Assembly (NCBI RefSeq): GCF_030068605.1 | Contig: NZ_JASJOU010000019.1 | Coordinates: 62,001-126,000, forward strand | DNA from: Xanthocytophaga agilis | GTDB taxonomy: Bacteria; Bacteroidota; Bacteroidia; Cytophagales; 172606-1 | Reading direction: 5' to 3' | DNA: 64,000 bases | In this document: one piece after another, positions 1-64,000 of the stretch | How positions within the stretch are numbered: the first letter of the stretch is position 1 | How the letters are laid out: every line of letters begins with the position of its first letter | Notes under the pieces: generated by a model | The model's input: only the letters and a program-made list of their open reading frames with translations | Told to the model about the DNA's origin: nothing | Database searches by the model: none | Translations under genes and position numbers: made by a program

Positions 1-233
1 ACAGCTTTGAAACCCAAATGAGGTAATGGCGTATAACTAAGGTCAAAATGTACGCCTTCTACCAACATGTCTGTAGAAAGAAGTGTGTAATGTGTTGCAT
101 CCTGTGCAATTACAGCAGCATCATCGCCTATACCTTTAATTGACTCAGGATTTTGCAATGAGAAACGTGAGTTTATGTGATTTATGAGTCCAAACTCTCC
201 TAATGAAGCAAGTTCTGTACGTGTTATATCCAT
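1..233 (-). CDS. thiL: Thiamine-monophosphate kinase, N-terminal part (cut by window edge)
   Basis: Only the first 77 or so codons are inside the window; the gene runs off the left edge. Reading the minus strand from the ATG at 233 gives a protein starting MDITRTELASLGEFGLINHI, then GIGDDAAVI and STDMLVEGVHFD. GDDAA and STDMLVEGVHF are the hallmark metal- and ATP-binding segments of ThiL, which phosphorylates thiamine monophosphate to thiamine diphosphate in the cytoplasm. The gene diverges from the polysaccharide export operon and has its own promoter-like TATTTTTG about 50 bases upstream. The N-terminus is a close match to the family, so the call is firm although the rest cannot be seen. 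Confidence 0.9.
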   Translation of the reverse strand, partial: MDITRTELASLGEFGLINHINSRFSLQNPESIKGIGDDAAVIAQDATHYTLLSTDMLVEGVHFDLSYTPLPHLGFKA

Positions 234-285
234 AAAAAGGTAAAATCGGTAAGATGTAAATTTTCACAAACAATTAACAAAGCAA

Positions 286-293
286 CAAAAATA
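286..293 (-). promoter_or_regulatory. Bacteroidota -7 promoter element for thiL
   Basis: On the minus strand this reads TATTTTTG, matching the Bacteroidota sigma-A -7 consensus TAnnTTTG. It lies 52 bases upstream of the thiL start. No convincing -33 TTTG was found at the usual distance. Confidence 0.45.
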
Positions 294-369
294 ATGCTCA
301 TTTAAGAATCAAAATACAGGGATTTATTCAGATTAGTAATACAATTACCTGAGAATCGTTTTTTTGTCA

Positions 370-377
370 TACATTTG
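370..377 (+). promoter_or_regulatory. Bacteroidota -7 promoter element for the polysaccharide export operon
   Basis: TACATTTG matches TAnnTTTG and lies about 46 bases before the start of the Wza-like gene, giving an expected leader of roughly 40 bases. The -33 element is not obvious. Confidence 0.4.
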
Positions 378-423
378 TCTATCACATTCTATTGATTGAG
401 AGTTTGAAGCATATAGCTTATTT

Positions 424-1233
424 ATGAAATATTACATCTGGTTTCTATTTATAGTTCTACTTATATCATCTTTTGGTTGCATTCCATATAAAAGAGTTGT
501 CTACTTTCAGAAAACAGCAGCAGATGCACCGGACTCTACCTATCTGAACCAAGATTATGAGTTCACAATAGCTCCATTTGACATTTTGGCACTAAAGATG
601 ACAGGCTTTATCAATGAAGAAGGTCAAAATGTATTAAGCCCTTTTAATACTCCTGTAAATGCAAGTGGTGCTTCAGCAGGGGCAGCTTATGGGGCTGGAA
701 TTCTAGTAGATAAAAATGGAGAAATTGAATTACATTATGTTGGAAAAGTAAAAGTTGCAGGTTTAACACTTGATCAAGCTGCAGATACTTTGAAATCAGC
801 GTTGGCAAAGTATATTATTACTGCAGATAATGGAATTAGTGTAGATATTAAAATACTTAACTATTCTATAACTGTTTTGGGAGAAGTAGGATCACAAGGA
901 ATTTTAAAGGTAGAAAATGAATATATAACTCTTACAGATGCAATAGCAAAATCTGGAGGGGTAACACAATTTGGCAATATGAAAACTGTCAGAATTATCA
1001 GATCAGATAGATTGACAAAGAAAACTACAACCTATCGTGTTGACTTAACGACCCAGACACCAGTATCTCCTATATTATCCAGATTGCAACCAAATGATGT
1101 TATTGTAGTAGATCCTCTTCGTCGAAAACAATTTAGTACAGCAAGTCAGGTAATTGCCCTGCTATCTACTGTTATTACAGTACCGCTACTAATTATAAGT
1201 ACCGTCAATACTATTAACAATTTTACCAAATAA
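424..1233 (+). CDS. Wza-like polysaccharide export lipoprotein
   Basis: A 269-residue outer-membrane polysaccharide export protein. The N-terminus is a lipoprotein signal with lipobox SSFGC (lipidated Cys19), followed by the poly_export region typical of Bacteroidota (PYKRVVYFQ, then YEFTIAPFDILALKM) and an SLBB-like segment (VLGEVGSQGILKV). A hydrophobic stretch near the C-terminus (about residues 240-262) can form the terminal transmembrane helix seen in Wza-type proteins. It should form the outer-membrane channel through which a capsule or exopolysaccharide leaves the cell. The gene is 18 bases upstream of the Wzc-like kinase and is clearly in the same operon. Confidence 0.9.
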   Translation: MKYYIWFLFIVLLISSFGCIPYKRVVYFQKTAADAPDSTYLNQDYEFTIAPFDILALKMTGFINEEGQNVLSPFNTPVNASGASAGAAYGAGILVDKNGEIELHYVGKVKVAGLTLDQAADTLKSALAKYIITADNGISVDIKILNYSITVLGEVGSQGILKVENEYITLTDAIAKSGGVTQFGNMKTVRIIRSDRLTKKTTTYRVDLTTQTPVSPILSRLQPNDVIVVDPLRRKQFSTASQVIALLSTVITVPLLIISTVNTINNFTK

Positions 1234-1251
1234 CCAGCTTGGCCATTTAAT

Positions 1252-3666
1252 ATGAATCAGGAGTTTTCCTCCCCCTTGGAGAATAAGGATATTGATTTTG
1301 GACAAATATTTAAACTAATTCTAAGCCATTGGTGGGTGATTGTATTGTGTTTAATTATAGGTATAATAAGTGCCAATCTGTACAATCGATATACTGTTCC
1401 TATATATAGTTCTACAGGAACTATCATTGTCAAAGATGAATCCTCTACAACATTGGGAGCAGATGCGGCTCAACTACAAGAATGGGACATTCTTCATTTG
1501 AAAAAGAATCTGACTACAGAGATTGAGATAATAAAATCTCAGAGTGTTATAGAACGCGCTGTAAGTCATATGACTTTTGTTGATGTATCTTATTTTGCAA
1601 TGGGTCGATTTAAAACCACCGAACTATATAAAAACACTCCATTTATTGTTGCTATTGACACATTTTATGCCAGAGAACAGAAATTTAATATTCAGTTTCT
1701 TGATACTGCTAGGTTTAAATTCAGCTATCAAAGGGGGGAAGAAGAGATTAGTTCCGTGCATAGAATCAATGAAAAAATTAATAATCAATTTGGTATATTC
1801 TCTATAACTAAAAACATCCAAAGACCGAGCAATCCTACTCTTAATGAACCTTACTCTTTTATTGTACATTATCCCTGGACACCTATAGGTAAATTCAGAG
1901 GAAGTGTAGGCATATCTCGAGGAAATGAAGAAACATCTATGCTCTATATTTCCTGCCAAGACAATGTTCCTGAAAGAGCTATGGATTTTGTCAATGCATT
2001 AATTAAAGCATATCAGGAGCGATCTGTCGAAGAAAAGACCAAAGTGGCTAAAAACACATTAAAATTTATTGGAGAGTTATTAGCTGCATATAGAGATTCA
2101 TTAAATTCATCAGAACAACAGATTGAAAGATTTCAACGTAGCAAAGGTATTATTAATCTGACACCTGATTTTTCACAGAGCCGCCTTGTAAAGTATATTG
2201 ATCAAAAAGCAAATCTGGAATTGGAACTTCGGGCACTGGATTCATTAGAAACATCTGTACGTAAAGGCAAAGATCCGAGCTTGATTTCCACAACAAACAT
2301 GGGAACAGAAGATAGTCGTTTTGCTAGTTCTTTGTCACAGATAAGCCAGTTACAAATTAGAAGAAATATGATGCAGACATCATTAACTCCTAATAACCCT
2401 GAATTAAAACGTATTGACAGACAGCTAGAGCTAGCTCGAAAAAATTTATTCACAACACTGCAAAGCTATAAAGACGCACTGGAAAATAATTTGCGTACCA
2501 TTAACCAGGAAATACGAAAATACGAAACTGAACTTGACAAGATACCATCAACACAACGCGAAAATACAGGTATTCGTCGGCGCTATGAAATACACGCATC
2601 TAATTATCAGTCCTTATTGGCAAGAAGAGAAAGCTATAGTATTGCAGAAGCAGCTACATTATCTGATGTAGTTGTTCTCGATTATGCATACCTTCCTGGT
2701 GGTCCTGTTCGTCCCAAGCCTAATTCTGCATATGTCATAGCAATATTTGTTAGTCTATCAATAGCTGCAACATTTATTATCATTAAAATCCTTTTAAAAG
2801 ATACTATAACAGATCGCAGTGAGGTTGAGAAAAACACACGAGTTCCGATTTTAGGTATTGTCAGTCATAGCCCACGGCCAGGGAAATCTAATCTGGTAGT
2901 AATTGACAGGCCTAAATCTATAATTTCGGAATCTTTTCGTTCTATTCGAACTAATCTTCAGTATTTGGCAAGCCAGTCTGAACATAAAGTTGTTTTGGTT
3001 ACCTCCACTATTAGTGGCGAAGGAAAAACGTTCTTTACATTAAATATTGGTTCTATCCTGGCTCTTTCTGACAAAAAGGTGTTGATGGTAGGTTTGGATC
3101 TACGAAAGCCAAAATTACAATTAGAATTTAACTTACCAGGAGAAAAAGGCATTACTCAAGTACTTATAGGCAAACTAAAATGGCAGGATGCTATTGTCCA
3201 TACACCTGTCAATAATCTACATCTTTTACCAGCGGGGGCTATCCCACCTAATCCATCGGAGCTAATTATGAGTCCGGCAATGGAACAGCTTATGGAAGAT
3301 TTACGCAATGAGTATGACTATATTCTTATAGATACACCACCAGTAGGTCTGGTAACAGATGCAGTAATTGCTATGAAATTTGCTGATGTAAATGTATACC
3401 TGGTTAGGCAAAAGAAGTCCAAGAAAGTCTTTTTAGAAACCATCAATAAAATATATCAGGAAAAAACAGCAAAAAACCTTGCCATTGTTCTTAACGATTT
3501 TCGCACAAGTTCAGGGTATGGATATAATTACGGATATGGGTATGGATACGGCTATGGTTATGGCTATTATGATGAGGATACAACTAAAAAGACGCTGTTA
3601 AAACGTATATTTAAACGCTTAGGATCTCCATTTCAGTGGATTCGCAGAAGATTCGACAGCCAATAG
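1252..3666 (+). CDS. Wzc-like chain-length determinant and tyrosine autokinase
   Basis: An 804-residue inner-membrane protein combining a Wzz domain with a cytoplasmic BY-kinase. A first membrane helix lies near residues 25-45 and a second near 490-510, with a coiled-coil/GNVR-type periplasmic region between. The kinase shows Walker A ISGEGKT (about 587-593), Walker A' VLMVGLDLRKP (610-620) and Walker B ILIDTPP (691-697). The C-terminus carries a tyrosine cluster at residues 755-773 made of Gly-Tyr pairs, ten tyrosines in all, which is the expected autophosphorylation tail. Together with the Wza-like partner it controls polymer length and export. The next gene starts 29 bases after its stop. 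Confidence 0.92.
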   Translation: MNQEFSSPLENKDIDFGQIFKLILSHWWVIVLCLIIGIISANLYNRYTVPIYSSTGTIIVKDESSTTLGADAAQLQEWDILHLKKNLTTEIEIIKSQSVIERAVSHMTFVDVSYFAMGRFKTTELYKNTPFIVAIDTFYAREQKFNIQFLDTARFKFSYQRGEEEISSVHRINEKINNQFGIFSITKNIQRPSNPTLNEPYSFIVHYPWTPIGKFRGSVGISRGNEETSMLYISCQDNVPERAMDFVNALIKAYQERSVEEKTKVAKNTLKFIGELLAAYRDSLNSSEQQIERFQRSKGIINLTPDFSQSRLVKYIDQKANLELELRALDSLETSVRKGKDPSLISTTNMGTEDSRFASSLSQISQLQIRRNMMQTSLTPNNPELKRIDRQLELARKNLFTTLQSYKDALENNLRTINQEIRKYETELDKIPSTQRENTGIRRRYEIHASNYQSLLARRESYSIAEAATLSDVVVLDYAYLPGGPVRPKPNSAYVIAIFVSLSIAATFIIIKILLKDTITDRSEVEKNTRVPILGIVSHSPRPGKSNLVVIDRPKSIISESFRSIRTNLQYLASQSEHKVVLVTSTISGEGKTFFTLNIGSILALSDKKVLMVGLDLRKPKLQLEFNLPGEKGITQVLIGKLKWQDAIVHTPVNNLHLLPAGAIPPNPSELIMSPAMEQLMEDLRNEYDYILIDTPPVGLVTDAVIAMKFADVNVYLVRQKKSKKVFLETINKIYQEKTAKNLAIVLNDFRTSSGYGYNYGYGYGYGYGYGYYDEDTTKKTLLKRIFKRLGSPFQWIRRRFDSQ

Positions 3667-3695
3667 GATACTTAATTCTTAATAAAAACAGAGAA

Positions 3696-4796
3696 ATGCA
3701 AAAAAAACTGCTTACAGTTGTAGGAACACGTCCCAATATTATTAAAATTACTCAATTTGATAAGGTTGTACAGCAATATCCTCAGCTTACTCATAAATTA
3801 CTGCATACAGGCCAGCATTATAATCACAATATGAGTGATGTTTTTTTTGAGGAACTTCATCTTGCACAACCACAATACCGAATTCAGGCAGAAACTACTA
3901 CTGTTATTACTCAGATGGCTCAGATTATGCAGGGCATTGAGGGGGTAGTCCGTGAATATAAACCAGATATGCTATTAGTAGTAGGCGATGTTACATCTAC
4001 ACTGGCAGCAGCACTGGTAGCAAATAAAACAAATACGCCATTAGCCCATATAGAAAGTGGCTTACGCAGTTATGATAGGGAAATGCCTGAAGAAATAAAC
4101 CGGATATTGACAGACGCGATTACGGACCTGTTCTTCGTAACAGAGCAAAGCGGACTTGATAATTTGCTATCAGAAAAGAAATCGCCAGAATCAATTCATC
4201 TGGTAGGCAATACAATGATTGATACATTAGTAGCTTATGATGTAGATATTCAGCAATCCAAAATACTGGGAAAACTGGAAATACAGCCTCAACACTATGC
4301 ACTGATGACTATGCACCGTCCAGGAAACGTAGATACTCTCTCCGGACTGGAACAACTGCTGGATATTATCGCCGAATTAACCCGTGAACTAAAAATTATT
4401 TTCCCGATTCATCCCAGAACACTCAATCGTCTTAAAGAATTTAATCTGTATGACCAGGTAGAAACTAATCCCAATCTTATTCTATCTGATCCTGTAGGAT
4501 ACTTGGATTTTCAGAAACTAATTCTGCATGCCCGTTATGTCATTACAGACAGCGGTGGAATCCAAGAAGAAACAACATTCAGAAAGGTGCCATGTATCAC
4601 CCTGAGACCTAACACAGAAAGACCATCTACGATAGATCTCGGTTCCAATACACTTCTGCACTTTGACAAAGAAAAAATCCTGACAACTGTAAATCAGATT
4701 AATACTGGCGATTACAAGACTTGTGGCATTCCGCCTCTTTGGGATGGAAAAGCAACTGAGCGGATTTTCTCTTTAATAGATAAATTCCTGAACTAA
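3696..4796 (+). CDS. wecB: UDP-N-acetylglucosamine 2-epimerase (non-hydrolysing)
   Basis: A 366-residue cytoplasmic enzyme that interconverts UDP-GlcNAc and UDP-ManNAc, supplying an amino-sugar precursor for surface polysaccharide. Visible family motifs are VVGTRPNIIK at the N-terminus, HTGQHYNHNMSD, HIESGLRSYDREMPEEINR and the nucleotide-binding DSGGIQEE. The frame is open upstream to an ATG at 3636, but that would overlap the preceding gene by 31 bases and add residues unlike the family; the ATG at 3696 places GTRPN where it belongs, so it was chosen. It is the third gene of the export operon. A strong bidirectional terminator follows. Confidence 0.93.
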   Translation: MQKKLLTVVGTRPNIIKITQFDKVVQQYPQLTHKLLHTGQHYNHNMSDVFFEELHLAQPQYRIQAETTTVITQMAQIMQGIEGVVREYKPDMLLVVGDVTSTLAAALVANKTNTPLAHIESGLRSYDREMPEEINRILTDAITDLFFVTEQSGLDNLLSEKKSPESIHLVGNTMIDTLVAYDVDIQQSKILGKLEIQPQHYALMTMHRPGNVDTLSGLEQLLDIIAELTRELKIIFPIHPRTLNRLKEFNLYDQVETNPNLILSDPVGYLDFQKLILHARYVITDSGGIQEETTFRKVPCITLRPNTERPSTIDLGSNTLLHFDKEKILTTVNQINTGDYKTCGIPPLWDGKATERIFSLIDKFLN

Positions 4797-4802
4797 TTAC
4801 AC

Positions 4803-4837
4803 ACATCTGGCAGTTGAATAATCTAACTGCCAGATGT
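4803..4837. terminator. Bidirectional terminator between wecB and the epimerase gene
   Basis: A perfect 13-base-pair stem (ACATCTGGCAGTT and its complement) with a 9-base loop lies between two convergent genes. It overlaps the last 15 bases of the minus-strand gene. T- or A-rich flanks are short. Confidence 0.75.
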
Positions 4838-5239
4838 ATTCTCAATAGCTTGACATAACTCTATTAAGACCCCGTTAGTTGTCTTGGGATGTAAAAAACA
4901 TACCAGTTTATTATCTGCTCCAAACTTAGGCATTGCATTAATCAGGGTAAACCCTTCTCCTTCCAATCTCTTCATTTCAGCATAGATGTCCTTCACCTCA
5001 AAAGCAATGTGATGCATACCCTCTCCTCTTTTTTCAATATATTTGGCAATTGCACTATCAGGGTTAGTAGCCTGTAATAATTCGATCTTGCTATCTCCAA
5101 CCTGAAAAAAAGAGGTAATTACATTTTCAGATTCTACAAACTCCCGCTTGTAAGAAGCAACTCCCAATAATTTTTCAAATAACTGTTCTGAAAAATCTAC
5201 ATCTTTGACAGCTACTCCTATATGTTCTATTTTTTGCAT
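4823..5239 (-). CDS. mce: Methylmalonyl-CoA epimerase
   Basis: A 138-residue VOC-fold enzyme that interconverts the (2R) and (2S) forms of methylmalonyl-CoA in propionate/succinate metabolism. Family features visible are IEHIGVAV at the N-terminus (metal ligand His6), KIELLQ (Glu53), GEGMHHIAFEV (His76/77) and NGVLIELCQ (Glu127), the spaced His/Glu ligand set of the family. Length is normal. It is a single gene, convergent with the polysaccharide operon and divergent from the IscA-type gene. Confidence 0.9.
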   Translation of the reverse strand: MQKIEHIGVAVKDVDFSEQLFEKLLGVASYKREFVESENVITSFFQVGDSKIELLQATNPDSAIAKYIEKRGEGMHHIAFEVKDIYAEMKRLEGEGFTLINAMPKFGADNKLVCFLHPKTTNGVLIELCQAIENTSGS

Positions 5240-5269
5240 AATGAACTTTTCTAAAAGACAATCCGTTTT

Positions 5270-5277
5270 TATATTTG
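5270..5277 (+). promoter_or_regulatory. Candidate -7 element for the IscA-type gene
   Basis: TATATTTG matches TAnnTTTG, 76 bases upstream of the start codon at 5353. No clear -33 TTTG was seen. Confidence 0.35.
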
Positions 5278-5352
5278 TAAAAATAGCATTGTTTGCAAAG
5301 TATCAAAAACAAATAAATATCGGTATCTCTCATTCATTTCCTTTACATAGAC

Positions 5353-5679
5353 ATGATTACAATAACAGATATAGCCAAAGATAAAATCATTGAACTGCGT
5401 CAGAAAGATGGGTTAAACGGTGAACACAATATTCGTGTAGCAGTATCAGGTGGTGGATGTTCTGGTTTAATGTATGATCTGAAGTTTGATGCAGCTATCC
5501 AACCACAGGACCAGATCTTTGAAGACAAAGGAATTAAAATTTTGGTTGACAAGAAGAGTCTTTTGTATCTGTTGGGAACAGAGCTGGATTTTTCAGATGG
5601 ATTAAATGGAAAAGGCTTCCAGTTCAAAAACCCTAATGCAACCCGTACCTGTGGATGTGGAGAAAGTTTTGCAGTCTAA
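5353..5679 (+). CDS. Iron-sulfur cluster assembly/carrier protein, IscA/ErpA/SufA family
   Basis: A 108-residue HesB-fold protein. The three conserved cysteines are present: Cys36 in SGGGCSGLMYDL, and Cys100 and Cys102 in the C-terminal TCGCGESF. Such A-type carriers receive Fe-S clusters and pass them to apo-enzymes in the cytoplasm. No other suf or isc gene is next to it, so the subtype (IscA, SufA or ErpA) cannot be assigned from context. A strong terminator follows the gene. Confidence 0.9.
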   Translation: MITITDIAKDKIIELRQKDGLNGEHNIRVAVSGGGCSGLMYDLKFDAAIQPQDQIFEDKGIKILVDKKSLLYLLGTELDFSDGLNGKGFQFKNPNATRTCGCGESFAV

Positions 5680-5708
5680 CTTTATCAGGCAATAAAAATC
5701 TATTTCGA

Positions 5709-5739
5709 CCCATGAGAGTTTTCTCATGGGTTTATTTTT
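5709..5739 (+). terminator. Rho-independent terminator after the IscA-type gene
   Basis: A perfect 9-base-pair stem (CCCATGAGA and TCTCATGGG) with loop GTTT is followed by TTTATTTTT, a textbook intrinsic terminator. Its T-tract overlaps a promoter-like box for the next gene. Confidence 0.9.
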
Positions 5740-5740
5740 G
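5733..5740 (+). promoter_or_regulatory. Candidate -7 element for pcrA
   Basis: TATTTTTG matches TAnnTTTG and is embedded in the T-tract of the upstream terminator. It lies about 106 bases before the pcrA start codon. Confidence 0.35.
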
Positions 5741-5845
5741 TAACTTGCACCTCATTTTTCAAATCTATATTTCTTCAGACAGAGGATTTGATTCCCCGGA
5801 AAGCAAATTGTAGAAAAGAGTAACTTACCTGCCTAATTAACCAAT

Positions 5846-8080
5846 ATGAATTACTTAGAAGGACTTAATGAGCCACAACGCGAAGCTGTAACACATGGAG
5901 AAGGCCCTTTAATGATTATTGCAGGCGCTGGTTCAGGCAAAACCCGCGTATTAACCTATCGCATTGCCCATTTGATGAACAGAGGTGTAGATCCATTTCG
6001 GATTATGGCCCTGACCTTTACCAACAAGGCAGCGGATGAGATGCGTAGTCGTCTTGAGAAGGTTGTAGGAACTGATGCACGCAATATCTGGGCAGGAACT
6101 TTCCACTCTGTTTTTTCACGTATTTTGCGAATAGAGGCTCAAAAGATTGGATTTACGAGCCAGTTTTCCATCTATGATACGGATGATGCAAAATCGTTAA
6201 TTCGAACAATCCTTAAGGAAATGAGCCTGGATGATAAAGTATATCGGGTTAATAATGTACTCTACAGAATATCATCTGCCAAAAATAATCTAATTTCTGC
6301 AGAAGCCTATATGAACAGTGCAGAATATCGTGCAGATGATGAAGCAAGTCGGGTACCCGAATTAGGAAAGGTGTATAAAACGTATCAGGAAAGATTACGA
6401 AGAGCTAATGCAATGGACTTTGATGACCTGTTGTTCAATACCAATGTGCTGTTCCGTGATCATGTGGATGTACTCAATAAATATCAACAAAAGTTCCATT
6501 ATATGTTTGTTGATGAGTTTCAGGATACCAATATCTCTCAGTATCTTATTACCAAAAAGATTGCGGCTGTTCATCAGAATATATGTGTGGTAGGAGATGA
6601 TGCGCAAAGTATTTATGCCTTCCGGGGGGCTAATATTCAGAACATACTTAATTTTCAGCGCGATTTTCCAGATACCAGAATTGTAAAACTGGAACAAAAC
6701 TACCGATCCACACAGAATATTGTTAATGCAGCCAACTCTGTAATTGCTAAGAATAAAAGTCAGCTTCAAAAGAATGTATGGACAGCAAATGAGGAAGGCA
6801 ATAAGATTGAGTTAATAAAAGCATCTTCTGATAATGAGGAAGGATCTTTGATAGCAAATTCCATCTTTGAAGAGAAAATGTTGTATCAAAGGCATAATGA
6901 TGAGTTTGCGATTTTGTATCGTACCAATGCTCAATCCCGTGCATTTGAAGAAGCTTTGCGTAAGAAAAACATCAAGTACCGACTGATTGGTGGTGTTTCA
7001 TTCTATCAACGGAAAGAGATTAAAGATCTGATCTCCTATCTGCGTTTTACAATCAATCAAAGCGATGAGGAGGCATTTAAACGTATTATCAATTTACCCA
7101 AACGTGGGATTGGAGATACCACTGTAGCTAAAATAGTGGTAGCTGCCATGGAAAATAACCTTACACTTTGGGAAGTAGTAGCGAATCCTAAACCCTATCT
7201 GGGAGATCGATTATCAGCTCCTATTGAAAATTTTTCGGCTCTGATTAAAAGTTTTCATGCAACTTCTGTTATCAAGGACGCTTATGAAACAGCTGCACAT
7301 GTAGCCAAAGCGTCTGGCTTATTGAAGGAATTGCATGAAGATAAAACTGTAGAAGGATTGGCTCGCTATGAAAACGTTCAGGAATTGCTGAACGCAATTA
7401 AAGAGTATGTAGACAACCCTGAAAGCCCTGATAAAAGCCTTTCCTCTTTCTTACAGAGCGTATCTTTGCTGACCAGTGCCGATGATGAAAAAGATGATAA
7501 GGCAGATAGAGTTACACTAATGACTATACACTCTGCCAAGGGATTGGAGTTTAAACATGTATTCATTGTAGGTATGGAAGAAGATCTGTTTCCCTCTCAG
7601 ATGATGTTGTCCAGCATGGCAGATTTGGAGGAAGAACGACGTTTGTTTTATGTAGCCATTACACGGGCTGAACATAAACTCACACTTTCCTATGCAGAAA
7701 CCCGCTATCGTTTTGGAAGGCTGCAAACCTGTGAGCCAAGTCGTTTCCTAAAGGAGATTGATGCCAGCTATATGAGGATGACACAAAATACTCGTACGTT
7801 TGAAACAGAACGTAATACAAGCTTTGTCAAGAATCTCACAACACGCAAAGCGCCACCAGTCACTACTCCAGCCACTACACATGCTCCTTCAACTAACTTT
7901 ATAGCTAGTGATACATCTACTCTTACAGTAGGAATGAAAGTTGAGCATCCGAAGTTCGGATTTGGGGTGGTTACCTCTATTGACTTTAGTACTCCAGATA
8001 AGAAAGCAAAGATTAAGTTTGAGAAGGATGGAGAGAAAACTCTGTTATTAAGCTTTGCCAAATTAATGATTCATGAATAA
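5846..8080 (+). CDS. pcrA: ATP-dependent 3'-5' DNA helicase, UvrD/PcrA family
   Basis: A 744-residue superfamily 1A helicase acting in nucleotide excision repair and replication restart. Visible motifs: Q-motif LNEPQREAV, Walker A AGAGSGKTRV (Lys32), motif Ia ALTFTNKAADEM, Walker B VDEFQDTN, motif III VVGDDAQSIYAFRGA, motif IV QNYRST, motif V TIHSAKGLEF and motif VI FYVAITRA. The C-terminal about 55 residues (VEHPKFGFGVV) are the Tudor-like domain by which PcrA binds RNA polymerase. Length and domain order are normal. It is monocistronic, bounded by hairpins on both sides. Confidence 0.95.
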   Translation: MNYLEGLNEPQREAVTHGEGPLMIIAGAGSGKTRVLTYRIAHLMNRGVDPFRIMALTFTNKAADEMRSRLEKVVGTDARNIWAGTFHSVFSRILRIEAQKIGFTSQFSIYDTDDAKSLIRTILKEMSLDDKVYRVNNVLYRISSAKNNLISAEAYMNSAEYRADDEASRVPELGKVYKTYQERLRRANAMDFDDLLFNTNVLFRDHVDVLNKYQQKFHYMFVDEFQDTNISQYLITKKIAAVHQNICVVGDDAQSIYAFRGANIQNILNFQRDFPDTRIVKLEQNYRSTQNIVNAANSVIAKNKSQLQKNVWTANEEGNKIELIKASSDNEEGSLIANSIFEEKMLYQRHNDEFAILYRTNAQSRAFEEALRKKNIKYRLIGGVSFYQRKEIKDLISYLRFTINQSDEEAFKRIINLPKRGIGDTTVAKIVVAAMENNLTLWEVVANPKPYLGDRLSAPIENFSALIKSFHATSVIKDAYETAAHVAKASGLLKELHEDKTVEGLARYENVQELLNAIKEYVDNPESPDKSLSSFLQSVSLLTSADDEKDDKADRVTLMTIHSAKGLEFKHVFIVGMEEDLFPSQMMLSSMADLEEERRLFYVAITRAEHKLTLSYAETRYRFGRLQTCEPSRFLKEIDASYMRMTQNTRTFETERNTSFVKNLTTRKAPPVTTPATTHAPSTNFIASDTSTLTVGMKVEHPKFGFGVVTSIDFSTPDKKAKIKFEKDGEKTLLLSFAKLMIHE

Positions 8081-8086
8081 TATGAT

Positions 8087-8129
8087 AGCTTCTATAGCGG
8101 TTGGAGCTTTTACTATCGCTATAGAAGCT
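8087..8129 (+). terminator. Long hairpin downstream of pcrA
   Basis: A perfect 13-base-pair inverted repeat (AGCTTCTATAGCG and its complement) with a 17-base loop starts 6 bases after the pcrA stop. It lacks a long T-tract directly behind the stem, so it may be an imperfect terminator or a 3'-end stabiliser. Confidence 0.6.
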
Positions 8130-8154
8130 CTTATACTAATTATCTTTTCTCTGT

Positions 8155-8469
8155 ATGTTTCTACTGATTATTCAGGTTGTGCTCAATCTGATTTATAGCT
8201 TCATTGCATCTAATACGTATAACAGATTATTTAAAACAACTGCCATTATCATCTTCCCACTATTGGCAATTTTCTTACCAATACTTCCATTATTAATCAT
8301 AGTAAGTAGCTCATCCGCTCCAGATGCTTCTGCATTTGGATACTCAAATGATCTTTTATTTAGTTGGCTTATGCAGATAGGTATGTCTCTATTTATTCAA
8401 ATCCTATTTAACCTCTTCTTAACTAACAAGATTCAGACTTTTAGAGTAAAAGCAAAAGGAATAAACTAG
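8155..8469 (+). CDS. Small membrane protein of unknown function
   Basis: A 104-residue, strongly hydrophobic protein with three likely membrane helices (about residues 3-20, 26-50 and 72-92) and a short basic C-terminal tail (RVKAKG). No family was recognised. It sits 75 bases after pcrA, beyond a hairpin, and is convergent with the TPR sensor kinase; the two stop codons overlap on a CTAG palindrome. The membrane-like composition argues that it is real, but there is no functional clue. Confidence 0.55.
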   Translation: MFLLIIQVVLNLIYSFIASNTYNRLFKTTAIIIFPLLAIFLPILPLLIIVSSSSAPDASAFGYSNDLLFSWLMQIGMSLFIQILFNLFLTNKIQTFRVKAKGIN

Positions 8470-10577
8470 GAAAACTGATGTTTCGGTATTGAGAATGTAA
8501 ATACAGATCCTTTACCAGGTTCGCTTTCAACCTGAATATCTCCTCCATTTTTAACCACAAAATCTTTACACAAGGTTAGTCCAAGCCCTGTACCTTTTTC
8601 ATTACCTGTGCCCACAGTAGTAAAAGCTGTAGCTGTATTAAACAAACGTTCCTGATTTTCCTTTGTCATTCCTAATCCAGTGTCATGAATAGAAATATGA
8701 ACAAATGAGTCATTGGATGACGAACGTATGGCTATTTTCCCATTGGATTTTGTAAATTTGACGGCATTATTAACCAAGTTTCGTATTACAAGATTAATCA
8801 TTTCCTTATCTGCGTAGACCGCAGTCCTTGAAGTCATCTCATTACTAATTTCAATCCGTTTTTTCACAACCTGCCCTTGAACTAGTCTAACATTTTCGTC
8901 TGCAATCGTCTTCACATCAAATACCGTTGGATGTACACTCATGCCTTCCATCTGGGTTTTAGCCCAATGAAGCAAATTCTCTAAAAGGTGTAATGTAATC
9001 CCTAAACGCTCTCCTAATTGAGTAACCACTACTTTAGTCTCTTCTGGAGTTAAGGCTTCATTTTGCAATAAGCCTACAATGCCTTCTAAAGAGTGTAGAG
9101 GACTCCGAAAATCGTGACTAATAATGGAGAATAATCTGTCTTTAATGGCATTTAATTCTTCTAACCGTTCATTTTGTTGCTGTATAGATTCTTTTTGCTC
9201 ATTAAGCAATTGATTATCTGCTCGTTTGGATCTATAGTTTCTGTAAAACGTAACAGAGAGCGCACCAAGCAGAACTACGATTATTCCCGTTGCAATTCCC
9301 CAAGCTTGCTGTCTTCCAATAATAGCTTCTTTAAGTTGCAGTTCTGTATCTTTTATTTGTTTGTCTTTCAGCAATTTTAGATTTTCCAGTTCCTTTCCTC
9401 CCAATTCTTGCTCAAACTGAAGCTTTTCCAATTGTCTGCCTTCTGTCTGTTGCTTAAGGGACAACTCAGCCAACTGTAATTCCGCTGCTTTTATCTGCTG
9501 ATCTTTCGTCAATGCAAGTAATTCTGCTTTTCTTATTCTGGCATCCTTCAGCAAAGCACGGTTCTCCATTTCTTTTTTTTCCAGTTCATGGCCGGCCTTA
9601 AGTCGTTCAAACTTCCGGATATCTTCATCTGTATCCAGGCTGTCCAGATAAGCCCTTTGCAAAGACAAATAAAGATAGGCTTTCTCATAATTCTTTTGAA
9701 GCACATAGGTATTTGATAATCTACCACTTACTTGGGCTATACTTGCTTTGATCCCTATTTTTTTTGCGAGGTCTACAGCTTTTTCGCCATAGACAATAGA
9801 TTTATCTAACTCACCAAGACTATCATATGCCTCATTCAGAATCATATATACATTCAATACTCCTATTCCTTCATTCGCCTCTTCGAAAAGAGGCAAAGCC
9901 TTACTCTGATAGTCAATACATTTCTCCAACTGATGTAATCTCAAGTATAATACCCCAATGTTTGAGAGAGCATAGGCAATACTCTTTTTATCCTTCCCTC
10001 CTCTTTTTATTTCCAATGCCTGAAGATAATATTCGAGTGCTTTGGAATACTCTTTCTTATTGTCATACACAACAGCAATGTTATTAAGGGTATGACCTAT
10101 ACCTATTTTATCATTAGTAACATATTGCTGTTTAATAGCCAGGGACTTTAAGTAGAATTTCAGCGCTTCATCAAAATCGCCCTCCCGACGATAGGTATTG
10201 GCCATATTATTGTATATAGTTGCAATACCCGGATAAAAATTCATGTTCTGAAATATTCGTAAGCCCTTCAGAAAGTTCTCTAAAGCAGCGGAATAGTCAT
10301 TCTGGACATCATATCCAATTCCCACATTGGAATAACTATTAGCTTCACCTCTACTGAAATGTAATTTTTGAGATAACTGAAGTGCTGCCTGTGCATATGG
10401 CATAGCCTTTTTCACATCGGATGCAAATAAGTTACGAAACATTGCAATATTTACATTGACACGATTAGTATCCTGGGGCAGAGTTTTTAACAGATTCTGA
10501 AGGCTATCCAGTCTTCTGTTTTGTGCCATAACAGGCACAGATACCAGTAGTACAATTGGTAAGATCCGGAGATTCAA
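8466..10577 (-). CDS. TPR-containing sensor histidine kinase
   Basis: A 703-residue hybrid of a periplasmic TPR sensor and a cytoplasmic kinase. A signal sequence (MNLRILPIVLLVSVPVMAQ) is followed by about six TPR units (residues about 60-310; for example AYALSNIGVLYLRLHQLEK), a charged coiled coil (about 320-415), one membrane helix (about 425-445), HisKA with phospho-acceptor His488 in SIISHDFRSP, and HATPase_c with the N box NLVIRNLVNNAVKF and G boxes DTGLGM and GTGLGL. No response regulator is adjacent, so its partner is unknown. A TAnnTTTG promoter lies just upstream. Confidence 0.92.
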   Translation of the reverse strand: MNLRILPIVLLVSVPVMAQNRRLDSLQNLLKTLPQDTNRVNVNIAMFRNLFASDVKKAMPYAQAALQLSQKLHFSRGEANSYSNVGIGYDVQNDYSAALENFLKGLRIFQNMNFYPGIATIYNNMANTYRREGDFDEALKFYLKSLAIKQQYVTNDKIGIGHTLNNIAVVYDNKKEYSKALEYYLQALEIKRGGKDKKSIAYALSNIGVLYLRLHQLEKCIDYQSKALPLFEEANEGIGVLNVYMILNEAYDSLGELDKSIVYGEKAVDLAKKIGIKASIAQVSGRLSNTYVLQKNYEKAYLYLSLQRAYLDSLDTDEDIRKFERLKAGHELEKKEMENRALLKDARIRKAELLALTKDQQIKAAELQLAELSLKQQTEGRQLEKLQFEQELGGKELENLKLLKDKQIKDTELQLKEAIIGRQQAWGIATGIIVVLLGALSVTFYRNYRSKRADNQLLNEQKESIQQQNERLEELNAIKDRLFSIISHDFRSPLHSLEGIVGLLQNEALTPEETKVVVTQLGERLGITLHLLENLLHWAKTQMEGMSVHPTVFDVKTIADENVRLVQGQVVKKRIEISNEMTSRTAVYADKEMINLVIRNLVNNAVKFTKSNGKIAIRSSSNDSFVHISIHDTGLGMTKENQERLFNTATAFTTVGTGNEKGTGLGLTLCKDFVVKNGGDIQVESEPGKGSVFTFSIPKHQFS

Positions 10578-10609
10578 AGCAGTAATGTATAATTAGTAGC
10601 TCGTTGAGT

Positions 10610-10617
10610 CAAAGATA
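10610..10617 (-). promoter_or_regulatory. -7 promoter element for the TPR kinase gene
   Basis: TATCTTTG on the minus strand matches TAnnTTTG, 32 bases upstream of the start codon. The -33 region is not a clear match. Confidence 0.5.
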
Positions 10618-10756
10618 CGAAAGGAAAATGTATGCACGTAAACCTCCTTGTACAATTTTCTCTTAAAAAGATGTCACTTTAACAGATAAAAACACAATTA
10701 CAAAAATTACTATTGCTTTTATCCTATATCTTTTCTTTTATCTAATCTAAAAATAG

Positions 10757-10764
10757 TATCTTTG
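10757..10764 (+). promoter_or_regulatory. -7 promoter element for the DUF4290 gene
   Basis: TATCTTTG, followed by C, matches the preferred form of the Bacteroidota consensus TAnnTTTGC. It lies 31 bases before the start codon at 10796. Confidence 0.55.
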
Positions 10765-10795
10765 CATTGATACAAACCTGCCAATGGCACTTTGA

Positions 10796-11491
10796 ATGGA
10801 GAACTTTGAGTATAACACCCAACTTGAGCCCCTTATTCAGAAAGAATATGGGCGTAATGTACAAAAACTAGCAGGTTATCTGCTCACCATAGATGATAAA
10901 AACAAACGTACTCGCCTGGCTCATGCACTGATTGAACTTATGCGGGAGATACATCCCAATATGCGGGAAGGTCAGGACTATACCATGAAGCTTTGGGATG
11001 ATTTATATATTCTTACAGGTTTCAATCTGGATGTGGATAGCCCATACCCACCACCAGAAAAGACTGCATTAGGGAAGAAACCTCAACGAGTACCTTATCC
11101 TACACACGAATTCAGATTCAAACAGTATGGGTATCAGGTAATTCAACTTGTTGACAAAGCAATTGCCATCACAAACCGGGAAGAACAGATCCGGGCAATA
11201 GCATATATTGGCCGTCTGATGAAGGCATTCAACCAAACCTGGACAGAAAAGAATATTGAAGATGAAGTGGTTATTCAGCAGATACAGGAAATGTCTAAGG
11301 GTAAACTGACTATTGATCTCCAAACGGTGAAGTCTGAAGGTTTATTTGAAGCAGAAGCCGTTCGCCGATTCGATAATCGCAATGACAGAAATGACCGTGA
11401 TAAGAATCGGAATAATAACAATGGTAACCGCAACGATAAGAAAAACGATAAGTTCGGCAAGAAGAACAATAACAAAAAGCGTAAAAAATAA
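10796..11491 (+). CDS. DUF4290 family protein
   Basis: A 231-residue cytoplasmic protein of a family confined largely to Bacteroidota. The first about 180 residues (NTQLEPLIQKEYGRNVQKLA, then PNMREGQDYTMKLWDDL and PYPTHEFRFKQYGY) are the conserved domain. The last about 40 residues are an Asn/Arg/Asp/Lys-rich tail ending in a lysine run, probably disordered and possibly nucleic-acid binding. The function of the family is unknown. It is the first gene before murA, separated by a hairpin terminator and 194 bases, so it may be transcribed alone. The basic tail suggests RNA or ribosome association, which is inference only. Confidence 0.85.
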   Translation: MENFEYNTQLEPLIQKEYGRNVQKLAGYLLTIDDKNKRTRLAHALIELMREIHPNMREGQDYTMKLWDDLYILTGFNLDVDSPYPPPEKTALGKKPQRVPYPTHEFRFKQYGYQVIQLVDKAIAITNREEQIRAIAYIGRLMKAFNQTWTEKNIEDEVVIQQIQEMSKGKLTIDLQTVKSEGLFEAEAVRRFDNRNDRNDRDKNRNNNNGNRNDKKNDKFGKKNNNKKRKK

Positions 11492-11527
11492 TCGGAAAGG
11501 TATCAAAATCTACATATATTCGTTCCC

Positions 11528-11552
11528 AATCCCCTCTCGCAGGGGATTTTTT
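11528..11552 (+). terminator. Rho-independent terminator after the DUF4290 gene
   Basis: An 8-base-pair stem (AATCCCCT and AGGGGATT) with loop CTCGC is followed by a run of T. Confidence 0.8.
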
Positions 11553-11617
11553 ATATATTCATACTCAACTTTTCAGGATTTTTCTTTAGTCTTGTAACCA
11601 GAAATGACCAAAGGCCG

Positions 11618-11650
11618 TTTGTTGAATAATGAATGGTCGCACTATATTTT
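11618..11650 (+). promoter_or_regulatory. Candidate promoter for murA
   Basis: TTTG at 11618-11621 is followed after 21 bases by TATATTTT at 11643-11650, seven of eight matches to TAnnTTTG with about the spacing expected between the -33 and -7 elements. The start codon is 35 bases further on. Confidence 0.45.
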
Positions 11651-11685
11651 ACCATTTTTACTATTCTTCATTCTTAACTTAAGAT

Positions 11686-13002
11686 ATGCTTTCTTTTCGC
11701 ATTGAAGGAGGACATCGCCTCAAAGGAGATATTATACCACAGGGAGCTAAAAACGAAGCTTTACAGATTGTATGTGCCGTTTTGTTAACTCCCGAACCTG
11801 TTACCATTCATAATATACCAGATATTCGGGATGTTAATAAACTAATAGAGTTATTAGGTGATATGGGAGTGGTAGTTGAAAAGTTAAGTTCGTCCTCTTA
11901 TAGATTTACAGCCAAAGATATCGACCTGAACTATTTGGAGAGTGATGCCTATCGCTTAAAAGGAAGTGCATTACGTGGATCTATTATGGTATTGGGGCCT
12001 TTGCTTGCCCGTTTTGGAAAAAGCCGCATCCCTAAACCAGGTGGTGATAAAATAGGCAGAAGACGTCTTGATACCCACTTCCTTGGTTTTGAGAAGTTAG
12101 GAGCTAAATTTAATTATGATCCACAAAATGGATTCTATAATATTGATGCAAGCAATTTGCAAGGCTGTTATATGTTATTGGATGAGGCATCTGTCACAGG
12201 GACAGCCAATATCCTGATGGCAGCTGTCCTATCCAAAGGCACTACAACCATCTATCATGCAGCATGCGAGCCTTATATTCAGCAACTATGCAAGATGCTA
12301 AATCGCATGGGTGCAAAGATAAGTGGAATCGGCTCCAATCTACTGACTATTGAAGGAGTAGATTATCTGAAAGGAACTGAACATACTATGTTGCCCGATA
12401 TGATTGAGATCGGTTCCTTCATTGGAATGGCAGCCATGACCCAGTCTGAAATCACCATCAAAAATGCTGGAGTTGAACATTTGGGTATTATTCCGGAAAC
12501 TTTTCGCAGATTAGGTATCCGATTGGATATAAAAGGAGATGATATTTATATTCCGGCTCAGGAACATTACGAAATAGACACTTTTATTGATGGGTCTATT
12601 ATGACAGTATCCGACCATCCGTGGCCAGGTTTTACACCTGATTTATTAAGTATTGTTTTGGTAACAGCAGTACAGGCGAAAGGAACAGTGCTTATTCATC
12701 AGAAAATGTTTGAAAGCAGGTTGTTCTTTGTAGATAAACTTATTGAGATGGGTTCACAAATTATATTATGTGATCCTCACCGCGCTACTGTAATAGGCTT
12801 GAATCGTGCTATCCCTTTACGAGGTATTCGTATGACAAGTCCGGATATCCGTGCAGGTGTTTCACTATTGATTGCAGCCATGTCAGCTAAAGGTGTGAGT
12901 ATCATCGATAATGCAGAGCAAATAGATCGTGGCTATCAGCAGATTGATACAAGATTACGCAATTTGGGTGCTGTGATTGAACGTATAGACGGCTCAAAAT
13001 AA
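11686..13002 (+). CDS. murA: UDP-N-acetylglucosamine 1-carboxyvinyltransferase (MurA) with Asp at the fosfomycin-target position
   Basis: A 438-residue enzyme that transfers enolpyruvate from PEP to UDP-GlcNAc, the first committed step of peptidoglycan synthesis. Family motifs include GDIIPQGAKNEAL (Lys22/Asn23), the UDP-sugar-binding region EASVTGTANILMAA and the C-terminal SPDIRAGVSLLIAA. In the catalytic loop, where many bacteria have Cys (C115 in E. coli), this protein reads PGGDKIGRRRLDTH, so Asp121 stands in for the Cys. In other phyla a C-to-D change keeps activity and makes the enzyme insensitive to fosfomycin. It appears monocistronic, closed by a strong terminator. Confidence 0.93.
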   Translation: MLSFRIEGGHRLKGDIIPQGAKNEALQIVCAVLLTPEPVTIHNIPDIRDVNKLIELLGDMGVVVEKLSSSSYRFTAKDIDLNYLESDAYRLKGSALRGSIMVLGPLLARFGKSRIPKPGGDKIGRRRLDTHFLGFEKLGAKFNYDPQNGFYNIDASNLQGCYMLLDEASVTGTANILMAAVLSKGTTTIYHAACEPYIQQLCKMLNRMGAKISGIGSNLLTIEGVDYLKGTEHTMLPDMIEIGSFIGMAAMTQSEITIKNAGVEHLGIIPETFRRLGIRLDIKGDDIYIPAQEHYEIDTFIDGSIMTVSDHPWPGFTPDLLSIVLVTAVQAKGTVLIHQKMFESRLFFVDKLIEMGSQIILCDPHRATVIGLNRAIPLRGIRMTSPDIRAGVSLLIAAMSAKGVSIIDNAEQIDRGYQQIDTRLRNLGAVIERIDGSK

Positions 13003-13010
13003 GACCAAAA

Positions 13011-13047
13011 ATAAATAAAGCGTGATTCACAATCACGCTTTATTTAT
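13011..13047. terminator. Bidirectional terminator between murA and the SDR gene
   Basis: A perfect 17-base-pair stem (ATAAATAAAGCGTGATT and its complement) with loop CAC lies between convergent genes. Its right arm covers the last codons of the minus-strand gene, and A/T-rich arms provide T-tracts in both directions. Confidence 0.9.
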
Positions 13048-13813
13048 ATATACCACCAGCAATTTTCTCAATCATTGTTTTAGGAAGCAACCACGCCATA
13101 AAAGCGCCCAGTTGATTCAATCCGCCAGAAATAACCTCTGCCTTCCCAGCAAACATTTTTTTAACACCATCTTTTGCAACCGCCTCAGGTGTCATATTTA
13201 CTTTTTTAGCAGCCTCCAGAGCTTTTGGTGTAATACGTGCTCTTTCTACAAAGGCGGTATCTGTAGAACCTGGACTCAGACAGGTTACTGATACAGATGT
13301 ATCTTTTAGTTCATGCTTTAATCCCCTTGTAAAACTCAACACAAACGTTTTGGAAGCTGCATAGACACTCATATTTGGTAAAGCCTGATAAGCAGTAGTA
13401 CTCGATACGTTTAAAATGTACGACTTAGATTGTTGTTTTAACATAGGGAGGAGAATATGACATAGCTTTACCAGAGTTGTCATATTCAATTGCATCATAT
13501 TGGTTAGTTCATTAATAGATGAAGTATCAAAAGGTCCGCATAAACCATATCCCGCATTATTTACCAATATAGATACCTGATAATTATTCTGTCTACACCA
13601 ATTATATATTTGCTCTGCTGCATTATTATCAGACAGATCTAATGACAGATACTTGACCTGCACAGAATATAATTTCTGAATCTCTTCTGTTACAGATTTC
13701 AATAACTGCTCAGATCGAGCTATTAGCAAAAGATCAAACTTACGTTTGGCAAGTTCTATAGCAATCGCTTTTCCAATTCCTTTACTTGCGCCTGTTACTA
13801 GTGCATATGACAT
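13040..13813 (-). CDS. Short-chain dehydrogenase/reductase (classical SDR)
   Basis: A 257-residue NAD(P)-dependent oxidoreductase. Visible motifs are the Rossmann TGASKGIGKAIA, SLDLSD, NNAGYG, catalytic Ser in LNVSSTTAYQ and the YAASK active site. The sequence pattern resembles the DltE/YqjQ-type SDRs with a C-terminal region TPEAVAKDGVKKMFAGK, often linked to fatty-acyl or sphingoid 3-keto reduction, but the substrate cannot be deduced. It is on the same strand as the PhyH-like gene upstream but separated from it by a terminator-like hairpin. Confidence 0.88.
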   Translation of the reverse strand: MSYALVTGASKGIGKAIAIELAKRKFDLLLIARSEQLLKSVTEEIQKLYSVQVKYLSLDLSDNNAAEQIYNWCRQNNYQVSILVNNAGYGLCGPFDTSSINELTNMMQLNMTTLVKLCHILLPMLKQQSKSYILNVSSTTAYQALPNMSVYAASKTFVLSFTRGLKHELKDTSVSVTCLSPGSTDTAFVERARITPKALEAAKKVNMTPEAVAKDGVKKMFAGKAEVISGGLNQLGAFMAWLLPKTMIEKIAGGIYK

Positions 13814-13881
13814 AAACTCAGATATAATTAGGTTTGCTCAGTTTTTACGATACAACTTCAAACATACTATTTTTCCATAAA

Positions 13882-13930
13882 AAAAGCCGTTTGGGAAATA
13901 CCGGAATCTGGCTTTCTCCAAACAGCTTTT
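13882..13930 (-). terminator. Terminator after the PhyH-like gene
   Basis: A 13-base stem with one mismatch (AAAAGCCGTTTGG against CCAAACAGCTTTT) surrounds a 23-base loop; on the minus strand it is followed by a T-rich tract. It starts 17 bases after the stop codon of the upstream gene. Confidence 0.7.
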
Positions 13931-13946
13931 CTGGGAATGGAAACAA

Positions 13947-14777
13947 TTAATTTTGAACTTTACTAGCAAAACGATGATAGAAGGGTGTTTTACTATGTTC
14001 ATTCTTCGGTTTGTAGTCTCCTGTAATGATAGGAATGTACATCACTCTACGCCGGCTCTTCTCTCCGAAATGAGGTGAAATGTGTACTCTGTGCCAGATT
14101 CTGCCATCATGTACCGTCAGATCCCCTGCATCTACATTCAAGCCTGCTTCCCTGGGATCAGGATTGTGATCAATAAAGTATTTTTTGGAAAACAACAGCT
14201 TTAACATCCCCTGCTTATGGGTTCCAGGCAAGACCCGCAAGCCTCCGTTTTCAAACGAACAATCATCCAGATGGATACCCACATTCAGCATAGGCATGAT
14301 ACGCTGACCCATAAACAGATCTCTGGGACTATCAGTATGCCATCCCATCTGTGAAAAATTACTGTTGGGTGTACGAACATAATGATTGACCACCAACCCA
14401 TCTTTTTCATTTTCCCCTATGCGTCCTTCATATGGATAAAGCAACTCAACCAATGATTGCAGGCGTGAGTCTTGTAAGAATTCTCTGAGTACATCACTGT
14501 ACAAAGAGGTGAATGCCAGGCGTTGGATCATACGGTTTCCATTCTGATCCTGCCCAAATTTTAAGGGGATACCGTTTATCTTCTCAATCTTCTGATCGAG
14601 CCACTTTTTCTCAATGGCATGAATCTCTCTCAGAAACAAATTGACTGTGTCTCTGCTGATAAAGTTTTTAAACTGAATGATACCATTTTTATGAAAGAAG
14701 CTCTTCTGACTTTCGGTCAGTGAGTTTTCGAGTACAAATACCGGGCTATCAAGAATTGTCGGTTTGGAAGCCATCAT
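13947..14777 (-). CDS. Phytanoyl-CoA dioxygenase (PhyH) family protein
   Basis: A 276-residue Fe(II)/2-oxoglutarate-dependent oxygenase. The iron-binding facial triad appears as His147 and Asp149 in MGWHTDSP and a distal His229 in HDGRIWHRV. GGLRVLPGTHKQG is the usual strand before the second half of the jelly roll. Family members hydroxylate small molecules, lipids or amino acids; the substrate here is unknown. Two adjacent ATG codons could start translation; the first was used. No partner biosynthetic cluster is nearby. Confidence 0.87.
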   Translation of the reverse strand: MMASKPTILDSPVFVLENSLTESQKSFFHKNGIIQFKNFISRDTVNLFLREIHAIEKKWLDQKIEKINGIPLKFGQDQNGNRMIQRLAFTSLYSDVLREFLQDSRLQSLVELLYPYEGRIGENEKDGLVVNHYVRTPNSNFSQMGWHTDSPRDLFMGQRIMPMLNVGIHLDDCSFENGGLRVLPGTHKQGMLKLLFSKKYFIDHNPDPREAGLNVDAGDLTVHDGRIWHRVHISPHFGEKSRRRVMYIPIITGDYKPKNEHSKTPFYHRFASKVQN

Positions 14778-14890
14778 ACTTTAAAGGTGTCTAGTTGTAC
14801 TATTACCTCGTAAAGTTAAATTATTGTTAATTAATTATAAATTTTTTATTCAATGATATTTTCGTAAATATGTAAGCAATTTACTTAAAC

Positions 14891-16012
14891 ATGATCCGTT
14901 CACATTGTCACTGGTGTAGTTTTTTTTTCATCTATTTATTTGCCACCAGCACTATTATTGCTCAAAATCAGCAGGATATAAAAAATCCAACCGATTCTTT
15001 GCCTTCCAGAAGGTCATTATTGATTTTTCCGGTAATTGCCCGTTCTATTGAGACAGACTGGGCATTTGGAGCCGCCGGTTCTTTCACTTTTCGCCCTAAT
15101 CGTAAAGATACAAGTAGCCGTACCTCCAATATACAGGGGCTGGGACTCTATTCGTTGAACAAACAACTGGTTATTGCTTTGAATGGCACTACCTATTTTG
15201 CCAATGAAAGATATATTTTGAATCAGCAGATTTCCTACAGTTATTTTCCAGACTCATTCTGGGGAATTGGACCTAATGCACCAGAGTCAAACAAAGAATC
15301 TTATATCTTTAAGCAATACTATATCTATCCACATCTTCAAAGACGCATAGGAAGACGCTTCTTCCTGGGTATGCTATATGAATATCAACGTCTCCTGGAA
15401 GTTGATTATAAAAAAGGAGGACTTCTGGATAGAGAAGAGATTCCTGGCAAGAATGGTTATCAAGTCTCTGGTGTCGGATTCAGTTTTACATGGGATAGCA
15501 GAAACCATGCATTTGTTCCGGATAAAGGAGAGTTGCTTCAGATCCAGTTTAATCATTTCAATGAAGCATTGGGTTCTGATTACAGATATACCAATTATAT
15601 GGTAGATCTTCGTAAGTTTATCAAGGTTTACAAAAAACAGGTACTGGCACTACAGCTTTATGGATTCTTTAATGATGGAGTAGAAGTTCCCTTACGCAGT
15701 CTGGCTTCCTTCGGAGGATATAATAGCATGAGAGGTTATTATGATGGACGATATCGTGATCGTAATCAATTTGTATTTCAGACGGAATATCGTTTTCCTA
15801 TTTACTGGCGCTTTGGTGGGGTGGTATTTGGTAGTACAGGAAATGTCACTCATCGATTCAAAGACATCAGTCTTGCCCATCTCAAATATTCCTATGGGCT
15901 AGGGCTTAGATTTCAGTTAAACCGTACAGAAAAACTAAATTTACGCCTGGATTATGGCATAGGTCAGGATTCTTCACGAGGGTTATATTTTCAACTGGCA
16001 GAAGCATTTTAA
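14891..16012 (+). CDS. Omp85/BamA-type outer-membrane barrel protein without POTRA domains
   Basis: A 373-residue outer-membrane protein with a signal peptide ending near STIIAQ. From about residue 40 it is a series of amphipathic beta strands with aromatic girdles. GYNSMRGYYDGRYRD matches the conserved loop-6 (V/M)RGY motif of the Omp85 superfamily, and FQTEYRFPIYWRFGGVVF is the strand that usually follows it. No POTRA repeats precede the barrel, so this is the short surface-antigen-D15-like form. Its cargo or partner is unknown. The C-terminus ends in Phe, as in many outer-membrane proteins. Confidence 0.85.
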   Translation: MIRSHCHWCSFFFIYLFATSTIIAQNQQDIKNPTDSLPSRRSLLIFPVIARSIETDWAFGAAGSFTFRPNRKDTSSRTSNIQGLGLYSLNKQLVIALNGTTYFANERYILNQQISYSYFPDSFWGIGPNAPESNKESYIFKQYYIYPHLQRRIGRRFFLGMLYEYQRLLEVDYKKGGLLDREEIPGKNGYQVSGVGFSFTWDSRNHAFVPDKGELLQIQFNHFNEALGSDYRYTNYMVDLRKFIKVYKKQVLALQLYGFFNDGVEVPLRSLASFGGYNSMRGYYDGRYRDRNQFVFQTEYRFPIYWRFGGVVFGSTGNVTHRFKDISLAHLKYSYGLGLRFQLNRTEKLNLRLDYGIGQDSSRGLYFQLAEAF

Positions 16013-16123
16013 CTAGATAAAAGAATTATTGAGACTGTCGATATAACCTATAAAGGCTGGTAGATTCGGGTTACGTCTTCACTCCAAAATCTGTTCGCTT
16101 CTTTAAAATTATCTTATATAACT

Positions 16124-16759
16124 TCATTTATAACGAATTATCTTTCTTGCAATAAGCCAGCACAAATATGTCAATACAGGTGCTGCCAGTACATCAATAC
16201 TATAATGAACATGCTGAACCAACACACCAGCACCAACCAAAACAGTTGCAAGTAATCCTAATAATCGGTCTACCGGACGTTGTAAGCATAGAAACATAAG
16301 GAAAACGGAAGAAGTATGTCCAGAAAAGAATAAATCTTTGGTAACGAAACTTTTTCCATAGAAAGCATTACTAAGGGGATCTGTTAATTCAATAAGCCCT
16401 ACAGGTGGATTCAGTGGAATGGTCAGAATAGTAATGATTCGTAAAACAGATACCAAAGTGTATCCTACCAGAAATAGCAATACACGATCTGGCTCTTTAG
16501 CAAAACGAATCAACGAAAGAATCACCATTCCCCAGATTGCAAGAAAGACCCAAATAGAAACATCTATGGCTGGAATGTTCACCAGTAACCAATCATGTAA
16601 AAGCATTCCTTCCCGTTTAACAATATATTGAAAGAATACAGGAAAGGTTGCGAGAAGTATGAGTACACTAAAAAGACTACCTATTAACTTTTTTCTAAAA
16701 ATTGTATTCTGCCAGGCCTGATGCCAGCTTGCTTTCACTTCCGTCCAATACTTCTGCAC
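16124..16759 (-). CDS. PAP2-related membrane protein resembling sphingomyelin synthase
   Basis: A 211-residue protein with about six membrane helices. Two motifs match the PAP2_C/sphingomyelin synthase catalytic centre: FFSGHTSS (His148) and HYSIDV (His185 and Asp189, four apart), giving the His-His-Asp triad of lipid phosphotransferases. Cytophagales contain sphingolipids, so transfer of a phospho-head-group to ceramide, or the reverse phosphatase reaction, is plausible; this is inference. The gene is alone between the Omp85-like gene and asd. Confidence 0.78.
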   Translation of the reverse strand: MQKYWTEVKASWHQAWQNTIFRKKLIGSLFSVLILLATFPVFFQYIVKREGMLLHDWLLVNIPAIDVSIWVFLAIWGMVILSLIRFAKEPDRVLLFLVGYTLVSVLRIITILTIPLNPPVGLIELTDPLSNAFYGKSFVTKDLFFSGHTSSVFLMFLCLQRPVDRLLGLLATVLVGAGVLVQHVHYSIDVLAAPVLTYLCWLIARKIIRYK

Positions 16760-16790
16760 TGATTTACTATTTCATGTAATACAAAAAACA

Positions 16791-16825
16791 AAAACTCCGC
16801 AAAAGTATATCTTTTACGGAGTTTT
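16791..16825 (-). terminator. Terminator after asd
   Basis: A 15-base stem with one mismatch (AAAACTCCGCAAAAG against CTTTTACGGAGTTTT) and a 5-base loop lies 36 bases beyond the asd stop codon, T-rich on the minus strand. Confidence 0.85.
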
Positions 16826-16861
16826 GTAAATCTTTCGCTAGAAAGAAAATTCACTACTCGA

Positions 16862-17866
16862 TTAAACAGTAGTAGGTTTCAATACATTTTCCATCAGGTA
16901 TTCAGCAATCTGAACAGCATTGGTAGCAGCTCCTTTACGCAGGTTATCAGCTACAACCCACATGTTCAATGTATTTGGCTGACTTTCGTCCCGACGAATA
17001 CGACCTACGAAAACTTCGTCTTTTCCATGTGCATCTTTTGGCATTGGATATTTAAAGTTAGCTACATCATCTACTACTACCACACCTGGAGCATTTTTCA
17101 ATAATTCAAATATATCTTTCAGATCGTAATCTTTCTCAAACTCTATATTTATAGACTCAGAGTGACCACCTATTACAGGAATCCGCACCGTAGTAGCAGT
17201 TACCTGAATGGAATCATCCCCCATAATCTTTTTGGTCTCATTGACCATCTTCATTTCTTCCTTGGTATATCCATTATCCAGGAATACATCAATATGTGGT
17301 AACACATTCAGGTCTATGGTATGAGGATATACTTTAGGCACTTCAGCATTTCCTTCCCGCTCTGCAAAAAGCTGATCCACGGCTTTTTTACCAGTTCCTG
17401 TTACTGACTGATAGGTTGACACAACAATCCGTTTGATTGTATAGGCTTTGTGCAATGGGTTCAATGCCACAACCATCTGAATAGTTGAACAGTTTGGATT
17501 GGCAATGATCTTATCTTCAGCAGTCAATACATGTGCATTTACTTCAGGAACTACCAGTTTTTTTGTAGGGTCCATACGCCATGCAGACGAGTTGTCAATC
17601 ACGACAGTACCTACTTCGGCAAATTTTGGTGCCAGAGCCAGAGAAGTAGACCCTCCAGCAGAGAATATAGCAATATCCGGACGTTTTGCAATAGCATCGT
17701 CAACACTTACAATCTTGTAGGAGTTTCCCTTAAACTTAATTTCCTTACCAATTGACTTTTCTGATGCAGTGGGAATTAATTCTGTAACAGGGAAATTTCT
17801 TTCCTCCAGAACCTTGAGCATTTCGCCACCTACAAGCCCGGTGGCTCCTACAACGGCTACTTTCAT
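16862..17866 (-). CDS. asd: Aspartate-semialdehyde dehydrogenase
   Basis: A 334-residue cytoplasmic enzyme reducing beta-aspartyl phosphate to aspartate semialdehyde with NADPH, the branch point for lysine/diaminopimelate, threonine and methionine. Visible are the N-terminal NADP-binding GATGLVGGEML, the phosphate-binding SAGGSTS, the catalytic Cys in NPNCSTIQ and the substrate-binding VRIPVIGGHSES. Length is normal. It is monocistronic with a TAnnTTTG promoter upstream and a strong terminator. Confidence 0.95.
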   Translation of the reverse strand: MKVAVVGATGLVGGEMLKVLEERNFPVTELIPTASEKSIGKEIKFKGNSYKIVSVDDAIAKRPDIAIFSAGGSTSLALAPKFAEVGTVVIDNSSAWRMDPTKKLVVPEVNAHVLTAEDKIIANPNCSTIQMVVALNPLHKAYTIKRIVVSTYQSVTGTGKKAVDQLFAEREGNAEVPKVYPHTIDLNVLPHIDVFLDNGYTKEEMKMVNETKKIMGDDSIQVTATTVRIPVIGGHSESINIEFEKDYDLKDIFELLKNAPGVVVVDDVANFKYPMPKDAHGKDEVFVGRIRRDESQPNTLNMWVVADNLRKGAATNAVQIAEYLMENVLKPTTV

Positions 17867-17920
17867 AAGCGTTTAAATTAAAATAAGGTAAGAAAATAAA
17901 TGAGTTGTGTAAAAGGATTG

Positions 17921-17928
17921 CAAAATTA
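17921..17928 (-). promoter_or_regulatory. -7 promoter element for asd
   Basis: TAATTTTG on the minus strand matches TAnnTTTG, 54 bases upstream of the asd start codon. Confidence 0.45.
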
Positions 17929-18047
17929 GGAACTCTTATTTAAAAAGAGAAGTTTTCGCAGACAATCTTTATAGAATTAATAGTTAATTCTACTTATTTC
18001 TTTTACTTACCTGACATTTGGCAATACAAAATCTTGCAACAACAAAA

Positions 18048-18079
18048 ATGCAGAGACATAGTATTTTTTGTCTCTGCAT
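18048..18079 (-). terminator. Terminator after the OmpA-family gene
   Basis: A perfect 11-base-pair stem (ATGCAGAGACA and TGTCTCTGCAT) with a 10-base loop; on the minus strand a run of five T follows. Confidence 0.85.
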
Positions 18080-18099
18080 CGATATAAAACTTCAATACA

Positions 18100-19380
18100 T
18101 CAATTTGTCTTAATAAACTCTACACGACGGTTATTTGCTTTGCCTTCAGCAGTAGTGTTTGGATTCACAGGCTCTGTAGCCCCTTTTCCATCTGTTGTCA
18201 TTCGAGCATCTTCTATTCCGAATTCTTTTGAGAGAGCCGTTTTTACAGAGGTAGCCCGTCGTTTGGATAGTTCTGTATTTCTGGATGCATCTCCATCACT
18301 ATCTGTATGTCCGATAATTTTAACCTTCAAAGATGGGTCTGATTTTAAGGCTTCCGCAATTTGCTTTAGCACTCCATACGATTCTGGTTTGATTTTATCT
18401 TCATTGACATCAAACAAAATGCCATTGGTGGAAAATTTACCAGCAGCCAGTTTCGCACGGATATCAGGATTACCAACAGCCACCCGAATATTACGGATAT
18501 ATACGTCATTTTCAGTTCGTTTTACAAACTGAATCGTATTGTATACATTACTACCATTAAATGTTCTTGCGATATCCATCACCTTTCTATCATTCAGATA
18601 CATACGCAAACGCCCCTTTTGTCTCCAGATAGATACTTTAATATTCTTTTTCACATTCTCTTCAAAGACACTTCTTATACTATGGTCTGTGTTGGATTGA
18701 AAAGTAGGCTGATTAGGAATATATGACTCCATTTGTATCCAGTCTCCATATAGGTCAATAGAGATACCATCTTTCCGATAATCAGTCCATTCTATCTGAC
18801 GACGTTTCAATTCCTCATTAAATATCTGAAAGAAAATCCCTCCGTCAGATTCTGTAAGTATCATGTCAAACTCAATTGTGGCGTTTTCTGGAATATTAGT
18901 AATAAACTCAGGTAGAAAGGCTGAATAACTACCCCCTTTTAGTGCCATCCATTTACCAGGATAATTGTTCAAAGTAACAATTTCACTGGAACCATTGGTA
19001 TTCCATCCTTCTGGCAAATCATCATCTGCTCCTACCCGACTAAAATCTTCAAATGCAATCACTTTGTCACCAGGTACAAAATCAAACTTACTGTATGCTT
19101 TGAGAGGTGTTATCTCAAGAGTATTACCATTCGTACTACTATTCTCACTACCGGATTCTTTTTCTTGAGTCTCAGACGAATCTGCTGGGGCCTGTTTACC
19201 TTCAGGACCAGGCTTCTCGGTTGTTTTTTTATCTTTCTTCTGAGTTGACTTATTAATGGCTTCTTCTGTCTTATCTACCACTTTATCTTCTACCTTTTTT
19301 AACATTCGATCCAAAAGCTGACTATAGGATACATAGTGAATAAAAATAAAAAATAGAAAAGACATACTTACTTTCTTCAT
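18100..19380 (-). CDS. OmpA-family outer-membrane/peptidoglycan-binding protein
   Basis: A 426-residue exported protein. A signal peptide (ends near YVSYSQ) is followed by a charged, low-complexity linker (about residues 25-90, Lys/Glu/Ser rich), a middle domain of about 200 residues resembling a beta-sandwich/concanavalin-like fold (FDFVPGDKVIAFEDFSRV onward), and the OmpA C-terminal domain (about 315-426) with IIGHTDSDGD, LSKRRATSV and NRRVEF, which bind peptidoglycan. No N-terminal beta barrel is visible, so it probably anchors in the periplasm. The role of the middle domain is unknown. Confidence 0.88.
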   Translation of the reverse strand: MKKVSMSFLFFIFIHYVSYSQLLDRMLKKVEDKVVDKTEEAINKSTQKKDKKTTEKPGPEGKQAPADSSETQEKESGSENSSTNGNTLEITPLKAYSKFDFVPGDKVIAFEDFSRVGADDDLPEGWNTNGSSEIVTLNNYPGKWMALKGGSYSAFLPEFITNIPENATIEFDMILTESDGGIFFQIFNEELKRRQIEWTDYRKDGISIDLYGDWIQMESYIPNQPTFQSNTDHSIRSVFEENVKKNIKVSIWRQKGRLRMYLNDRKVMDIARTFNGSNVYNTIQFVKRTENDVYIRNIRVAVGNPDIRAKLAAGKFSTNGILFDVNEDKIKPESYGVLKQIAEALKSDPSLKVKIIGHTDSDGDASRNTELSKRRATSVKTALSKEFGIEDARMTTDGKGATEPVNPNTTAEGKANNRRVEFIKTN

Positions 19381-19544
19381 GTGCTTATCAGTTAAAGGTT
19401 ACTAAATGATTGTCGTGTGTTTATGAAGTGCCATGTAAAAAGTAACCCTTTGACTCAGATAGTTTACAGATGTATTTTTTCTGTATAAAAACTATAAATA
19501 ATTCAAAAATTTACCTCTACTTTCGCCAAAAAGTCTTTTGCTTT

Positions 19545-21860
19545 ATGAGGACAGGTACACTCCTGCTATTTTTATCCTTATTTTTTCCTATTACTTCCCT
19601 AAAGGCTCAATTGACAGAGCACTTTTCTGATGGCAACTTTACGCAAAATCCTGCCTGGCAAGGTGATATTACCTCCTTTTGGGTCAATGCATCTCAAAAG
19701 CTACAGAGTAGTGGATCATCATCTTCATCAGTTATCTCATTAGCAACAACCAATACAGCTGCAGATAACACTACCTGGGAATTCTCTGTCCAGTTAACCT
19801 TTGCACCTAGCAATAGCAATTATGTCCGGATTTATCTGATGAGTTCACAAGCTAATCTGAAGAACGATCTGGATGGATATTATATTCGAATAGGTGAAAC
19901 GGGAAGTGCGGATGGTGTTGATCTATACAAACAAAGCGGAAGTACATCCACAAAAATTATTGATGGAATAGCAGGTCGGGCAGCAACCAATCCTAACCTT
20001 ACTATACGGGTATATAGGGATGCCATTGGGAACTGGCAATTATTTTCAAAACAATCCACCGAAACTGCTTTTGTCAGCGAAGGCACTATAACAGACAAAA
20101 CCTTTACCAACACTAGTTATTTTGGGATTGTATGTAATTATACATCTACGAATGCATTAGGCTTTATTCTGGATGATTTGACGATAGATGGAACAACTCC
20201 TCCGCCAATCCAACCTATACGTCCTATCAGCTATAAAGACATTATCATTACAGAACTACTCGCAGATGAATCTCCTAGGGTAGAATTACCACAGGCTGAG
20301 TTTGTAGAACTATATAATACAACAGACAAAAGCCTTTCCCTGAAAGGTTGCACATTAAGTGATCCTTCCAGCAAAGTTATCTTACCTGATTTTACGATAG
20401 CTCCACAAGAATATATTATTTTATGTAAGAATACCTATGCAACAGAATTTGAAGCCTTTGGGAAAGTAGTATCACTTAGTAGCCTTCCCTCATTAAACAA
20501 CTCAGGAGATGAATTAACGCTACGAAATCCAGTCGGTGTGATCATTGATCGGGTGAAGTATGATATAAGCTGGTATCAAAGTTCTGTAAAATCGGAAGGA
20601 GGATGGTCTATTGAACTTATTGACCTTACCAATCCTTGTGGTGAAGACAACAACTGGACTGCGTCGGTATCCGATGAAGGAGGTACACCAGGACAAGTTA
20701 ATTCTGTCGCAGCCTCCAAGCCAGACCTTACCCCTCCGACTCTGGCTCTAACAGAAGTTATAGCAACCAATCAACTCCAGCTTACATTTAGTGAAAAACT
20801 AGATAGCATTTCAGCTAATACACTCAGTAATTACTCTCTCAATCCAACGATACAGATAGAAACGATCCTATGTGAATATCCATTTCGTTCTGTACGACTG
20901 ACTCTCTCATCAGACATTCAACCCAAACAGCAATATACACTCAGTATAAAGAATCTCAGGGATTGTAATCAGAATATACAAACCAATATGCTGCAAACCC
21001 TACTAGCACTGCCTGAAACAGCAGATTCTGTAGATGTAGTGATTAATGAGGTTCTCTTTAACCCCAGAGTTGGAGGAGTAGACTTTGTAGAAATTTACAA
21101 CCGATCAGACAAGTATATCAATTTGCAGAATTGGCAACTAGCCAATATTGAAGAAGATATTCCTGCCAATAAGAAAACGTGTACCTCTGTCAATCGACTA
21201 TTACCACCTAAGAAATTTGTTGTCTTTACAACAGATGCCACAATCCTGAAAAATAACTATCCTAAAGCGCAGACTGAAAACTTTGTTGTGATGTCCTCCA
21301 TGCCTACATTCTACGATGAAGCAGGTAATGTGGTACTCATCAACGAAAAAGGAAATATCATTGACCAGTTTGACTATTCAGAAGATTATCATTTCTCTAT
21401 GATACAAGACAAGGAAGGAGTCTCACTGGAACGACTTAATGTTAATGTGGCAACGAACCTGCCAGCTAACTGGCATTCAGCTGCGGCCACAGAAGGATAT
21501 GCGACTCCGGGATATCAGAACTCCCAATCTGTTGCAACAACCTCCACAACAGCGACTATTCAGGTTACCCCTAAAGTAATTACACCCAATGAAGATGGTT
21601 ACCATGATTTTACGTCCCTGCTCTATCATTTCAGTACACAAGGTAACATAGCTACTATAACCATTTTTGATATGCTTGGAAGACAGGTCAAACAGATTGC
21701 CTCCAATCAATCACTGTCTACAGAAGGATTCTTTACCTGGGATGGAACCAGTCAAACAGGAGATAAAGTAAGGTCAGGCAGATATGTTATTGCTTTCTCT
21801 CTGTTTAATCCAACAGGAAGAACCCAATTGTTTAAAGAAGATGTAGTCGTAAGCTGGTAA
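19545..21860 (+). CDS. Secreted multidomain protein with two lamin-tail domains and a FlgD/CHU_C-like C-terminus
   Basis: A 771-residue exported protein. The chosen ATG at 19545 puts the signal peptide MRTGTLLLFLSLFF at the start; an ATG 75 bases earlier adds a non-signal extension. In order: a laminin-G/ConA-like domain (to about residue 215), lamin-tail domain 1 (KDIIITELLADESPRVE; about 225-395), a Big_5-like Ig domain (PPTLALTEVIATNQLQLTFS), lamin-tail domain 2 (VVINEVLFNPRVGGVDFVEI) and a C-terminal region with VITPNEDGYHD and the FlgD-Ig-like FTWDGTSQTGDKV. The last part resembles gliding-associated/type IX secretion C-terminal domains, so surface export by that route is likely. Substrate unknown. 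Confidence 0.85.
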   Translation: MRTGTLLLFLSLFFPITSLKAQLTEHFSDGNFTQNPAWQGDITSFWVNASQKLQSSGSSSSSVISLATTNTAADNTTWEFSVQLTFAPSNSNYVRIYLMSSQANLKNDLDGYYIRIGETGSADGVDLYKQSGSTSTKIIDGIAGRAATNPNLTIRVYRDAIGNWQLFSKQSTETAFVSEGTITDKTFTNTSYFGIVCNYTSTNALGFILDDLTIDGTTPPPIQPIRPISYKDIIITELLADESPRVELPQAEFVELYNTTDKSLSLKGCTLSDPSSKVILPDFTIAPQEYIILCKNTYATEFEAFGKVVSLSSLPSLNNSGDELTLRNPVGVIIDRVKYDISWYQSSVKSEGGWSIELIDLTNPCGEDNNWTASVSDEGGTPGQVNSVAASKPDLTPPTLALTEVIATNQLQLTFSEKLDSISANTLSNYSLNPTIQIETILCEYPFRSVRLTLSSDIQPKQQYTLSIKNLRDCNQNIQTNMLQTLLALPETADSVDVVINEVLFNPRVGGVDFVEIYNRSDKYINLQNWQLANIEEDIPANKKTCTSVNRLLPPKKFVVFTTDATILKNNYPKAQTENFVVMSSMPTFYDEAGNVVLINEKGNIIDQFDYSEDYHFSMIQDKEGVSLERLNVNVATNLPANWHSAAATEGYATPGYQNSQSVATTSTTATIQVTPKVITPNEDGYHDFTSLLYHFSTQGNIATITIFDMLGRQVKQIASNQSLSTEGFFTWDGTSQTGDKVRSGRYVIAFSLFNPTGRTQLFKEDVVVSW

Positions 21861-21886
21861 ATACAAAGATTCGAATCCAATACTAT

Positions 21887-22402
21887 ATGTCCAAATTCAC
21901 CGAATTAGTACAGATCTACCAAACAGATCGTCAGTTTTATAATAACTATGAACAAGCCAGTTTCCAGTTCGCACAGTTGCTAACAGAAGCTGTAAAACAA
22001 TATTACCAGATACCTGAAGAAAACTTCTTCTTTATAGGAGGAGAAGATCAGCAGAAAACGGTTGCCAGTTTAGCCGAAACCTTATTGATGGATGAAAAAG
22101 GTTTCTGGCATGTACGTTATGGTATTAATCTTCCTTATACAGATGCGCTTTCTCAAGGACAGGGTTTTCTTTTAATTGTGGAAATACTCTTCAAAAAACT
22201 CAATGGAAAATTTATAATACGCCTACCGGAAGAAGAAGATTTCTTTATTCATTCTGAAGAATCAGAAACAGACTTTTCTTCCTTTCTACATTATCTGCAT
22301 AATTACCTATGTCGGTTTCTCGAAAATCGGTTTGAACGGTTTCTCAATGGTGAACAAACTGAACGGTCTGCAATAGGCTTTCGTATTCATGAAAAAGACT
22401 AG
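21887..22402 (+). CDS. Hypothetical protein
   Basis: A 171-residue acidic, probably cytoplasmic protein with no signal peptide or membrane helix and no recognised family. It has a mixed alpha/beta pattern with an amphipathic first half (YNNYEQASFQFAQLLTEAVK) and a central strand pair (GFLLIVEILFKKLNGKFIIR). It begins 26 bases after the lamin-tail gene, suggesting co-transcription. Its 3' end overlaps the region in which the promoter and alternative start of the CapA-like gene lie. Confidence 0.7.
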   Translation: MSKFTELVQIYQTDRQFYNNYEQASFQFAQLLTEAVKQYYQIPEENFFFIGGEDQQKTVASLAETLLMDEKGFWHVRYGINLPYTDALSQGQGFLLIVEILFKKLNGKFIIRLPEEEDFFIHSEESETDFSSFLHYLHNYLCRFLENRFERFLNGEQTERSAIGFRIHEKD

Positions 22403-22451
22403 GTTTTTCACTTTTGTTGGATTACTCTTTTTCTGCCAGCCTCTGGTTTGG

Positions 22452-22459
22452 TATCTTTG
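22452..22459 (+). promoter_or_regulatory. -7 promoter element for the CapA-like gene
   Basis: TATCTTTG followed by C matches TAnnTTTGC exactly. It is 22 bases before the ATG at 22482 and downstream of the alternative ATG at 22389, which supports 22482 as the real start. Confidence 0.5.
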
Positions 22460-22481
22460 CGGTTCGCCAGAACAAGACATC

Positions 22482-23612
22482 ATGTATAAAAAACTGATTA
22501 CCTTTGCTTTAGGGGTAAGCTACACAGCTACCATCCAAGCCCAGGATACATTAAAGATCAAACAGGATACTGTACAGATCTCATCAGATACACTTTCGCA
22601 TAAGGCAGACACACTTACAATCATTGGTGTAGGAGATATTATGATGGGTACAGATTATCCGGATTCTTCATTTTTACCTCCCAATGATGGAGCTACTATC
22701 TTTCCGGATTCAATCAAAACGATATTGCGTAATGCCGATGTAACCTTTGGTAATCTGGAAGGAACCTTACTGGATAAAAACAAAGGTGGCAAAGTAAAGA
22801 CTTGTTCCAATCCTGCTATCTGCTATGCATTCCGGACGCCTACGCGTTATGGAAAATATCTTGTAGATGCAGGTTTTGATATGATGAGTCTAGCCAATAA
22901 CCATAGTGGAGATTTCGGGCCAGTAGGAAGACAAAGTTCTATGCAGACGCTTGAGTCCAATGGAATTCTTTATGCAGGTTTACAGGTAGCTCCCACTACT
23001 GTATTTGTAAGGGATAGTACCCGATATGGTCTAATCGCCTTTGCACCCAATGAAGGGACTCTGGATATACGCAAGATTAAAGAGGCACAGGAAATGGTTC
23101 GTAAACTGGCAGATTCCGTTGATATTGTAATTGTTTCCTTTCATGGAGGTGCTGAAGGTCGCGGAGCACAGCATGTAACCAAGAAAACAGAGCTTTTTGT
23201 AGGAGAAAACAGAGGCAATCCATATGATTTTGCACACAAAATGATTGATGCAGGTGCGGATATTATTCTAGGTCATGGACCACATGTTACACGTTCAGTA
23301 GACTTATATAAGGATCGGTTTATTATCTATAGCTTGGGTAACTTCTGTACCTATGGCCGCTTCAGTTTGACTGGTGAAGGAGGAGTGGCTCCTATTGTAA
23401 AAGTTTCTATTAACCGGAAAGGAGAATTTATAAAAGCCGAGGTTACTCCAATCAAGCAAACAGGAGAAGGAGGTTGCCAGTTGGATCAGGATAACAAAGC
23501 CATTAAAACACTGCAGCGTCTTCTGGCAAGCGACTTCCCGGAAGTACCTCTTTCTATAAGTGCAGCAGGAATTATTGAACGAAAAACAACTCCAGAAACT
23601 GTACAAGAGTAA
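22482..23612 (+). CDS. CapA/PgsA-like metallophosphoesterase-fold protein
   Basis: A 376-residue exported protein of the PGA_cap (bacterial capsule synthesis CapA) family. The signal peptide is MYKKLITFALGVSYTATIQAQ. The domain shows GVGDIMMGTDYP, VTFGNLEGTLLD, SLANNHSGDFG, VSFHGGAEGR, LGHGPHV and YSLGNFCTYGRFS, the ordered Asp/Asn/His segments of this calcineurin-like family. The frame is also open from an ATG at 22389 that overlaps the previous gene by 14 bases; the later start was chosen because it gives a clean signal peptide and sits behind a promoter box. Homologues act in poly-gamma-glutamate or other cell-surface polymer work; the role here is unproven. Confidence 0.85.
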   Translation: MYKKLITFALGVSYTATIQAQDTLKIKQDTVQISSDTLSHKADTLTIIGVGDIMMGTDYPDSSFLPPNDGATIFPDSIKTILRNADVTFGNLEGTLLDKNKGGKVKTCSNPAICYAFRTPTRYGKYLVDAGFDMMSLANNHSGDFGPVGRQSSMQTLESNGILYAGLQVAPTTVFVRDSTRYGLIAFAPNEGTLDIRKIKEAQEMVRKLADSVDIVIVSFHGGAEGRGAQHVTKKTELFVGENRGNPYDFAHKMIDAGADIILGHGPHVTRSVDLYKDRFIIYSLGNFCTYGRFSLTGEGGVAPIVKVSINRKGEFIKAEVTPIKQTGEGGCQLDQDNKAIKTLQRLLASDFPEVPLSISAAGIIERKTTPETVQE

Positions 23613-23618
23613 AGATCT

Positions 23619-24356
23619 CTATATCTTTTCCTCAAACTCACAGTGTATGGTCAATGGCTCCAGAAATCGGTGTGTATATTCGAGCAAGGTATAGATAAAC
23701 AGTATGATACCGATCATTTCCAATGATTCTTCAATGGTCATACATAACTGCATACCTATACCTTCTGCATGCACTTGGTAGTAGTAACTGCCAACAGTTT
23801 CCATTCCAATGGTGCCACTTAAATATACACATGCAGAGACAATAAAAAAAAGCCGAGTACGTAAAGGGAGTCTGATTAGAAATTTCAAATAGGTAAAACC
23901 AATACATATCACTATAAATCCCATTGGTATAACCCATCCCAAAAAAAATATTCCAGTGCTACTACCCGCAATATACCGAACAACGTCAATCAATATCTCG
24001 TGTAGACTAATCAACTCATCCATAGATAAAAACAAAAATATCAGAGACAAGCCTAGCCAATGGTTCCGAAAAGTCAATTGAAACTTACGTTTAATTGAAG
24101 AGATCATATATAGGATTACTGCAGTTGTCATAAGCAACAGCATAGAGAAGAAAGAAGGTATATTTCGTTCTCCATCCAAATCAAACTTCTGATATACCTT
24201 ACTATTTATATCTATCTCATATTTGCGAAACTGCATACCAAAACTGACCATAGCCAGCACTAAGGCTACAAAAACTAAAAACCAGACAAAACGCTGATAA
24301 TTAAACCGCAATACAACTTGCTCTTTCTCTGATCGCATTATTTCTGAAGAATACAT
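23619..24356 (-). CDS. Multi-pass membrane protein of unknown function (paralogue B)
   Basis: A 245-residue integral membrane protein with about six helices. Visible conserved-looking features are HWLGLSLIFLFLSMDEL followed by SLHE, a GWVIP segment, a LPLRTRLFF loop, IGMETVG and IEESLEMIGIILF. Acidic and His residues inside membrane segments (SMDE, HE, IEESLE) suggest an enzymatic or metal/proton role. It is the downstream partner of a related gene 22 bases upstream, with the same order of segments, so the two arose by duplication. An internal Met (start at 24338) is an alternative. No function is known to me. Confidence 0.75.
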   Translation of the reverse strand: MYSSEIMRSEKEQVVLRFNYQRFVWFLVFVALVLAMVSFGMQFRKYEIDINSKVYQKFDLDGERNIPSFFSMLLLMTTAVILYMISSIKRKFQLTFRNHWLGLSLIFLFLSMDELISLHEILIDVVRYIAGSSTGIFFLGWVIPMGFIVICIGFTYLKFLIRLPLRTRLFFIVSACVYLSGTIGMETVGSYYYQVHAEGIGMQLCMTIEESLEMIGIILFIYTLLEYTHRFLEPLTIHCEFEEKI

Positions 24357-24378
24357 AGCTCAACATGAAATAGGAGTA

Positions 24379-25095
24379 TTAGAACTTTACCTGAAAATCA
24401 ACCCTGGGTATATACTTATTCATATAATCCAGTAATGCAAAAATAAAAATGGCACCTCCCAGCATTTTTACGCCATCTGCAATGACCAATAGTACTTGAA
24501 GCGATAATGAATCTGGCAAACTATTTTTGTAATCAATACGTATCGTTTCTTCAACAAATGTGCTTGTGATATAAATAAACTCTGTAGCAATAAAGAATAT
24601 TCGTGTCCTGAGAGAAAGATGAGTTAAAAACTTTGTGTAGATAACAAAGAGAATTACCAAAACTACAAAGATGGGCACGATCCATCGTTGGAAGAAGAGC
24701 ATAGCAACAGGTTGAAAGCTTTTTTGTAAGGATTCGTCAAATTTGGCATACATATCTGTCGCCTCATAAAATGCTAATAGAAAGAATCCGACAGACAATC
24801 CAAACCAATGCCATACAAAGGATTTGTTTCTTTTAATATGAGCAATGACTGATAATAAGATAGCCGCAGCCAACAAAATTGCAACAATAAAGAATGTATT
24901 GATAGTCCCATTATTATGTACACTTTCTGTCTCTTTGCTGATTAAACTTTGAAGATTTTTATTGTATAGATAAATCAGCATGCCGGAGCGAATGAATACT
25001 AAGGCCAATATCAGAATCAGTAAGATCATCAAGACACGATAAGCATTAATAGAATAATTTATCCATTTCGGAGGATCAGAATGTACATCTAGCAT
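24379..25095 (-). CDS. Multi-pass membrane protein of unknown function (paralogue A)
   Basis: A 238-residue membrane protein with about six helices, related to the next gene. Corresponding segments are HWFGLSVGFFLLAFYEATDM (in place of LSMDE), RWIVPIF, LSLRTRIFF and VIADGVKMLGGAIF. The acidic pairs in the membrane are less well kept than in paralogue B, so the two copies have probably diverged in function. It is the first gene of a two-gene minus-strand unit. No promoter box could be found upstream. Confidence 0.75.
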   Translation of the reverse strand: MLDVHSDPPKWINYSINAYRVLMILLILILALVFIRSGMLIYLYNKNLQSLISKETESVHNNGTINTFFIVAILLAAAILLSVIAHIKRNKSFVWHWFGLSVGFFLLAFYEATDMYAKFDESLQKSFQPVAMLFFQRWIVPIFVVLVILFVIYTKFLTHLSLRTRIFFIATEFIYITSTFVEETIRIDYKNSLPDSLSLQVLLVIADGVKMLGGAIFIFALLDYMNKYIPRVDFQVKF

Positions 25096-25267
25096 ATTGG
25101 CAACCTAATTAACTGTTTACCAGATTATTAATTTATCATTATCTTATTATTATTAATTTAGTATATAACCTAACAAAAGGTAAACTCTTTGCAGAAAAAA
25201 TATAAATCTATTAATAATACGAAAACATACAGACCTTGGATTTCACATTTGGAACATACAACAAAAT

Positions 25268-25304
25268 AAAAAAGCACGCTACCCCATTGATAGCGTGCTT
25301 TTTT
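25268..25304 (-). terminator. Terminator after gapA
   Basis: A perfect 14-base-pair stem (AAAAAAGCACGCTA and its complement) with a 9-base loop, ending in T6 on both strands. Confidence 0.92.
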
Positions 25305-25330
25305 AAATATCGTATGCTAGTTATTGCAGA

Positions 25331-26915
<1,585 letters not shown>

Positions 26916-28031
26916 ATGGAAGAAGAAATCATACATCAGATTGCGCTCAGTCTTACACCAGGTATAGGCATTGCTCTCTCCAGACAATTAGTAAGTTATT
27001 GTGGATCTGCTCAGGAAGTATTCAAAGCATCCAAGGGAAAACTAACCCGAATTCCAGGAATAGGAGAAAAGACAGCAGAGATTATACATGCCAGAGAAGG
27101 GTTTAGTGTAGCAGACTTTGTCTATGAACAAGCACTTAAGCAGAATGTCCGAATACTTTTCTATACCCATAAGGATTATCCGACTCGCCTTAAACAATTA
27201 CCTGATGCTCCTATGTTATTGTATTACAAAGGCACAGCAGATCTGAATGCGAAGAAGGTTGTTGCCATTGTGGGAACACGTAATGCAACTACCTATGGAA
27301 AGAAAGTAACAGAAGAACTGATAACAAGTTTGTCTGTATATCCGGATGTATTAGTAGTGAGTGGTCTGGCTTACGGTATAGACATTACAGCACACAAAGC
27401 CTCTGTAAAACATAGTGTTCCAACTGTAGGCGTCTTGGGAAGCGGAGTTGATACAATCTACCCGGCTGCACATAAAAATACAGCTCAGCAAATGTTTGAT
27501 AACGGTGGATTGCTTACAGAATATACCTTTGGAACCAAACCTGATGCCCCTCATTTTCCGGATAGAAACCGCATTGTAGCTGGAATGTCAGATGTAACCA
27601 TTGTTGTTGAAGCAGCCATTAAAGGCGGTGCTTTAATAACAGCACAGATTGCCAATGATTATAATCGCGATGTGATGGCAATTCCTGGTAGCCTCGACCA
27701 ACCTTATTCTGCAGGTTGCAATCGACTGATACGTAATCATCAGGCACATATTTATACATCATTATCTGATCTTGAGTATCTGATGGGTTGGGCAGAAGAA
27801 ACAGGCGAGAAAAACAATCCATCAGTACCTATTCCATGGATGCAACAAGAGGGTTTATCTGAATCTGAAAAAAGTATTTTGACTCTGCTCACAACACAAC
27901 CTGATATACTAATTGATGACCTCAGTTGGAAATCTCAGATTCCAGTTAATCAGATGGCATCCATACTTCTTACGCTTGAACTACAAGGATTAATTAAATC
28001 TTTACCTGGCAAACGGTTTTCTTTAGCCTGA
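26916..28031 (+). CDS. dprA: DNA-processing protein DprA
   Basis: A 371-residue protein that loads RecA on incoming single-stranded DNA during natural transformation. An N-terminal HhH-like region (LTRIPGIGEKTAEII) precedes the Rossmann core VVAIVGTRNATTYGKKV, VVSGLAYGIDITAHKA, VLGSGVDTIYPAAH, GLLTEYTFG and FPDRNRIVAG, and a C-terminal winged-helix-like DML1 domain. Length is normal. A promoter was not identified. ComEC is encoded 22 kb away, so both components of DNA uptake are in the window. Confidence 0.95.
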   Translation: MEEEIIHQIALSLTPGIGIALSRQLVSYCGSAQEVFKASKGKLTRIPGIGEKTAEIIHAREGFSVADFVYEQALKQNVRILFYTHKDYPTRLKQLPDAPMLLYYKGTADLNAKKVVAIVGTRNATTYGKKVTEELITSLSVYPDVLVVSGLAYGIDITAHKASVKHSVPTVGVLGSGVDTIYPAAHKNTAQQMFDNGGLLTEYTFGTKPDAPHFPDRNRIVAGMSDVTIVVEAAIKGGALITAQIANDYNRDVMAIPGSLDQPYSAGCNRLIRNHQAHIYTSLSDLEYLMGWAEETGEKNNPSVPIPWMQQEGLSESEKSILTLLTTQPDILIDDLSWKSQIPVNQMASILLTLELQGLIKSLPGKRFSLA

Positions 28032-28152
28032 TTAGTAATAGAATACGTTTACCCAAAAGAAGTTTTTGCACCAATAACGTAATACTTAATAAAGAATTAA
28101 TTCAAACCATATTCAATTCTGTTTTAATTTGCTGCAAAAACCAACAAACCCA

Positions 28153-29802
28153 ATGAAAAAAATACTAATCCTACTGCTTGTCACACTTTCTTTACAGGCA
28201 CAACATAAATCTGCAAAGAAATCTCCAGCGATAAGCAAAGCTACCACCAGCTCACAGCCTAAGCTGGTAATTGGTATTGTAGTAGATCAGATGAGTTATG
28301 ATTTTCTGATCCGTTATAACAGTAAATTTAGTGAAGGTGGATTTAAAAGGTTGGTACGTGAAGGATTTTCCTGTAAAAATGCTCACTACAATTATGTACC
28401 TACCTATACTGCTCCAGGTCATACATGTGTATATACAGGTTCTGTTCCAGCTATTCATGGTATAGCTGGTAATGAATGGTTTGATCAGCGCACAGGCAAA
28501 GTGGTATATTGCACAGAAGATAGTACAGCACATACTATAGGCAGTGAATCTCAGGCAGGTCTGATGTCCCCACGTAATTTGCTGGTAACTACAATTACAG
28601 ACCAGTTACGTTTGTCAAACAATATGCAGTCCAAGGTTGTCGGCATAGCGTTGAAAGATCGGGGAGCAATTCTGCCTGCCGGGCATCTTGCCAATGCAGC
28701 CTATTGGTTTGATTCGTTCAGCGGTAACTGGATTACAAGTGATTATTACATGAAGCAGCTACCAGAATGGGTACAACAGTTTAATGGGCAGAAGCTGGCA
28801 GCTAAATATCTTTCTCAGGTATGGACGCCTCTCCTAAATGCAGCTCAATATAGTGAAAGTACACCCGATGATCAGGCTCATGAGGGTCGTTTCCGGAACG
28901 AAACAAGCTCTTCTTTTCCCCATGACCTGCCTAAGTTAAGAACAGCCGATTTTGAATTAATTCGTTCTACACCATCAGGAAATACAATCACGAAAGACTT
29001 TGCACTGGCTGCTATAAAAGGAGAAAATCTGGGTAAAGGCAAAGTAACCGATTTTCTGACAGTTAGCTTCTCTTCTACAGACTATGTTGGACATCAATAT
29101 GGACCATATGCCATCGAGACAGAAGACACCTATCTTCGTCTGGATCGCGATATTGCCGAATTACTAACTTACCTGGATACCTACATCGGAAAAAACAACG
29201 TACTGGTATTTTTGAGTGCAGATCATGCGGTTGCTCCTGCAGCAGAACACATGACAAAAATGAATATTCCAGCAGGAGTATTTGATGGCAGAAGCATGCT
29301 TACCAACCTGAAAAAACAACTGAATACACAATTTGGCGAAGGTGACTGGATACGTAGTTACGAAAACAATCAACTGTATCTAAACTATACTTTGCTACAA
29401 CAAAAAGGAAAAACAGTTGAAGACATTTATGAAAGCATCACACCTTCCCTTCTGCAATTAAATGGGGTGGCAAATGTGATCAATCTTCACGAAATCAATG
29501 AAAGTATTCTGCCTGAGCATTTTATCAAAATGATCAAGAATGGTATACATCGTAAACGTTCTGGAGATATCTACATTGCGCTGGAGCCTAACTGGTTTGA
29601 AGGTCGCAAACAAGGTACTACACATGGTTCATTTTATGCCTATGATACGCATGTACCTGTGATCTTTTATGGAGGCCCAGTAAAACATGGCAGCAGCATA
29701 GATGAAGTTTTTGTAACGGATATATCTGCCACAATAGCCCAACTGCTCAATATTATGGAACCTAGTGGTTGTATTGGCAAACCGATCCCTGTAGGAAAAT
29801 AA
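28153..29802 (+). CDS. PafA-type alkaline phosphatase (phosphate monoesterase)
   Basis: A 549-residue exported metal-dependent phosphatase. The ATG at 28153 gives the signal peptide MKKILILLLVTLSLQAQ; an earlier in-frame start adds eight residues. Alkaline-phosphatase-superfamily motifs are GIVVDQMSYDFL (metal Asp), YVPTYTAPGHTCVYTGS with the nucleophilic Thr, GNEWFDQ, the KDR pair in ALKDRGAI matching the Lys/Arg signature of PafA monoesterases, VSFSSTDYVGHQYGP, FLSADHAVAP and GTTHGSFY. It should release phosphate from organic phosphomonoesters in the periplasm. It precedes the alpha-2-macroglobulin-like gene by 104 bases with a hairpin in between. Confidence 0.88.
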   Translation: MKKILILLLVTLSLQAQHKSAKKSPAISKATTSSQPKLVIGIVVDQMSYDFLIRYNSKFSEGGFKRLVREGFSCKNAHYNYVPTYTAPGHTCVYTGSVPAIHGIAGNEWFDQRTGKVVYCTEDSTAHTIGSESQAGLMSPRNLLVTTITDQLRLSNNMQSKVVGIALKDRGAILPAGHLANAAYWFDSFSGNWITSDYYMKQLPEWVQQFNGQKLAAKYLSQVWTPLLNAAQYSESTPDDQAHEGRFRNETSSSFPHDLPKLRTADFELIRSTPSGNTITKDFALAAIKGENLGKGKVTDFLTVSFSSTDYVGHQYGPYAIETEDTYLRLDRDIAELLTYLDTYIGKNNVLVFLSADHAVAPAAEHMTKMNIPAGVFDGRSMLTNLKKQLNTQFGEGDWIRSYENNQLYLNYTLLQQKGKTVEDIYESITPSLLQLNGVANVINLHEINESILPEHFIKMIKNGIHRKRSGDIYIALEPNWFEGRKQGTTHGSFYAYDTHVPVIFYGGPVKHGSSIDEVFVTDISATIAQLLNIMEPSGCIGKPIPVGK

Positions 29803-29868
29803 TCTTTCAAAAAGTTATCTGATTACCAGGCATCTGATAGTACAGGTAATTTATTTTTTATGGAATTT

Positions 29869-29906
29869 AACAGCTTGCGGCATCTGAAGAAAAACCGCAA
29901 GCTGTT
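29869..29906 (+). promoter_or_regulatory. Hairpin ending exactly at the start codon of the 2005-residue protein
   Basis: A perfect 12-base-pair stem (AACAGCTTGCGG and CCGCAAGCTGTT) with a 14-base loop. The right arm ends one base before the ATG at 29907. There is no T-tract behind it, so it may be a weak terminator for the phosphatase gene or a structure that limits translation of the next gene. Confidence 0.6.
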
Positions 29907-32900
29907 ATGAAAACACTTTTTCTACTCCCTTTTTTTGTTTTTCTCTCCTTTATATCAATAGGCCAGAGCTTAGTCCATAGCCGGACAACAAGCTTCTATA
30001 CGTATGTTTTTCAGATTACTAATACAGAAGCTCGTACCATTTATAAGAAAGATTTATCATCTGTCACAGACAAATTCTTTCACACTGTTATAGATTCCTT
30101 TCAAACAGACAAAGCATACACTCGTACACTTCCACAAGGCCATTATCTGTTGGCGTATGCTTCAGAAGATCGGTTGGTTTATGAATTAAAATCAGTGGGA
30201 CAGTTACAGGTAAAGCTTCTGAATAATAAAAATGATTTAGCCATCCATCTGCATGACTCGTTAGGCAATCGTATTTCTACCGCCAATGTGTTTCTTAAAA
30301 AACATAAGATTTCGTTTGATACCAAAACACAGTCATATCGTATTCGAAATACTAATCGGAAAGGGTTTCTGGCTATTGACTATAAAGGATTTACTTCCTA
30401 TACATCGGTCACCACTCAATATGGTAGTAACCACTTAGCAAATACTATGCGTAGGGTCTTTTTGGGACGGCCCGGATTAGGGTATGTAACCATGCCCTTT
30501 TACCAGGTTTATGCATCTGTCAGAAGTGGTTATCCCCAAGGCTGGATTAAGGACGTAACACATCTGTTTGATGGAGCCTGGTGGGAAACAAATTTTTCCG
30601 GCTTTCAGAGAGATGTTAGAGTTGCCCGACGTCACCAGGGACTAGTTATCTTCAATAAACCTCGTTACAGAGCTGGAGAAACGGTTCGATTGAAAGCATT
30701 TATTCGTAGAAGAAGGTCAGGACATCCTATCCATAAAGAACTGGAGGCATGGCTTTACAAAGGACATACACAGGAAAAGCAAATTAAATTAGGTATTATA
30801 CGACCTTATCAACCTGGCTTATATGAGTTTTCATTTATTCTTGTAGATAGCCTGCGTATAAAGTTAGGCACTACCTGTCAGGTTATTTTCAAGGATAAAA
30901 AAGAGGGAGAATATGTGACAGGAAATTTCACCTATGAAGATTATGAACTGAAGTCCAACACATTTACAATCCGTAGTGATAAAAAAGAATATACTACTGG
31001 TGAGAAAATACAGCTTTTTGCCAGAGGAACAGATGAAAATGAGTTGAATGTAATGGACGCCCGTGTGCAACTCAGACTCTATCCCCAAAACACAGGAAAA
31101 TTTCCTCAATCTCAGGTGATTGTTCCTGATACAATCTGGAAGCAGGATCAGAAACTGGATGCAACAAGCGAAACCCGAATCATAGTACCCGACTCTATTT
31201 TTCCCAATGCCACGATACAATACCAACTGGAGGCGACATTTCTTAATAGCAACAACGAACGTCACAACCACACACTAACATTTAGCCGAACCTATAGTTC
31301 TTCCACTTTAAAATTGTCTATACAAAATGATTCACTGGTTGCGGATTATCTGGTAGCAGGAAAGTCCCAATCCCATCAGGCGATGCTTACTTTATATGCA
31401 GAGGATGATGAAGAAGGTAAAATCGTACACAAAGATGTTTCTTTACCTTACAAAGAACTTGTCAATCCCTATACTAAAACCTATTCACTGGAAGATTCCT
31501 CTCAAAGTGTATCCTTAGAACTGCAATCTCAATCTTCCGGTTTCCAGATCTTTACAAACAGAACAATTGACTCTGTATCAGTTCAGATAGTTAACCCCAA
31601 ACACCTTCCATTCTGGTATACACTCCATCATAAAAACAAACGACTCACTTCCGGACAAGACCATACAGACTTACAGATTAAACGTAAAGCGTCACTTCGT
31701 CAAAACTACTCTGCGTCCGTACAATACATCTGGAACAATAAGGTATATGAGAATGAGTATGAAATACCATTGGCAAATAAACAATTACAGATTGAAACTA
31801 CTCAACCTGCTACCATATCTCCTGGGCAGGCTATTCCTATACGTGTGAGTGTACGGGATATCAAAGGCAAGCCTGTTGCTAATGCTGATATGACAGCCTA
31901 TGGGATTACGCGCAAATTTACAGAACTAAGAACTCCCAATATACCTGATTTCAGCAAACGTTATCATAGCCGTAAAATCAAAAATAGCTTTCAATTAAGA
32001 AATAAGTTTGAGGGTAACCAGGCAGAAACCAATCGCAAATTGCAATGGAATCGCTGGCATAAAGAGATGGGGTTGGATAGCCTCGCCTATTTTCAGTTTC
32101 TCTATCCCAAAAACGGTATCTATAAACAATATCTGTCAATGCCAAACCTCATGACTCAAATAGCTCCATTTGTAGTAATAGATGGCAAAATCCAGCAAAT
32201 TCACTTGCTGTTTATTGATGAACAACCTGTCTATTTTCAGGTGGCAGATGTAGGTCAGCGGTATAGCTTTCATGTTGACTCAGGATATCATCACATAAAG
32301 ATCCGTACTCAAACCTTACAAATAAACTTGGATAGCATATATCTGAAACCACACCATAAATTAATTCTTAGTATTGACCCAAAAAGCTTCTACAAACCTA
32401 AAAAAGGAGAAAAGGCAGAACCTTTTATCCGAAATACATCCACTACACTTCAAAAACAAACTCAGATAGACACTCTTAAACCCTACCTGTCTTCAACAGA
32501 GCTTGCAGTGCTCAATCAATATCTGATGCCAGTTAAACAAAACTACTATTTTGGGAACGATTATGTATACATTCATCAGGATAAACAAATATTCACTCTT
32601 CATGGACCTTTTCAAAGTAGGTCTTCCTATTTCATTGGCCCTGTAAAACCAAATCTGACTCATTTTGTATCGAAGAACTCATTTTCTACAGACTTTATCT
32701 TTGAGCCCTCGTTTGAATACGACTTTCAACCTCAGCTACTCAAACTACGTACATGGACTGGTTTTAAAGACTTATTCTTAGCCAATAACAACATTAGTAA
32801 GCCTAACTTCGCAGAAAGAGCATGGACTGTGGAGGAAATAGATTCACTTACCAAAGCCTATCAGGCAGTTCCCTCCTATCCTACTGAATACTATAATAAT

Positions 32901-35900
32901 CCAAATCATACTACTTCCGGACATGGGAAACTGGAAATACGATATCTACAAACAACTAAAAAGCAAAAAATCATCCGGTATTTTGTCTTATATCAGGAGA
33001 ACAATCCATTGTTCTTCCGCATATACCCGTCTTATTCCCAGCTAATGCATGATATGGAAGCAGGTACTTATTGTATGGTAATTCTTCTGGATAAGAATGA
33101 ATATCTAATGGCATCGCCCATCTATATTCAGAAAAACGCGACAACCTATTATCAACCTGATTGGAATGCTGTTCTACCAGCAGATAATTACAGCAATAAT
33201 CTTTTTGAACAGATAAAAAAATCTGTACAGGTTAAAATAGATCTTGCTTACCAATTACAGGACAATAAGCCTGTCATAAAATCCTATTATCCATCTCAGG
33301 TTTCCTCTGAAGGCTTTACACATTATGTACAAGGCAAAATACTGGATGAAACTGGTTCACCCCTGCCAGGAGTATCTGTATCTGTAAAAAACACAAATCG
33401 TGGTACAGTTAGTGACACCAATGGGTTTTATAAACTGTATGTCCCAGCAGATGGGATTCTAACCTTTTCTTTCATAGGATATATGACAGAAGAAACCCCA
33501 ATTCACAATCGCACTGTGATAGATGTCCAATTAGTGGCAGATGTAAAAGCATTGCAGGAAGTAGTAGTCATAGGTTATGGGACGCAACAAAAAAAATCCA
33601 TCACAGGTGCTATCTCAACAATAAATCAATCTTTGCAAGGTAGGATTGCAGGTGTGATTATTAAGGAAGATAAACGCATTCGAATAAGAGGCATGTCAAG
33701 TATACCAACCACACAACGTCCGCTTATTGTTATTGATGGAATTCCCTACGATAACTTAACAGACATAGATCCTGCCCTGATTGCATCAGCAGAAATCCTT
33801 CAGGCTGATATGGCTACAGAATTGTATGGGGCAAGGGCAGCCAATGGAGTAATACTTATAACTTCTAAGCCCAATAGTGTTTTACCCAAACCCAAGGAAT
33901 CAGCTTTTCCCGAAATAACAGCCGTCCCGGCTGAAAATGCGATCCGGAGCCGATTCTCTGATTATGCGTTTTGGCAACCCAGACTTACCACAGATAAAAA
34001 AGGAGAAGTTATTTTTACAGCTGCGTTTCCAGATGATATCACCAACTGGCGTACGTTCTTTGTTGTCATGGGAAATAAAAAGCAAACTGGATTTTCAGAA
34101 AGCTCTGTCAAAGCATTTAAAAGTTTGGCAGCCACATTATCAGTTCCACGCTTTTTGGTCCAGGGTGATAGTACACAGGTGATTGGCAAGTCTCTCAATT
34201 ATACTTCAGATACCATTGCTTTACAAACGAGTTTTGAGATAAATAATAAGATCCAATCCAGAAAGCAAATACAAGCTATCAATGCTACTGTTGATTCGTT
34301 GATACTTTCAGCTACGACCTCAGATTCACTAAAGATCAAGTACTACCTGCAAAAACCAGATGGTTATACAGATGGAGAAATGCGCTCTATTCCTATATTT
34401 CCAGTAGGTGTAACAGAAACCAAAGGTCAATTCTGGAATCTGGAAAGAGACACCACCGTTCAAATGCGTTTTGATACGACTTTGGGTAAAGTAAAAATAT
34501 ACGCTCGTGCACAGGTACTGGATATCTTAGTAGAAGAGATTGAACATCTGCATCGATACGAATATCTGTGTAACGAACAAATTTCCTCTAAGATTAAAGC
34601 CTATCTCGCCAGCAAACGTATCTGTAATCAGCTACATAAATCCTTTGCATTTGATCAGGACATACAAAAACTTATCCGGAAACTGGAACAGGCACAATTA
34701 AAGGAAGGAGCATGGAGTTGGTGGAAAGAAGGACCTGTTGCTGTTTGGGTAACTACCCATGCAACAGAAGCCCTACTTGATGCACAGACAGCCGGATATA
34801 CTGTATCTTTTAACAGACAAAATCTTATCAACTATTTCACCTACCAGTTGGAAAAAGAAAAGGTATCTTTTGATGATCAGATACGCATGTTACAGATTCT
34901 CAAACGTCTTCAGGCAAACAGCAACTTTACAAAGTATATTACAGGGCTTGATATCTTCTTTATTACTAAAAAAGAGAGTATAGTAAAAAATAAACTAGGG
35001 TATCAGAAAGTAATTGAAGAACCTAAACCTTCTTTGTATCAGTATTTGCAACGAATGGCCTTACGTCAGCAATTTGGACTTGCTTACTCAACAGATACAC
35101 TGTTTCGTATCCGACAACAAACCCTATTTGGCAGTAGCTACTGGGGAGAAGTTCAATACCATCCATATTTGAATGAGATACAAACTACGCTTCTTGTATA
35201 CCGGATTCTGAAAGTACAAGGAGGGCATGAAGCAGAACTTAGTCGCATACGGAATTATTTTTTCGAGAAAAGAGCAACTGGCTACTGGCGTAATACCTAT
35301 GAGTCTTCTCAGATCATTGAAACGATCCTGGCGGATGTGTTAGGAAGTGATACCACAATACAAAAATCACAGCTAATTGTAAAGAATAGTTCGGAAAGCA
35401 AAGCTATAACCACCTTTCCATTTGAAACAGAAGTGGCAGCAAAAGAGGTTCTGACAATTCAGAAAAGTGGTACCTTACCTGTATACCTGACCAGCTACCA
35501 ACAGTTTCACAATTCCAGCCCTTCTAAAGTTGAAAAAGACTTTATAGTCAAAACCAGTTTTAAAGGAAGTGAACATACCCAACAAGTCCTTAAACAAGGA
35601 GACAAAATAACACTACATGTCACTGTCAATGTAACCAAAGATGCCGATTATGTGATGGTAGAGGTACCCATTCCGGCAGGATGTTCCTATAGTGATGAAT
35701 CCCAGAAAAGCTGGGCACAAAACTGGTATGAAACGTATCGAGAGCCATTCCGGCATAAAACTTCCATTTATTGTACCAAACTGAATAAAGGGACATACAT
35801 TTTTGATATACAACTGGTTGCCCGCTATGCAGGTGCATATACACTAAATCCGGCTAAAGCAGAACTCATGTATTTTCCAACATTCTTCGGACGAAATGAA

Positions 35901-35924
35901 TTAACAAAAATTCGGATAAAATAG
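29907..35924 (+). CDS. Alpha-2-macroglobulin-family protein with an inserted SusC-like regulatory and TonB-plug module
   Basis: A 2005-residue exported protein with signal peptide MKTLFLLPFFVFLSFISIGQ. An MG2-type domain is visible near residues 240-345 (NKPRYRAGETVRLKAFIRRR). At 1139-1218 there is a carboxypeptidase-like regulatory domain (GKILDETGSPLPGVSVSVKN), followed at about 1222-1322 by a SusC-type TonB plug (VVVIGYGTQQKKSITGA, IDGIPYDNL, LYGARAANGVILITSK). From about 1343 the A2M region begins (RFSDYAFWQPRLTTDKKGEV, FPDDITNWRT). The thioester motif CxEQ is present as CNEQ, Cys1555 and Gln1558. The C-terminus (ARYAGAYTLNPAKAELMY) resembles the last domain of bacterial YfhM-type A2M. 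No beta barrel follows the plug. Function is unproven; protease trapping is the family expectation. Confidence 0.88.
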   Translation: MKTLFLLPFFVFLSFISIGQSLVHSRTTSFYTYVFQITNTEARTIYKKDLSSVTDKFFHTVIDSFQTDKAYTRTLPQGHYLLAYASEDRLVYELKSVGQLQVKLLNNKNDLAIHLHDSLGNRISTANVFLKKHKISFDTKTQSYRIRNTNRKGFLAIDYKGFTSYTSVTTQYGSNHLANTMRRVFLGRPGLGYVTMPFYQVYASVRSGYPQGWIKDVTHLFDGAWWETNFSGFQRDVRVARRHQGLVIFNKPRYRAGETVRLKAFIRRRRSGHPIHKELEAWLYKGHTQEKQIKLGIIRPYQPGLYEFSFILVDSLRIKLGTTCQVIFKDKKEGEYVTGNFTYEDYELKSNTFTIRSDKKEYTTGEKIQLFARGTDENELNVMDARVQLRLYPQNTGKFPQSQVIVPDTIWKQDQKLDATSETRIIVPDSIFPNATIQYQLEATFLNSNNERHNHTLTFSRTYSSSTLKLSIQNDSLVADYLVAGKSQSHQAMLTLYAEDDEEGKIVHKDVSLPYKELVNPYTKTYSLEDSSQSVSLELQSQSSGFQIFTNRTIDSVSVQIVNPKHLPFWYTLHHKNKRLTSGQDHTDLQIKRKASLRQNYSASVQYIWNNKVYENEYEIPLANKQLQIETTQPATISPGQAIPIRVSVRDIKGKPVANADMTAYGITRKFTELRTPNIPDFSKRYHSRKIKNSFQLRNKFEGNQAETNRKLQWNRWHKEMGLDSLAYFQFLYPKNGIYKQYLSMPNLMTQIAPFVVIDGKIQQIHLLFIDEQPVYFQVADVGQRYSFHVDSGYHHIKIRTQTLQINLDSIYLKPHHKLILSIDPKSFYKPKKGEKAEPFIRNTSTTLQKQTQIDTLKPYLSSTELAVLNQYLMPVKQNYYFGNDYVYIHQDKQIFTLHGPFQSRSSYFIGPVKPNLTHFVSKNSFSTDFIFEPSFEYDFQPQLLKLRTWTGFKDLFLANNNISKPNFAERAWTVEEIDSLTKAYQAVPSYPTEYYNNPNHTTSGHGKLEIRYLQTTKKQKIIRYFVLYQENNPLFFRIYPSYSQLMHDMEAGTYCMVILLDKNEYLMASPIYIQKNATTYYQPDWNAVLPADNYSNNLFEQIKKSVQVKIDLAYQLQDNKPVIKSYYPSQVSSEGFTHYVQGKILDETGSPLPGVSVSVKNTNRGTVSDTNGFYKLYVPADGILTFSFIGYMTEETPIHNRTVIDVQLVADVKALQEVVVIGYGTQQKKSITGAISTINQSLQGRIAGVIIKEDKRIRIRGMSSIPTTQRPLIVIDGIPYDNLTDIDPALIASAEILQADMATELYGARAANGVILITSKPNSVLPKPKESAFPEITAVPAENAIRSRFSDYAFWQPRLTTDKKGEVIFTAAFPDDITNWRTFFVVMGNKKQTGFSESSVKAFKSLAATLSVPRFLVQGDSTQVIGKSLNYTSDTIALQTSFEINNKIQSRKQIQAINATVDSLILSATTSDSLKIKYYLQKPDGYTDGEMRSIPIFPVGVTETKGQFWNLERDTTVQMRFDTTLGKVKIYARAQVLDILVEEIEHLHRYEYLCNEQISSKIKAYLASKRICNQLHKSFAFDQDIQKLIRKLEQAQLKEGAWSWWKEGPVAVWVTTHATEALLDAQTAGYTVSFNRQNLINYFTYQLEKEKVSFDDQIRMLQILKRLQANSNFTKYITGLDIFFITKKESIVKNKLGYQKVIEEPKPSLYQYLQRMALRQQFGLAYSTDTLFRIRQQTLFGSSYWGEVQYHPYLNEIQTTLLVYRILKVQGGHEAELSRIRNYFFEKRATGYWRNTYESSQIIETILADVLGSDTTIQKSQLIVKNSSESKAITTFPFETEVAAKEVLTIQKSGTLPVYLTSYQQFHNSSPSKVEKDFIVKTSFKGSEHTQQVLKQGDKITLHVTVNVTKDADYVMVEVPIPAGCSYSDESQKSWAQNWYETYREPFRHKTSIYCTKLNKGTYIFDIQLVARYAGAYTLNPAKAELMYFPTFFGRNELTKIRIK

Positions 35925-35982
35925 GAATATGAAGGATATTATAGCATTTTAAGGGCCTATTTTGTATCTAATAAATCCTTTT

Positions 35983-37194
35983 ATGCTGAATATTCCAGAA
36001 ACTATCCATCAGTTCAATAAGGATAGAGATGCCCGTTTGCTACCCCGAAAGTATGCTCAGATGGCAGCCAACCCTCTCAGTTTTTTCAGAGGTTGCTGCC
36101 ATCTGTTTTATCACACTATTCAACAGGAATCATTCTTATACCAATCTCCAATTGTCTGGTCCTGCGGGGATCTACATCTGGAGAACTTTGGAAGCTACAA
36201 AGGACATAATTCCCTTACCTATTTTGACATCAATGACTTTGATGAGTCATTACTGGGTCCAGCTTTATGGGAATTAGTACGTATCACAACAAGTATATTC
36301 CTGGCTACAGATTTGTTGCATTTCAAACGAACAGAGCAACAACACTTTGTCAAATTATTTCTGAAACAATATACAACTACCTTACAAACAGGTAATCCCA
36401 GATTACTGGAAAGGGATTTTGCTCAAGGTCCTGTCAGAGACTTTATGAAGAAATTAAGTGGAAGAAAACAAAAAGATATCTTTAAAGGAAGAGTAAAAAA
36501 ACAGAAAGGCAAGCTGGTACTGGATACCAACTCAAAAAAGGCGTTACCGATTAATCCAATTAAGAAAGAATCTTTAATGCATGATTTGCAAAACTGGCTT
36601 GATATACATCATTATCATGGTAAGGTTCTGGATATAGCTCATCGTATTGCAGGTACAGGCAGTCTGGGAATGGAACGTTATATTGTATTGTCAGAAAGTA
36701 GTGCAAAAGACAAGAAAAAGAAATACCGTTTGTGGGATTTGAAAAAAGCTGTTCCATCAGCTACTGCCAGCTTCACAACATCACCTCAACCAAAGTGGAA
36801 TAATGAAGCACATCGTATTGTATCCATCCAGCAACGGATGCAAGCCTTTAGCCCAGCATTCCTCACAGCTATGGAGCTTGATCAAACAGCCTTTGTTTTG
36901 AAACAACTACAACCCAGTGAAGACAAAATAGATTTTGCATCATTAGGCCATAAACCCAAGAAAGTCATCAAAATATTGGAAAATATAGCCCAGTTGCTGG
37001 CATGGGCACAGATACGGAGTGGAGGAAGGCAAGGATCTTCGATAACAGACGATCTGATTACATTCTCACAGGAAAAAGGATGGCAAAAAAATCTGATGAC
37101 ATACACAGAGGACCTGTCCGAGCAGATGAATCAACATCACCAAAGTTTTACCAAAGCTCACCAGGATGGCTTCTTTATCAACAGAATAAGGTAA
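35983..37194 (+). CDS. DUF2252 family protein
   Basis: A 403-residue cytoplasmic protein of a kinase-fold family of unknown activity. Conserved segments are FFRGCCHLFYHT, WSCGDLHLENFGSYKG and TYFDINDFDESLLGPALWEL, the last two recalling the catalytic and metal-binding loops of aminoglycoside-phosphotransferase-like enzymes. RIAGTGSLGMERYIVL and a C-terminal AWAQIRSGGRQGSSI are also typical. The ATG at 35983 was preferred to one 21 bases upstream because homologues begin near there. It lies 58 bases behind the A2M gene and may be co-transcribed, with no obvious functional link. Confidence 0.85.
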   Translation: MLNIPETIHQFNKDRDARLLPRKYAQMAANPLSFFRGCCHLFYHTIQQESFLYQSPIVWSCGDLHLENFGSYKGHNSLTYFDINDFDESLLGPALWELVRITTSIFLATDLLHFKRTEQQHFVKLFLKQYTTTLQTGNPRLLERDFAQGPVRDFMKKLSGRKQKDIFKGRVKKQKGKLVLDTNSKKALPINPIKKESLMHDLQNWLDIHHYHGKVLDIAHRIAGTGSLGMERYIVLSESSAKDKKKKYRLWDLKKAVPSATASFTTSPQPKWNNEAHRIVSIQQRMQAFSPAFLTAMELDQTAFVLKQLQPSEDKIDFASLGHKPKKVIKILENIAQLLAWAQIRSGGRQGSSITDDLITFSQEKGWQKNLMTYTEDLSEQMNQHHQSFTKAHQDGFFINRIR

Positions 37195-37247
37195 TTGTTA
37201 AGACATAAAAAAAGCCACAAGGTATACTTGTAGCAGCCACTCACAGC

Positions 37248-37279
37248 ATCATTGGAATCAAGGGATTCCAATGATTTTT
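37248..37279 (+). terminator. Terminator after the DUF2252 gene
   Basis: A perfect 12-base-pair stem (ATCATTGGAATC and its complement) with loop AAGG, followed by four T. Confidence 0.9.
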
Positions 37280-37294
37280 GACACAAAAATCAAT

Positions 37295-38065
37295 TTACTC
37301 AAATTTCAGGTGTTTCACTGACTCACCAGAATTGGCTAATTCAACCAACGCATCAATACCAATTTCCAGATGTTTCTTGGCAAAACTAGACGTTACTTTT
37401 TTGTCACTCTCAGAGGTTTTTACACCTTCAGGTGTCATAGGGTTATCCGACACCAGTAATAGTGCACCATGTGGAATGGAATTGGCAAATCCTACAATAA
37501 AGATGGTTGCTGTTTCCATATCAATAGCCATGGCTCTGACATCTCTCAGGTATTCTTTAAACTTTTCATCATGCTCCCATACGCGGCGATTGGTAGTATA
37601 TACCGTTCCAGTCCAATAATCAAGTTCATGCTTTTTGATCATAGACGAAACCGCCCGTTGTAAACGAAACGATGGTAATGCAGGAATTTCCGGAGGCATG
37701 TAATCATTTCCGGTACCTTCTCCTCTGATAGCAGCAATAGGCAGGACCAGATCTCCCAATTTGGTTTTCTTTAATCCACCACATTTTCCTAAGAAAAGAG
37801 CAGCTTTAGGTTCTATGGCCGATAAAAGGTCCATCACGGTAGCCGCCATCGCACTTCCCATCCCAAAATTGATGATGGTAATGTTCTCGGCTGTAGCTGT
37901 TTGCATAGGCTTCCCATGTCCTTTGATCTCTACGCCAAACTTTTCAGCAAACATCTCAACATAATTGTGAAAATTGGTTAGTAGAATATACTCACCAAAC
38001 TCGCTCAAAGGCACCCCCGTATAGCGGGGTAACCAATCTTTTACTATTTCATCTTTTGTATTCAT
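37295..38065 (-). CDS. amn: AMP nucleosidase
   Basis: A 256-residue enzyme that hydrolyses AMP to adenine and ribose 5-phosphate. Nucleoside-phosphorylase-fold motifs are ITIINFGMGSAMAATVMDLL, LFLGKCGGLKK, AAIRGEGTGNDY and the catalytic AMAIDMETATIF, with SDNPMTPEGVKT near the end. This is the short form found in Bacteroidota, lacking the N-terminal regulatory domain of the E. coli enzyme. The ATG at 38065 was preferred to a TTG 18 bases upstream. A promoter box is placed directly before the start, so the mRNA may be nearly leaderless. Confidence 0.9.
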   Translation of the reverse strand: MNTKDEIVKDWLPRYTGVPLSEFGEYILLTNFHNYVEMFAEKFGVEIKGHGKPMQTATAENITIINFGMGSAMAATVMDLLSAIEPKAALFLGKCGGLKKTKLGDLVLPIAAIRGEGTGNDYMPPEIPALPSFRLQRAVSSMIKKHELDYWTGTVYTTNRRVWEHDEKFKEYLRDVRAMAIDMETATIFIVGFANSIPHGALLLVSDNPMTPEGVKTSESDKKVTSSFAKKHLEIGIDALVELANSGESVKHLKFE

Positions 38066-38070
38066 GCCCG

Positions 38071-38078
38071 CAAAAATA
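38071..38078 (-). promoter_or_regulatory. -7 promoter element at the amn start
   Basis: TATTTTTG on the minus strand matches TAnnTTTG and ends only five bases before the ATG at 38065. If used, transcription would begin at or next to the start codon. Confidence 0.35.
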
Positions 38079-38266
38079 AGCAATTTCTACGATCTTTCAG
38101 ATGAAGGCTATGTTAAACTATATATCTAAATTATTTAACAATCTATTATAGGTCGTAACCATCTATTTACATTTGTATATGTTTCAGTCCAAATATAATC
38201 TTACAGATAGAAAGTAGTTGTTAATCTGAAATCGTGAAAGACTTCCGAATGATATTATAAAAAAGA

Positions 38267-38293
38267 AAGGCGATGAGTTATCTTCATCGCCTT
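38267..38293 (-). terminator. Terminator after the second GMC gene
   Basis: A 10-base-pair stem (AAGGCGATGA and TCATCGCCTT) with a 7-base loop; on the minus strand it is followed by a T-rich tract. It lies just after the stop codon of the GMC gene that ends at 38299. Confidence 0.8.
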
Positions 38294-38298
38294 GTGTA

Positions 38299-40017
38299 TT
38301 ATATATTTTGCTTATTGAGTTCCTTAACAGCAAAATCAACAGCACGGGCAGTCAATGCCATATACGTTAATGAGGGGTTTACACAGGAAGAAGAAGCCAT
38401 CGCAGCTCCATCTGTTACGAAAACGTTTTCACAACCCCATACCTGATTGTTCTTATTCAGAACTGAGTTTTTAGAACTTGTGCCCATACGAGCCGTACCC
38501 ATCTCGTGTTTGCTTTGTCCAGGTACACCTCCTCTATCATACCCTTTCACATCTTTCAGTCCAGCAGCTTCGAGCATTTCAGCCGCATCATTCATCATAT
38601 CGATACGCATTTTCTTTTCATTGTCCCGATACTCACAATCAATCACCAACATAGGCAAGCCATAAGGATCTTTTTTACTTTTATCCAGATACACATAATT
38701 TCTATGATCTGGCAAGTGTTCGCCAAAGGAAGACAATCCCATTGTCCATGGACCTGGTTTTGTGAGTTGCTCTTTAAAATCAGCACCAAAACTCATTTCG
38801 GCCACTCCTCTTGCCCAACCTTGTCGGCTGGCACCACCCTGATAGCCAAATCCGCGTAGATAATCCCGTTTGTCGCTACCCACATTCCGAAATCGAGGTA
38901 TATAAATACCATTTGCCCGTTGCCCATAATAGTATTTATCTTCAAACCCCTCCATTACGCCGGAAGCACCCACACGTGAATGGTGATCCATTAGATTATG
39001 TCCTAATTCGCCGCTTTCATTTCCCAAACCATTCGGAAAACGATCAGAAGTAGAATTTAAAAGAATATAGGCACTATTAATAGCAGATGCATTCACAAAG
39101 ATGATCTTAGCAAAATATTCACTGGATTCCTTTGTTTGAGCATCTACAATACGTACTCCTTTTGCCTTGCCTAGTTTATCATCATAGATAATAGAATGTA
39201 CAATGGAAAAAGGTCGCAAGGTTAGCTTACCTGTTTTCATCGCAGCAGGTAAAGTAGCAGCATTGGTACTAAAGTATCCGCCATATACACATCCTCTGCT
39301 ACACTGATTCCGATACTGACATTGCGAACGTCCCAGATCCAGTTGTATCTTGCCAGGTTGAGTCAGGTGGGCAGCCCGTCCCATAATCATCTTTCGTCCA
39401 GCAAAGCTTTTTTCAATACGTTGTTTTACTTCTTTCTCTACACAGTTCATCTCCATAGGAGGCAGAAATATGCTATCTGGAAGCACATCCAACCCTTCAA
39501 TAGCACCGCTAATGCCTACAAACTTTTCTACATACTCATACCAGGGGACCAAATCTTTATAACGGATTGGCCAATCTGTCCCTATACCTTCCTTTATATT
39601 TGCTTCAAAATCCAGATCACTCCATCTGTAACATTGTCGCCCCCAAGTTAGTGATTTACCACCTACCTGGTAACCCCGATACCAGTCAAACCGTTTCTCC
39701 TCTATATATGGATTAGCCAAATCATCAGCCCAGAAATTGCCATTCTGCTCATTATAAGGATAGCTTCCTTCCCGGGTTTGCACAGGCCGTCCCTCTTTCT
39801 GGCCAAGAGTCAAACGTCCTCTATGCGGAAATTCCCAAATTTGTGTATTGGCAGTGGTATAATCTTCAATATGTTTGACATCCTTACCCCGTTCCAGTAA
39901 CAGTACCCGAAGTCCTTTCTCAGTCAGTTCTTTCGCTGCCCAGCCCCCACTGATACCTGAACCTATTACAATGGCATCATAGGTATGCTGGTCTTCTGCT
40001 TTCAGATTAAGATTCAT
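38299..40017 (-). CDS. GMC-family FAD dehydrogenase with [3Fe-4S]-type cysteine motif (copy 1)
   Basis: A 572-residue flavoprotein. The FAD-binding Rossmann motif is VIGSGISGGWAAKEL; the C-terminal HEMGTARMGT and SCVNPSLTYMAL carry the catalytic His and Asn of GMC oxidoreductases. Cys233-X5-Cys239-X3-Cys243 (QCQYRNQCSRGC) has the spacing of the [3Fe-4S] cluster site in FAD-dependent glucose dehydrogenase catalytic subunits. It should oxidise a sugar or polyol and pass electrons to a respiratory partner. It is the third gene behind the small subunit, a close paralogue of the gene upstream, and is preceded by a terminator-like hairpin. Confidence 0.9.
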   Translation of the reverse strand: MNLNLKAEDQHTYDAIVIGSGISGGWAAKELTEKGLRVLLLERGKDVKHIEDYTTANTQIWEFPHRGRLTLGQKEGRPVQTREGSYPYNEQNGNFWADDLANPYIEEKRFDWYRGYQVGGKSLTWGRQCYRWSDLDFEANIKEGIGTDWPIRYKDLVPWYEYVEKFVGISGAIEGLDVLPDSIFLPPMEMNCVEKEVKQRIEKSFAGRKMIMGRAAHLTQPGKIQLDLGRSQCQYRNQCSRGCVYGGYFSTNAATLPAAMKTGKLTLRPFSIVHSIIYDDKLGKAKGVRIVDAQTKESSEYFAKIIFVNASAINSAYILLNSTSDRFPNGLGNESGELGHNLMDHHSRVGASGVMEGFEDKYYYGQRANGIYIPRFRNVGSDKRDYLRGFGYQGGASRQGWARGVAEMSFGADFKEQLTKPGPWTMGLSSFGEHLPDHRNYVYLDKSKKDPYGLPMLVIDCEYRDNEKKMRIDMMNDAAEMLEAAGLKDVKGYDRGGVPGQSKHEMGTARMGTSSKNSVLNKNNQVWGCENVFVTDGAAMASSSCVNPSLTYMALTARAVDFAVKELNKQNI

Positions 40018-40073
40018 AGCTCAATTATGAATAGATTATAGTCCTGTGGTAGATTGAAAAAGCTCACGAAATA

Positions 40074-40107
40074 AAAAAACCCTGATACCGGAGTTCCAGG
40101 GTTTTTT
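40074..40107 (-). terminator. Terminator between the two GMC genes
   Basis: An 11-base-pair stem (AAAAAACCCTG and CAGGGTTTTTT) with a 12-base loop and T6 on the minus strand. It implies that the downstream copy is expressed by read-through or from its own promoter, which was not found. Confidence 0.85.
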
Positions 40108-40123
40108 CAAATATAGCGTATGC

Positions 40124-41845
40124 TTATAGATTTTGTTTTTTAAGTTCCTTAACAGCAAAATCAGCAGCACGGGCAGTCAATGCCATATACGTTAATGATG
40201 GATTCACACAAGAAGCAGATGTCATCGCAGCTCCATCTGTTACGAAAACGTTTTCACAACCCCATACCTGATTGTTCTTGTTCAGTACTGAGTTTTTAGG
40301 ACTCGTTCCCATACGAGCCGTACCCATCTCGTGAATACCAATACCCAGGTGTTTAGACTCATCATTGTATGGCGTCACATCTTTCAGTCCAGCAGCCTCG
40401 AGCATCTCAGCAGCATCATTCATCATATCGATACGCATTTTGCGTTCGTTTTCACCATATGCAGCATCAAAGTTTACCAATGGAAGTCCCCATTTGTCTT
40501 TCTGATCAGGAGATAATGTCATCCGGTTGTCTGGATTAGGTAACACTTCACCAAATCCTCCGATGTTCATTCCCCATTCTCCTGGTTCTGTCAGACTTTC
40601 TTTGAACTCAGCTCCAAATCCTACCATACCTGTTCCGCGGCCCCAGCCTCCACGACTAGCACCACCCTGATAGCCAAATCCACGCAGATAATCCCGTTTG
40701 TCGCTACCCCAGTTGCGGTAACGAGGTATATAAACACCATTGGCACGACGTCCATAATAGTATTTATCTAACATACCTTCAAAGCGCCCGCCTGCACCTA
40801 CAGCCAGATGGTGATCCATAACGTTACGTCCCAACTGGTCACTTTCATTTCCTAATCCATTCGGGAAACGCTTGGATTTAGAGTTCAGCAGGATGGCAGT
40901 AGAAGCAATAGCAGAGGCATTCAGGAATATGATTTTCGCATAATATTCCTTCACATCTTTGGGATCATGCTGATTGATTACCCGAACTCCTTTTGCCTTA
41001 CCAGAAGCCTCATCATAAATAACTTCAGAAACGATAGAATCTGGCACAAGAGTGAGATTACCTGTTTTCATCGCAGCAGGCAATGTTGCTGCTTGTGTAC
41101 TGAAGTATGCCCCAAACGGACAACCTCTCATACATAGGTTACGGTACTGGCATTGTGCTCTCCCTAACTCTGTATGAAACTGTTGTGGCTGAGTCAGGTG
41201 AGCTACACGACCAATAATAATTTTACGTCCGGCAAAATTTTTCTCTACCAAACCCTTTACCTCTTTCTCTACACAGTTCATTTGCATAGGAGGTAAAAAT
41301 TTACCATCAGGCAATACATCCAAACCTTCTATAGAACCACTGATACCTGCAAATTTTTCTACGTAATCATACCAGGGAGCCAGATCTTTATAACGGATTG
41401 GCCAGTCAGTACCTATACCCTCTTTCGCATTAGCCAGAAAATCTTCTTCATTCCAACGGTAGCTCTGACGCCCCCACATCAGTGAACGACCGCCTACATG
41501 ATATCCACGAATCCAGTCAAACGGACGTTTTTCTAGATAAGGATTTTCTTTATCGTTTTCAAAATGATGACGCCATTCTTCATTGGCTGTATAGCCTGTA
41601 CGCACATTAGCCCAATACTCTTCTTTAGCCAGATTGGTTAATCTTCCCCGATGCGGAAAATCCCATGGATTTTTCATGGCTGTTTCATATCCAGATACGT
41701 GCTTAATATCCCGGCCTCGTTCCAACATAACAACTTTCAAGCCTTTTTCAGTTAATTCTTTGGCAGCCCAACCTCCACTAATACCTGAGCCTACAACAAT
41801 GGCATCATAGGTAAACTGGCCATCTGCTTTTATATTTAAGTTCAT
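40124..41845 (-). CDS. GMC-family FAD dehydrogenase with [3Fe-4S]-type cysteine motif (copy 2)
   Basis: A 573-residue paralogue of the next gene downstream. FAD motif VVGSGISGGWAAKEL, cysteines Cys232-X5-Cys238-X3-Cys242 (QCQYRNLCMRGC), catalytic region GIHEMGTARMGT and CVNPSLTYMALTARA. Its start is 85 bases after the end of the small-subunit gene, the normal arrangement for gluconate 2-dehydrogenase or glucoside 3-dehydrogenase complexes. No cytochrome c subunit is adjacent, so the electron acceptor is unknown. Substrate assignment (glucose, glucosides or other polyols) is not possible from sequence. Confidence 0.9.
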   Translation of the reverse strand: MNLNIKADGQFTYDAIVVGSGISGGWAAKELTEKGLKVVMLERGRDIKHVSGYETAMKNPWDFPHRGRLTNLAKEEYWANVRTGYTANEEWRHHFENDKENPYLEKRPFDWIRGYHVGGRSLMWGRQSYRWNEEDFLANAKEGIGTDWPIRYKDLAPWYDYVEKFAGISGSIEGLDVLPDGKFLPPMQMNCVEKEVKGLVEKNFAGRKIIIGRVAHLTQPQQFHTELGRAQCQYRNLCMRGCPFGAYFSTQAATLPAAMKTGNLTLVPDSIVSEVIYDEASGKAKGVRVINQHDPKDVKEYYAKIIFLNASAIASTAILLNSKSKRFPNGLGNESDQLGRNVMDHHLAVGAGGRFEGMLDKYYYGRRANGVYIPRYRNWGSDKRDYLRGFGYQGGASRGGWGRGTGMVGFGAEFKESLTEPGEWGMNIGGFGEVLPNPDNRMTLSPDQKDKWGLPLVNFDAAYGENERKMRIDMMNDAAEMLEAAGLKDVTPYNDESKHLGIGIHEMGTARMGTSPKNSVLNKNNQVWGCENVFVTDGAAMTSASCVNPSLTYMALTARAADFAVKELKKQNL

Positions 41846-41930
41846 ATTCTCTTTAAAACAATGTTAAGATGATTAGGAAATGATTAGATCGGAGCAACAA
41901 TGATTCCTTATTTAACTAATACAGATAAAC

Positions 41931-42587
41931 TTAGATCACCCAGGCTTTCTGCCCTGGTTTCAGGTCAACGCAGCCATCGTATCTGCCAGGAATAGCCACA
42001 TACGCTAATGCTTGTGTTGCACCTACCTCTGATGTGAAATAACCTAACAACGTCAGGTCTTTCATGGTAAAGTAGAAAATAGGAGATTTTGGCTTTGGAG
42101 ACTCACTTTTCTCTTCACTAATCTCTTTGTCCAATCCTTGTTTTGGACGTTCTTTTTCTTTTTTAGCTTCCTCATCCCGTTTGGTTCTTTCGTCAAGCGC
42201 ATCCTTTTCTACCTGTTTGAATACTTCATTACGTTCATTGGCAGCCAGACTTACAAAGGATTTGCTATACGCTTTCTGACTTTTGTCATCTACATCCTTT
42301 AATCCTTCAAAAAAAGCCTGACGATCATCATCCGTGTAGCAATCGGTTAGCATCAGCTTAATAAAGTCTGCAACTCCTGCTTCTTTTGCACCAGGTGTAC
42401 CTGTTTTAGGAATGATCGTTTCTGCAATTTCACCGATCAACGTCAACGTATCAGGAGTAAAAGACAATGCGGCAGTTTCTTTTGTAGCAGCAGAATTGCA
42501 GCCTTCCATTACTGCCAGTAAAGTGGGTGCCGAAAGTGTTGTACCCATAAGGGCAGCCACTCTGGCAATGGCATCTCTTCTATTCAA
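41931..42587 (-). CDS. Gluconate 2-dehydrogenase subunit 3 family protein (small subunit)
   Basis: A 218-residue exported protein. The N-terminus MNRRDAIARVAALMG has the twin-arginine pattern of Tat signals, so the complex with its folded FAD partner is probably exported together. SFTPDTLTLIGEIAETIIPKT and GVADFIKLML are typical of the family. A Lys/Glu-rich insert (about residues 135-170) separates the domain from the C-terminal FYFTMKDLTLLGYFTSEVGA segment. It is the first gene of the dehydrogenase unit. A Cys after the signal (GCNS) could also be a lipidation site. Confidence 0.85.
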   Translation of the reverse strand: MNRRDAIARVAALMGTTLSAPTLLAVMEGCNSAATKETAALSFTPDTLTLIGEIAETIIPKTGTPGAKEAGVADFIKLMLTDCYTDDDRQAFFEGLKDVDDKSQKAYSKSFVSLAANERNEVFKQVEKDALDERTKRDEEAKKEKERPKQGLDKEISEEKSESPKPKSPIFYFTMKDLTLLGYFTSEVGATQALAYVAIPGRYDGCVDLKPGQKAWVI

Positions 42588-42957
42588 GGTTTTGTATTGT
42601 TAAATGATTAAATTATGAAAGGAATGAAAATTTTACTGACCAAAATACAAAAAATATCTTTTCGTATTCAAGTAAATTATTCTATATAGATTGTTTCTAA
42701 ATAAGAATAGCTTGTTTTTTAAAAAGTATGTTTGATTATCAATATGTTTGGGAGAATTCCAATAAAACCAAATGAAATTTTATCTGGAGGCTTTTACAAA
42801 TTTGTAAATACTTCTGTTATACAGAACGAAACTGATTAGGCAAATAGTATACCTGGTGCTTAACTTTCTGTATATCTAATTCTGATTCCCATTTATAGAC
42901 TGAACCTTTTCTATAGTTCCCATCGTTCTCACACTAAAACAACTAATAAAAAATTGT
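42588..42957. other. 370-base intergenic region between the dehydrogenase unit and trxA
   Basis: The flanking genes diverge. It is A/T rich and contains one 16-base perfect palindrome. No clear TAnnTTTG promoter was found on either strand and no coding potential was seen. Confidence 0.6.
42793..42808. promoter_or_regulatory. 16-base perfect palindrome, possible operator
   Basis: TTTACAAATTTGTAAA is completely self-complementary and lies in the divergent region between the dehydrogenase unit and trxA. It has the form of a dimeric repressor site, but no regulator is identified. Confidence 0.35.
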
Positions 42958-43251
42958 ATGAGCTTTCAGGAGATAATTAATGCTGAGACACCTGTACTAG
43001 TTGATTTTTATGCAACCTGGTGTGGTCCATGTAAAGTACAAGCACCTATTTTAGAAGATTTGTCAAAACGAGTAGGAGATCAGGCCCGTATTCTTAAAAT
43101 AGATGTAGATAAAAATCCGGCTGTAGCTGATAAGTATGGAATTCAGGGAGTACCTACACTGATGATATTTAAAAACGGAAAAGTAGTATGGCGTCAGTCA
43201 GGTGTTATGCAGTCTAATCAATTGCAAAAAGTACTCCAGCAATATATATGA
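42958..43251 (+). CDS. trxA: Thioredoxin
   Basis: A 97-residue cytoplasmic thioredoxin. The active site is ATWCGPCK, the cis-Pro segment is GVPTLMIFKNG, and no signal peptide is present. It reduces protein disulfides with electrons from thioredoxin reductase. It is slightly shorter than the usual 105 residues, with the N-terminal strand trimmed. It stands alone, closed by a bidirectional terminator. Confidence 0.92.
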   Translation: MSFQEIINAETPVLVDFYATWCGPCKVQAPILEDLSKRVGDQARILKIDVDKNPAVADKYGIQGVPTLMIFKNGKVVWRQSGVMQSNQLQKVLQQYI

Positions 43252-43256
43252 TTTTA

Positions 43257-43294
43257 CTAAGTTGTAAAACATCTTATGCTGTTTTACAACTTAG
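43257..43294. terminator. Bidirectional terminator between trxA and the GT39-like gene
   Basis: A perfect 15-base-pair stem (CTAAGTTGTAAAACA and its complement) with an 8-base loop between convergent genes. T-rich sequence follows on the plus strand. Confidence 0.85.
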
Positions 43295-43298
43295 ATCT

Positions 43299-44927
43299 TT
43301 ATTTACTCAACAAGCTCTTTCCATCATAAATAGCAACAACCTTAAAATCATCAACATTAACAGAGAAAAGTTCTTTGTAAAAAGGAGTAGGATCTGATAT
43401 ATAACGAAATTCAGTAATAAAATAGTCGCATGACAAATCTTTAGGCAAAGTTTGAGCTCTCTTTTCAGGATCAATAGTTTCGATACTTATTCTACTTTTA
43501 TCTTTCGGATCCAGAAATATTGTATTAGTAATTCCAGGAGGTAAATTACATATAATATGTATAGAAGAGGAAGAATCATGAGCTACAATATATTCTAAGG
43601 CTTGTTTATAGGATAAACCCCAGTAATCTCGTTCAAAATTCTTCTCAATATTCCGCCCTGCCAAAGTATTAAAATATACATTTTGATAGGGGTGGTTCTT
43701 TATCATCCAATAAATAGTATAGCATACGTTAAAAGAAACCAACGACAGGACAAATAAAGAAATCCATTTAATTCTTTCATTTTTTACTAACTGTGCATAA
43801 AGCCATTGAATTCCTTTTAAAGCTATTAACAAATATGCACCATAAATAAAATATAGCTGGCGCCATCCATCATAGACAACAGAATCAAGTATTATTATGG
43901 CTAAAAGCGGACCTGTAAACAAAGCCAATAATATAAGTATTGTACGGTTCTTACTAGCAAATATGTGTTTGGGATCTTTTATAAATCGTATAACACTTTC
44001 GCCAATACCTAGAAAAAAGAAAAGACTATAAAGTATTGGTGTTGTAATAAGAATATAAACAGGAATGTAGTGTTTTGGCAAATCTCCTGCAGGTACATAC
44101 ATACCCATATATAAGACAGAATTTTTCCATCTGAACTGTTTCATATTCTTAAATACTGTAGCAATGTTTGAAAAAGGATCTTCCCATAAAAAAGGCCAGA
44201 ATAATATAGAGAAGAACAGAATAAGACTCAAACAAATAAATGTATTCAACAGGATTTTCCGGGGAGTATATTTCTTTTCTACCAAAGCCTGAATAGATAC
44301 AAAAACAATAATTAAGGGAACCATCAATGCTACTACTCGGGTACAAATAGCCATTGACGTAAACAAACTAAGCCAAAAGCAATAATTTAATGTAAAACTT
44401 TCTGAGAATAAAAGAAGATAATATGTTGTAATTATAAAAAAAGCTAAGCACACAATGTCTTTGCTATTATAAAAAGATTCAGCGAAAATGCGAGGGCTTA
44501 CAATCAGAAACAAAGTAACCAAAAGAGCCAGTAACCTTTGATTAGTTATAAGTATTGCTGTTTTGTAAAAGTAAATTGTAGAAATAAAAAATATTAGGAA
44601 AGTAAAAAAATGTCTTAATCTAAAGCTATCCTTTACATTACATTTTAGAAGCTTTTCAATGATTAACATAGGTAAGTCAAAAATCACACCATAGTCTTGG
44701 TCTTTATAATCATATAAATCAGGAATAGCTTTCTGATCTCCCAAAGGAACATTTATACCTAACTTTTTGATTGTATATTTAGCAGATACAAGTCCATTCA
44801 TTCGATTTGTTTTTTCATCAAAGGAAATACCATAATCTGTAAATGAGAAAATTCCTACAAAAAGATATATTAGAAAAAAACCAGTAATCAAGCTATTGAG
44901 TGTAACAAGCTTATTTATTAATTTCAT
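43299..44927 (-). CDS. GT39/ArnT-like multi-pass glycosyltransferase
   Basis: A 542-residue membrane protein with about 10-12 helices. After the first helix comes the acidic DE pair Asp37-Glu38 (GISFDEKTN) expected in the first periplasmic loop of GT-C glycosyltransferases, then SPRIFAESFYNSKDIVCLA in a second loop, also typical. The remainder is helices and a C-terminal periplasmic domain. Such enzymes transfer a sugar from a polyprenyl-phosphate donor to lipid or protein. The gene is single; its base composition is more A/T rich than its neighbours, which may point to lateral transfer. Substrate unknown. Confidence 0.75.
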   Translation of the reverse strand: MKLINKLVTLNSLITGFFLIYLFVGIFSFTDYGISFDEKTNRMNGLVSAKYTIKKLGINVPLGDQKAIPDLYDYKDQDYGVIFDLPMLIIEKLLKCNVKDSFRLRHFFTFLIFFISTIYFYKTAILITNQRLLALLVTLFLIVSPRIFAESFYNSKDIVCLAFFIITTYYLLLFSESFTLNYCFWLSLFTSMAICTRVVALMVPLIIVFVSIQALVEKKYTPRKILLNTFICLSLILFFSILFWPFLWEDPFSNIATVFKNMKQFRWKNSVLYMGMYVPAGDLPKHYIPVYILITTPILYSLFFFLGIGESVIRFIKDPKHIFASKNRTILILLALFTGPLLAIIILDSVVYDGWRQLYFIYGAYLLIALKGIQWLYAQLVKNERIKWISLFVLSLVSFNVCYTIYWMIKNHPYQNVYFNTLAGRNIEKNFERDYWGLSYKQALEYIVAHDSSSSIHIICNLPPGITNTIFLDPKDKSRISIETIDPEKRAQTLPKDLSCDYFITEFRYISDPTPFYKELFSVNVDDFKVVAIYDGKSLLSK

Positions 44928-45030
44928 TAGTAATTAAGAATCTAAAACACTAGAATATATATAGGGTATCTACACGCTTTATCTGACAATTCATTTGATA
45001 ATGTACTTGTTGAAGCCAGTATCATCCAGT

Positions 45031-45069
45031 TGCAAATTGTCTCAAAATAAAATTTTGAGACAATTTGCA
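45031..45069. repeat. 18-base-pair perfect inverted repeat with a 3-base loop
   Basis: Arms TGCAAATTGTCTCAAAAT and its complement, loop AAA, extended further by CAGTT/AACTG around a small bulge. It is too strong to be chance and lies upstream of the GT39-like gene and of the small gene, far from any stop codon it could serve. It may be a relic of a lost gene's terminator or a small mobile repeat. Confidence 0.7.
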
Positions 45070-45215
45070 CCAACTGTATTGGTATCTTGTGTTGAAACCT
45101 TGTTACAAATATTGAAAAATAATGTATTTCAAAAAAGTCATTGTTTTTTTAAAAGAGATTTATCTCTAATTATATTATCTTCATAACTATAAAATAGTCA
45201 TTTTGTATTCCCATC

Positions 45216-45252
45216 AAATGGCTTTAACTTGCAGAAAAGGTTAAAGCCATTT
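45216..45252 (+). promoter_or_regulatory. Terminator-like hairpin directly before a start codon
   Basis: A perfect 13-base-pair stem (AAATGGCTTTAAC and GTTAAAGCCATTT) with an 11-base loop, followed by TT and then the ATG at 45260 seven bases after the stem. The form is that of an intrinsic terminator, but the position is a translation start region. Confidence 0.6.
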
Positions 45253-45259
45253 TTCATTT

Positions 45260-45529
45260 ATGGGATTATTCGATTTTTTTAAAAGTCACAAAGATCAATC
45301 TAGCAAAAAAGAGGATGTAAATAAGCCACTAATGGCAGACCTAGAACAAAATCCTCTACAGGCAGGAGATATTGTGGATGCACTCCGGTATGACCTAGGT
45401 AGGTGCAAACTTGTAGAAGGACAATCAGGATATGAATACGAATCATTGGAAACAGGTACACGTGTCAGCTGGCTGCGTATGATAGATGCAGCCACACAAC
45501 TGCAAAAAGTAAAAAAAGTTACTTCCTAA
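45260..45529 (+). CDS. Small hypothetical protein
   Basis: An 89-residue cytoplasmic protein. The N-terminal MGLFDFFKSHKD amphipathic segment is followed by a charged linker and a compact C-terminal half (AGDIVDALRYDLGRCKLVEG, then TRVSWLRMIDAATQLQKVKK). It looks like a small Bacteroidota-specific domain, but no function is known to me. A strong hairpin stands directly before its start and a terminator directly after its end, so it is expressed on its own. Confidence 0.7.
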   Translation: MGLFDFFKSHKDQSSKKEDVNKPLMADLEQNPLQAGDIVDALRYDLGRCKLVEGQSGYEYESLETGTRVSWLRMIDAATQLQKVKKVTS

Positions 45530-45549
45530 AAAACCGGCTTGAAGAACTC

Positions 45550-45581
45550 ATCAAAGAGCAATCTGCGGTCTTTGATTTTTT
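45550..45581 (+). terminator. Terminator after the small gene
   Basis: An 8-base-pair stem (ATCAAAGA and TCTTTGAT) with an 11-base loop, followed by a T-run. Confidence 0.75.
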
Positions 45582-45706
45582 ATTTCAAACCTCTAACAAT
45601 TTGATGAATAACTGCCAGCTAATCTTTGATCATAAGATTATATACTATTTCTGGCATTTTACGTATTGCCTCACATCAGCAAACTACATATAAGCATTTT
45701 CCATTT

Positions 45707-47176
45707 ATGTTAGTGACTACATCACATTCACAGAAAACCAGCCATCAGGTTAATGTATCATCCGAGATAGGAACACTTCGCCGCGTTATTGTACACAGCC
45801 CTGACAGTGGTCTGGGTAAGGTTGTACCATCAAAGGCTCAGGATTGGTTGTTTGAAGATATTGTTCATCTGGATACCATGCGTCGTGAAGAATATGACCT
45901 ATATATTAAGATATTGCTTTATTTTCTCGATCCACAGAAAGTAAAAGGAAAGATTAGTACGATTGATGCTCCGGAAAATAGCAGAAACTTTTATAAGCCT
46001 GAACACCCTGATTATTTTAACTCCAATAAGGTTATAGATCCTCAATCTCTCCTTTCTCATATACTGGAAGATGAAAAAGTAAGAATCCGTTTGCTTGCAG
46101 CTATATGTGCAGTTGAAAGATGTTCTTACACTACACAAGAATATCTAACAACGCTGCCATCCAAAGAATTATCCAAAACACTTATATCTGGGACATTACC
46201 TGATAAATCTATGATTTTTGCTCCTATTCCTAATTTCATTTTTACAAGGGATATTGGCATTACCATTAATGATCATATTCTACTGAATAAACCTGCTAAG
46301 ATAGCCAGGACACGGGAAGCATTATTAACCCAATATATTTTCCATAATCACCCCATTTTTGTTCATCTGAAAGATAAAATAATAGAGATACCTGAGAGCG
46401 AACACCATTTCCTGCTTCCTGACGGTGAAAAAGATTACAAACGGGCAACACTCGAGGGAGGAGATGTAATGATGGTTAGCCCTAATCATCTACTTATCGG
46501 TCTTAGTGAACGGACCTCACCTTATGCAGTGAACCAGGTTATCAAGATCTTGTTTGAAAAAGAAGTTGTTGAGAAAATTACGGTTATCAAAATACCTAAG
46601 AAAAGAGATTTTATGCATATTGATACCATCTTTACACAGGTAAAACAAAACGTTTGGGTACTTCTGGGGACATTGTCCAGAGAAGGAGAAGAACTGGAGA
46701 AGCGGGATTTTATGGAAAGCCTGCAAGAAGTAAAGCCGTCAGAGAAACTTAAAATTATGCAGTTTGTTAAAGGATACGGAGACAAACCTGTACACTATGA
46801 GTATCTGGAGGATCTGCTGGACGACATTAGCCAGAATGATCTTGGGTGTAAGGAACAAACTGTTTTTGTATATTCGGGCAACAATGAGTTTCCGTTTGGT
46901 GCCAGAGAACAATGGACGGATTCCTGCAATCTGTTAACTATCAAAGAGGGAGTTTCTATCGCCTACGACCGGAATGATAAAACCATAGAAGCCTTTAAAC
47001 AAGCTGGCTTTGAAGCAATAGGAGCAGCAGAATTACTCGATCAGTTTGAAAAGGGAACTATTACGCCCGAAGAAGTTGAAAATACTATCATTTTACTTCC
47101 TTCAGCCGAGCTTTCACGAGCCAGAGGAGGATCTCACTGTATGAGTATGCCATTGTTGAGAGATCCTATTCAATAA
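45707..47176 (+). CDS. Arginine deiminase-family protein
   Basis: A 489-residue enzyme of the guanidino-group-modifying superfamily. Motifs in order are SEIGTLRRVIVHSPDSGL, FIFTRDIGITIND, ATLEGGDVMM, MHIDTIFTQV and the C-terminal RARGGSHCMSMPLLRDP with the nucleophilic Cys. It should hydrolyse arginine or a related guanidino compound to citrulline and ammonia. An insert of about 60 residues after the first motif makes it longer than the classical 410-residue ADI. The ATG at 45707 begins the recognisable family sequence; an upstream in-frame start at 45626 adds an unrelated leader. It is followed by ctlX. Confidence 0.85.
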   Translation: MLVTTSHSQKTSHQVNVSSEIGTLRRVIVHSPDSGLGKVVPSKAQDWLFEDIVHLDTMRREEYDLYIKILLYFLDPQKVKGKISTIDAPENSRNFYKPEHPDYFNSNKVIDPQSLLSHILEDEKVRIRLLAAICAVERCSYTTQEYLTTLPSKELSKTLISGTLPDKSMIFAPIPNFIFTRDIGITINDHILLNKPAKIARTREALLTQYIFHNHPIFVHLKDKIIEIPESEHHFLLPDGEKDYKRATLEGGDVMMVSPNHLLIGLSERTSPYAVNQVIKILFEKEVVEKITVIKIPKKRDFMHIDTIFTQVKQNVWVLLGTLSREGEELEKRDFMESLQEVKPSEKLKIMQFVKGYGDKPVHYEYLEDLLDDISQNDLGCKEQTVFVYSGNNEFPFGAREQWTDSCNLLTIKEGVSIAYDRNDKTIEAFKQAGFEAIGAAELLDQFEKGTITPEEVENTIILLPSAELSRARGGSHCMSMPLLRDPIQ

Positions 47177-47237
47177 TGTAGTCGTTAGTTTTTAGGGTAT
47201 AAGTATAACTTCCATTTTAAAGTATAGATAAAGCACT

Positions 47238-48191
47238 ATGGCAAACGATTCAATCCATAATTTCCAGCAAACTACCTCTCATATTCTGATGATTCGTCCA
47301 GTGAGATTTGCCTTCAATGAGCAAACGGCTGAAAGCAATGCATTTCAGGACGCTACAGCTACAGAAGATCCGGAAACTGTTCAGTCTAAAGCTCTACGGG
47401 AATTTGATATGATGGTAGACAATCTGCGGGGGTTTGGTATAGATGTTACCATTATAGAAGATACTCCTGACCCTCACACTCCTGATGCTATATTTCCTAA
47501 TAACTGGATTTCATTTCACCAAACTGGCAATGGAACCGTTTATTTGTATCCTATGCAAGCCCATAATCGTCGCTTAGAACGGCGTATGGATATTATTGAG
47601 ATGTTGAAACGGCGTTATCATATCTCTCAGATTGTAGACCTTTCTCACTTTGAGTCAGAAGATAAATTCTTGGAAGGAACCGGAAGTCTTGTACTGGATC
47701 GGGACTACCGTATTGCCTATGCCTGTCTGTCGCCACGTACTCATGAAGAATTACTCAAGGAGTTTGCACAAAAAATGGACTACCGGGTAGTATCCTTTCA
47801 TGCAACAGATGAGCATAACAAACCAATCTATCACACCAATGTCATTATGTGTATTGGAGAGCAGTTTGCTGTTATTTGTCTGGAATGTATTCAGGATGAG
47901 AAAGAGCGTTATCACGTCAGAAAAACCTTGGAAGAAACCAACAAAGAAATCATCGAACTGAGTATTGAACAGGTAAATCGGTTTGCAGGAAACATGTTGC
48001 AATTACGTACCCGAAAAGGGGAAAGATTGCTGGTTATGTCATCTCAAGCCTATCAGGCCCTATTACCGGATCAGCTTCGACGCCTTGAAAAATATACTCA
48101 GATTACGTATACTAACCTAAATACCATTGAACGTAATGGAGGCGGTAGTGCACGTTGTATGATAGCCGAAGTTCACTTGGCTCCGTTATAG
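47238..48191 (+). CDS. ctlX: CtlX-type citrulline/amidino hydrolase
   Basis: A 317-residue member of the amidinotransferase fold. Characteristic segments are HILMIRPVRFAFNEQTA, PDAIFPNNWISFH, YPMQAHNRRLERR, EGTGSLVLDRDYRIAYACLS, YHTNVIMCIGEQ and the C-terminal GGGSARCMIAEVHL with the catalytic Cys. CtlX is described as the hydrolase needed for citrulline use. It follows the deiminase by 61 bases on the same strand and is probably in one operon, which suggests that citrulline made by the first enzyme is broken down further. Confidence 0.87.
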   Translation: MANDSIHNFQQTTSHILMIRPVRFAFNEQTAESNAFQDATATEDPETVQSKALREFDMMVDNLRGFGIDVTIIEDTPDPHTPDAIFPNNWISFHQTGNGTVYLYPMQAHNRRLERRMDIIEMLKRRYHISQIVDLSHFESEDKFLEGTGSLVLDRDYRIAYACLSPRTHEELLKEFAQKMDYRVVSFHATDEHNKPIYHTNVIMCIGEQFAVICLECIQDEKERYHVRKTLEETNKEIIELSIEQVNRFAGNMLQLRTRKGERLLVMSSQAYQALLPDQLRRLEKYTQITYTNLNTIERNGGGSARCMIAEVHLAPL

Positions 48192-48192
48192 A

Positions 48193-49467
48193 TCAGGCCA
48201 CCAAGGGTCGACCCAGATTGGGAATACTGATCATAAACTCTGATCCTACACCTTCCTGTGAAGTGGCAGAGATTCTTCCTCCAATACGTCCTGCCGTTTC
48301 ACGGGCTATGTATAGTCCTAAGCCAGAGCCTGGTTTGGTAACATTAGAACGATAAAACATAGTAAATATCTTTTCCAGATCTTCACTGGCTATTCCAATT
48401 CCATTGTCTTTTATACGGATGATCACATGCAGTGGCAATACATGACAACTGATCTGTATCTGAGGATCTCTATCTGGTTTATGATAATAAAAAGCATTGG
48501 AAATAATCTTGGCCAAAACAATACGTAAACGATATCTGTCTGTATAGAAGGCATCTTTCATCTTGGATTCTACCTCTATTAAAACGCGAGCAGCCGTATT
48601 GTCTTCTCTCTGACAACAACCTTCTACAATACTTTTAATTTCTTCCTTTAAATTTATTTCTTCCTGTTTCACAGCCAGCCGGGTATTACGGGAATAATCC
48701 AGAATATCCAGAATATAGCTATCCATACGAAGTAAACTACGTTTCATAAGATGAGTATATTCCTGCATTTCTGCCATATTCTCTTCCTGCTTGCCCAGAT
48801 TTGTTAATCCAAGAATGGATGCAACCGGAGAACGCAAATCATGGCTTACACTGTAAATAAACTTATCTAGTTCCTGATTACCCTTTTTCAGGTTCTCATT
48901 CTGTGCCCGTAACTGCTGTTCAGAAATAACAATAGCACTTTCTGCTTTACGGCTCGCATTCACAATCTGAAATACAAAAAACTGGCAGAAAAACACAGAT
49001 AAAACCATATTTACCTGACCAATGATTTTCAATTGTGAAGGTGGCATATCCCCAACTATATAATACGAATTATCATAAAAAGTCAAAAGCAGCCAGAAAA
49101 GGGTAATATGCGAAACATGGATCAGCAATAGTTTCTTGTTGCGAAAATCTATTAAAAAAGGCAGCCCAATCACAAAGGGCAAATAGAATAGATATGCATT
49201 GCTTTTACTTGAGAGTGTAATTGCCGAAAAAAATATAACCAGGCTAATACCGAATGCAAAAACATTACCTGCCAGCACACCTCTACCTCTTCTGTTCAAA
49301 AGATAGGCAATGATACATACAGGCAATCCTGGTACCAGATACCAAAGGGTGCCCCATGATCCAAAGATCATATCCGGAAGTCCACTAAGGATAAATACAA
49401 TAAATGCGGCCTTGGTTGTTCTCTCCAATAATGCACTCCTACCCTCCTTTAGATCCAGGTATGCCAT
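48193..49467 (-). CDS. Integral-membrane sensor histidine kinase
   Basis: A 424-residue kinase with about six N-terminal membrane helices (residues 18-170) and no extracellular domain. The linker coiled coil (about 172-200) leads to HisKA with phospho-acceptor His209 (SVSHDLRSPVAS) and HATPase_c with N box IVLAKIISNAFYYH and G boxes KDNGIGIASED and GSGLGLYIAR. No response regulator is next to it. It is convergent with ctlX with only two bases between the stop codons. Confidence 0.9.
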   Translation of the reverse strand: MAYLDLKEGRSALLERTTKAAFIVFILSGLPDMIFGSWGTLWYLVPGLPVCIIAYLLNRRGRGVLAGNVFAFGISLVIFFSAITLSSKSNAYLFYLPFVIGLPFLIDFRNKKLLLIHVSHITLFWLLLTFYDNSYYIVGDMPPSQLKIIGQVNMVLSVFFCQFFVFQIVNASRKAESAIVISEQQLRAQNENLKKGNQELDKFIYSVSHDLRSPVASILGLTNLGKQEENMAEMQEYTHLMKRSLLRMDSYILDILDYSRNTRLAVKQEEINLKEEIKSIVEGCCQREDNTAARVLIEVESKMKDAFYTDRYRLRIVLAKIISNAFYYHKPDRDPQIQISCHVLPLHVIIRIKDNGIGIASEDLEKIFTMFYRSNVTKPGSGLGLYIARETAGRIGGRISATSQEGVGSEFMISIPNLGRPLVA

Positions 49468-49533
49468 TGTTTTATTGCCTGTTGATTAATGTAAGAAGAA
49501 GGAGCCTGATAGTTAATAGCTCCTTCTATAAAA

Positions 49534-49908
49534 TTATTGTCTGGATTGACGTCTCTGCTGGACTTTATCCATCTGCTCTTCTTGTAAGTCTAAATACCTT
49601 TTGTACTGCTCAGGTGACAGCACTTTCTGCATATTTGCATCTCCTGCATCTTTAATAGCTTTGAGTTGCTGCATGCGCTGTGCTTTATCCATTGTCTGGT
49701 CAGCACGTACACTATCTACCTTTACGGCTCTACTCAACAAAATATTTTTTACCTGTGTTTGCTGATCGGCAGTCAATGTAATTTCTTTTGTCAAACGTTT
49801 TGTCTGCATTTCAGCACGTTGCTCAGGAGTACGAGGCATACGTTCCTGTGCCATAGATAATCCTATAAACATTACTCCCATAAGGGCGCTTAAAATAACC
49901 TTTTTCAT
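49534..49908 (-). CDS. Small periplasmic Spy/CpxP-like protein
   Basis: A 124-residue exported protein. The signal peptide is MKKVILSALMGVMFIGLSMAQ; the mature part is a highly charged helical region with TLTADQQTQVKNIL and VLSPEQYKRYLDLQEEQMDK, LTxxQ-like repeats of the Spy/CpxP fold. Such proteins act as ATP-independent chaperones or envelope-stress sensors; here function is inferred from the repeat form alone. It is 66 bases upstream of the histidine-kinase gene on the same strand, so the two may be co-expressed, as CpxP and Cpx-type sensors sometimes are. Confidence 0.75.
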   Translation of the reverse strand: MKKVILSALMGVMFIGLSMAQERMPRTPEQRAEMQTKRLTKEITLTADQQTQVKNILLSRAVKVDSVRADQTMDKAQRMQQLKAIKDAGDANMQKVLSPEQYKRYLDLQEEQMDKVQQRRQSRQ

Positions 49909-49981
49909 TGTTTTTAAAATTGTTAGTTCTAATAGCTTAGAAAACTATTACACAAAAAGGTTTAAACAGACAATGCGAATT

Positions 49982-52078
49982 TTATAGTGTAAATGTAAAG
50001 GCGCCTTGCTCCTGCACATTGTGACATACTATTTTTTGCCTCCTTAACTCATTGCTCAATCGCTTTGATAAATAATACCGGTTTGAGGCGTCCAGAATAA
50101 TTGTAGTAAATGACTGTATCGGAAATTGTTTAATGTTTTTCAGACTATTGTTCTGTATAATCAGATAGTCAAACTTTTGCTTCTGAAACAGCTGCATATT
50201 AACAGGTTGATGCAGAATGCAGATATGTTTTCCATGCCAGATAAATAAAGAAAACTGTTTGTTTTGGTGAATTGCCAATATGTTAGAATCTACGTTTGAG
50301 AAGACCATAGAACGTACATCCAGAATTTGTCTTCTTGTCCAGTGGTTTTGCAAATGGTAAGAAATTTGGCTCTTATTCTGAGACAATGCAGAATCTGCAA
50401 TAAATACATGCTGCTTATGATCAACAATGTCTAACGCAGAGTGACCAGGTATGGCATATACAGCTAAAAAATGTTGCTGTGTGTAGTTGATCTTGTGATA
50501 GCCTTGGTTCACTGTTAGACAAAGCAACAATACCAATACCCCACTCCATACTCTAAGTCTTGGTATATACAAAAACCATAATACCAGAAACAGCAAGACA
50601 TATAATACACCTAGTTCCCATAGTTCCAGATAGTTTCCATGCATCAGAGCTCCAGGCGTATGTTCTGTCCAAAAGGCAATCTGATTCATCAGCCAGGTTA
50701 GCCATTTGAGTATAAAACCAATGGAATCTGAAAGATAAGGTATCCAGGAAACTGCTAATAATGCCAAACCTCCATATAATACACCAACCGACACAGGTAT
50801 CATCAACAGATTGGCTACCAGGAAATAGGTTGGAAACTGATGAAAGTAAAAAAGCGAAAGAGGCAATACAGCTATTTGAGCAGCAATACTACCACAAACA
50901 AGTTTCCATAACTTATCTATCCAGGTAGTCTCAAACTCAACCCAAGTATAGATACGAGGATATAGGTATATAATGCCTGCTACGGCCAAATAGGATAACT
51001 GAAAACCAACATCCTGCAACAAATAAGGATCATAACATAAAAGTACAAATGCGGAAAACCCCAACGTATTAAATAATGTCCCTTCTCTACGCAATACCTC
51101 ACCTAAAACAACCAAAGAAAACATCACAACAGAACGCAATACAGAAGTTGACAAGCCAGTAATAAAGGCATAGAACCAAAGTAGTACTAAAGCTGTGATC
51201 GCAAAAATCCAGTTCCCATACCGTACTTTTTTAATTCGCCCAAATACAAAAAAAATCAACTGAAAGATAATGATGACATGAGCTCCGGAAACAGCTAGGA
51301 TATGCATAGCCCCTGCTGCTGCATAAGCTCCCTTCAGTTCATCATCCAGCCCACTCCGAAGTCCAAGCACTAGACCGGAGATAATAGCATATTCGTTCTC
51401 AGCAGTAATATACGTGCGAAAAACCTTATCTGCCCAAGCTCGTCCCTGTAAAGAGGCAGAGATGACAGCATTTCCTGCGGTATGTTCATATACAATAAAT
51501 TTTCCTTTTCTGACAAATTGCTGGTAGTAAATCTGTTGGAGAGAAAGATATTTCCTATAATCAAACTCATCCGGATTGGGAGGAGGTTGTACAGGTAATG
51601 GGGCACCATAGATAATCAGCTTATCTCCATATAAAGGTGCGGGTGCGTCTTTAGAAGTGTATATCAGTACTTTTCCAGTTGCAGGTTTGAGTTTTTCGTG
51701 AGATAACACTTGTTCTATCTCTATAACAGTCCTGTAATTTTTAGCTTTGGATTGAACTTCTGAGACTACTTTTCCAGTATAATATGTAACTTCGCTCAGG
51801 TGTAAAATGTGATTCGGGTGATTGGTATCGGTTTGCTCATAGGTGCATAACCATCCAAATGCACTTGTAACAACGAAAGCCAACAGACCAAACCAAAGCG
51901 ACATTCGCACTTTTTGCCTTTGCTGTATCAGCCATAAAACCAGATACCCAATAAAGGAAACACTAAAAACAGATACAACAACCAATAAGGGAATGTTAGG
52001 AAAGGCTCTGTATAGCAGTATACCTGCCAGTAGAAAGATCGTAAAACGGATAAAGACATACGGAGTCCACCTGAACAT
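49982..52078 (-). CDS. comEC: ComEC/Rec2-family DNA uptake channel
   Basis: A 698-residue inner-membrane protein. The N-terminal membrane helices and DUF4131-like OB region (about 1-200) are followed by the Competence domain (LRSGLDDELKGAYAAAGAMHILAVSGAHV, FYAFITGLSTSVLRS) with about ten helices. The C-terminal about 180 residues resemble the metallo-beta-lactamase domain of other ComEC proteins but the HxHxDH metal motif is absent, so nuclease activity there is unlikely. It would form the channel for single-stranded DNA into the cytoplasm. The gene is single; DprA is encoded elsewhere in the window. Confidence 0.9.
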   Translation of the reverse strand: MFRWTPYVFIRFTIFLLAGILLYRAFPNIPLLVVVSVFSVSFIGYLVLWLIQQRQKVRMSLWFGLLAFVVTSAFGWLCTYEQTDTNHPNHILHLSEVTYYTGKVVSEVQSKAKNYRTVIEIEQVLSHEKLKPATGKVLIYTSKDAPAPLYGDKLIIYGAPLPVQPPPNPDEFDYRKYLSLQQIYYQQFVRKGKFIVYEHTAGNAVISASLQGRAWADKVFRTYITAENEYAIISGLVLGLRSGLDDELKGAYAAAGAMHILAVSGAHVIIIFQLIFFVFGRIKKVRYGNWIFAITALVLLWFYAFITGLSTSVLRSVVMFSLVVLGEVLRREGTLFNTLGFSAFVLLCYDPYLLQDVGFQLSYLAVAGIIYLYPRIYTWVEFETTWIDKLWKLVCGSIAAQIAVLPLSLFYFHQFPTYFLVANLLMIPVSVGVLYGGLALLAVSWIPYLSDSIGFILKWLTWLMNQIAFWTEHTPGALMHGNYLELWELGVLYVLLFLVLWFLYIPRLRVWSGVLVLLLCLTVNQGYHKINYTQQHFLAVYAIPGHSALDIVDHKQHVFIADSALSQNKSQISYHLQNHWTRRQILDVRSMVFSNVDSNILAIHQNKQFSLFIWHGKHICILHQPVNMQLFQKQKFDYLIIQNNSLKNIKQFPIQSFTTIILDASNRYYLSKRLSNELRRQKIVCHNVQEQGAFTFTL

Positions 52079-52218
52079 AAAATCTGGTATTGAGTATCTG
52101 GCTTTGGAGAAGCACTACTACATTCACGAAAAAATAGCTTTATCTGGTTGCAATGTAAAGCTACTATTCTGTTGAAAATCTGTTTTGTATATTTTTTTAT
52201 AAAAACCTACACTTGTGT

Positions 52219-53088
52219 ATGTCTAACAAAATTTGTCTGATTACAGGCGCCAACTCCGGAATAGGAAAAGTAACAGCCAGAGAATTGGCTAAAGCAGGGA
52301 TGGACATCATTCTGGTTTGCAGAAATGAAGCAAAAGGGAAGGAAACGCTGGCAGAGCTACGTCTACTGGCAAAAGGCAAACTAGATCTGTTCGTTTGTGA
52401 TCTGGCGAATCAGGAATCCATTGTGCAACTTGCACAGCAGATATATGCATCCTATGATCATCTCGACTTGCTGATTAATAATGCAGGCCTTATTCTGGAT
52501 AAACCCGGCCTGACTCCTGAAGGATTTGAAAGTACGTTTGGCATTAATCACCTAGGTACCTTTCTGCTTACCAATTTATTGCTAGACTTATTGAAGAAAG
52601 GAAATGAGGCACGTATTGTTACGGTATCATCTGATGCACACAAATGGAGCAAATGGAATCTGAATGAAGTAGCTCATGCTGCCCATTTTAAAAGTCTGAC
52701 AGCTTATGCCAACTCCAAACTTGCCAATATCCTTTTTACACGGGAGCTAGCCAAGCGGGTCAAAGAATTTGGTATTACAGCTAATAGTCTTCATCCAGGT
52801 GCAGTACAAACCAACTTTGGTGCAGGTACACAAAATGGCTGGTTCGTTTCGTTATTTAATCTGGCCCGTCCATTTTTCCTTACACCAGAGCAGGGAGCTC
52901 AAACAAGCATTTACCTGGCAACTTCACCGGAAGTCAAAGGTGTCAGTGGCTTGTACTTTGTCAAAAAGAGACCTAAAACACCGTCAAAAGAAGCCCAAAG
53001 TGATCTAAATGCGCAACAGCTCTGGCAGAAAAGTGAAGAGTGGACACAACTCCCCAAAAGACTAAAAGAACTGCAAAAAGTATCCTGA
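52219..53088 (+). CDS. Short-chain dehydrogenase/reductase, retinol-dehydrogenase-like
   Basis: A 289-residue NAD(P)-dependent oxidoreductase. Motifs are ITGANSGIGKVTARELA, DLANQ, NNAGLILD, GINHLGTFLLTN, the catalytic Ser in VTVSSDAHKW and TAYANSKLAN (Tyr-x3-Lys), and LHPGAVQTNFG. The ATG at 52219 was chosen over a TTG six bases earlier. It resembles the RDH11-14 group in Cytophagales; substrate unknown. It stands between comEC (divergent) and a nuclease-domain gene. Confidence 0.9.
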   Translation: MSNKICLITGANSGIGKVTARELAKAGMDIILVCRNEAKGKETLAELRLLAKGKLDLFVCDLANQESIVQLAQQIYASYDHLDLLINNAGLILDKPGLTPEGFESTFGINHLGTFLLTNLLLDLLKKGNEARIVTVSSDAHKWSKWNLNEVAHAAHFKSLTAYANSKLANILFTRELAKRVKEFGITANSLHPGAVQTNFGAGTQNGWFVSLFNLARPFFLTPEQGAQTSIYLATSPEVKGVSGLYFVKKRPKTPSKEAQSDLNAQQLWQKSEEWTQLPKRLKELQKVS

Positions 53089-53171
53089 GCAGATATATAG
53101 ATAGCTGTTATTCTAACGTTTATATACTACATACCACCTGATACTATTGAAAAATACAATCGTTGTAAAAC

Positions 53172-53618
53172 ATGCTTGAGTTAAATCTGCCTCCTTATAA
53201 ACATGAGGTAATTCGCAAGAAAGATAAACTGTACATCTTTGATATTCTACGAAAGAAATATATATACCTGACTCCTGAAGAATGGGTAAGGCAACATTTT
53301 GTACACCTTCTGCTGAATAAATACAGTTACCCAAAGGCTCTCATTAAAGCTGAGAGTGCAGTTATTTATAATCAGTTGCCCAAACGTGCTGATTTGTTGG
53401 TTTTTGACAGAAATGGAAAACCTTTTTTACTGATAGAATGTAAAGACACATTAGTGCCATTGGATGATCTGGTACTACAGCAGGCAGCCAGATATAATCA
53501 TATTGTGCAGGCTCCCTATGTGATTCTGGTCAATGGTCTGGAGTGGTTTTGTTATCAGGCAAATACCGAAAGTGGGCCATTTCTCTTGCTGGAAGATATT
53601 CCTTTATTTCCGGATTGA
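53172..53618 (+). CDS. Stand-alone HsdR N-terminal-type nuclease domain protein
   Basis: A 148-residue cytoplasmic protein related to the N-terminal domain of type I restriction enzyme R subunits (HSDR_N). EEWVRQHFVHLLLNKYSYP is the usual N-terminal helix, and RADLLVF followed by FLLIECKD supplies the PD-(D/E)xK core (Asp, Glu, Lys). There is no helicase part, no HsdM or HsdS nearby and no methylase. The protein is therefore a single-domain member common in Bacteroidota, with unknown function, rather than part of a restriction system. Confidence 0.85.
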   Translation: MLELNLPPYKHEVIRKKDKLYIFDILRKKYIYLTPEEWVRQHFVHLLLNKYSYPKALIKAESAVIYNQLPKRADLLVFDRNGKPFLLIECKDTLVPLDDLVLQQAARYNHIVQAPYVILVNGLEWFCYQANTESGPFLLLEDIPLFPD

Positions 53619-53793
53619 GTAGTTTTCTTGTTATAGATCTATCCAATCACTATATAAAATAGCCAGTCAGGCAAATCCCGTTTGCATTACCATTCGTGAA
53701 TTAGTCTACTCTCAATCCTGAACAAGAGTATCTGCATTCCAGAAGTCTTACCAAAAAGATAGTATTTTGCTGTGATTTGCCTTTCACAGAAGC

Positions 53794-53801
53794 TACCTTT
53801 G
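53794..53801 (+). promoter_or_regulatory. -7 promoter element for the DUF1648-like gene
   Basis: TACCTTTG followed by C matches TAnnTTTGC, 89 bases before the start codon at 53891. TTTG occurrences upstream are not at the ideal spacing. Confidence 0.45.
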
Positions 53802-53890
53802 CAACCGCAAATTTCGAAAGCTGATTATCCTCCCGTTGGAATTCAGATATTTGCCAACTTAAAACCATTGCTCATCTATTTATTTCTTTT

Positions 53891-54406
53891 ATGCGTCCAC
53901 TTTTCCTGGTTATCCGTTTACTTAAAATATTGTCGTGGCTGGGTGCTCTAGCGTTTCTTTTGTATTCATACTACTATCTTCCGGATCAAATTGCTATTCA
54001 TTATAACCATGAAGGGGTTCCCGATAATTTTCTCTCCCGTGAGTCTTTCTTTTATATAGCTGCAGGGTTTATTATTCTGGTTAACGTAATTCTGTCCCTG
54101 ATTGGTCGGTTGGTATTAGGTCTACCAAATCAGGCAATCCTGGTTCCCAATGCTAATCACTGGCTAGCCAATAAAACAAGTAGAGAACAGTTAATGTACA
54201 TTCTTCGTAACTGGATCAATGCACTGGCAGTGATTCTGAATGTATATACAATGGCAATGCTTTTTATTACCCTGCGTTTACATACCAATCAGCGTGTATT
54301 TCTAAGCGATTTCACCTGGATTCTTTTTGCAGGAATTGCGTTGATTGTGGTATGGGTTATTTATCTGCCGATCCGCCTGCGATTCAAACAAACAGTTGAG
54401 ATCTGA
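53891..54406 (+). CDS. DUF1648-like membrane protein
   Basis: A 171-residue protein with about four membrane helices. The segment YLPDQIAIHYNHEGVPDNFLS after the first helix is the signature of the DUF1648 family, in which SdpI-type immunity proteins are also found. Remaining helices are near residues 50-72, 108-128 and 138-160. The function of this subset is unknown. It has its own promoter box and a strong terminator. Confidence 0.8.
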   Translation: MRPLFLVIRLLKILSWLGALAFLLYSYYYLPDQIAIHYNHEGVPDNFLSRESFFYIAAGFIILVNVILSLIGRLVLGLPNQAILVPNANHWLANKTSREQLMYILRNWINALAVILNVYTMAMLFITLRLHTNQRVFLSDFTWILFAGIALIVVWVIYLPIRLRFKQTVEI

Positions 54407-54433
54407 TCTTGTCGAATGAGTTATAATAAAAGA

Positions 54434-54466
54434 AAATCCCATCAGACAATAAATCTGATGGGATTT
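54434..54466 (+). terminator. Terminator after the DUF1648-like gene
   Basis: A perfect 13-base-pair stem (AAATCCCATCAGA and its complement) with loop CAATAAA, A-rich before and T-rich at the end. Confidence 0.85.
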
Positions 54467-54532
54467 CGTATCTAACAGGGAACAAATCCATACAACAATC
54501 AAAATATAGACGTAACAAACCATTATTCATTC

Positions 54533-55027
54533 ATGCAAAAAAAGGTAGTATCCTCTCTTTTTTTTATCCTTTTTGGTATAGCAATATCATATGCTCAAAG
54601 TGCAGACCTGGGTAGATTATTGCAGGAACGTGATCAACTCTATCATGCTTATGACTCTCTGGGAAAAGAAAAAAATGCATTCTTTGGTGGACGATCCAAA
54701 AAAGATCTCCAGAATATGATTCTGGCCCTACACAGGATTATTTCCAAAGACAATGAGATCATTCGGGAAGTACGACGTACATCTTACCAAAAAGAAAGCA
54801 ATCTATTTGGGCAAAACAGGGCCTCCTCTGATCGTATTTATGACCTGGATCAACAGGTGACCAGCCTAACCAATCAGCTAAAGCGTAAAAATACCGAACT
54901 ACAAGATCAGCAAGCTGCTATGGGAGAACTTCTGGGAGCTATGCGCAAGTTGCAAATTGGGGTAGTTGTACTCACCGCACTTGTTATTGGAATTGGCTTT
55001 TATATGTTTCGTCAGCGCCGAAAATAG
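54533..55027 (+). CDS. Exported coiled-coil protein with C-terminal membrane anchor
   Basis: A 164-residue protein. The signal peptide MQKKVVSSLFFILFGIAISYAQ is followed by a long helical region rich in Gln, Lys and Asp with coiled-coil potential (LLQERDQLYHAYDSLGKEKN and DLDQQVTSLTNQLKRKNTEL), and a last hydrophobic segment (about 140-159) with a basic end (FRQRRK). The topology is periplasmic coiled coil anchored in the inner membrane. No family function is known to me. The CAP-domain gene follows 93 bases downstream. Confidence 0.72.
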   Translation: MQKKVVSSLFFILFGIAISYAQSADLGRLLQERDQLYHAYDSLGKEKNAFFGGRSKKDLQNMILALHRIISKDNEIIREVRRTSYQKESNLFGQNRASSDRIYDLDQQVTSLTNQLKRKNTELQDQQAAMGELLGAMRKLQIGVVVLTALVIGIGFYMFRQRRK

Positions 55028-55120
55028 AACAAGGTAGTTATCACTGTTTTATATTTCATTTATGTCCTATCTGTAAAAATATTTTTCTGCTACATTCGTT
55101 TTTAAAAGAAAGGTATTTTC

Positions 55121-55828
55121 ATGGAAAGAAAACGTATTCCTAAAACTTTAGTATTGGTTCTGTGTTTAATGGTCACTAATGTATCAGCCTATGCGCAGAA
55201 GTATTATCAGATGACATGGCGAGAGTTTTATGCTCTCCCGGAAGCTCAAAAACCGATTGATCCTAAAAATCCAGATTATGAACTAATTGATGCAGCATTC
55301 TTTCATGCCACCAATGAAGCTCGCGAAAAGGAAAAACGTAAAACTTTTCTGTACTCTGAGGTGCTGTATACAGCCGCCGATGAACATTCGGCTTCTATGA
55401 TTAGTAAAAACTACTATGCACACGAAGATCGTACAGACAAAAAGCGTTACCTGCCTGGTCAGCGCATAACACTAGCTGGTGGAAAATTTATGGCAACAGC
55501 CGAAAATATTGCGCAATATGAGGTAATTGCTACACCAGGACAGTATTGCCCCCGCAAACAAAGCAATGGAGAATACCGATATTTTGACTGCAATACAGAC
55601 AAGGTATATCCTGCCCATACAGCTGTCTCTTTTGCACAGAAGGTGGTAAAAGGCTGGATGAACTCTCCAGGTCACCGACGTAACATTCTCAATAATGATT
55701 ATCAATATATGGCTTGTGCTATTCAGATTATAAAAAATCCCTATAAGTCAGAGAATACACCTTTTGCCAGAATAACTCAGAACTTTGGTGGAGGGATCAT
55801 GCCATCCAGCCAGGCTTCTACTAAATAA
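55121..55828 (+). CDS. CAP/SCP-domain exported protein
   Basis: A 235-residue exported protein with signal peptide ending near VSAYAQ. The CAP (CRISP/antigen 5/PR-1) domain shows LYTAADEHSASMISKNYYAHEDR, ATAENIAQYE, VVKGWMNSPGHRRNILNN and YMACAIQI, giving the two His and two Glu/acidic residues of the CAP cavity. Bacterial CAP proteins are of uncertain activity, some being proteases or lipid binders. It may be co-transcribed with the coiled-coil gene upstream. Confidence 0.88.
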   Translation: MERKRIPKTLVLVLCLMVTNVSAYAQKYYQMTWREFYALPEAQKPIDPKNPDYELIDAAFFHATNEAREKEKRKTFLYSEVLYTAADEHSASMISKNYYAHEDRTDKKRYLPGQRITLAGGKFMATAENIAQYEVIATPGQYCPRKQSNGEYRYFDCNTDKVYPAHTAVSFAQKVVKGWMNSPGHRRNILNNDYQYMACAIQIIKNPYKSENTPFARITQNFGGGIMPSSQASTK

Positions 55829-55837
55829 AACACTCTC

Positions 55838-55871
55838 ACCGTCAGAAAGATACAAGTACCTTTCTGACGGT
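55838..55871 (+). terminator. Hairpin after the CAP gene
   Basis: A perfect 12-base-pair stem (ACCGTCAGAAAG and its complement) with a 10-base loop lies 9 bases after the stop codon, without a clear T-tract behind it. Confidence 0.65.
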
Positions 55872-55944
55872 CATGAGATATAAAGACCCCTACATTCTTT
55901 GACTTGGCTAACCCAAATGTTGTGAAACACAATCTGTATTCCGT

Positions 55945-56412
55945 ATGAGAATTGAGAATTGCACCATTGATGACTTTAATCAAATAACCCGTGATATTAT
56001 TGATTTTTGGGGAAGTGATAGAACGTTGTCGATGCATCATCCATACTTAGTGTATGAATTTGGGAATACTGCGTTTGTGATTAGAGATAGTGGGGTTGTA
56101 ATCGCCTATCTTTTCGGTTTTTTCTCACAAACAGAAAGTGTTGGATATGTGCATTTGATTGGTGTTCGGGAACACTATCAAAAGCAAGGGTTAGGTGAGT
56201 TGTTGTATGATAATTTTATACAACTATCTAGATCCAAAGGAATACAAAAGCTAAAGGCTGTAACAACACCAACAAATACCAAATCAATTAACTTCCATCA
56301 GAAGAAAATCGGAATGACATTGCTTGGCTTACCCAACCCGGAAGGAATCAATGTAATTCGGGGTTATTCCGGACCTGACAAAGAAACAGTTGTATTTGAA
56401 AAAATACTATAA
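55945..56412 (+). CDS. GNAT-family N-acetyltransferase
   Basis: A 155-residue cytoplasmic acetyltransferase. The order of the GNAT fold is visible: RIENCTIDDFNQIT (strand 1 and helix 1), FVIRDSGVVIAYLFGF (strands 2-3), VGYVHLIGVREHYQKQGLGELLYDNF with the acetyl-CoA pyrophosphate loop QKQGLGE, and TNTKSINFHQKKIGM. Substrate is unknown. It is a single gene. Confidence 0.88.
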   Translation: MRIENCTIDDFNQITRDIIDFWGSDRTLSMHHPYLVYEFGNTAFVIRDSGVVIAYLFGFFSQTESVGYVHLIGVREHYQKQGLGELLYDNFIQLSRSKGIQKLKAVTTPTNTKSINFHQKKIGMTLLGLPNPEGINVIRGYSGPDKETVVFEKIL

Positions 56413-56461
56413 ATAGGTTGATTACCTTAAATCCAGGTTTAGTAGAAATATGCCCTAACAT

Positions 56462-57235
56462 CTACCAGGTAAGGTCCTTTTTATCCAGAAACGCAGCAAT
56501 ACCTTTCTGACAATCTTCAGACGCACGTGCATGAGCATTGGCTTCTGCTGCATAGGTCATCGCATCAGCCAGTGTTTTTTGCCGGATGTCCGCCAGTAGT
56601 TTTTTAGTCCATGCCATGGATTGAGCAGAGTTTTGCTGACACAGTTGTTCGGCCAATCCCATAATCTCGCTATCTAGCACATCAGGCTCTGTGACAAAGT
56701 TAATGAGTCCATACTCCTGAGCCTGTGAAGCGGGAATCAGATTGCCGGAAAGTAATAGTTCACGGGCTTTGCCATCTCCAATCTTGTTAGCCAGAAAATA
56801 GCTTACAATGGCGGGAATAAAGCCAATTTTCACCTCTGTATACCCAAACCTGGCTTCTGGTACACTAAAAGAAAAGTCACATACAGTTGCAAGTCCACAT
56901 CCGCCTGCAATAGCATGTCCCTGAATCCGGGCAATTACCACTTTTGGCATTGTATAAATCAACTCAAACAGTTGAGCTAGTTGTCGGGAATCTTCCAGAT
57001 TTTCTTCATAGGTGTTGGTTTGCAATTGCTGCAAATATTCCAGATCTGCCCCAGCACAAAACACTGGGCCATTTGCTTGGAGGATAATCACTTTTACATT
57101 CTGGTCCTCAACTGCCTTGGTAAGTAATTCGGTTAATTCCTTTACAACTATATGATTGAGTGCATTGCGTTTTTCAGGTCTATTGAGTGTTACCAATGCA
57201 ATACGGTTCATAACAGCATATTCAGTCCAGCTCAT
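56462..57235 (-). CDS. Enoyl-CoA hydratase/isomerase family protein
   Basis: A 257-residue crotonase-fold enzyme. The CoA-binding LNRPEKRNAL, GPVFCAGADLEYLQ and HAIAGGCGLATVCDFSF motifs are complete, including the oxyanion-hole Gly-Gly; VKIGFIPAIVSYFL is the usual catalytic-Glu region, here with no obvious Glu in the second position, so hydratase against isomerase activity is uncertain. It resembles methylglutaconyl-CoA hydratases of Bacteroidota. It is a single gene divergent from the metal-efflux operon. Confidence 0.85.
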   Translation of the reverse strand: MSWTEYAVMNRIALVTLNRPEKRNALNHIVVKELTELLTKAVEDQNVKVIILQANGPVFCAGADLEYLQQLQTNTYEENLEDSRQLAQLFELIYTMPKVVIARIQGHAIAGGCGLATVCDFSFSVPEARFGYTEVKIGFIPAIVSYFLANKIGDGKARELLLSGNLIPASQAQEYGLINFVTEPDVLDSEIMGLAEQLCQQNSAQSMAWTKKLLADIRQKTLADAMTYAAEANAHARASEDCQKGIAAFLDKKDLTW

Positions 57236-57335
57236 TCTAGTTCAAATTAGTCATATTCTAAATTGAAAGGAAGAATTGAAAAAATCAAAAAAAAGTGCGT
57301 TTTTTACGGGATAAAAGTCTGAGACTATTTTTTCT

Positions 57336-57728
57336 ATGAAATCAGGCATTGCACTTCTTCTCTCTTTTGTATTTTTCGCCGGTAGCCTGTTTCCGTTTAC
57401 CGACGTCGAGGAAGCGTTTAAGATACCGAATTTGATTTCCCACTACTTTGAACATACAGAATCCACAACCAAGGACTTAAGCGTCTGGGAATTTCTGCAG
57501 CTGCACTATGGGTTAAATTCATCACATGCCAAAAGCCACCACACAGAGACTGACCACAGTCTGCCAATGTTTCATTCGCATTGTATAGGGCTGACATTTG
57601 TGATGCCACGTTTTCTTACTTTTCCCAGAATTCACCCCATAGCATTAACCCAATTTACGTATTCTTTCTATCAGAATACCTACGCGTATCTGTTTTCTAT
57701 CTCATTTCTCCGCCCTCCCCGGTACTAG
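57336..57728 (+). CDS. His-rich exported protein upstream of a metal-efflux operon
   Basis: A 130-residue protein with a signal-like start (MKSGIALLLSFVFFAGSLF). A His/Glu/Ser-rich middle (YFEHTEST, SSHAKSHHTETDHSLPMFHSH) has about ten His in 60 residues, and the C-terminus has several aromatic residues. The position 187 bases upstream of the CzcA-like gene and the His pattern suggest a periplasmic metal-binding accessory protein. No family name can be given with confidence. Confidence 0.7.
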   Translation: MKSGIALLLSFVFFAGSLFPFTDVEEAFKIPNLISHYFEHTESTTKDLSVWEFLQLHYGLNSSHAKSHHTETDHSLPMFHSHCIGLTFVMPRFLTFPRIHPIALTQFTYSFYQNTYAYLFSISFLRPPRY

Positions 57729-57914
57729 AAACACATATCTTTTTTGTATCCGTCTTATTTTCAGACACACTATTTGCTTCATCTTAGTCAAATCAGTTCT
57801 GTGCAGGCAATTACGTATCTACACAAATCTGATCAACTATATGGCCTTCGTATGCTTCTGAACTTTGCAGGATACAGTCCTACCTTTAGTACACTATTCT
57901 AAATCATTCTTCTA

Positions 57915-60900
57915 ATGTTAGACAAAATCATTCATTTTTCCATACATAACAAACTCATCATTGGACTGCTGACATTAGTACTGATCATCTGGGGTGGATG
58001 GTCACTTACACAGCTTCCGATTGATGCCGTACCGGATATTACCAGCAATCAGGTACAGATTATAACCCGAACACCTTCCTTAGCAGCACAGGAAGTAGAG
58101 CGGCTCATTACGTTTCCGATAGAGCAAACAATGGCCACCATTCCGGAAATTCTTGAAATCCGCTCTTTTTCACGTTTTGGGCTATCCGTTGTAACCATTG
58201 TCTTTCAGGAACAGACCGACATTTACTGGGCACGACAACAGGTATTTGAACGATTACAACAAGCCAAAAATGACATACCTGGAGGTGTAGGTGCACCTGA
58301 ACTCGGACCTGTAACTACAGGGCTTGGGGAAATCTACCAATATACCATACATCCCAAAAAAGGCTATGAGAAGATGTATACGCCTATGGAACTACGTACT
58401 ATTCAGGACTGGATTATACGCAGACAGCTATTGGGTACGGAGGGAGTAGCCGAAGTAAGTAGTTTTGGCGGTTATTTAAAACAATATGAAATAGCTCTTG
58501 ACCCTAACCTACTAAACAGTTATCATCTAAGCATTAACGATGTTTTTACTGCCTTAGAAAAAAACAATCAGAACACCGGAGGAGCGTATATTGATAAAAA
58601 GCCTAATGCTTATTTTATCCGAAGCGAAGGTCTCATAGGCGATACCACCGACATCAAGAAGATAGTAATAAAGCAGAATGGGAATGGCATTCCGGTACTG
58701 ATTGGAAATATCGGCAGGGTCACTTACGGACATGCTACCCGGTACGGTGCTATGACCTATAATGATCAAGGGGAAGTAGTAGGAGCTATTGTGATGATGT
58801 TAAAAGGAGAAAACTCATCTAAAGTCATCAATAATGTAAAAACGAGGATTGCACAAATCCAGAAAACGCTTCCAAAAGGACTGGTTATAGATGCCTATCT
58901 GGATCGTACCCGACTAGTCAACAATGCCATCAGTACAGTAGAGCAGAACCTGCTGGAAGGTGCACTGATTGTGATTTTTGTGCTGGTTATTATGCTGGGT
59001 AACCTACGAGCAGGACTGGTTGTCGCTTCTGTTATTCCACTGGCAATGCTCTTCGCTGTTTCTATGATGCATCTGTTTGGGGTGTCAGGCAACCTGATGA
59101 GTCTGGGAGCTATTGACTTTGGATTAATTGTCGATGGGGCTGTGATTATTGTCGAAGCCACTTTACATCATATAGTTCAGCAAAAATACAGCCATAGGCT
59201 TTCTCAGGAGGAGATGGATCGGGAAGTATATCAGGCTGCCATTAAAATCCGCAGTTCAGCGGCCTTTGGAGAAATTATTATCCTGATTGTATACCTGCCT
59301 ATTCTAACACTGACAGGTATTGAAGGTAAAATGTTCAGACCTATGGCTCAGGTAGTATCATTTGCTATTCTGGGAGCTTTTATTCTTAGCCTCACCTATG
59401 TGCCTATGGTATCGGCTTTATGGCTCAGTAAAAATAGCGGACACACCAAGCCCACCCTTGCTGACAGGTTAATGAAATATCTTCATCGCGTATATACTCC
59501 AGTACTTCATTTCGCCCTTAGCCGAAAAAAGCTCATATTAGGTATTTCAGTTATAGCGTTAGTCGTTTCTCTATTTTTATTTACTACACTGGGAGGGGAA
59601 TTTATTCCTACACTTGAGGAAGGTGACTTTGCTGTAGAAACAAGGCTGGTAACAGGTAGCTCAGTGTCACAAACTATTGAAACAGCTCAAAAGGCTGCTG
59701 CTATCTTGTTAAAAAAATTTCCGGAAATCAAAGAAGTGGTCGGCAAAGTAGGATCTTCTGAAGTTCCCACAGATCCAATGCCTATTGAATCCTGTGATCT
59801 GATGATTATCCTCAAAGATAAATCCGAATGGGTCAGCGCATCCAATCGCGAAGAATTGGCTCAGAAAATGCAGGAAGCACTCAGTGCACTTCCAGGTGTT
59901 TCTTTTGGATTCCAGCAACCTATTCAGATGCGGTTTAATGAATTGGCAACTGGTGCCCGACAGGATGTGGTTTTAAAGATTTATGGAGAGGACCTCAATA
60001 CACTGGCAGAACAAGCAAAAGTACTAGGTAAGCTGATTCGAAAAGTACAGGGAGCTGAGGATCTTTATATTGAACAGATTACAGGACTACCACAGATTGT
60101 AGTGAACTATAACCGGGATAAGATTGCAGAGTATGGTCTTGCCATTGAAGACATAAATAAAGTCATACGGGCAGGATTTGCAGGGGAATCAGCCGGATTA
60201 GTCTTTGAAGGAGAACGTAGATTTGACCTTATGGTACGTCTGGAACAAGGCAAACGGCAATCTATAGAAGATGTAACAAACCTGTATATTTCCACTCCTG
60301 ATGGCAATCAGATTCCGTTATCACAGGTAGCTACGGTAGAATTAAAAAACGGACCGAATCAGATCCAACGAGACAATGCCCAAAGACGAATTACTGTCGG
60401 TTTTAATGTTCGTAACCGAGATGTACAGAGTATAGTACAAGAAATACAAGATCGGATTGAAAGGGAAATTAAACTTCCTACAGGCTATTATGTGACCTAT
60501 GGTGGTACATTTGAAAACCTTCTGGAAGCACGCCAACGGTTGTCAGTAGCGGTTCCGGTAGCATTGGCTCTTATCTTTATTCTGCTCTATTTCACCTTCA
60601 GCTCCATTATGCAAAGCATTCTGATATTCACAGCTATTCCCCTTTCAGCTATAGGCGGCATTGTAGCTCTCTGGTTACGCAATATGCCTTTCAGTATATC
60701 AGCAGGCATTGGATTTATTGCATTGTTTGGTGTGGCAGTTTTAAATGGTATTGTCTTATTGGGAGAATTTAACCGGTTAAAACAAAATGGCCTTACCAAC
60801 CTGCAGGATATTATTCTTCAGGGAACAGAAACCCGGCTTCGCCCCGTACTCATGACTGCCCTAGTAGCCTCATTGGGCTTTTTACCGATGGCTCTTTCGC

Positions 60901-62411
60901 AAGGAGCCGGAGGAGAAGTACAGAAGCCTCTTGCCACAGTTGTTATTGGTGGACTGGTGTCTTCTACCTTGCTTACATTGCTGGTATTACCTGTATTGTA
61001 TATGCTTTTCGAAAAGTCAGGAAATATAACAGAGCATAATCTGCCAAACAACACCTATGACTCTTCTTCTGAAGATAAACATGATTATGAAAGTCCATCT
61101 TCAATTCGAAAAATACTGGCAGTGAACTGGCCCAAATCAGGCTTACGTCCATCTGTTCGTTTTTGGCCTTTTGTTTTTGTAATGTTTTTGATCAGTATTC
61201 TGGTTTATCAGACAGGTAATGCACAAACGTCTCCTATGTCTCTCAGTCTGGAAAAGGCTATCATGTTAGCTCTGCAAAATAACCTGGAGGTACAGTCAGG
61301 ACTTTATGAAATAGATGCGCAGAAAATGTTGCAACGTACAGCATCCGATATTGGCAAAACCAACATCAACTGGATGGGAGGCCAATACAACAGCGTTAAC
61401 TTTGACAATAGCTTTACGATCAGCCAAAACATCCCCTTCCCTTTCCTATTGAGTCGGAGAGCCAACTACCAGGAAGCCCAAACCCAAACGGTGGAAAGAA
61501 GACTGGCTGTGACACAAAATGCGTTGGTACATCAGGTAAAATCAACATACGAGTTGTTGGTACTAGCCAAAGCCCGGCATCGGTTGTATCAGGAACAAGA
61601 TAGTATATTCAGCCAGTTTGTACGTTCGGCTCAGGTCCGTTACCGTACTGGAGAAAGCACCTTCCTTGAACAATCCACTGCCGAGAGTCAGTTACAGGAA
61701 ATCCGGTTGCAACTGTCACAAAACGAATCAGATATTTTGATTGCCCAGTCCCAATTACAGACACTTCTCAATCAGACACAACCTATCACAGCAACCGACG
61801 AGGTTCTACAAAAACAAACTTTGTCTATACAACTGGCAGATACCAATGCATTGCTCCAAAATCCAATTATTCTGTATTATCACCAGCAAGTGATTACAGC
61901 CAGACAGTTTACCCGTGTAGAAAGAGCATTGGCATTACCAGATTTCACCATTGGGTATTTTAATCAGTCGCTTATTGGGACTCAGGTCATTAATGGACAG
62001 GATCGTTTTTTTAATGGCAGTAAACGTTTCCAGGGCATAGAGGCAGGAATTTCTTTGCCCTTGTGGTTTCGTCCGTTTCGGGCAAGAACACAAGCGGCAT
62101 CTCTTAGTGAAAAAATTGCTCAAACTCAGGTACAATACTATCAGAAAGTCATCGGACAGCAATGGCAACAGGCAATCCAGGAATATACCAAGTATCTGAA
62201 AAGTCTGGAATACTATGAAAAAACAGCTTTGCTTACTGCAAAACTCATTCTGGAAAATGCTCAAAAAGCATATCGGGCTGGCGAAATAGGCTATCTCGAA
62301 TATAGCCAGGGTCTGAACCGATCATTAATGATTCGTATGCAATACCTGGAAACGTTACACCGCTTCAATCAAGCTGTTATACAAATTGAATTCCTTGCTG
62401 GACAAAAATAA
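57915..62411 (+). CDS. CzcA-like heavy-metal RND pump fused to a CzcC/TolC-like outer-membrane factor
   Basis: A 1498-residue fusion. Residues 1 to about 1036 are a complete HME-RND transporter: RRQLLGTEGVAEVSSFGGY, the ion-relay motif DFGLIVDGAVIIVE with Asp401, Asp407 and Glu414 (equivalent to CzcA D402, D408, E415, pointing to Zn/Co/Cd-type divalent export), and PVLMTALVASLGFLPMA. A polar linker follows, then a hydrophobic segment at 1083-1103 (FVFVMFLISILVYQ) ending in GNA, like a signal peptide with a cleavage site. From about 1106 to 1498 an outer-membrane efflux protein (OEP) domain follows (SLEKAIMLALQNNLEVQSGL). The separate CzcC gene is absent and the adaptor is the next gene. Confidence 0.92.
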   Translation: MLDKIIHFSIHNKLIIGLLTLVLIIWGGWSLTQLPIDAVPDITSNQVQIITRTPSLAAQEVERLITFPIEQTMATIPEILEIRSFSRFGLSVVTIVFQEQTDIYWARQQVFERLQQAKNDIPGGVGAPELGPVTTGLGEIYQYTIHPKKGYEKMYTPMELRTIQDWIIRRQLLGTEGVAEVSSFGGYLKQYEIALDPNLLNSYHLSINDVFTALEKNNQNTGGAYIDKKPNAYFIRSEGLIGDTTDIKKIVIKQNGNGIPVLIGNIGRVTYGHATRYGAMTYNDQGEVVGAIVMMLKGENSSKVINNVKTRIAQIQKTLPKGLVIDAYLDRTRLVNNAISTVEQNLLEGALIVIFVLVIMLGNLRAGLVVASVIPLAMLFAVSMMHLFGVSGNLMSLGAIDFGLIVDGAVIIVEATLHHIVQQKYSHRLSQEEMDREVYQAAIKIRSSAAFGEIIILIVYLPILTLTGIEGKMFRPMAQVVSFAILGAFILSLTYVPMVSALWLSKNSGHTKPTLADRLMKYLHRVYTPVLHFALSRKKLILGISVIALVVSLFLFTTLGGEFIPTLEEGDFAVETRLVTGSSVSQTIETAQKAAAILLKKFPEIKEVVGKVGSSEVPTDPMPIESCDLMIILKDKSEWVSASNREELAQKMQEALSALPGVSFGFQQPIQMRFNELATGARQDVVLKIYGEDLNTLAEQAKVLGKLIRKVQGAEDLYIEQITGLPQIVVNYNRDKIAEYGLAIEDINKVIRAGFAGESAGLVFEGERRFDLMVRLEQGKRQSIEDVTNLYISTPDGNQIPLSQVATVELKNGPNQIQRDNAQRRITVGFNVRNRDVQSIVQEIQDRIEREIKLPTGYYVTYGGTFENLLEARQRLSVAVPVALALIFILLYFTFSSIMQSILIFTAIPLSAIGGIVALWLRNMPFSISAGIGFIALFGVAVLNGIVLLGEFNRLKQNGLTNLQDIILQGTETRLRPVLMTALVASLGFLPMALSQGAGGEVQKPLATVVIGGLVSSTLLTLLVLPVLYMLFEKSGNITEHNLPNNTYDSSSEDKHDYESPSSIRKILAVNWPKSGLRPSVRFWPFVFVMFLISILVYQTGNAQTSPMSLSLEKAIMLALQNNLEVQSGLYEIDAQKMLQRTASDIGKTNINWMGGQYNSVNFDNSFTISQNIPFPFLLSRRANYQEAQTQTVERRLAVTQNALVHQVKSTYELLVLAKARHRLYQEQDSIFSQFVRSAQVRYRTGESTFLEQSTAESQLQEIRLQLSQNESDILIAQSQLQTLLNQTQPITATDEVLQKQTLSIQLADTNALLQNPIILYYHQQVITARQFTRVERALALPDFTIGYFNQSLIGTQVINGQDRFFNGSKRFQGIEAGISLPLWFRPFRARTQAASLSEKIAQTQVQYYQKVIGQQWQQAIQEYTKYLKSLEYYEKTALLTAKLILENAQKAYRAGEIGYLEYSQGLNRSLMIRMQYLETLHRFNQAVIQIEFLAGQK

Positions 62412-62437
62412 TCACCTTCTAACTGACACTATAGTTT

Positions 62438-63646
62438 ATGTATATATATTCTTTCACATTGTTCTTAAATAGATATCATTGTTATCTATCCAGAGTAACC
62501 AAAGTAGTTAGCCTTTTTCTTTTGCTTTGTATTTTCGGATGTAGTAATAAAACCGAACCAGTTTCCGAAGAAACACCAAGTGCGGATAGTACAGATGAGA
62601 ATGTGGTTTTCCTGACAAATCTTCAATACCAAACCGCTGGTATTCAACTAGGCTCTATAACCATGCGTAACATCAGTGGTACACTCAAAGTTAATGGTAT
62701 GCTGGATGTTCCTCCACAAAATCTGGTTAGCATCTCACCACCCATGGGAGGATTTCTGAAAAGTACCCCTCTATTGCAGGGAATGCAGGTAAAAAAGGGA
62801 CAGGCCATTGCTGTGATTGAGAACCTGGATTTTATACAATTACAACAGGAATACCTGGATACGAAGAGCCAACTGGAGTTTCAGGAAGCAGAATACCAAC
62901 GTCAGCAGGAATTAAGCAAAGAAAATGTCAATGCACTAAAAACGCTACAACAGACCAAAGCACAATACCAGAGTACACTGGCTCGCTTTAAAGGATTACA
63001 GGCCAAACTGCGGTTTATTCATTTGAATCCGGAAAATGTAGGCAAAGGGTCTATTCAAAGTACTATCTCGTTACACTCTCCTATCAATGGCTTTGTCACA
63101 CAGGTTCATGGTAATTTGGGGGCTTATATCAATGCTACAGATGTTCTGTTTAAAATTGTTGACCCTGAACATCTTCATGCCGAATTGACTATTTTCGAGA
63201 AAGACATTCCCAGTATCAAGATTGGGCAGAAAGTACGGTTTGTACTGGCCAATGAGACAAAAGAACGAACAGCTACTGTTTATCTGATCCGAAAAGAGAT
63301 TGCTGAAGATCGAAGCATTGGTGTACACTGCCATCTGGACCAGGAAGACGACAATTTATTTCCGGGCACTTATCTTTCCGGCTGGCTGGAAACCAGCGCA
63401 TTGGCAGTTCCTACCTTACCTGAAGAGTCAGTGATTTTGTCAGGAGAGAAAAAGTATATCTTTATATTGAAGAAAAGGACCCAAGAAGGCGTATACTTTG
63501 AACGCAAGGAAATCCAGACTGGCAATACCGAACTATCCTATAGTGAAATCAAATCGATGACCTCTGCCGACTCTCCCAATGCTATTGTAGTAAAAGGAGC
63601 ATATGATTTATGGGCTGCCATGACTAATACAGAGGAAGAAGAATAA
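62438..63646 (+). CDS. CzcB-like periplasmic adaptor of the metal-efflux system
   Basis: A 402-residue membrane-fusion lipoprotein. The lipobox LCIFGC places the lipidated Cys at 35; the n-region is unusually long (about 22 residues). The order is barrel-sandwich GGFLKSTPLLQGMQVKKGQ (lipoyl half), a coiled-coil hairpin (QQEYLDTKSQLEFQEAEYQR), the second lipoyl half SLHSPINGFVTQVHGNLG, and beta-barrel/MP domains. It links the RND pump to the outer-membrane factor. The start is 26 bases after the fusion gene. The C-terminus is acidic (TNTEEEE). Confidence 0.92.
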   Translation: MYIYSFTLFLNRYHCYLSRVTKVVSLFLLLCIFGCSNKTEPVSEETPSADSTDENVVFLTNLQYQTAGIQLGSITMRNISGTLKVNGMLDVPPQNLVSISPPMGGFLKSTPLLQGMQVKKGQAIAVIENLDFIQLQQEYLDTKSQLEFQEAEYQRQQELSKENVNALKTLQQTKAQYQSTLARFKGLQAKLRFIHLNPENVGKGSIQSTISLHSPINGFVTQVHGNLGAYINATDVLFKIVDPEHLHAELTIFEKDIPSIKIGQKVRFVLANETKERTATVYLIRKEIAEDRSIGVHCHLDQEDDNLFPGTYLSGWLETSALAVPTLPEESVILSGEKKYIFILKKRTQEGVYFERKEIQTGNTELSYSEIKSMTSADSPNAIVVKGAYDLWAAMTNTEEEE

Positions 63647-63672
63647 AAGAGAGTACAGTCATAACTTTACAG

Positions 63673-63728
63673 TGCGCATAGTTATAGGTAAATAAGTATT
63701 TTACCCGAACTATGCGCATTATTTTTTT
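63673..63728 (+). terminator. Terminator of the metal-efflux operon
   Basis: An 11-base-pair outer stem (TGCGCATAGTT and its complement) encloses an inner stem (GGTAAA and TTTACC) and is followed by a T-run. It lies 26 bases after the adaptor stop codon. Confidence 0.88.
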
Positions 63729-63814
63729 GCGGTGAATTGTGACCAAACACAAAACTTGCGGTTTGTTCTATGCAAAAAACTTTTCTGCGGTTTATTCAAC
63801 ACATCAGCAAATTT
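63728..63814 (+). repeat. Three TGCGGT direct repeats with exact 29-base spacing
   Basis: TGCGGT occurs at 63728, 63757 and 63786. The second and third copies extend to TGCGGTTTRTTC. The region is between the metal-efflux terminator and the next start codon, so these could be binding sites for a regulator. Confidence 0.4.
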
Positions 63815-63951
63815 GAAGTAAACTCCAGGCAAAATTGTTTTTGCCCAAACAAACCAGAGAAGCTCTTCAATAGGTTGCATACGTTGAACTCAACGCATCA
63901 AACTGTTTTAAACTACACTATGCTCAACTAACAGATAAGCAAAACTGTACA

Positions 63952-64000
63952 ATGGAAAATATACCGGATGAAAATGCTTTTACTCTGGTAAGATATTTTC
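63952..64000 (+). CDS. Start of an unidentified gene (cut by window edge)
   Basis: An open frame from ATG at 63952 runs to the window end and reads MENIPDENAFTLVRYF. Sixteen residues are too few to name a family. About 220 bases of non-coding sequence with direct repeats lie upstream, which fits a gene start. Confidence 0.4.
   Translation, partial: MENIPDENAFTLVRYF

Follow-up and report, generated by a model that had tools for sequence, protein, structure and literature searches.

The usual view of bacterial alpha-2-macroglobulins (A2Ms) is that they trap proteases in the periplasm by means of a disordered bait. In A2M proteins this protease-cleavable bait region, which sets off trapping, sits directly ahead of the A2M (MG7) domain. 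A TonB plug normally sits in a beta barrel, which in the SusC/RagA TonB-dependent transporters is a 22-stranded one in the outer membrane. FhuA has reportedly been made into a split transporter in the laboratory, in work of Braun from 2003. For FpvAI, a plug made separately restores the barrel in the laboratory, according to the available portion of that report (PMC10994204). The literature that we searched by titles and abstract openings described no A2M with a plug and no natural split transporter, and the available portion of PMC11658791 has nothing on plugs supplied apart.

A thioester macroglobulin gene with an inserted SusC-type module

We analyzed a 64,000-nucleotide stretch of the Xanthocytophaga agilis genome (the window), in which one gene combines features of both systems. 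Its features are as follows.

29907..35924, + strand: window gene, exported A2M with an NTE-TonB box-plug module, 2005 aa; relatives share the architecture
29907..29966, + strand: N-terminal signal peptide, residues ~1-20, without a lipobox (by eye)
30642..30842, + strand: MG2-like domain, residues 246-312 (Pfam, 1e-4)
32922..33155, + strand: beta domain preceding the module, residues 1006-1083 (strands at 201-277 in the AlphaFold2 model of residues 806-2005)
33186..33260, + strand: long helix into the module, residues ~1094-1118 (AlphaFold2 models)
33327..33500, + strand: NTE, a carboxypeptidase-regulatory-like domain of SusC type, residues 1141-1198 (Pfam, AlphaFold2, Foldseek)
33552..33581, + strand: TonB box LQEVVVIGYG, residues 1216-1225 (family conservation and Bt1763 motif)
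33582..33872, + strand: TonB plug, ~20 residues short, residues 1226-1322 (Pfam Plug, TIGR04056, PDB SusC)
33966..34226, + strand: A2M (MG7) domain, residues 1354-1440 (Pfam, 1.8e-15)
34569..34580, + strand: thioester motif CNEQ, residues 1555-1558 (sequence and family conservation)
35529..35879, + strand: bMG10 domain, residues 1875-1991 (Pfam, 3.3e-20)

The frame opens with ATG and has no internal stops. An earlier note, made from the letters alone, had described a 2005-codon frame with a regulatory domain, a plug, an A2M domain, and a CNEQ motif; Pfam, NCBIfam, and the sequence bear this out. The A2M superfamily domains are PF00207 (1.8e-15) and PF17973 (3.3e-20), and in the whole-protein scan neither PF07678 nor a Pfam bait-region domain matched at E<=1. 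The MG2-type sequence in that description does match at residues 246-312, but its score lies under the Pfam curated cut-off (23.0 versus 32.8 bits). Foldseek placed the protein with A2M, C3, and C5 structures (4u48, 1.3e-25; 5a42, 1.0e-24), the CNEQ region is helical in the AlphaFold2 model of residues 806-2005, and the beta domain at 1006-1083 may be of MG type. Among the 68 full-length family members, the window protein counted, C-[N/S]-E-Q is present in all 68 and a lipobox-like pattern in 1.

The protein thus shares with YfhM/ECAM (5a42, 4rtd) and the Salmonella A2M (4u48) the A2M fold, the A2M and bMG10 domains, CxEQ, and a slot before the A2M domain. Unlike YfhM/ECAM, it has no lipobox and no Pfam bait-region domain, and its slot holds the NTE, TonB box, and plug; the A2M neighbor in E. 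coli is pbpC, whereas the same-strand neighbors here encode a Phosphodiest protein and a DUF2252 protein. A profile built from 60 relatives aligns the segment immediately C-terminal to the plug with human A2M, starting at residue 726; the human bait region comprises residues 690-728. The bait of E. coli YfhM falls between Pfam A2M_BRD (759-905) and A2M (976-1057), at residues 923-942 according to PMC4498604. Both the order of the domains and the alignments with the human and E. coli proteins support the placement of the module in the bait slot, where the earlier note had put it.

The module corresponds to the N-terminal part of SusC

Pfam assigned CarbopepD_reg_2 to residues 1141-1221 (4.6e-16, whole protein). 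Pfam Plug was absent from the whole-protein scan (E<=1); two sub-segments gave 2.5e-12 and 9.1e-12, both above the cut-off. The NCBIfam SusC model TIGR04056 matched residues 1141-1321 (1.4e-58) over profile positions 3-204 of 981, and the SusC signature model matched residues 1292-1321 (8.7e-07). Both NCBIfam scores lie under their whole-protein cut-offs, as expected because there is no barrel. The end of the TIGR04056 match at position 204, with the Phosphodiest and DUF2252 genes as neighbors, agrees with the earlier remark that no barrel follows the plug, and none was found 3′ of it within the gene. In a PDB sequence search, the NTE, TonB box, and plug matched the solved SusC 8aa4 (7.9e-33). 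With SusC/RagA (8aa4, 5t3r, 6sli) the protein therefore shares these three parts in the same order, but it lacks the barrel, its plug is ~20 residues shorter, and the module is internal to another protein. The span from the box to YG is 88, versus 106-111 in four SusC plugs. For Bt1763, the TonB box that has been tested experimentally reads VDEVVV (PMC7782687).

Structure prediction was informative for part of the module. In the AlphaFold2 model of residues 1085-1352 the NTE (pLDDT blocks of 93-98) and the second half of the plug (~90) are confident, but the TonB box and first plug half are low (37-53). The TonB box scores 31 in the 806-2005 model and 44-52 in the 1085-1352 model, so it is probably flexible; the pTM values of the two models are 0.50 and 0.39. 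The top Foldseek match of the 1085-1352 model is the SusC NTE 9hfj (2.7e-08, 0.7 A over 74 columns), and the matches to the SusC transporters 8aa4 (4.1e-04) and 8a9y (1.8e-03) extend across 123 columns. The TIGR04056, Pfam Plug, Foldseek, and PDB SusC matches rule out a chance resemblance to a plug.

The TonB box is conserved and the plug is trimmed

Counted in the 78 long relatives among 80 fetched, a strong plug (E<1e-10) is present in 76 and a weak one in the other 2. A strict TonB box is found in 65 of the 78 and is missing in 13. In alignment A4 (n = 60), its residues are kept as E in 57, V in 54, V in 54, V in 52, G in 55, and Y in 54. The mean conservation of the box is 3.11 bits, against 1.28 and 1.58 in its flanks, 1.83 and 2.26 in parts of the plug, 2.75 in MG7, and 3.91 at the thioester, which alone outranks the box among the 13 stretches scored. 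The motifs RG, YG, and NGV are also kept, in relatives that are mostly 35-45% identical. Xanthocytophaga flavus has the identical architecture, with 94% identity over the 661 aa after the plug. The A2M with an NTE, TonB box, and plug is a stable family, and the X. flavus architecture together with the 76 strong plugs rules out a frameshift or assembly fusion.

Most members measured have a shortened plug; the extent of trimming varies, and the plug is almost absent in L101, L118, L048, and L050. Conversely, eight relatives were selected for long plugs, and the seven that gave spans (L104, L105, L107, L113, L117, L125, and L129; L123 was not measurable) have SusC-like spans of 108-113.

The SusC profile revealed no SusC-like barrel lacking a plug, either next to the window gene or at the 80 loci of its relatives, of which 22 have <3.3 kb on one side. 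These 22 include seven of the eight long-plug selections (L104, L105, L107, L113, L117, L123, and L125), so a barrel adjoining those genes may have gone undetected. The SusC-like barrel matches in these loci were ordinary SusC proteins with a plug or were NTE-only, and one barrel match without a visible plug is clipped by the locus end (L094, 3-1340). Whole-genome barrel matches were read in 14 stretches elsewhere and in the X. agilis genome, where 58 of 269 candidates were scored in one search and 56 of 163 in another. The plug-less-barrel profile gave 12 matches in X. agilis, 11 of them with a plug; the exception, the sole plug-less SusC-like barrel found in this genome, adjoins a second A2M gene described below. 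As a control, all 16 other SusC ORFs of >1000 aa, from 13 genomes, carry a plug.

A protein of 933 aa encoded near some Pedobacter-type loci was considered as a partner and rejected. It is an OMP_b-brl_3 barrel (L095) without a Pfam Plug match at 0.01, and it was not counted because its plug, judged by eye, is of another type. L098, L115, and L116 also have a related protein close to the A2M, and L079 has a weaker relative. This barrel shows that the SusC profile can miss other barrel types.

A sister family pairs plug-bearing macroglobulins with plug-less barrels

The same genome encodes a second A2M family with a CFEQ thioester (L039 type; L039 itself has 1553 aa), whose bait slot is occupied by a linker, by a TonB C-terminal domain (in 4 members), or by a TonB box and plug. 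Of the 18 plug-bearing sister A2Ms read, 15 adjoin a SusC-like barrel without a plug and TonB box, L039 among them, compared with 0 of the other 43 within the stretch read. In L208, for example, the barrel occupies 3244-6072 and the A2M 6081-10652. By one pattern, a TonB box is present in 12 of the 15 partner A2Ms and in none of the 15 barrels, and Pfam Plug was found in none of the 7 barrels tested. L222, an A2M with an intact plug, has no such neighbor; we had set beforehand the expectation of an unlinked barrel, and a plug-less, box-less one lies elsewhere in its genome (L262). No plug-less barrel was found for the weak plugs of L213, L217, and L235 (the L267 frame is cut, and G602 is 81% complete).

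The 61 contexts comprise 29 of 48 from one place list (X. agilis included), 24 of 45 from a second, and all 9 of a third, one of them shared with the first. The first batch of the second list was picked for long frames and the second is mostly short; a choice of long frames favors plugs, not barrels. Flanks are <3.3 kb upstream in L212, L213, and L226 and <600 nt downstream in L218, L232, and L234. On the sister tree, barrel versus strong plug gave 4 independent pairs in an underpowered test, with 3 agreeing, 0 opposing, and 1 showing no difference (p 0.25); with weak plugs counted too, a mean of 1.4 agreed, 0 opposed, and 2.5 showed no difference (median p 1). Gain and loss are indistinguishable on this quick, midpoint-rooted tree.

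Judged by gene content, the sister pair resembles a naturally split TonB-dependent transporter: a barrel with neither plug nor TonB box would receive both in trans from the A2M, making a two-gene transporter with the macroglobulin as its plug subunit. The pairing suggests that macroglobulins can act as a removable stopper of a channel. Laboratory split transporters (FpvAI and FhuA) likewise have the plug in trans to the barrel, but they are engineered and their plug is not within a macroglobulin. Both the window protein and the sister type carry a TonB box and a plug at the bait position; the sister A2M is shorter, has an adjoining barrel gene, and keeps a nearly full-length plug in most barrel-paired members. 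The link to an outer-membrane transporter raised in the earlier note is thus strongly supported in the sister family, but for the window protein no plug-less barrel was found beside the gene and the plug is shortened.

Possible roles of the module

We consider the window protein to be a periplasmic thioester A2M that carries the N-terminal part of SusC in its bait slot and is addressed by TonB through that slot, with a probability of about 0.5. The shortened plug, the failure to find a barrel of its own, and the conserved TonB box lead us to see the protein as a stand-alone relative that is connected to TonB via the bait slot. TonB would bind the exposed box and either bring the trap to the uptake machinery of the outer membrane or pull the slot and thereby alter the shape of the trap. 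Given the conserved box, a TonB-docking or force-driven role is at least as likely as the protease-cleaved switch suggested earlier.

Another possibility, which we hold to be doubtful, is that the plug stops an unlinked outer-membrane barrel in trans with its missing residues tolerated; in this genome that barrel might be the one without a plug that neighbors the sister A2M. The sister pairs, unlinked in the case of L222 and L262, set a precedent for this, and the SusC-like spans (108-113) in seven of the eight selected relatives and the ability of non-SusC barrels to escape the SusC profile are in its favor. However, 11 of the 12 matches among the 58 of 269 X. agilis candidates scored and all 16 full-size barrels checked in 13 genomes carry a plug, and the window span is only 88 against 106-111. 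Because the flanks of the long-plug relatives are short and this genome does have a plug-less barrel (L039), we weighed this explanation up, and the two that follow down.

The module would be a fossil or neutral insert if a former in-trans plug had lost its barrel and now served as a spacer or folded bait. Uneven trimming, with near loss in L101, L118, L048, and L050, speaks for this, and the sister weak plugs (L213, L217, and L235) coincide with no plug-less barrel found; yet a fossil should lose its box early, and the strong plugs in 76 of 78 and the box, RG, YG, and NGV kept at mostly 35-45% identity make it unlikely. It is less probable still that the NTE and box form a promiscuous Bacteroidota domain with a TonB-unrelated role in folding, envelope assembly, or protein-protein contact. 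An NTE with an EVVV-type box does occur in DUF4139, TonB_C, and vWA proteins of the same genome; the last has a type IX sorting tail and would probably leave TonB's reach, so conservation of the box need not mean TonB binding. Moreover, deletion of the NTE of Bt1763 impairs growth, perhaps not via transport according to its authors in the available portion of PMC7782687. This explanation leaves the pairing of intact plugs with plug-less, box-less barrels and the TonB C-terminal domains in the slot of 4 sister members unexplained.

Returning to an A2M addressed by TonB, a bolder form that we put forward tentatively makes the Bacteroidota thioester macroglobulin the detachable plug of a two-gene transporter. 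On a ligand-loaded barrel, TonB would pull the box in the bait slot, and one stroke would open the channel and fire or reset the trap by force, not cleavage; in the stand-alone window protein, TonB would work on the trap with no dedicated barrel involved. If true, this would link two separate fields, covalent trapping and TonB-driven transport, offer a possible force-triggered macroglobulin, and open to natural tests the long-standing question of whether a plug can function when it is detached and removable. It also means that a plug-domain annotation does not always denote a transporter.

The window family has no conserved neighbor gene among its 80 loci; the commonest neighbor family, present in 15, is a PALP/CBS enzyme in the one locus scanned.

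Domain organization and predicted structure of the window protein

The gene is a single open frame of 2005 codons at 29907-35924 on the forward strand, and matches to Pfam, the SusC model TIGR04056 and the solved SusC 8aa4 agree with the earlier note's reading of a carboxypeptidase-like regulatory domain, a plug and an A2M domain in one frame, which also contains the CNEQ motif.

Features of the window protein (residues)
MG2, the sequence type also claimed by the earlier note: a whole-protein Pfam match is present, but its score is below the cut-off
1141-1221, NTE-type carboxypeptidase-regulatory domain (whole-protein Pfam, 4.6e-16)
Plug (Pfam on sub-segments, 2.5e-12)
1354-1440, A2M domain (whole-protein Pfam, 1.8e-15)
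1555-1558, thioester motif CNEQ
1875-1991, bMG10 (whole-protein Pfam, 3.3e-20)

TIGR04056 matched residues 1141-1321 (1.4e-58, below the model's whole-protein cut-off), and 8aa4 matched the NTE, TonB box and plug, here called the module, jointly (7.9e-33). The same-strand neighbors are a Phosphodiest gene (28129-29802, gap of about 104 nt) and a DUF2252 gene (35962-37194, gap of about 37 nt); similar genes were seen by eye in conserved order at locus L046 of genome G001.

An AlphaFold2 model of residues 806-2005 (60 sequences; mean pLDDT, 74.2; pTM, 0.50) matched complement C3/C5, human A2ML1, Salmonella A2M 4u48 (1.3e-25), and E. coli YfhM 5a42 (1.0e-24) in Foldseek. When the module was modeled alone (residues 1085-1352; 76 sequences; mean pLDDT, 77.0; pTM, 0.39), pLDDT was 93-98 in the NTE blocks and about 90 in the second plug half; the TonB box and first plug half were of low confidence (37-53). 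The top Foldseek match was the SusC NTE 9hfj (0.7 A, 35% identity); SusC 8aa4 (4.1e-04, 40% identity) and 8a9y (1.8e-03, 34% identity) each matched over 123 columns. The rmsd of these two matches was near 12 A, which presumably reflects a different placement of the parts. Predicted folds thus cover the NTE and one half of the plug; the other half is supported by sequence.

The module in the bait slot

The module immediately precedes the A2M domain. In YfhM, the Pfam domains A2M_BRD and A2M span 759-905 and 976-1057, respectively, and the bait residues, 923-942 (PMC4498604), fall between them. In a profile built from 60 relatives, SusC-type matches stop at positions 511-539, and residues 726-829 of human A2M (6tav) align to positions 523-626. 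The human bait region we take to be residues 690-728. Since the module stands right before the A2M domain, in the domain order of YfhM, and the human match follows it, these alignments place the module in the bait slot, as had been proposed.

A search through 84,980 species genomes gave 444 loci encoding relatives, of which 80 were kept; Xanthocytophaga flavus was the nearest, and the genome titles include Mucilaginibacter, Pedobacter, Pontibacter, Rufibacter, Chitinophaga, Marinilabilia, and Saprospiraceae, with odd titles (Thalassovita, Clostridiales) on two MAGs. The architecture proved to be a stable family: among the 78 relatives whose frame is 900 aa or longer, a strong plug was present in 76 (E<1e-10), the weak ones being L101 and L118, and 65 had a strict TonB box. 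By eye, in a first alignment of ten including the window protein, L048 and L050 kept the NTE and box and lost most of the plug, and L051 apparently lacked the module. The box-to-YG span was 88 in the window protein, and its median was 92 among the 57 relatives that could be measured. Four of five ordinary SusC plugs were measurable and had spans of 106-111; of eight relatives selected as long, seven had spans of 108-113. Conservation, as bits times occupancy, was 3.91 for the thioester, 3.11 for the TonB box, 2.76 for MG10, 2.75 for MG7, 2.51 for TED, 2.01 for the NTE, 1.83 and 2.26 for plug parts, and 1.28 and 1.58 for the box flanks. In Bt1763, VDEVVV was shown by mutation to be a TonB box (PMC7782687).

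Most plug-bearing A2M genes of a sister family adjoin a plug-less barrel gene

Three A2Ms besides the window protein were found in its own genome. Two, L040 (5490-11030) and L041 (5536-11760), lack a plug and have Pfam A2M_BRD, so this genome has at least four A2M genes. A further A2M, L044 (3249-8363), has both A2M_BRD and a carboxypeptidase-regulatory domain, with no plug before the A2M domain. The remaining own-genome A2M defines the sister family:

L039 (contig C1), 3091-7752: A2M with MG2, carboxypeptidase-regulatory domain, plug with TonB box, A2M, TED, and receptor domains

A plug-less SusC-like barrel gene lies directly upstream, 42 nt apart. TIGR04056 matched the A2M only at profile positions 68-207; its best match to the barrel was at 190-980. 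The plug appears to have been transferred from the barrel into the A2M. This locus (3091-10767; C1, about 265-273 kb) has ECF sigma-like and FecR-like genes downstream, both named by eye.

We surveyed 61 sister-family contexts with a plug HMM made from five own-genome SusC plugs. The contexts were picked in part for long frames, which enriches for plugs and not for barrels. The HMM found a plug in the slot of 18 A2Ms, 15 of which adjoin a same-strand SusC-like barrel gene (13 upstream, 2 downstream), and no barrel was present in the stretch read around any of the 43 A2Ms without an HMM-detected plug, one of which, L235, scores marginally for the Pfam plug (24.2 vs 23.9 bits). The gaps were 2-5 nt in nine pairs, 12, 42, 42, and 155 nt in further pairs, and 195 and 233 nt where the barrel is downstream. 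The HMM matched none of the 15 partner barrels, Pfam Plug was absent from all seven tested, and one TonB box pattern matched 0/15 barrels vs 12/15 partner A2Ms. As a control, all 16 other SusC ORFs of >1000 aa (14 stretches, 13 genomes) had a plug. In family f74 (199 genomes), all nine sister-type matches, taken without selection, had plug and barrel.

Plugs without an adjoining barrel occurred in L213 and L217 (both weak) and L222 (intact). On the premise that intact plugs serve barrels, a plug-less barrel was expected in the L222 genome. One is present on another contig (L262; 996 aa; barrel-profile match, 9.4e-167), with neither plug nor TonB box. None was found in the L213, L217, and L235 genomes (G602 is 81% complete, and in G051 the frame L267 is broken by the locus end). 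G051 also has an NTE-only gene (L217, 7927-8313) upstream of an A2M with a box and weak plug, and a SusC-like protein (L263, 1498-4665) with a plug and, by eye, no TonB box; the box is possibly supplied in trans. At L208 (2623-3090), a 156-aa protein with two half-plugs is flanked by a plug-less barrel gene and by a gene that looks anti-sigma-like by eye.

The sister-family slot holds a linker, a plug with TonB box, or a TonB domain. It had no detected domain in 38/61 A2Ms (108-204 aa; charged and disordered by eye in the seven read), and a TonB C-terminal domain (PF03544, 4e-19 to 1.8e-10) in four (L212, L224, L182, L184). On a quick 61-row tree built without the slot, plug plus barrel took 4 changes against the other labeled rows (shuffled mean, 6.8; 11/500 shuffles as low), and a 41-row clade held 36 of the 38 linker rows and no plug-plus-barrel row. 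Four independent pairs compared barrel with strong plug: three agreed, none opposed, and one showed no difference (p 0.25). When weak plugs were included, on average 1.4 agreed, 0 opposed, and 2.5 showed no difference (median p 1). The plug and barrel counts are therefore not independent.

Possible mechanism and meaning for the window gene

Both ends of a plug are on the periplasmic side, so a sister-family A2M whose bait slot carries the plug could lie beneath the barrel, with the plug pushed up. TonB would pull a box located in the A2M, which may open the pore, fire the trap, or both. For FpvAI, a separately made plug restores function (PMC10994204), and Bt1763 barrels lost the whole plug in vitro, probably non-physiologically according to the authors (PMC7782687).

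The tether to an outer-membrane transporter suggested by the earlier note has a counterpart in this pairing, but no plug-less SusC-like barrel was found beside the window gene or in the loci of its 80 relatives (22 with <3.3 kb on one side). The window plug is shortened and its TonB box retained, from which we infer that TonB may act on the protein without a dedicated barrel. Alternatively, the window protein may share the L039 barrel; among the own-genome candidates scored, the plug-less-barrel profile gave 12 matches, that barrel and 11 others with plugs. The module may also have a use other than TonB docking, since an NTE with an EVVV-type box occurs in three other own-genome proteins:

L258, 1155-2849: DUF4139 protein, NTE and box inserted inside the domain
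L259, 1206-2672: TonB_C protein
L260, 1587-3461: vWA protein with a type IX sorting tail

An OMP_b-brl_3 barrel (L095, 13507-16305; relatives in L098, L115, and L116) lies two to four genes downstream of window-type A2Ms; Pfam Plug was not found in the L095 barrel, and a plug of another type was seen by eye. The thioester is retained in 68/68 window-family proteins and, as CFEQ, in 60/61 of the sister family, so the A2Ms of both families are probably still covalent traps.
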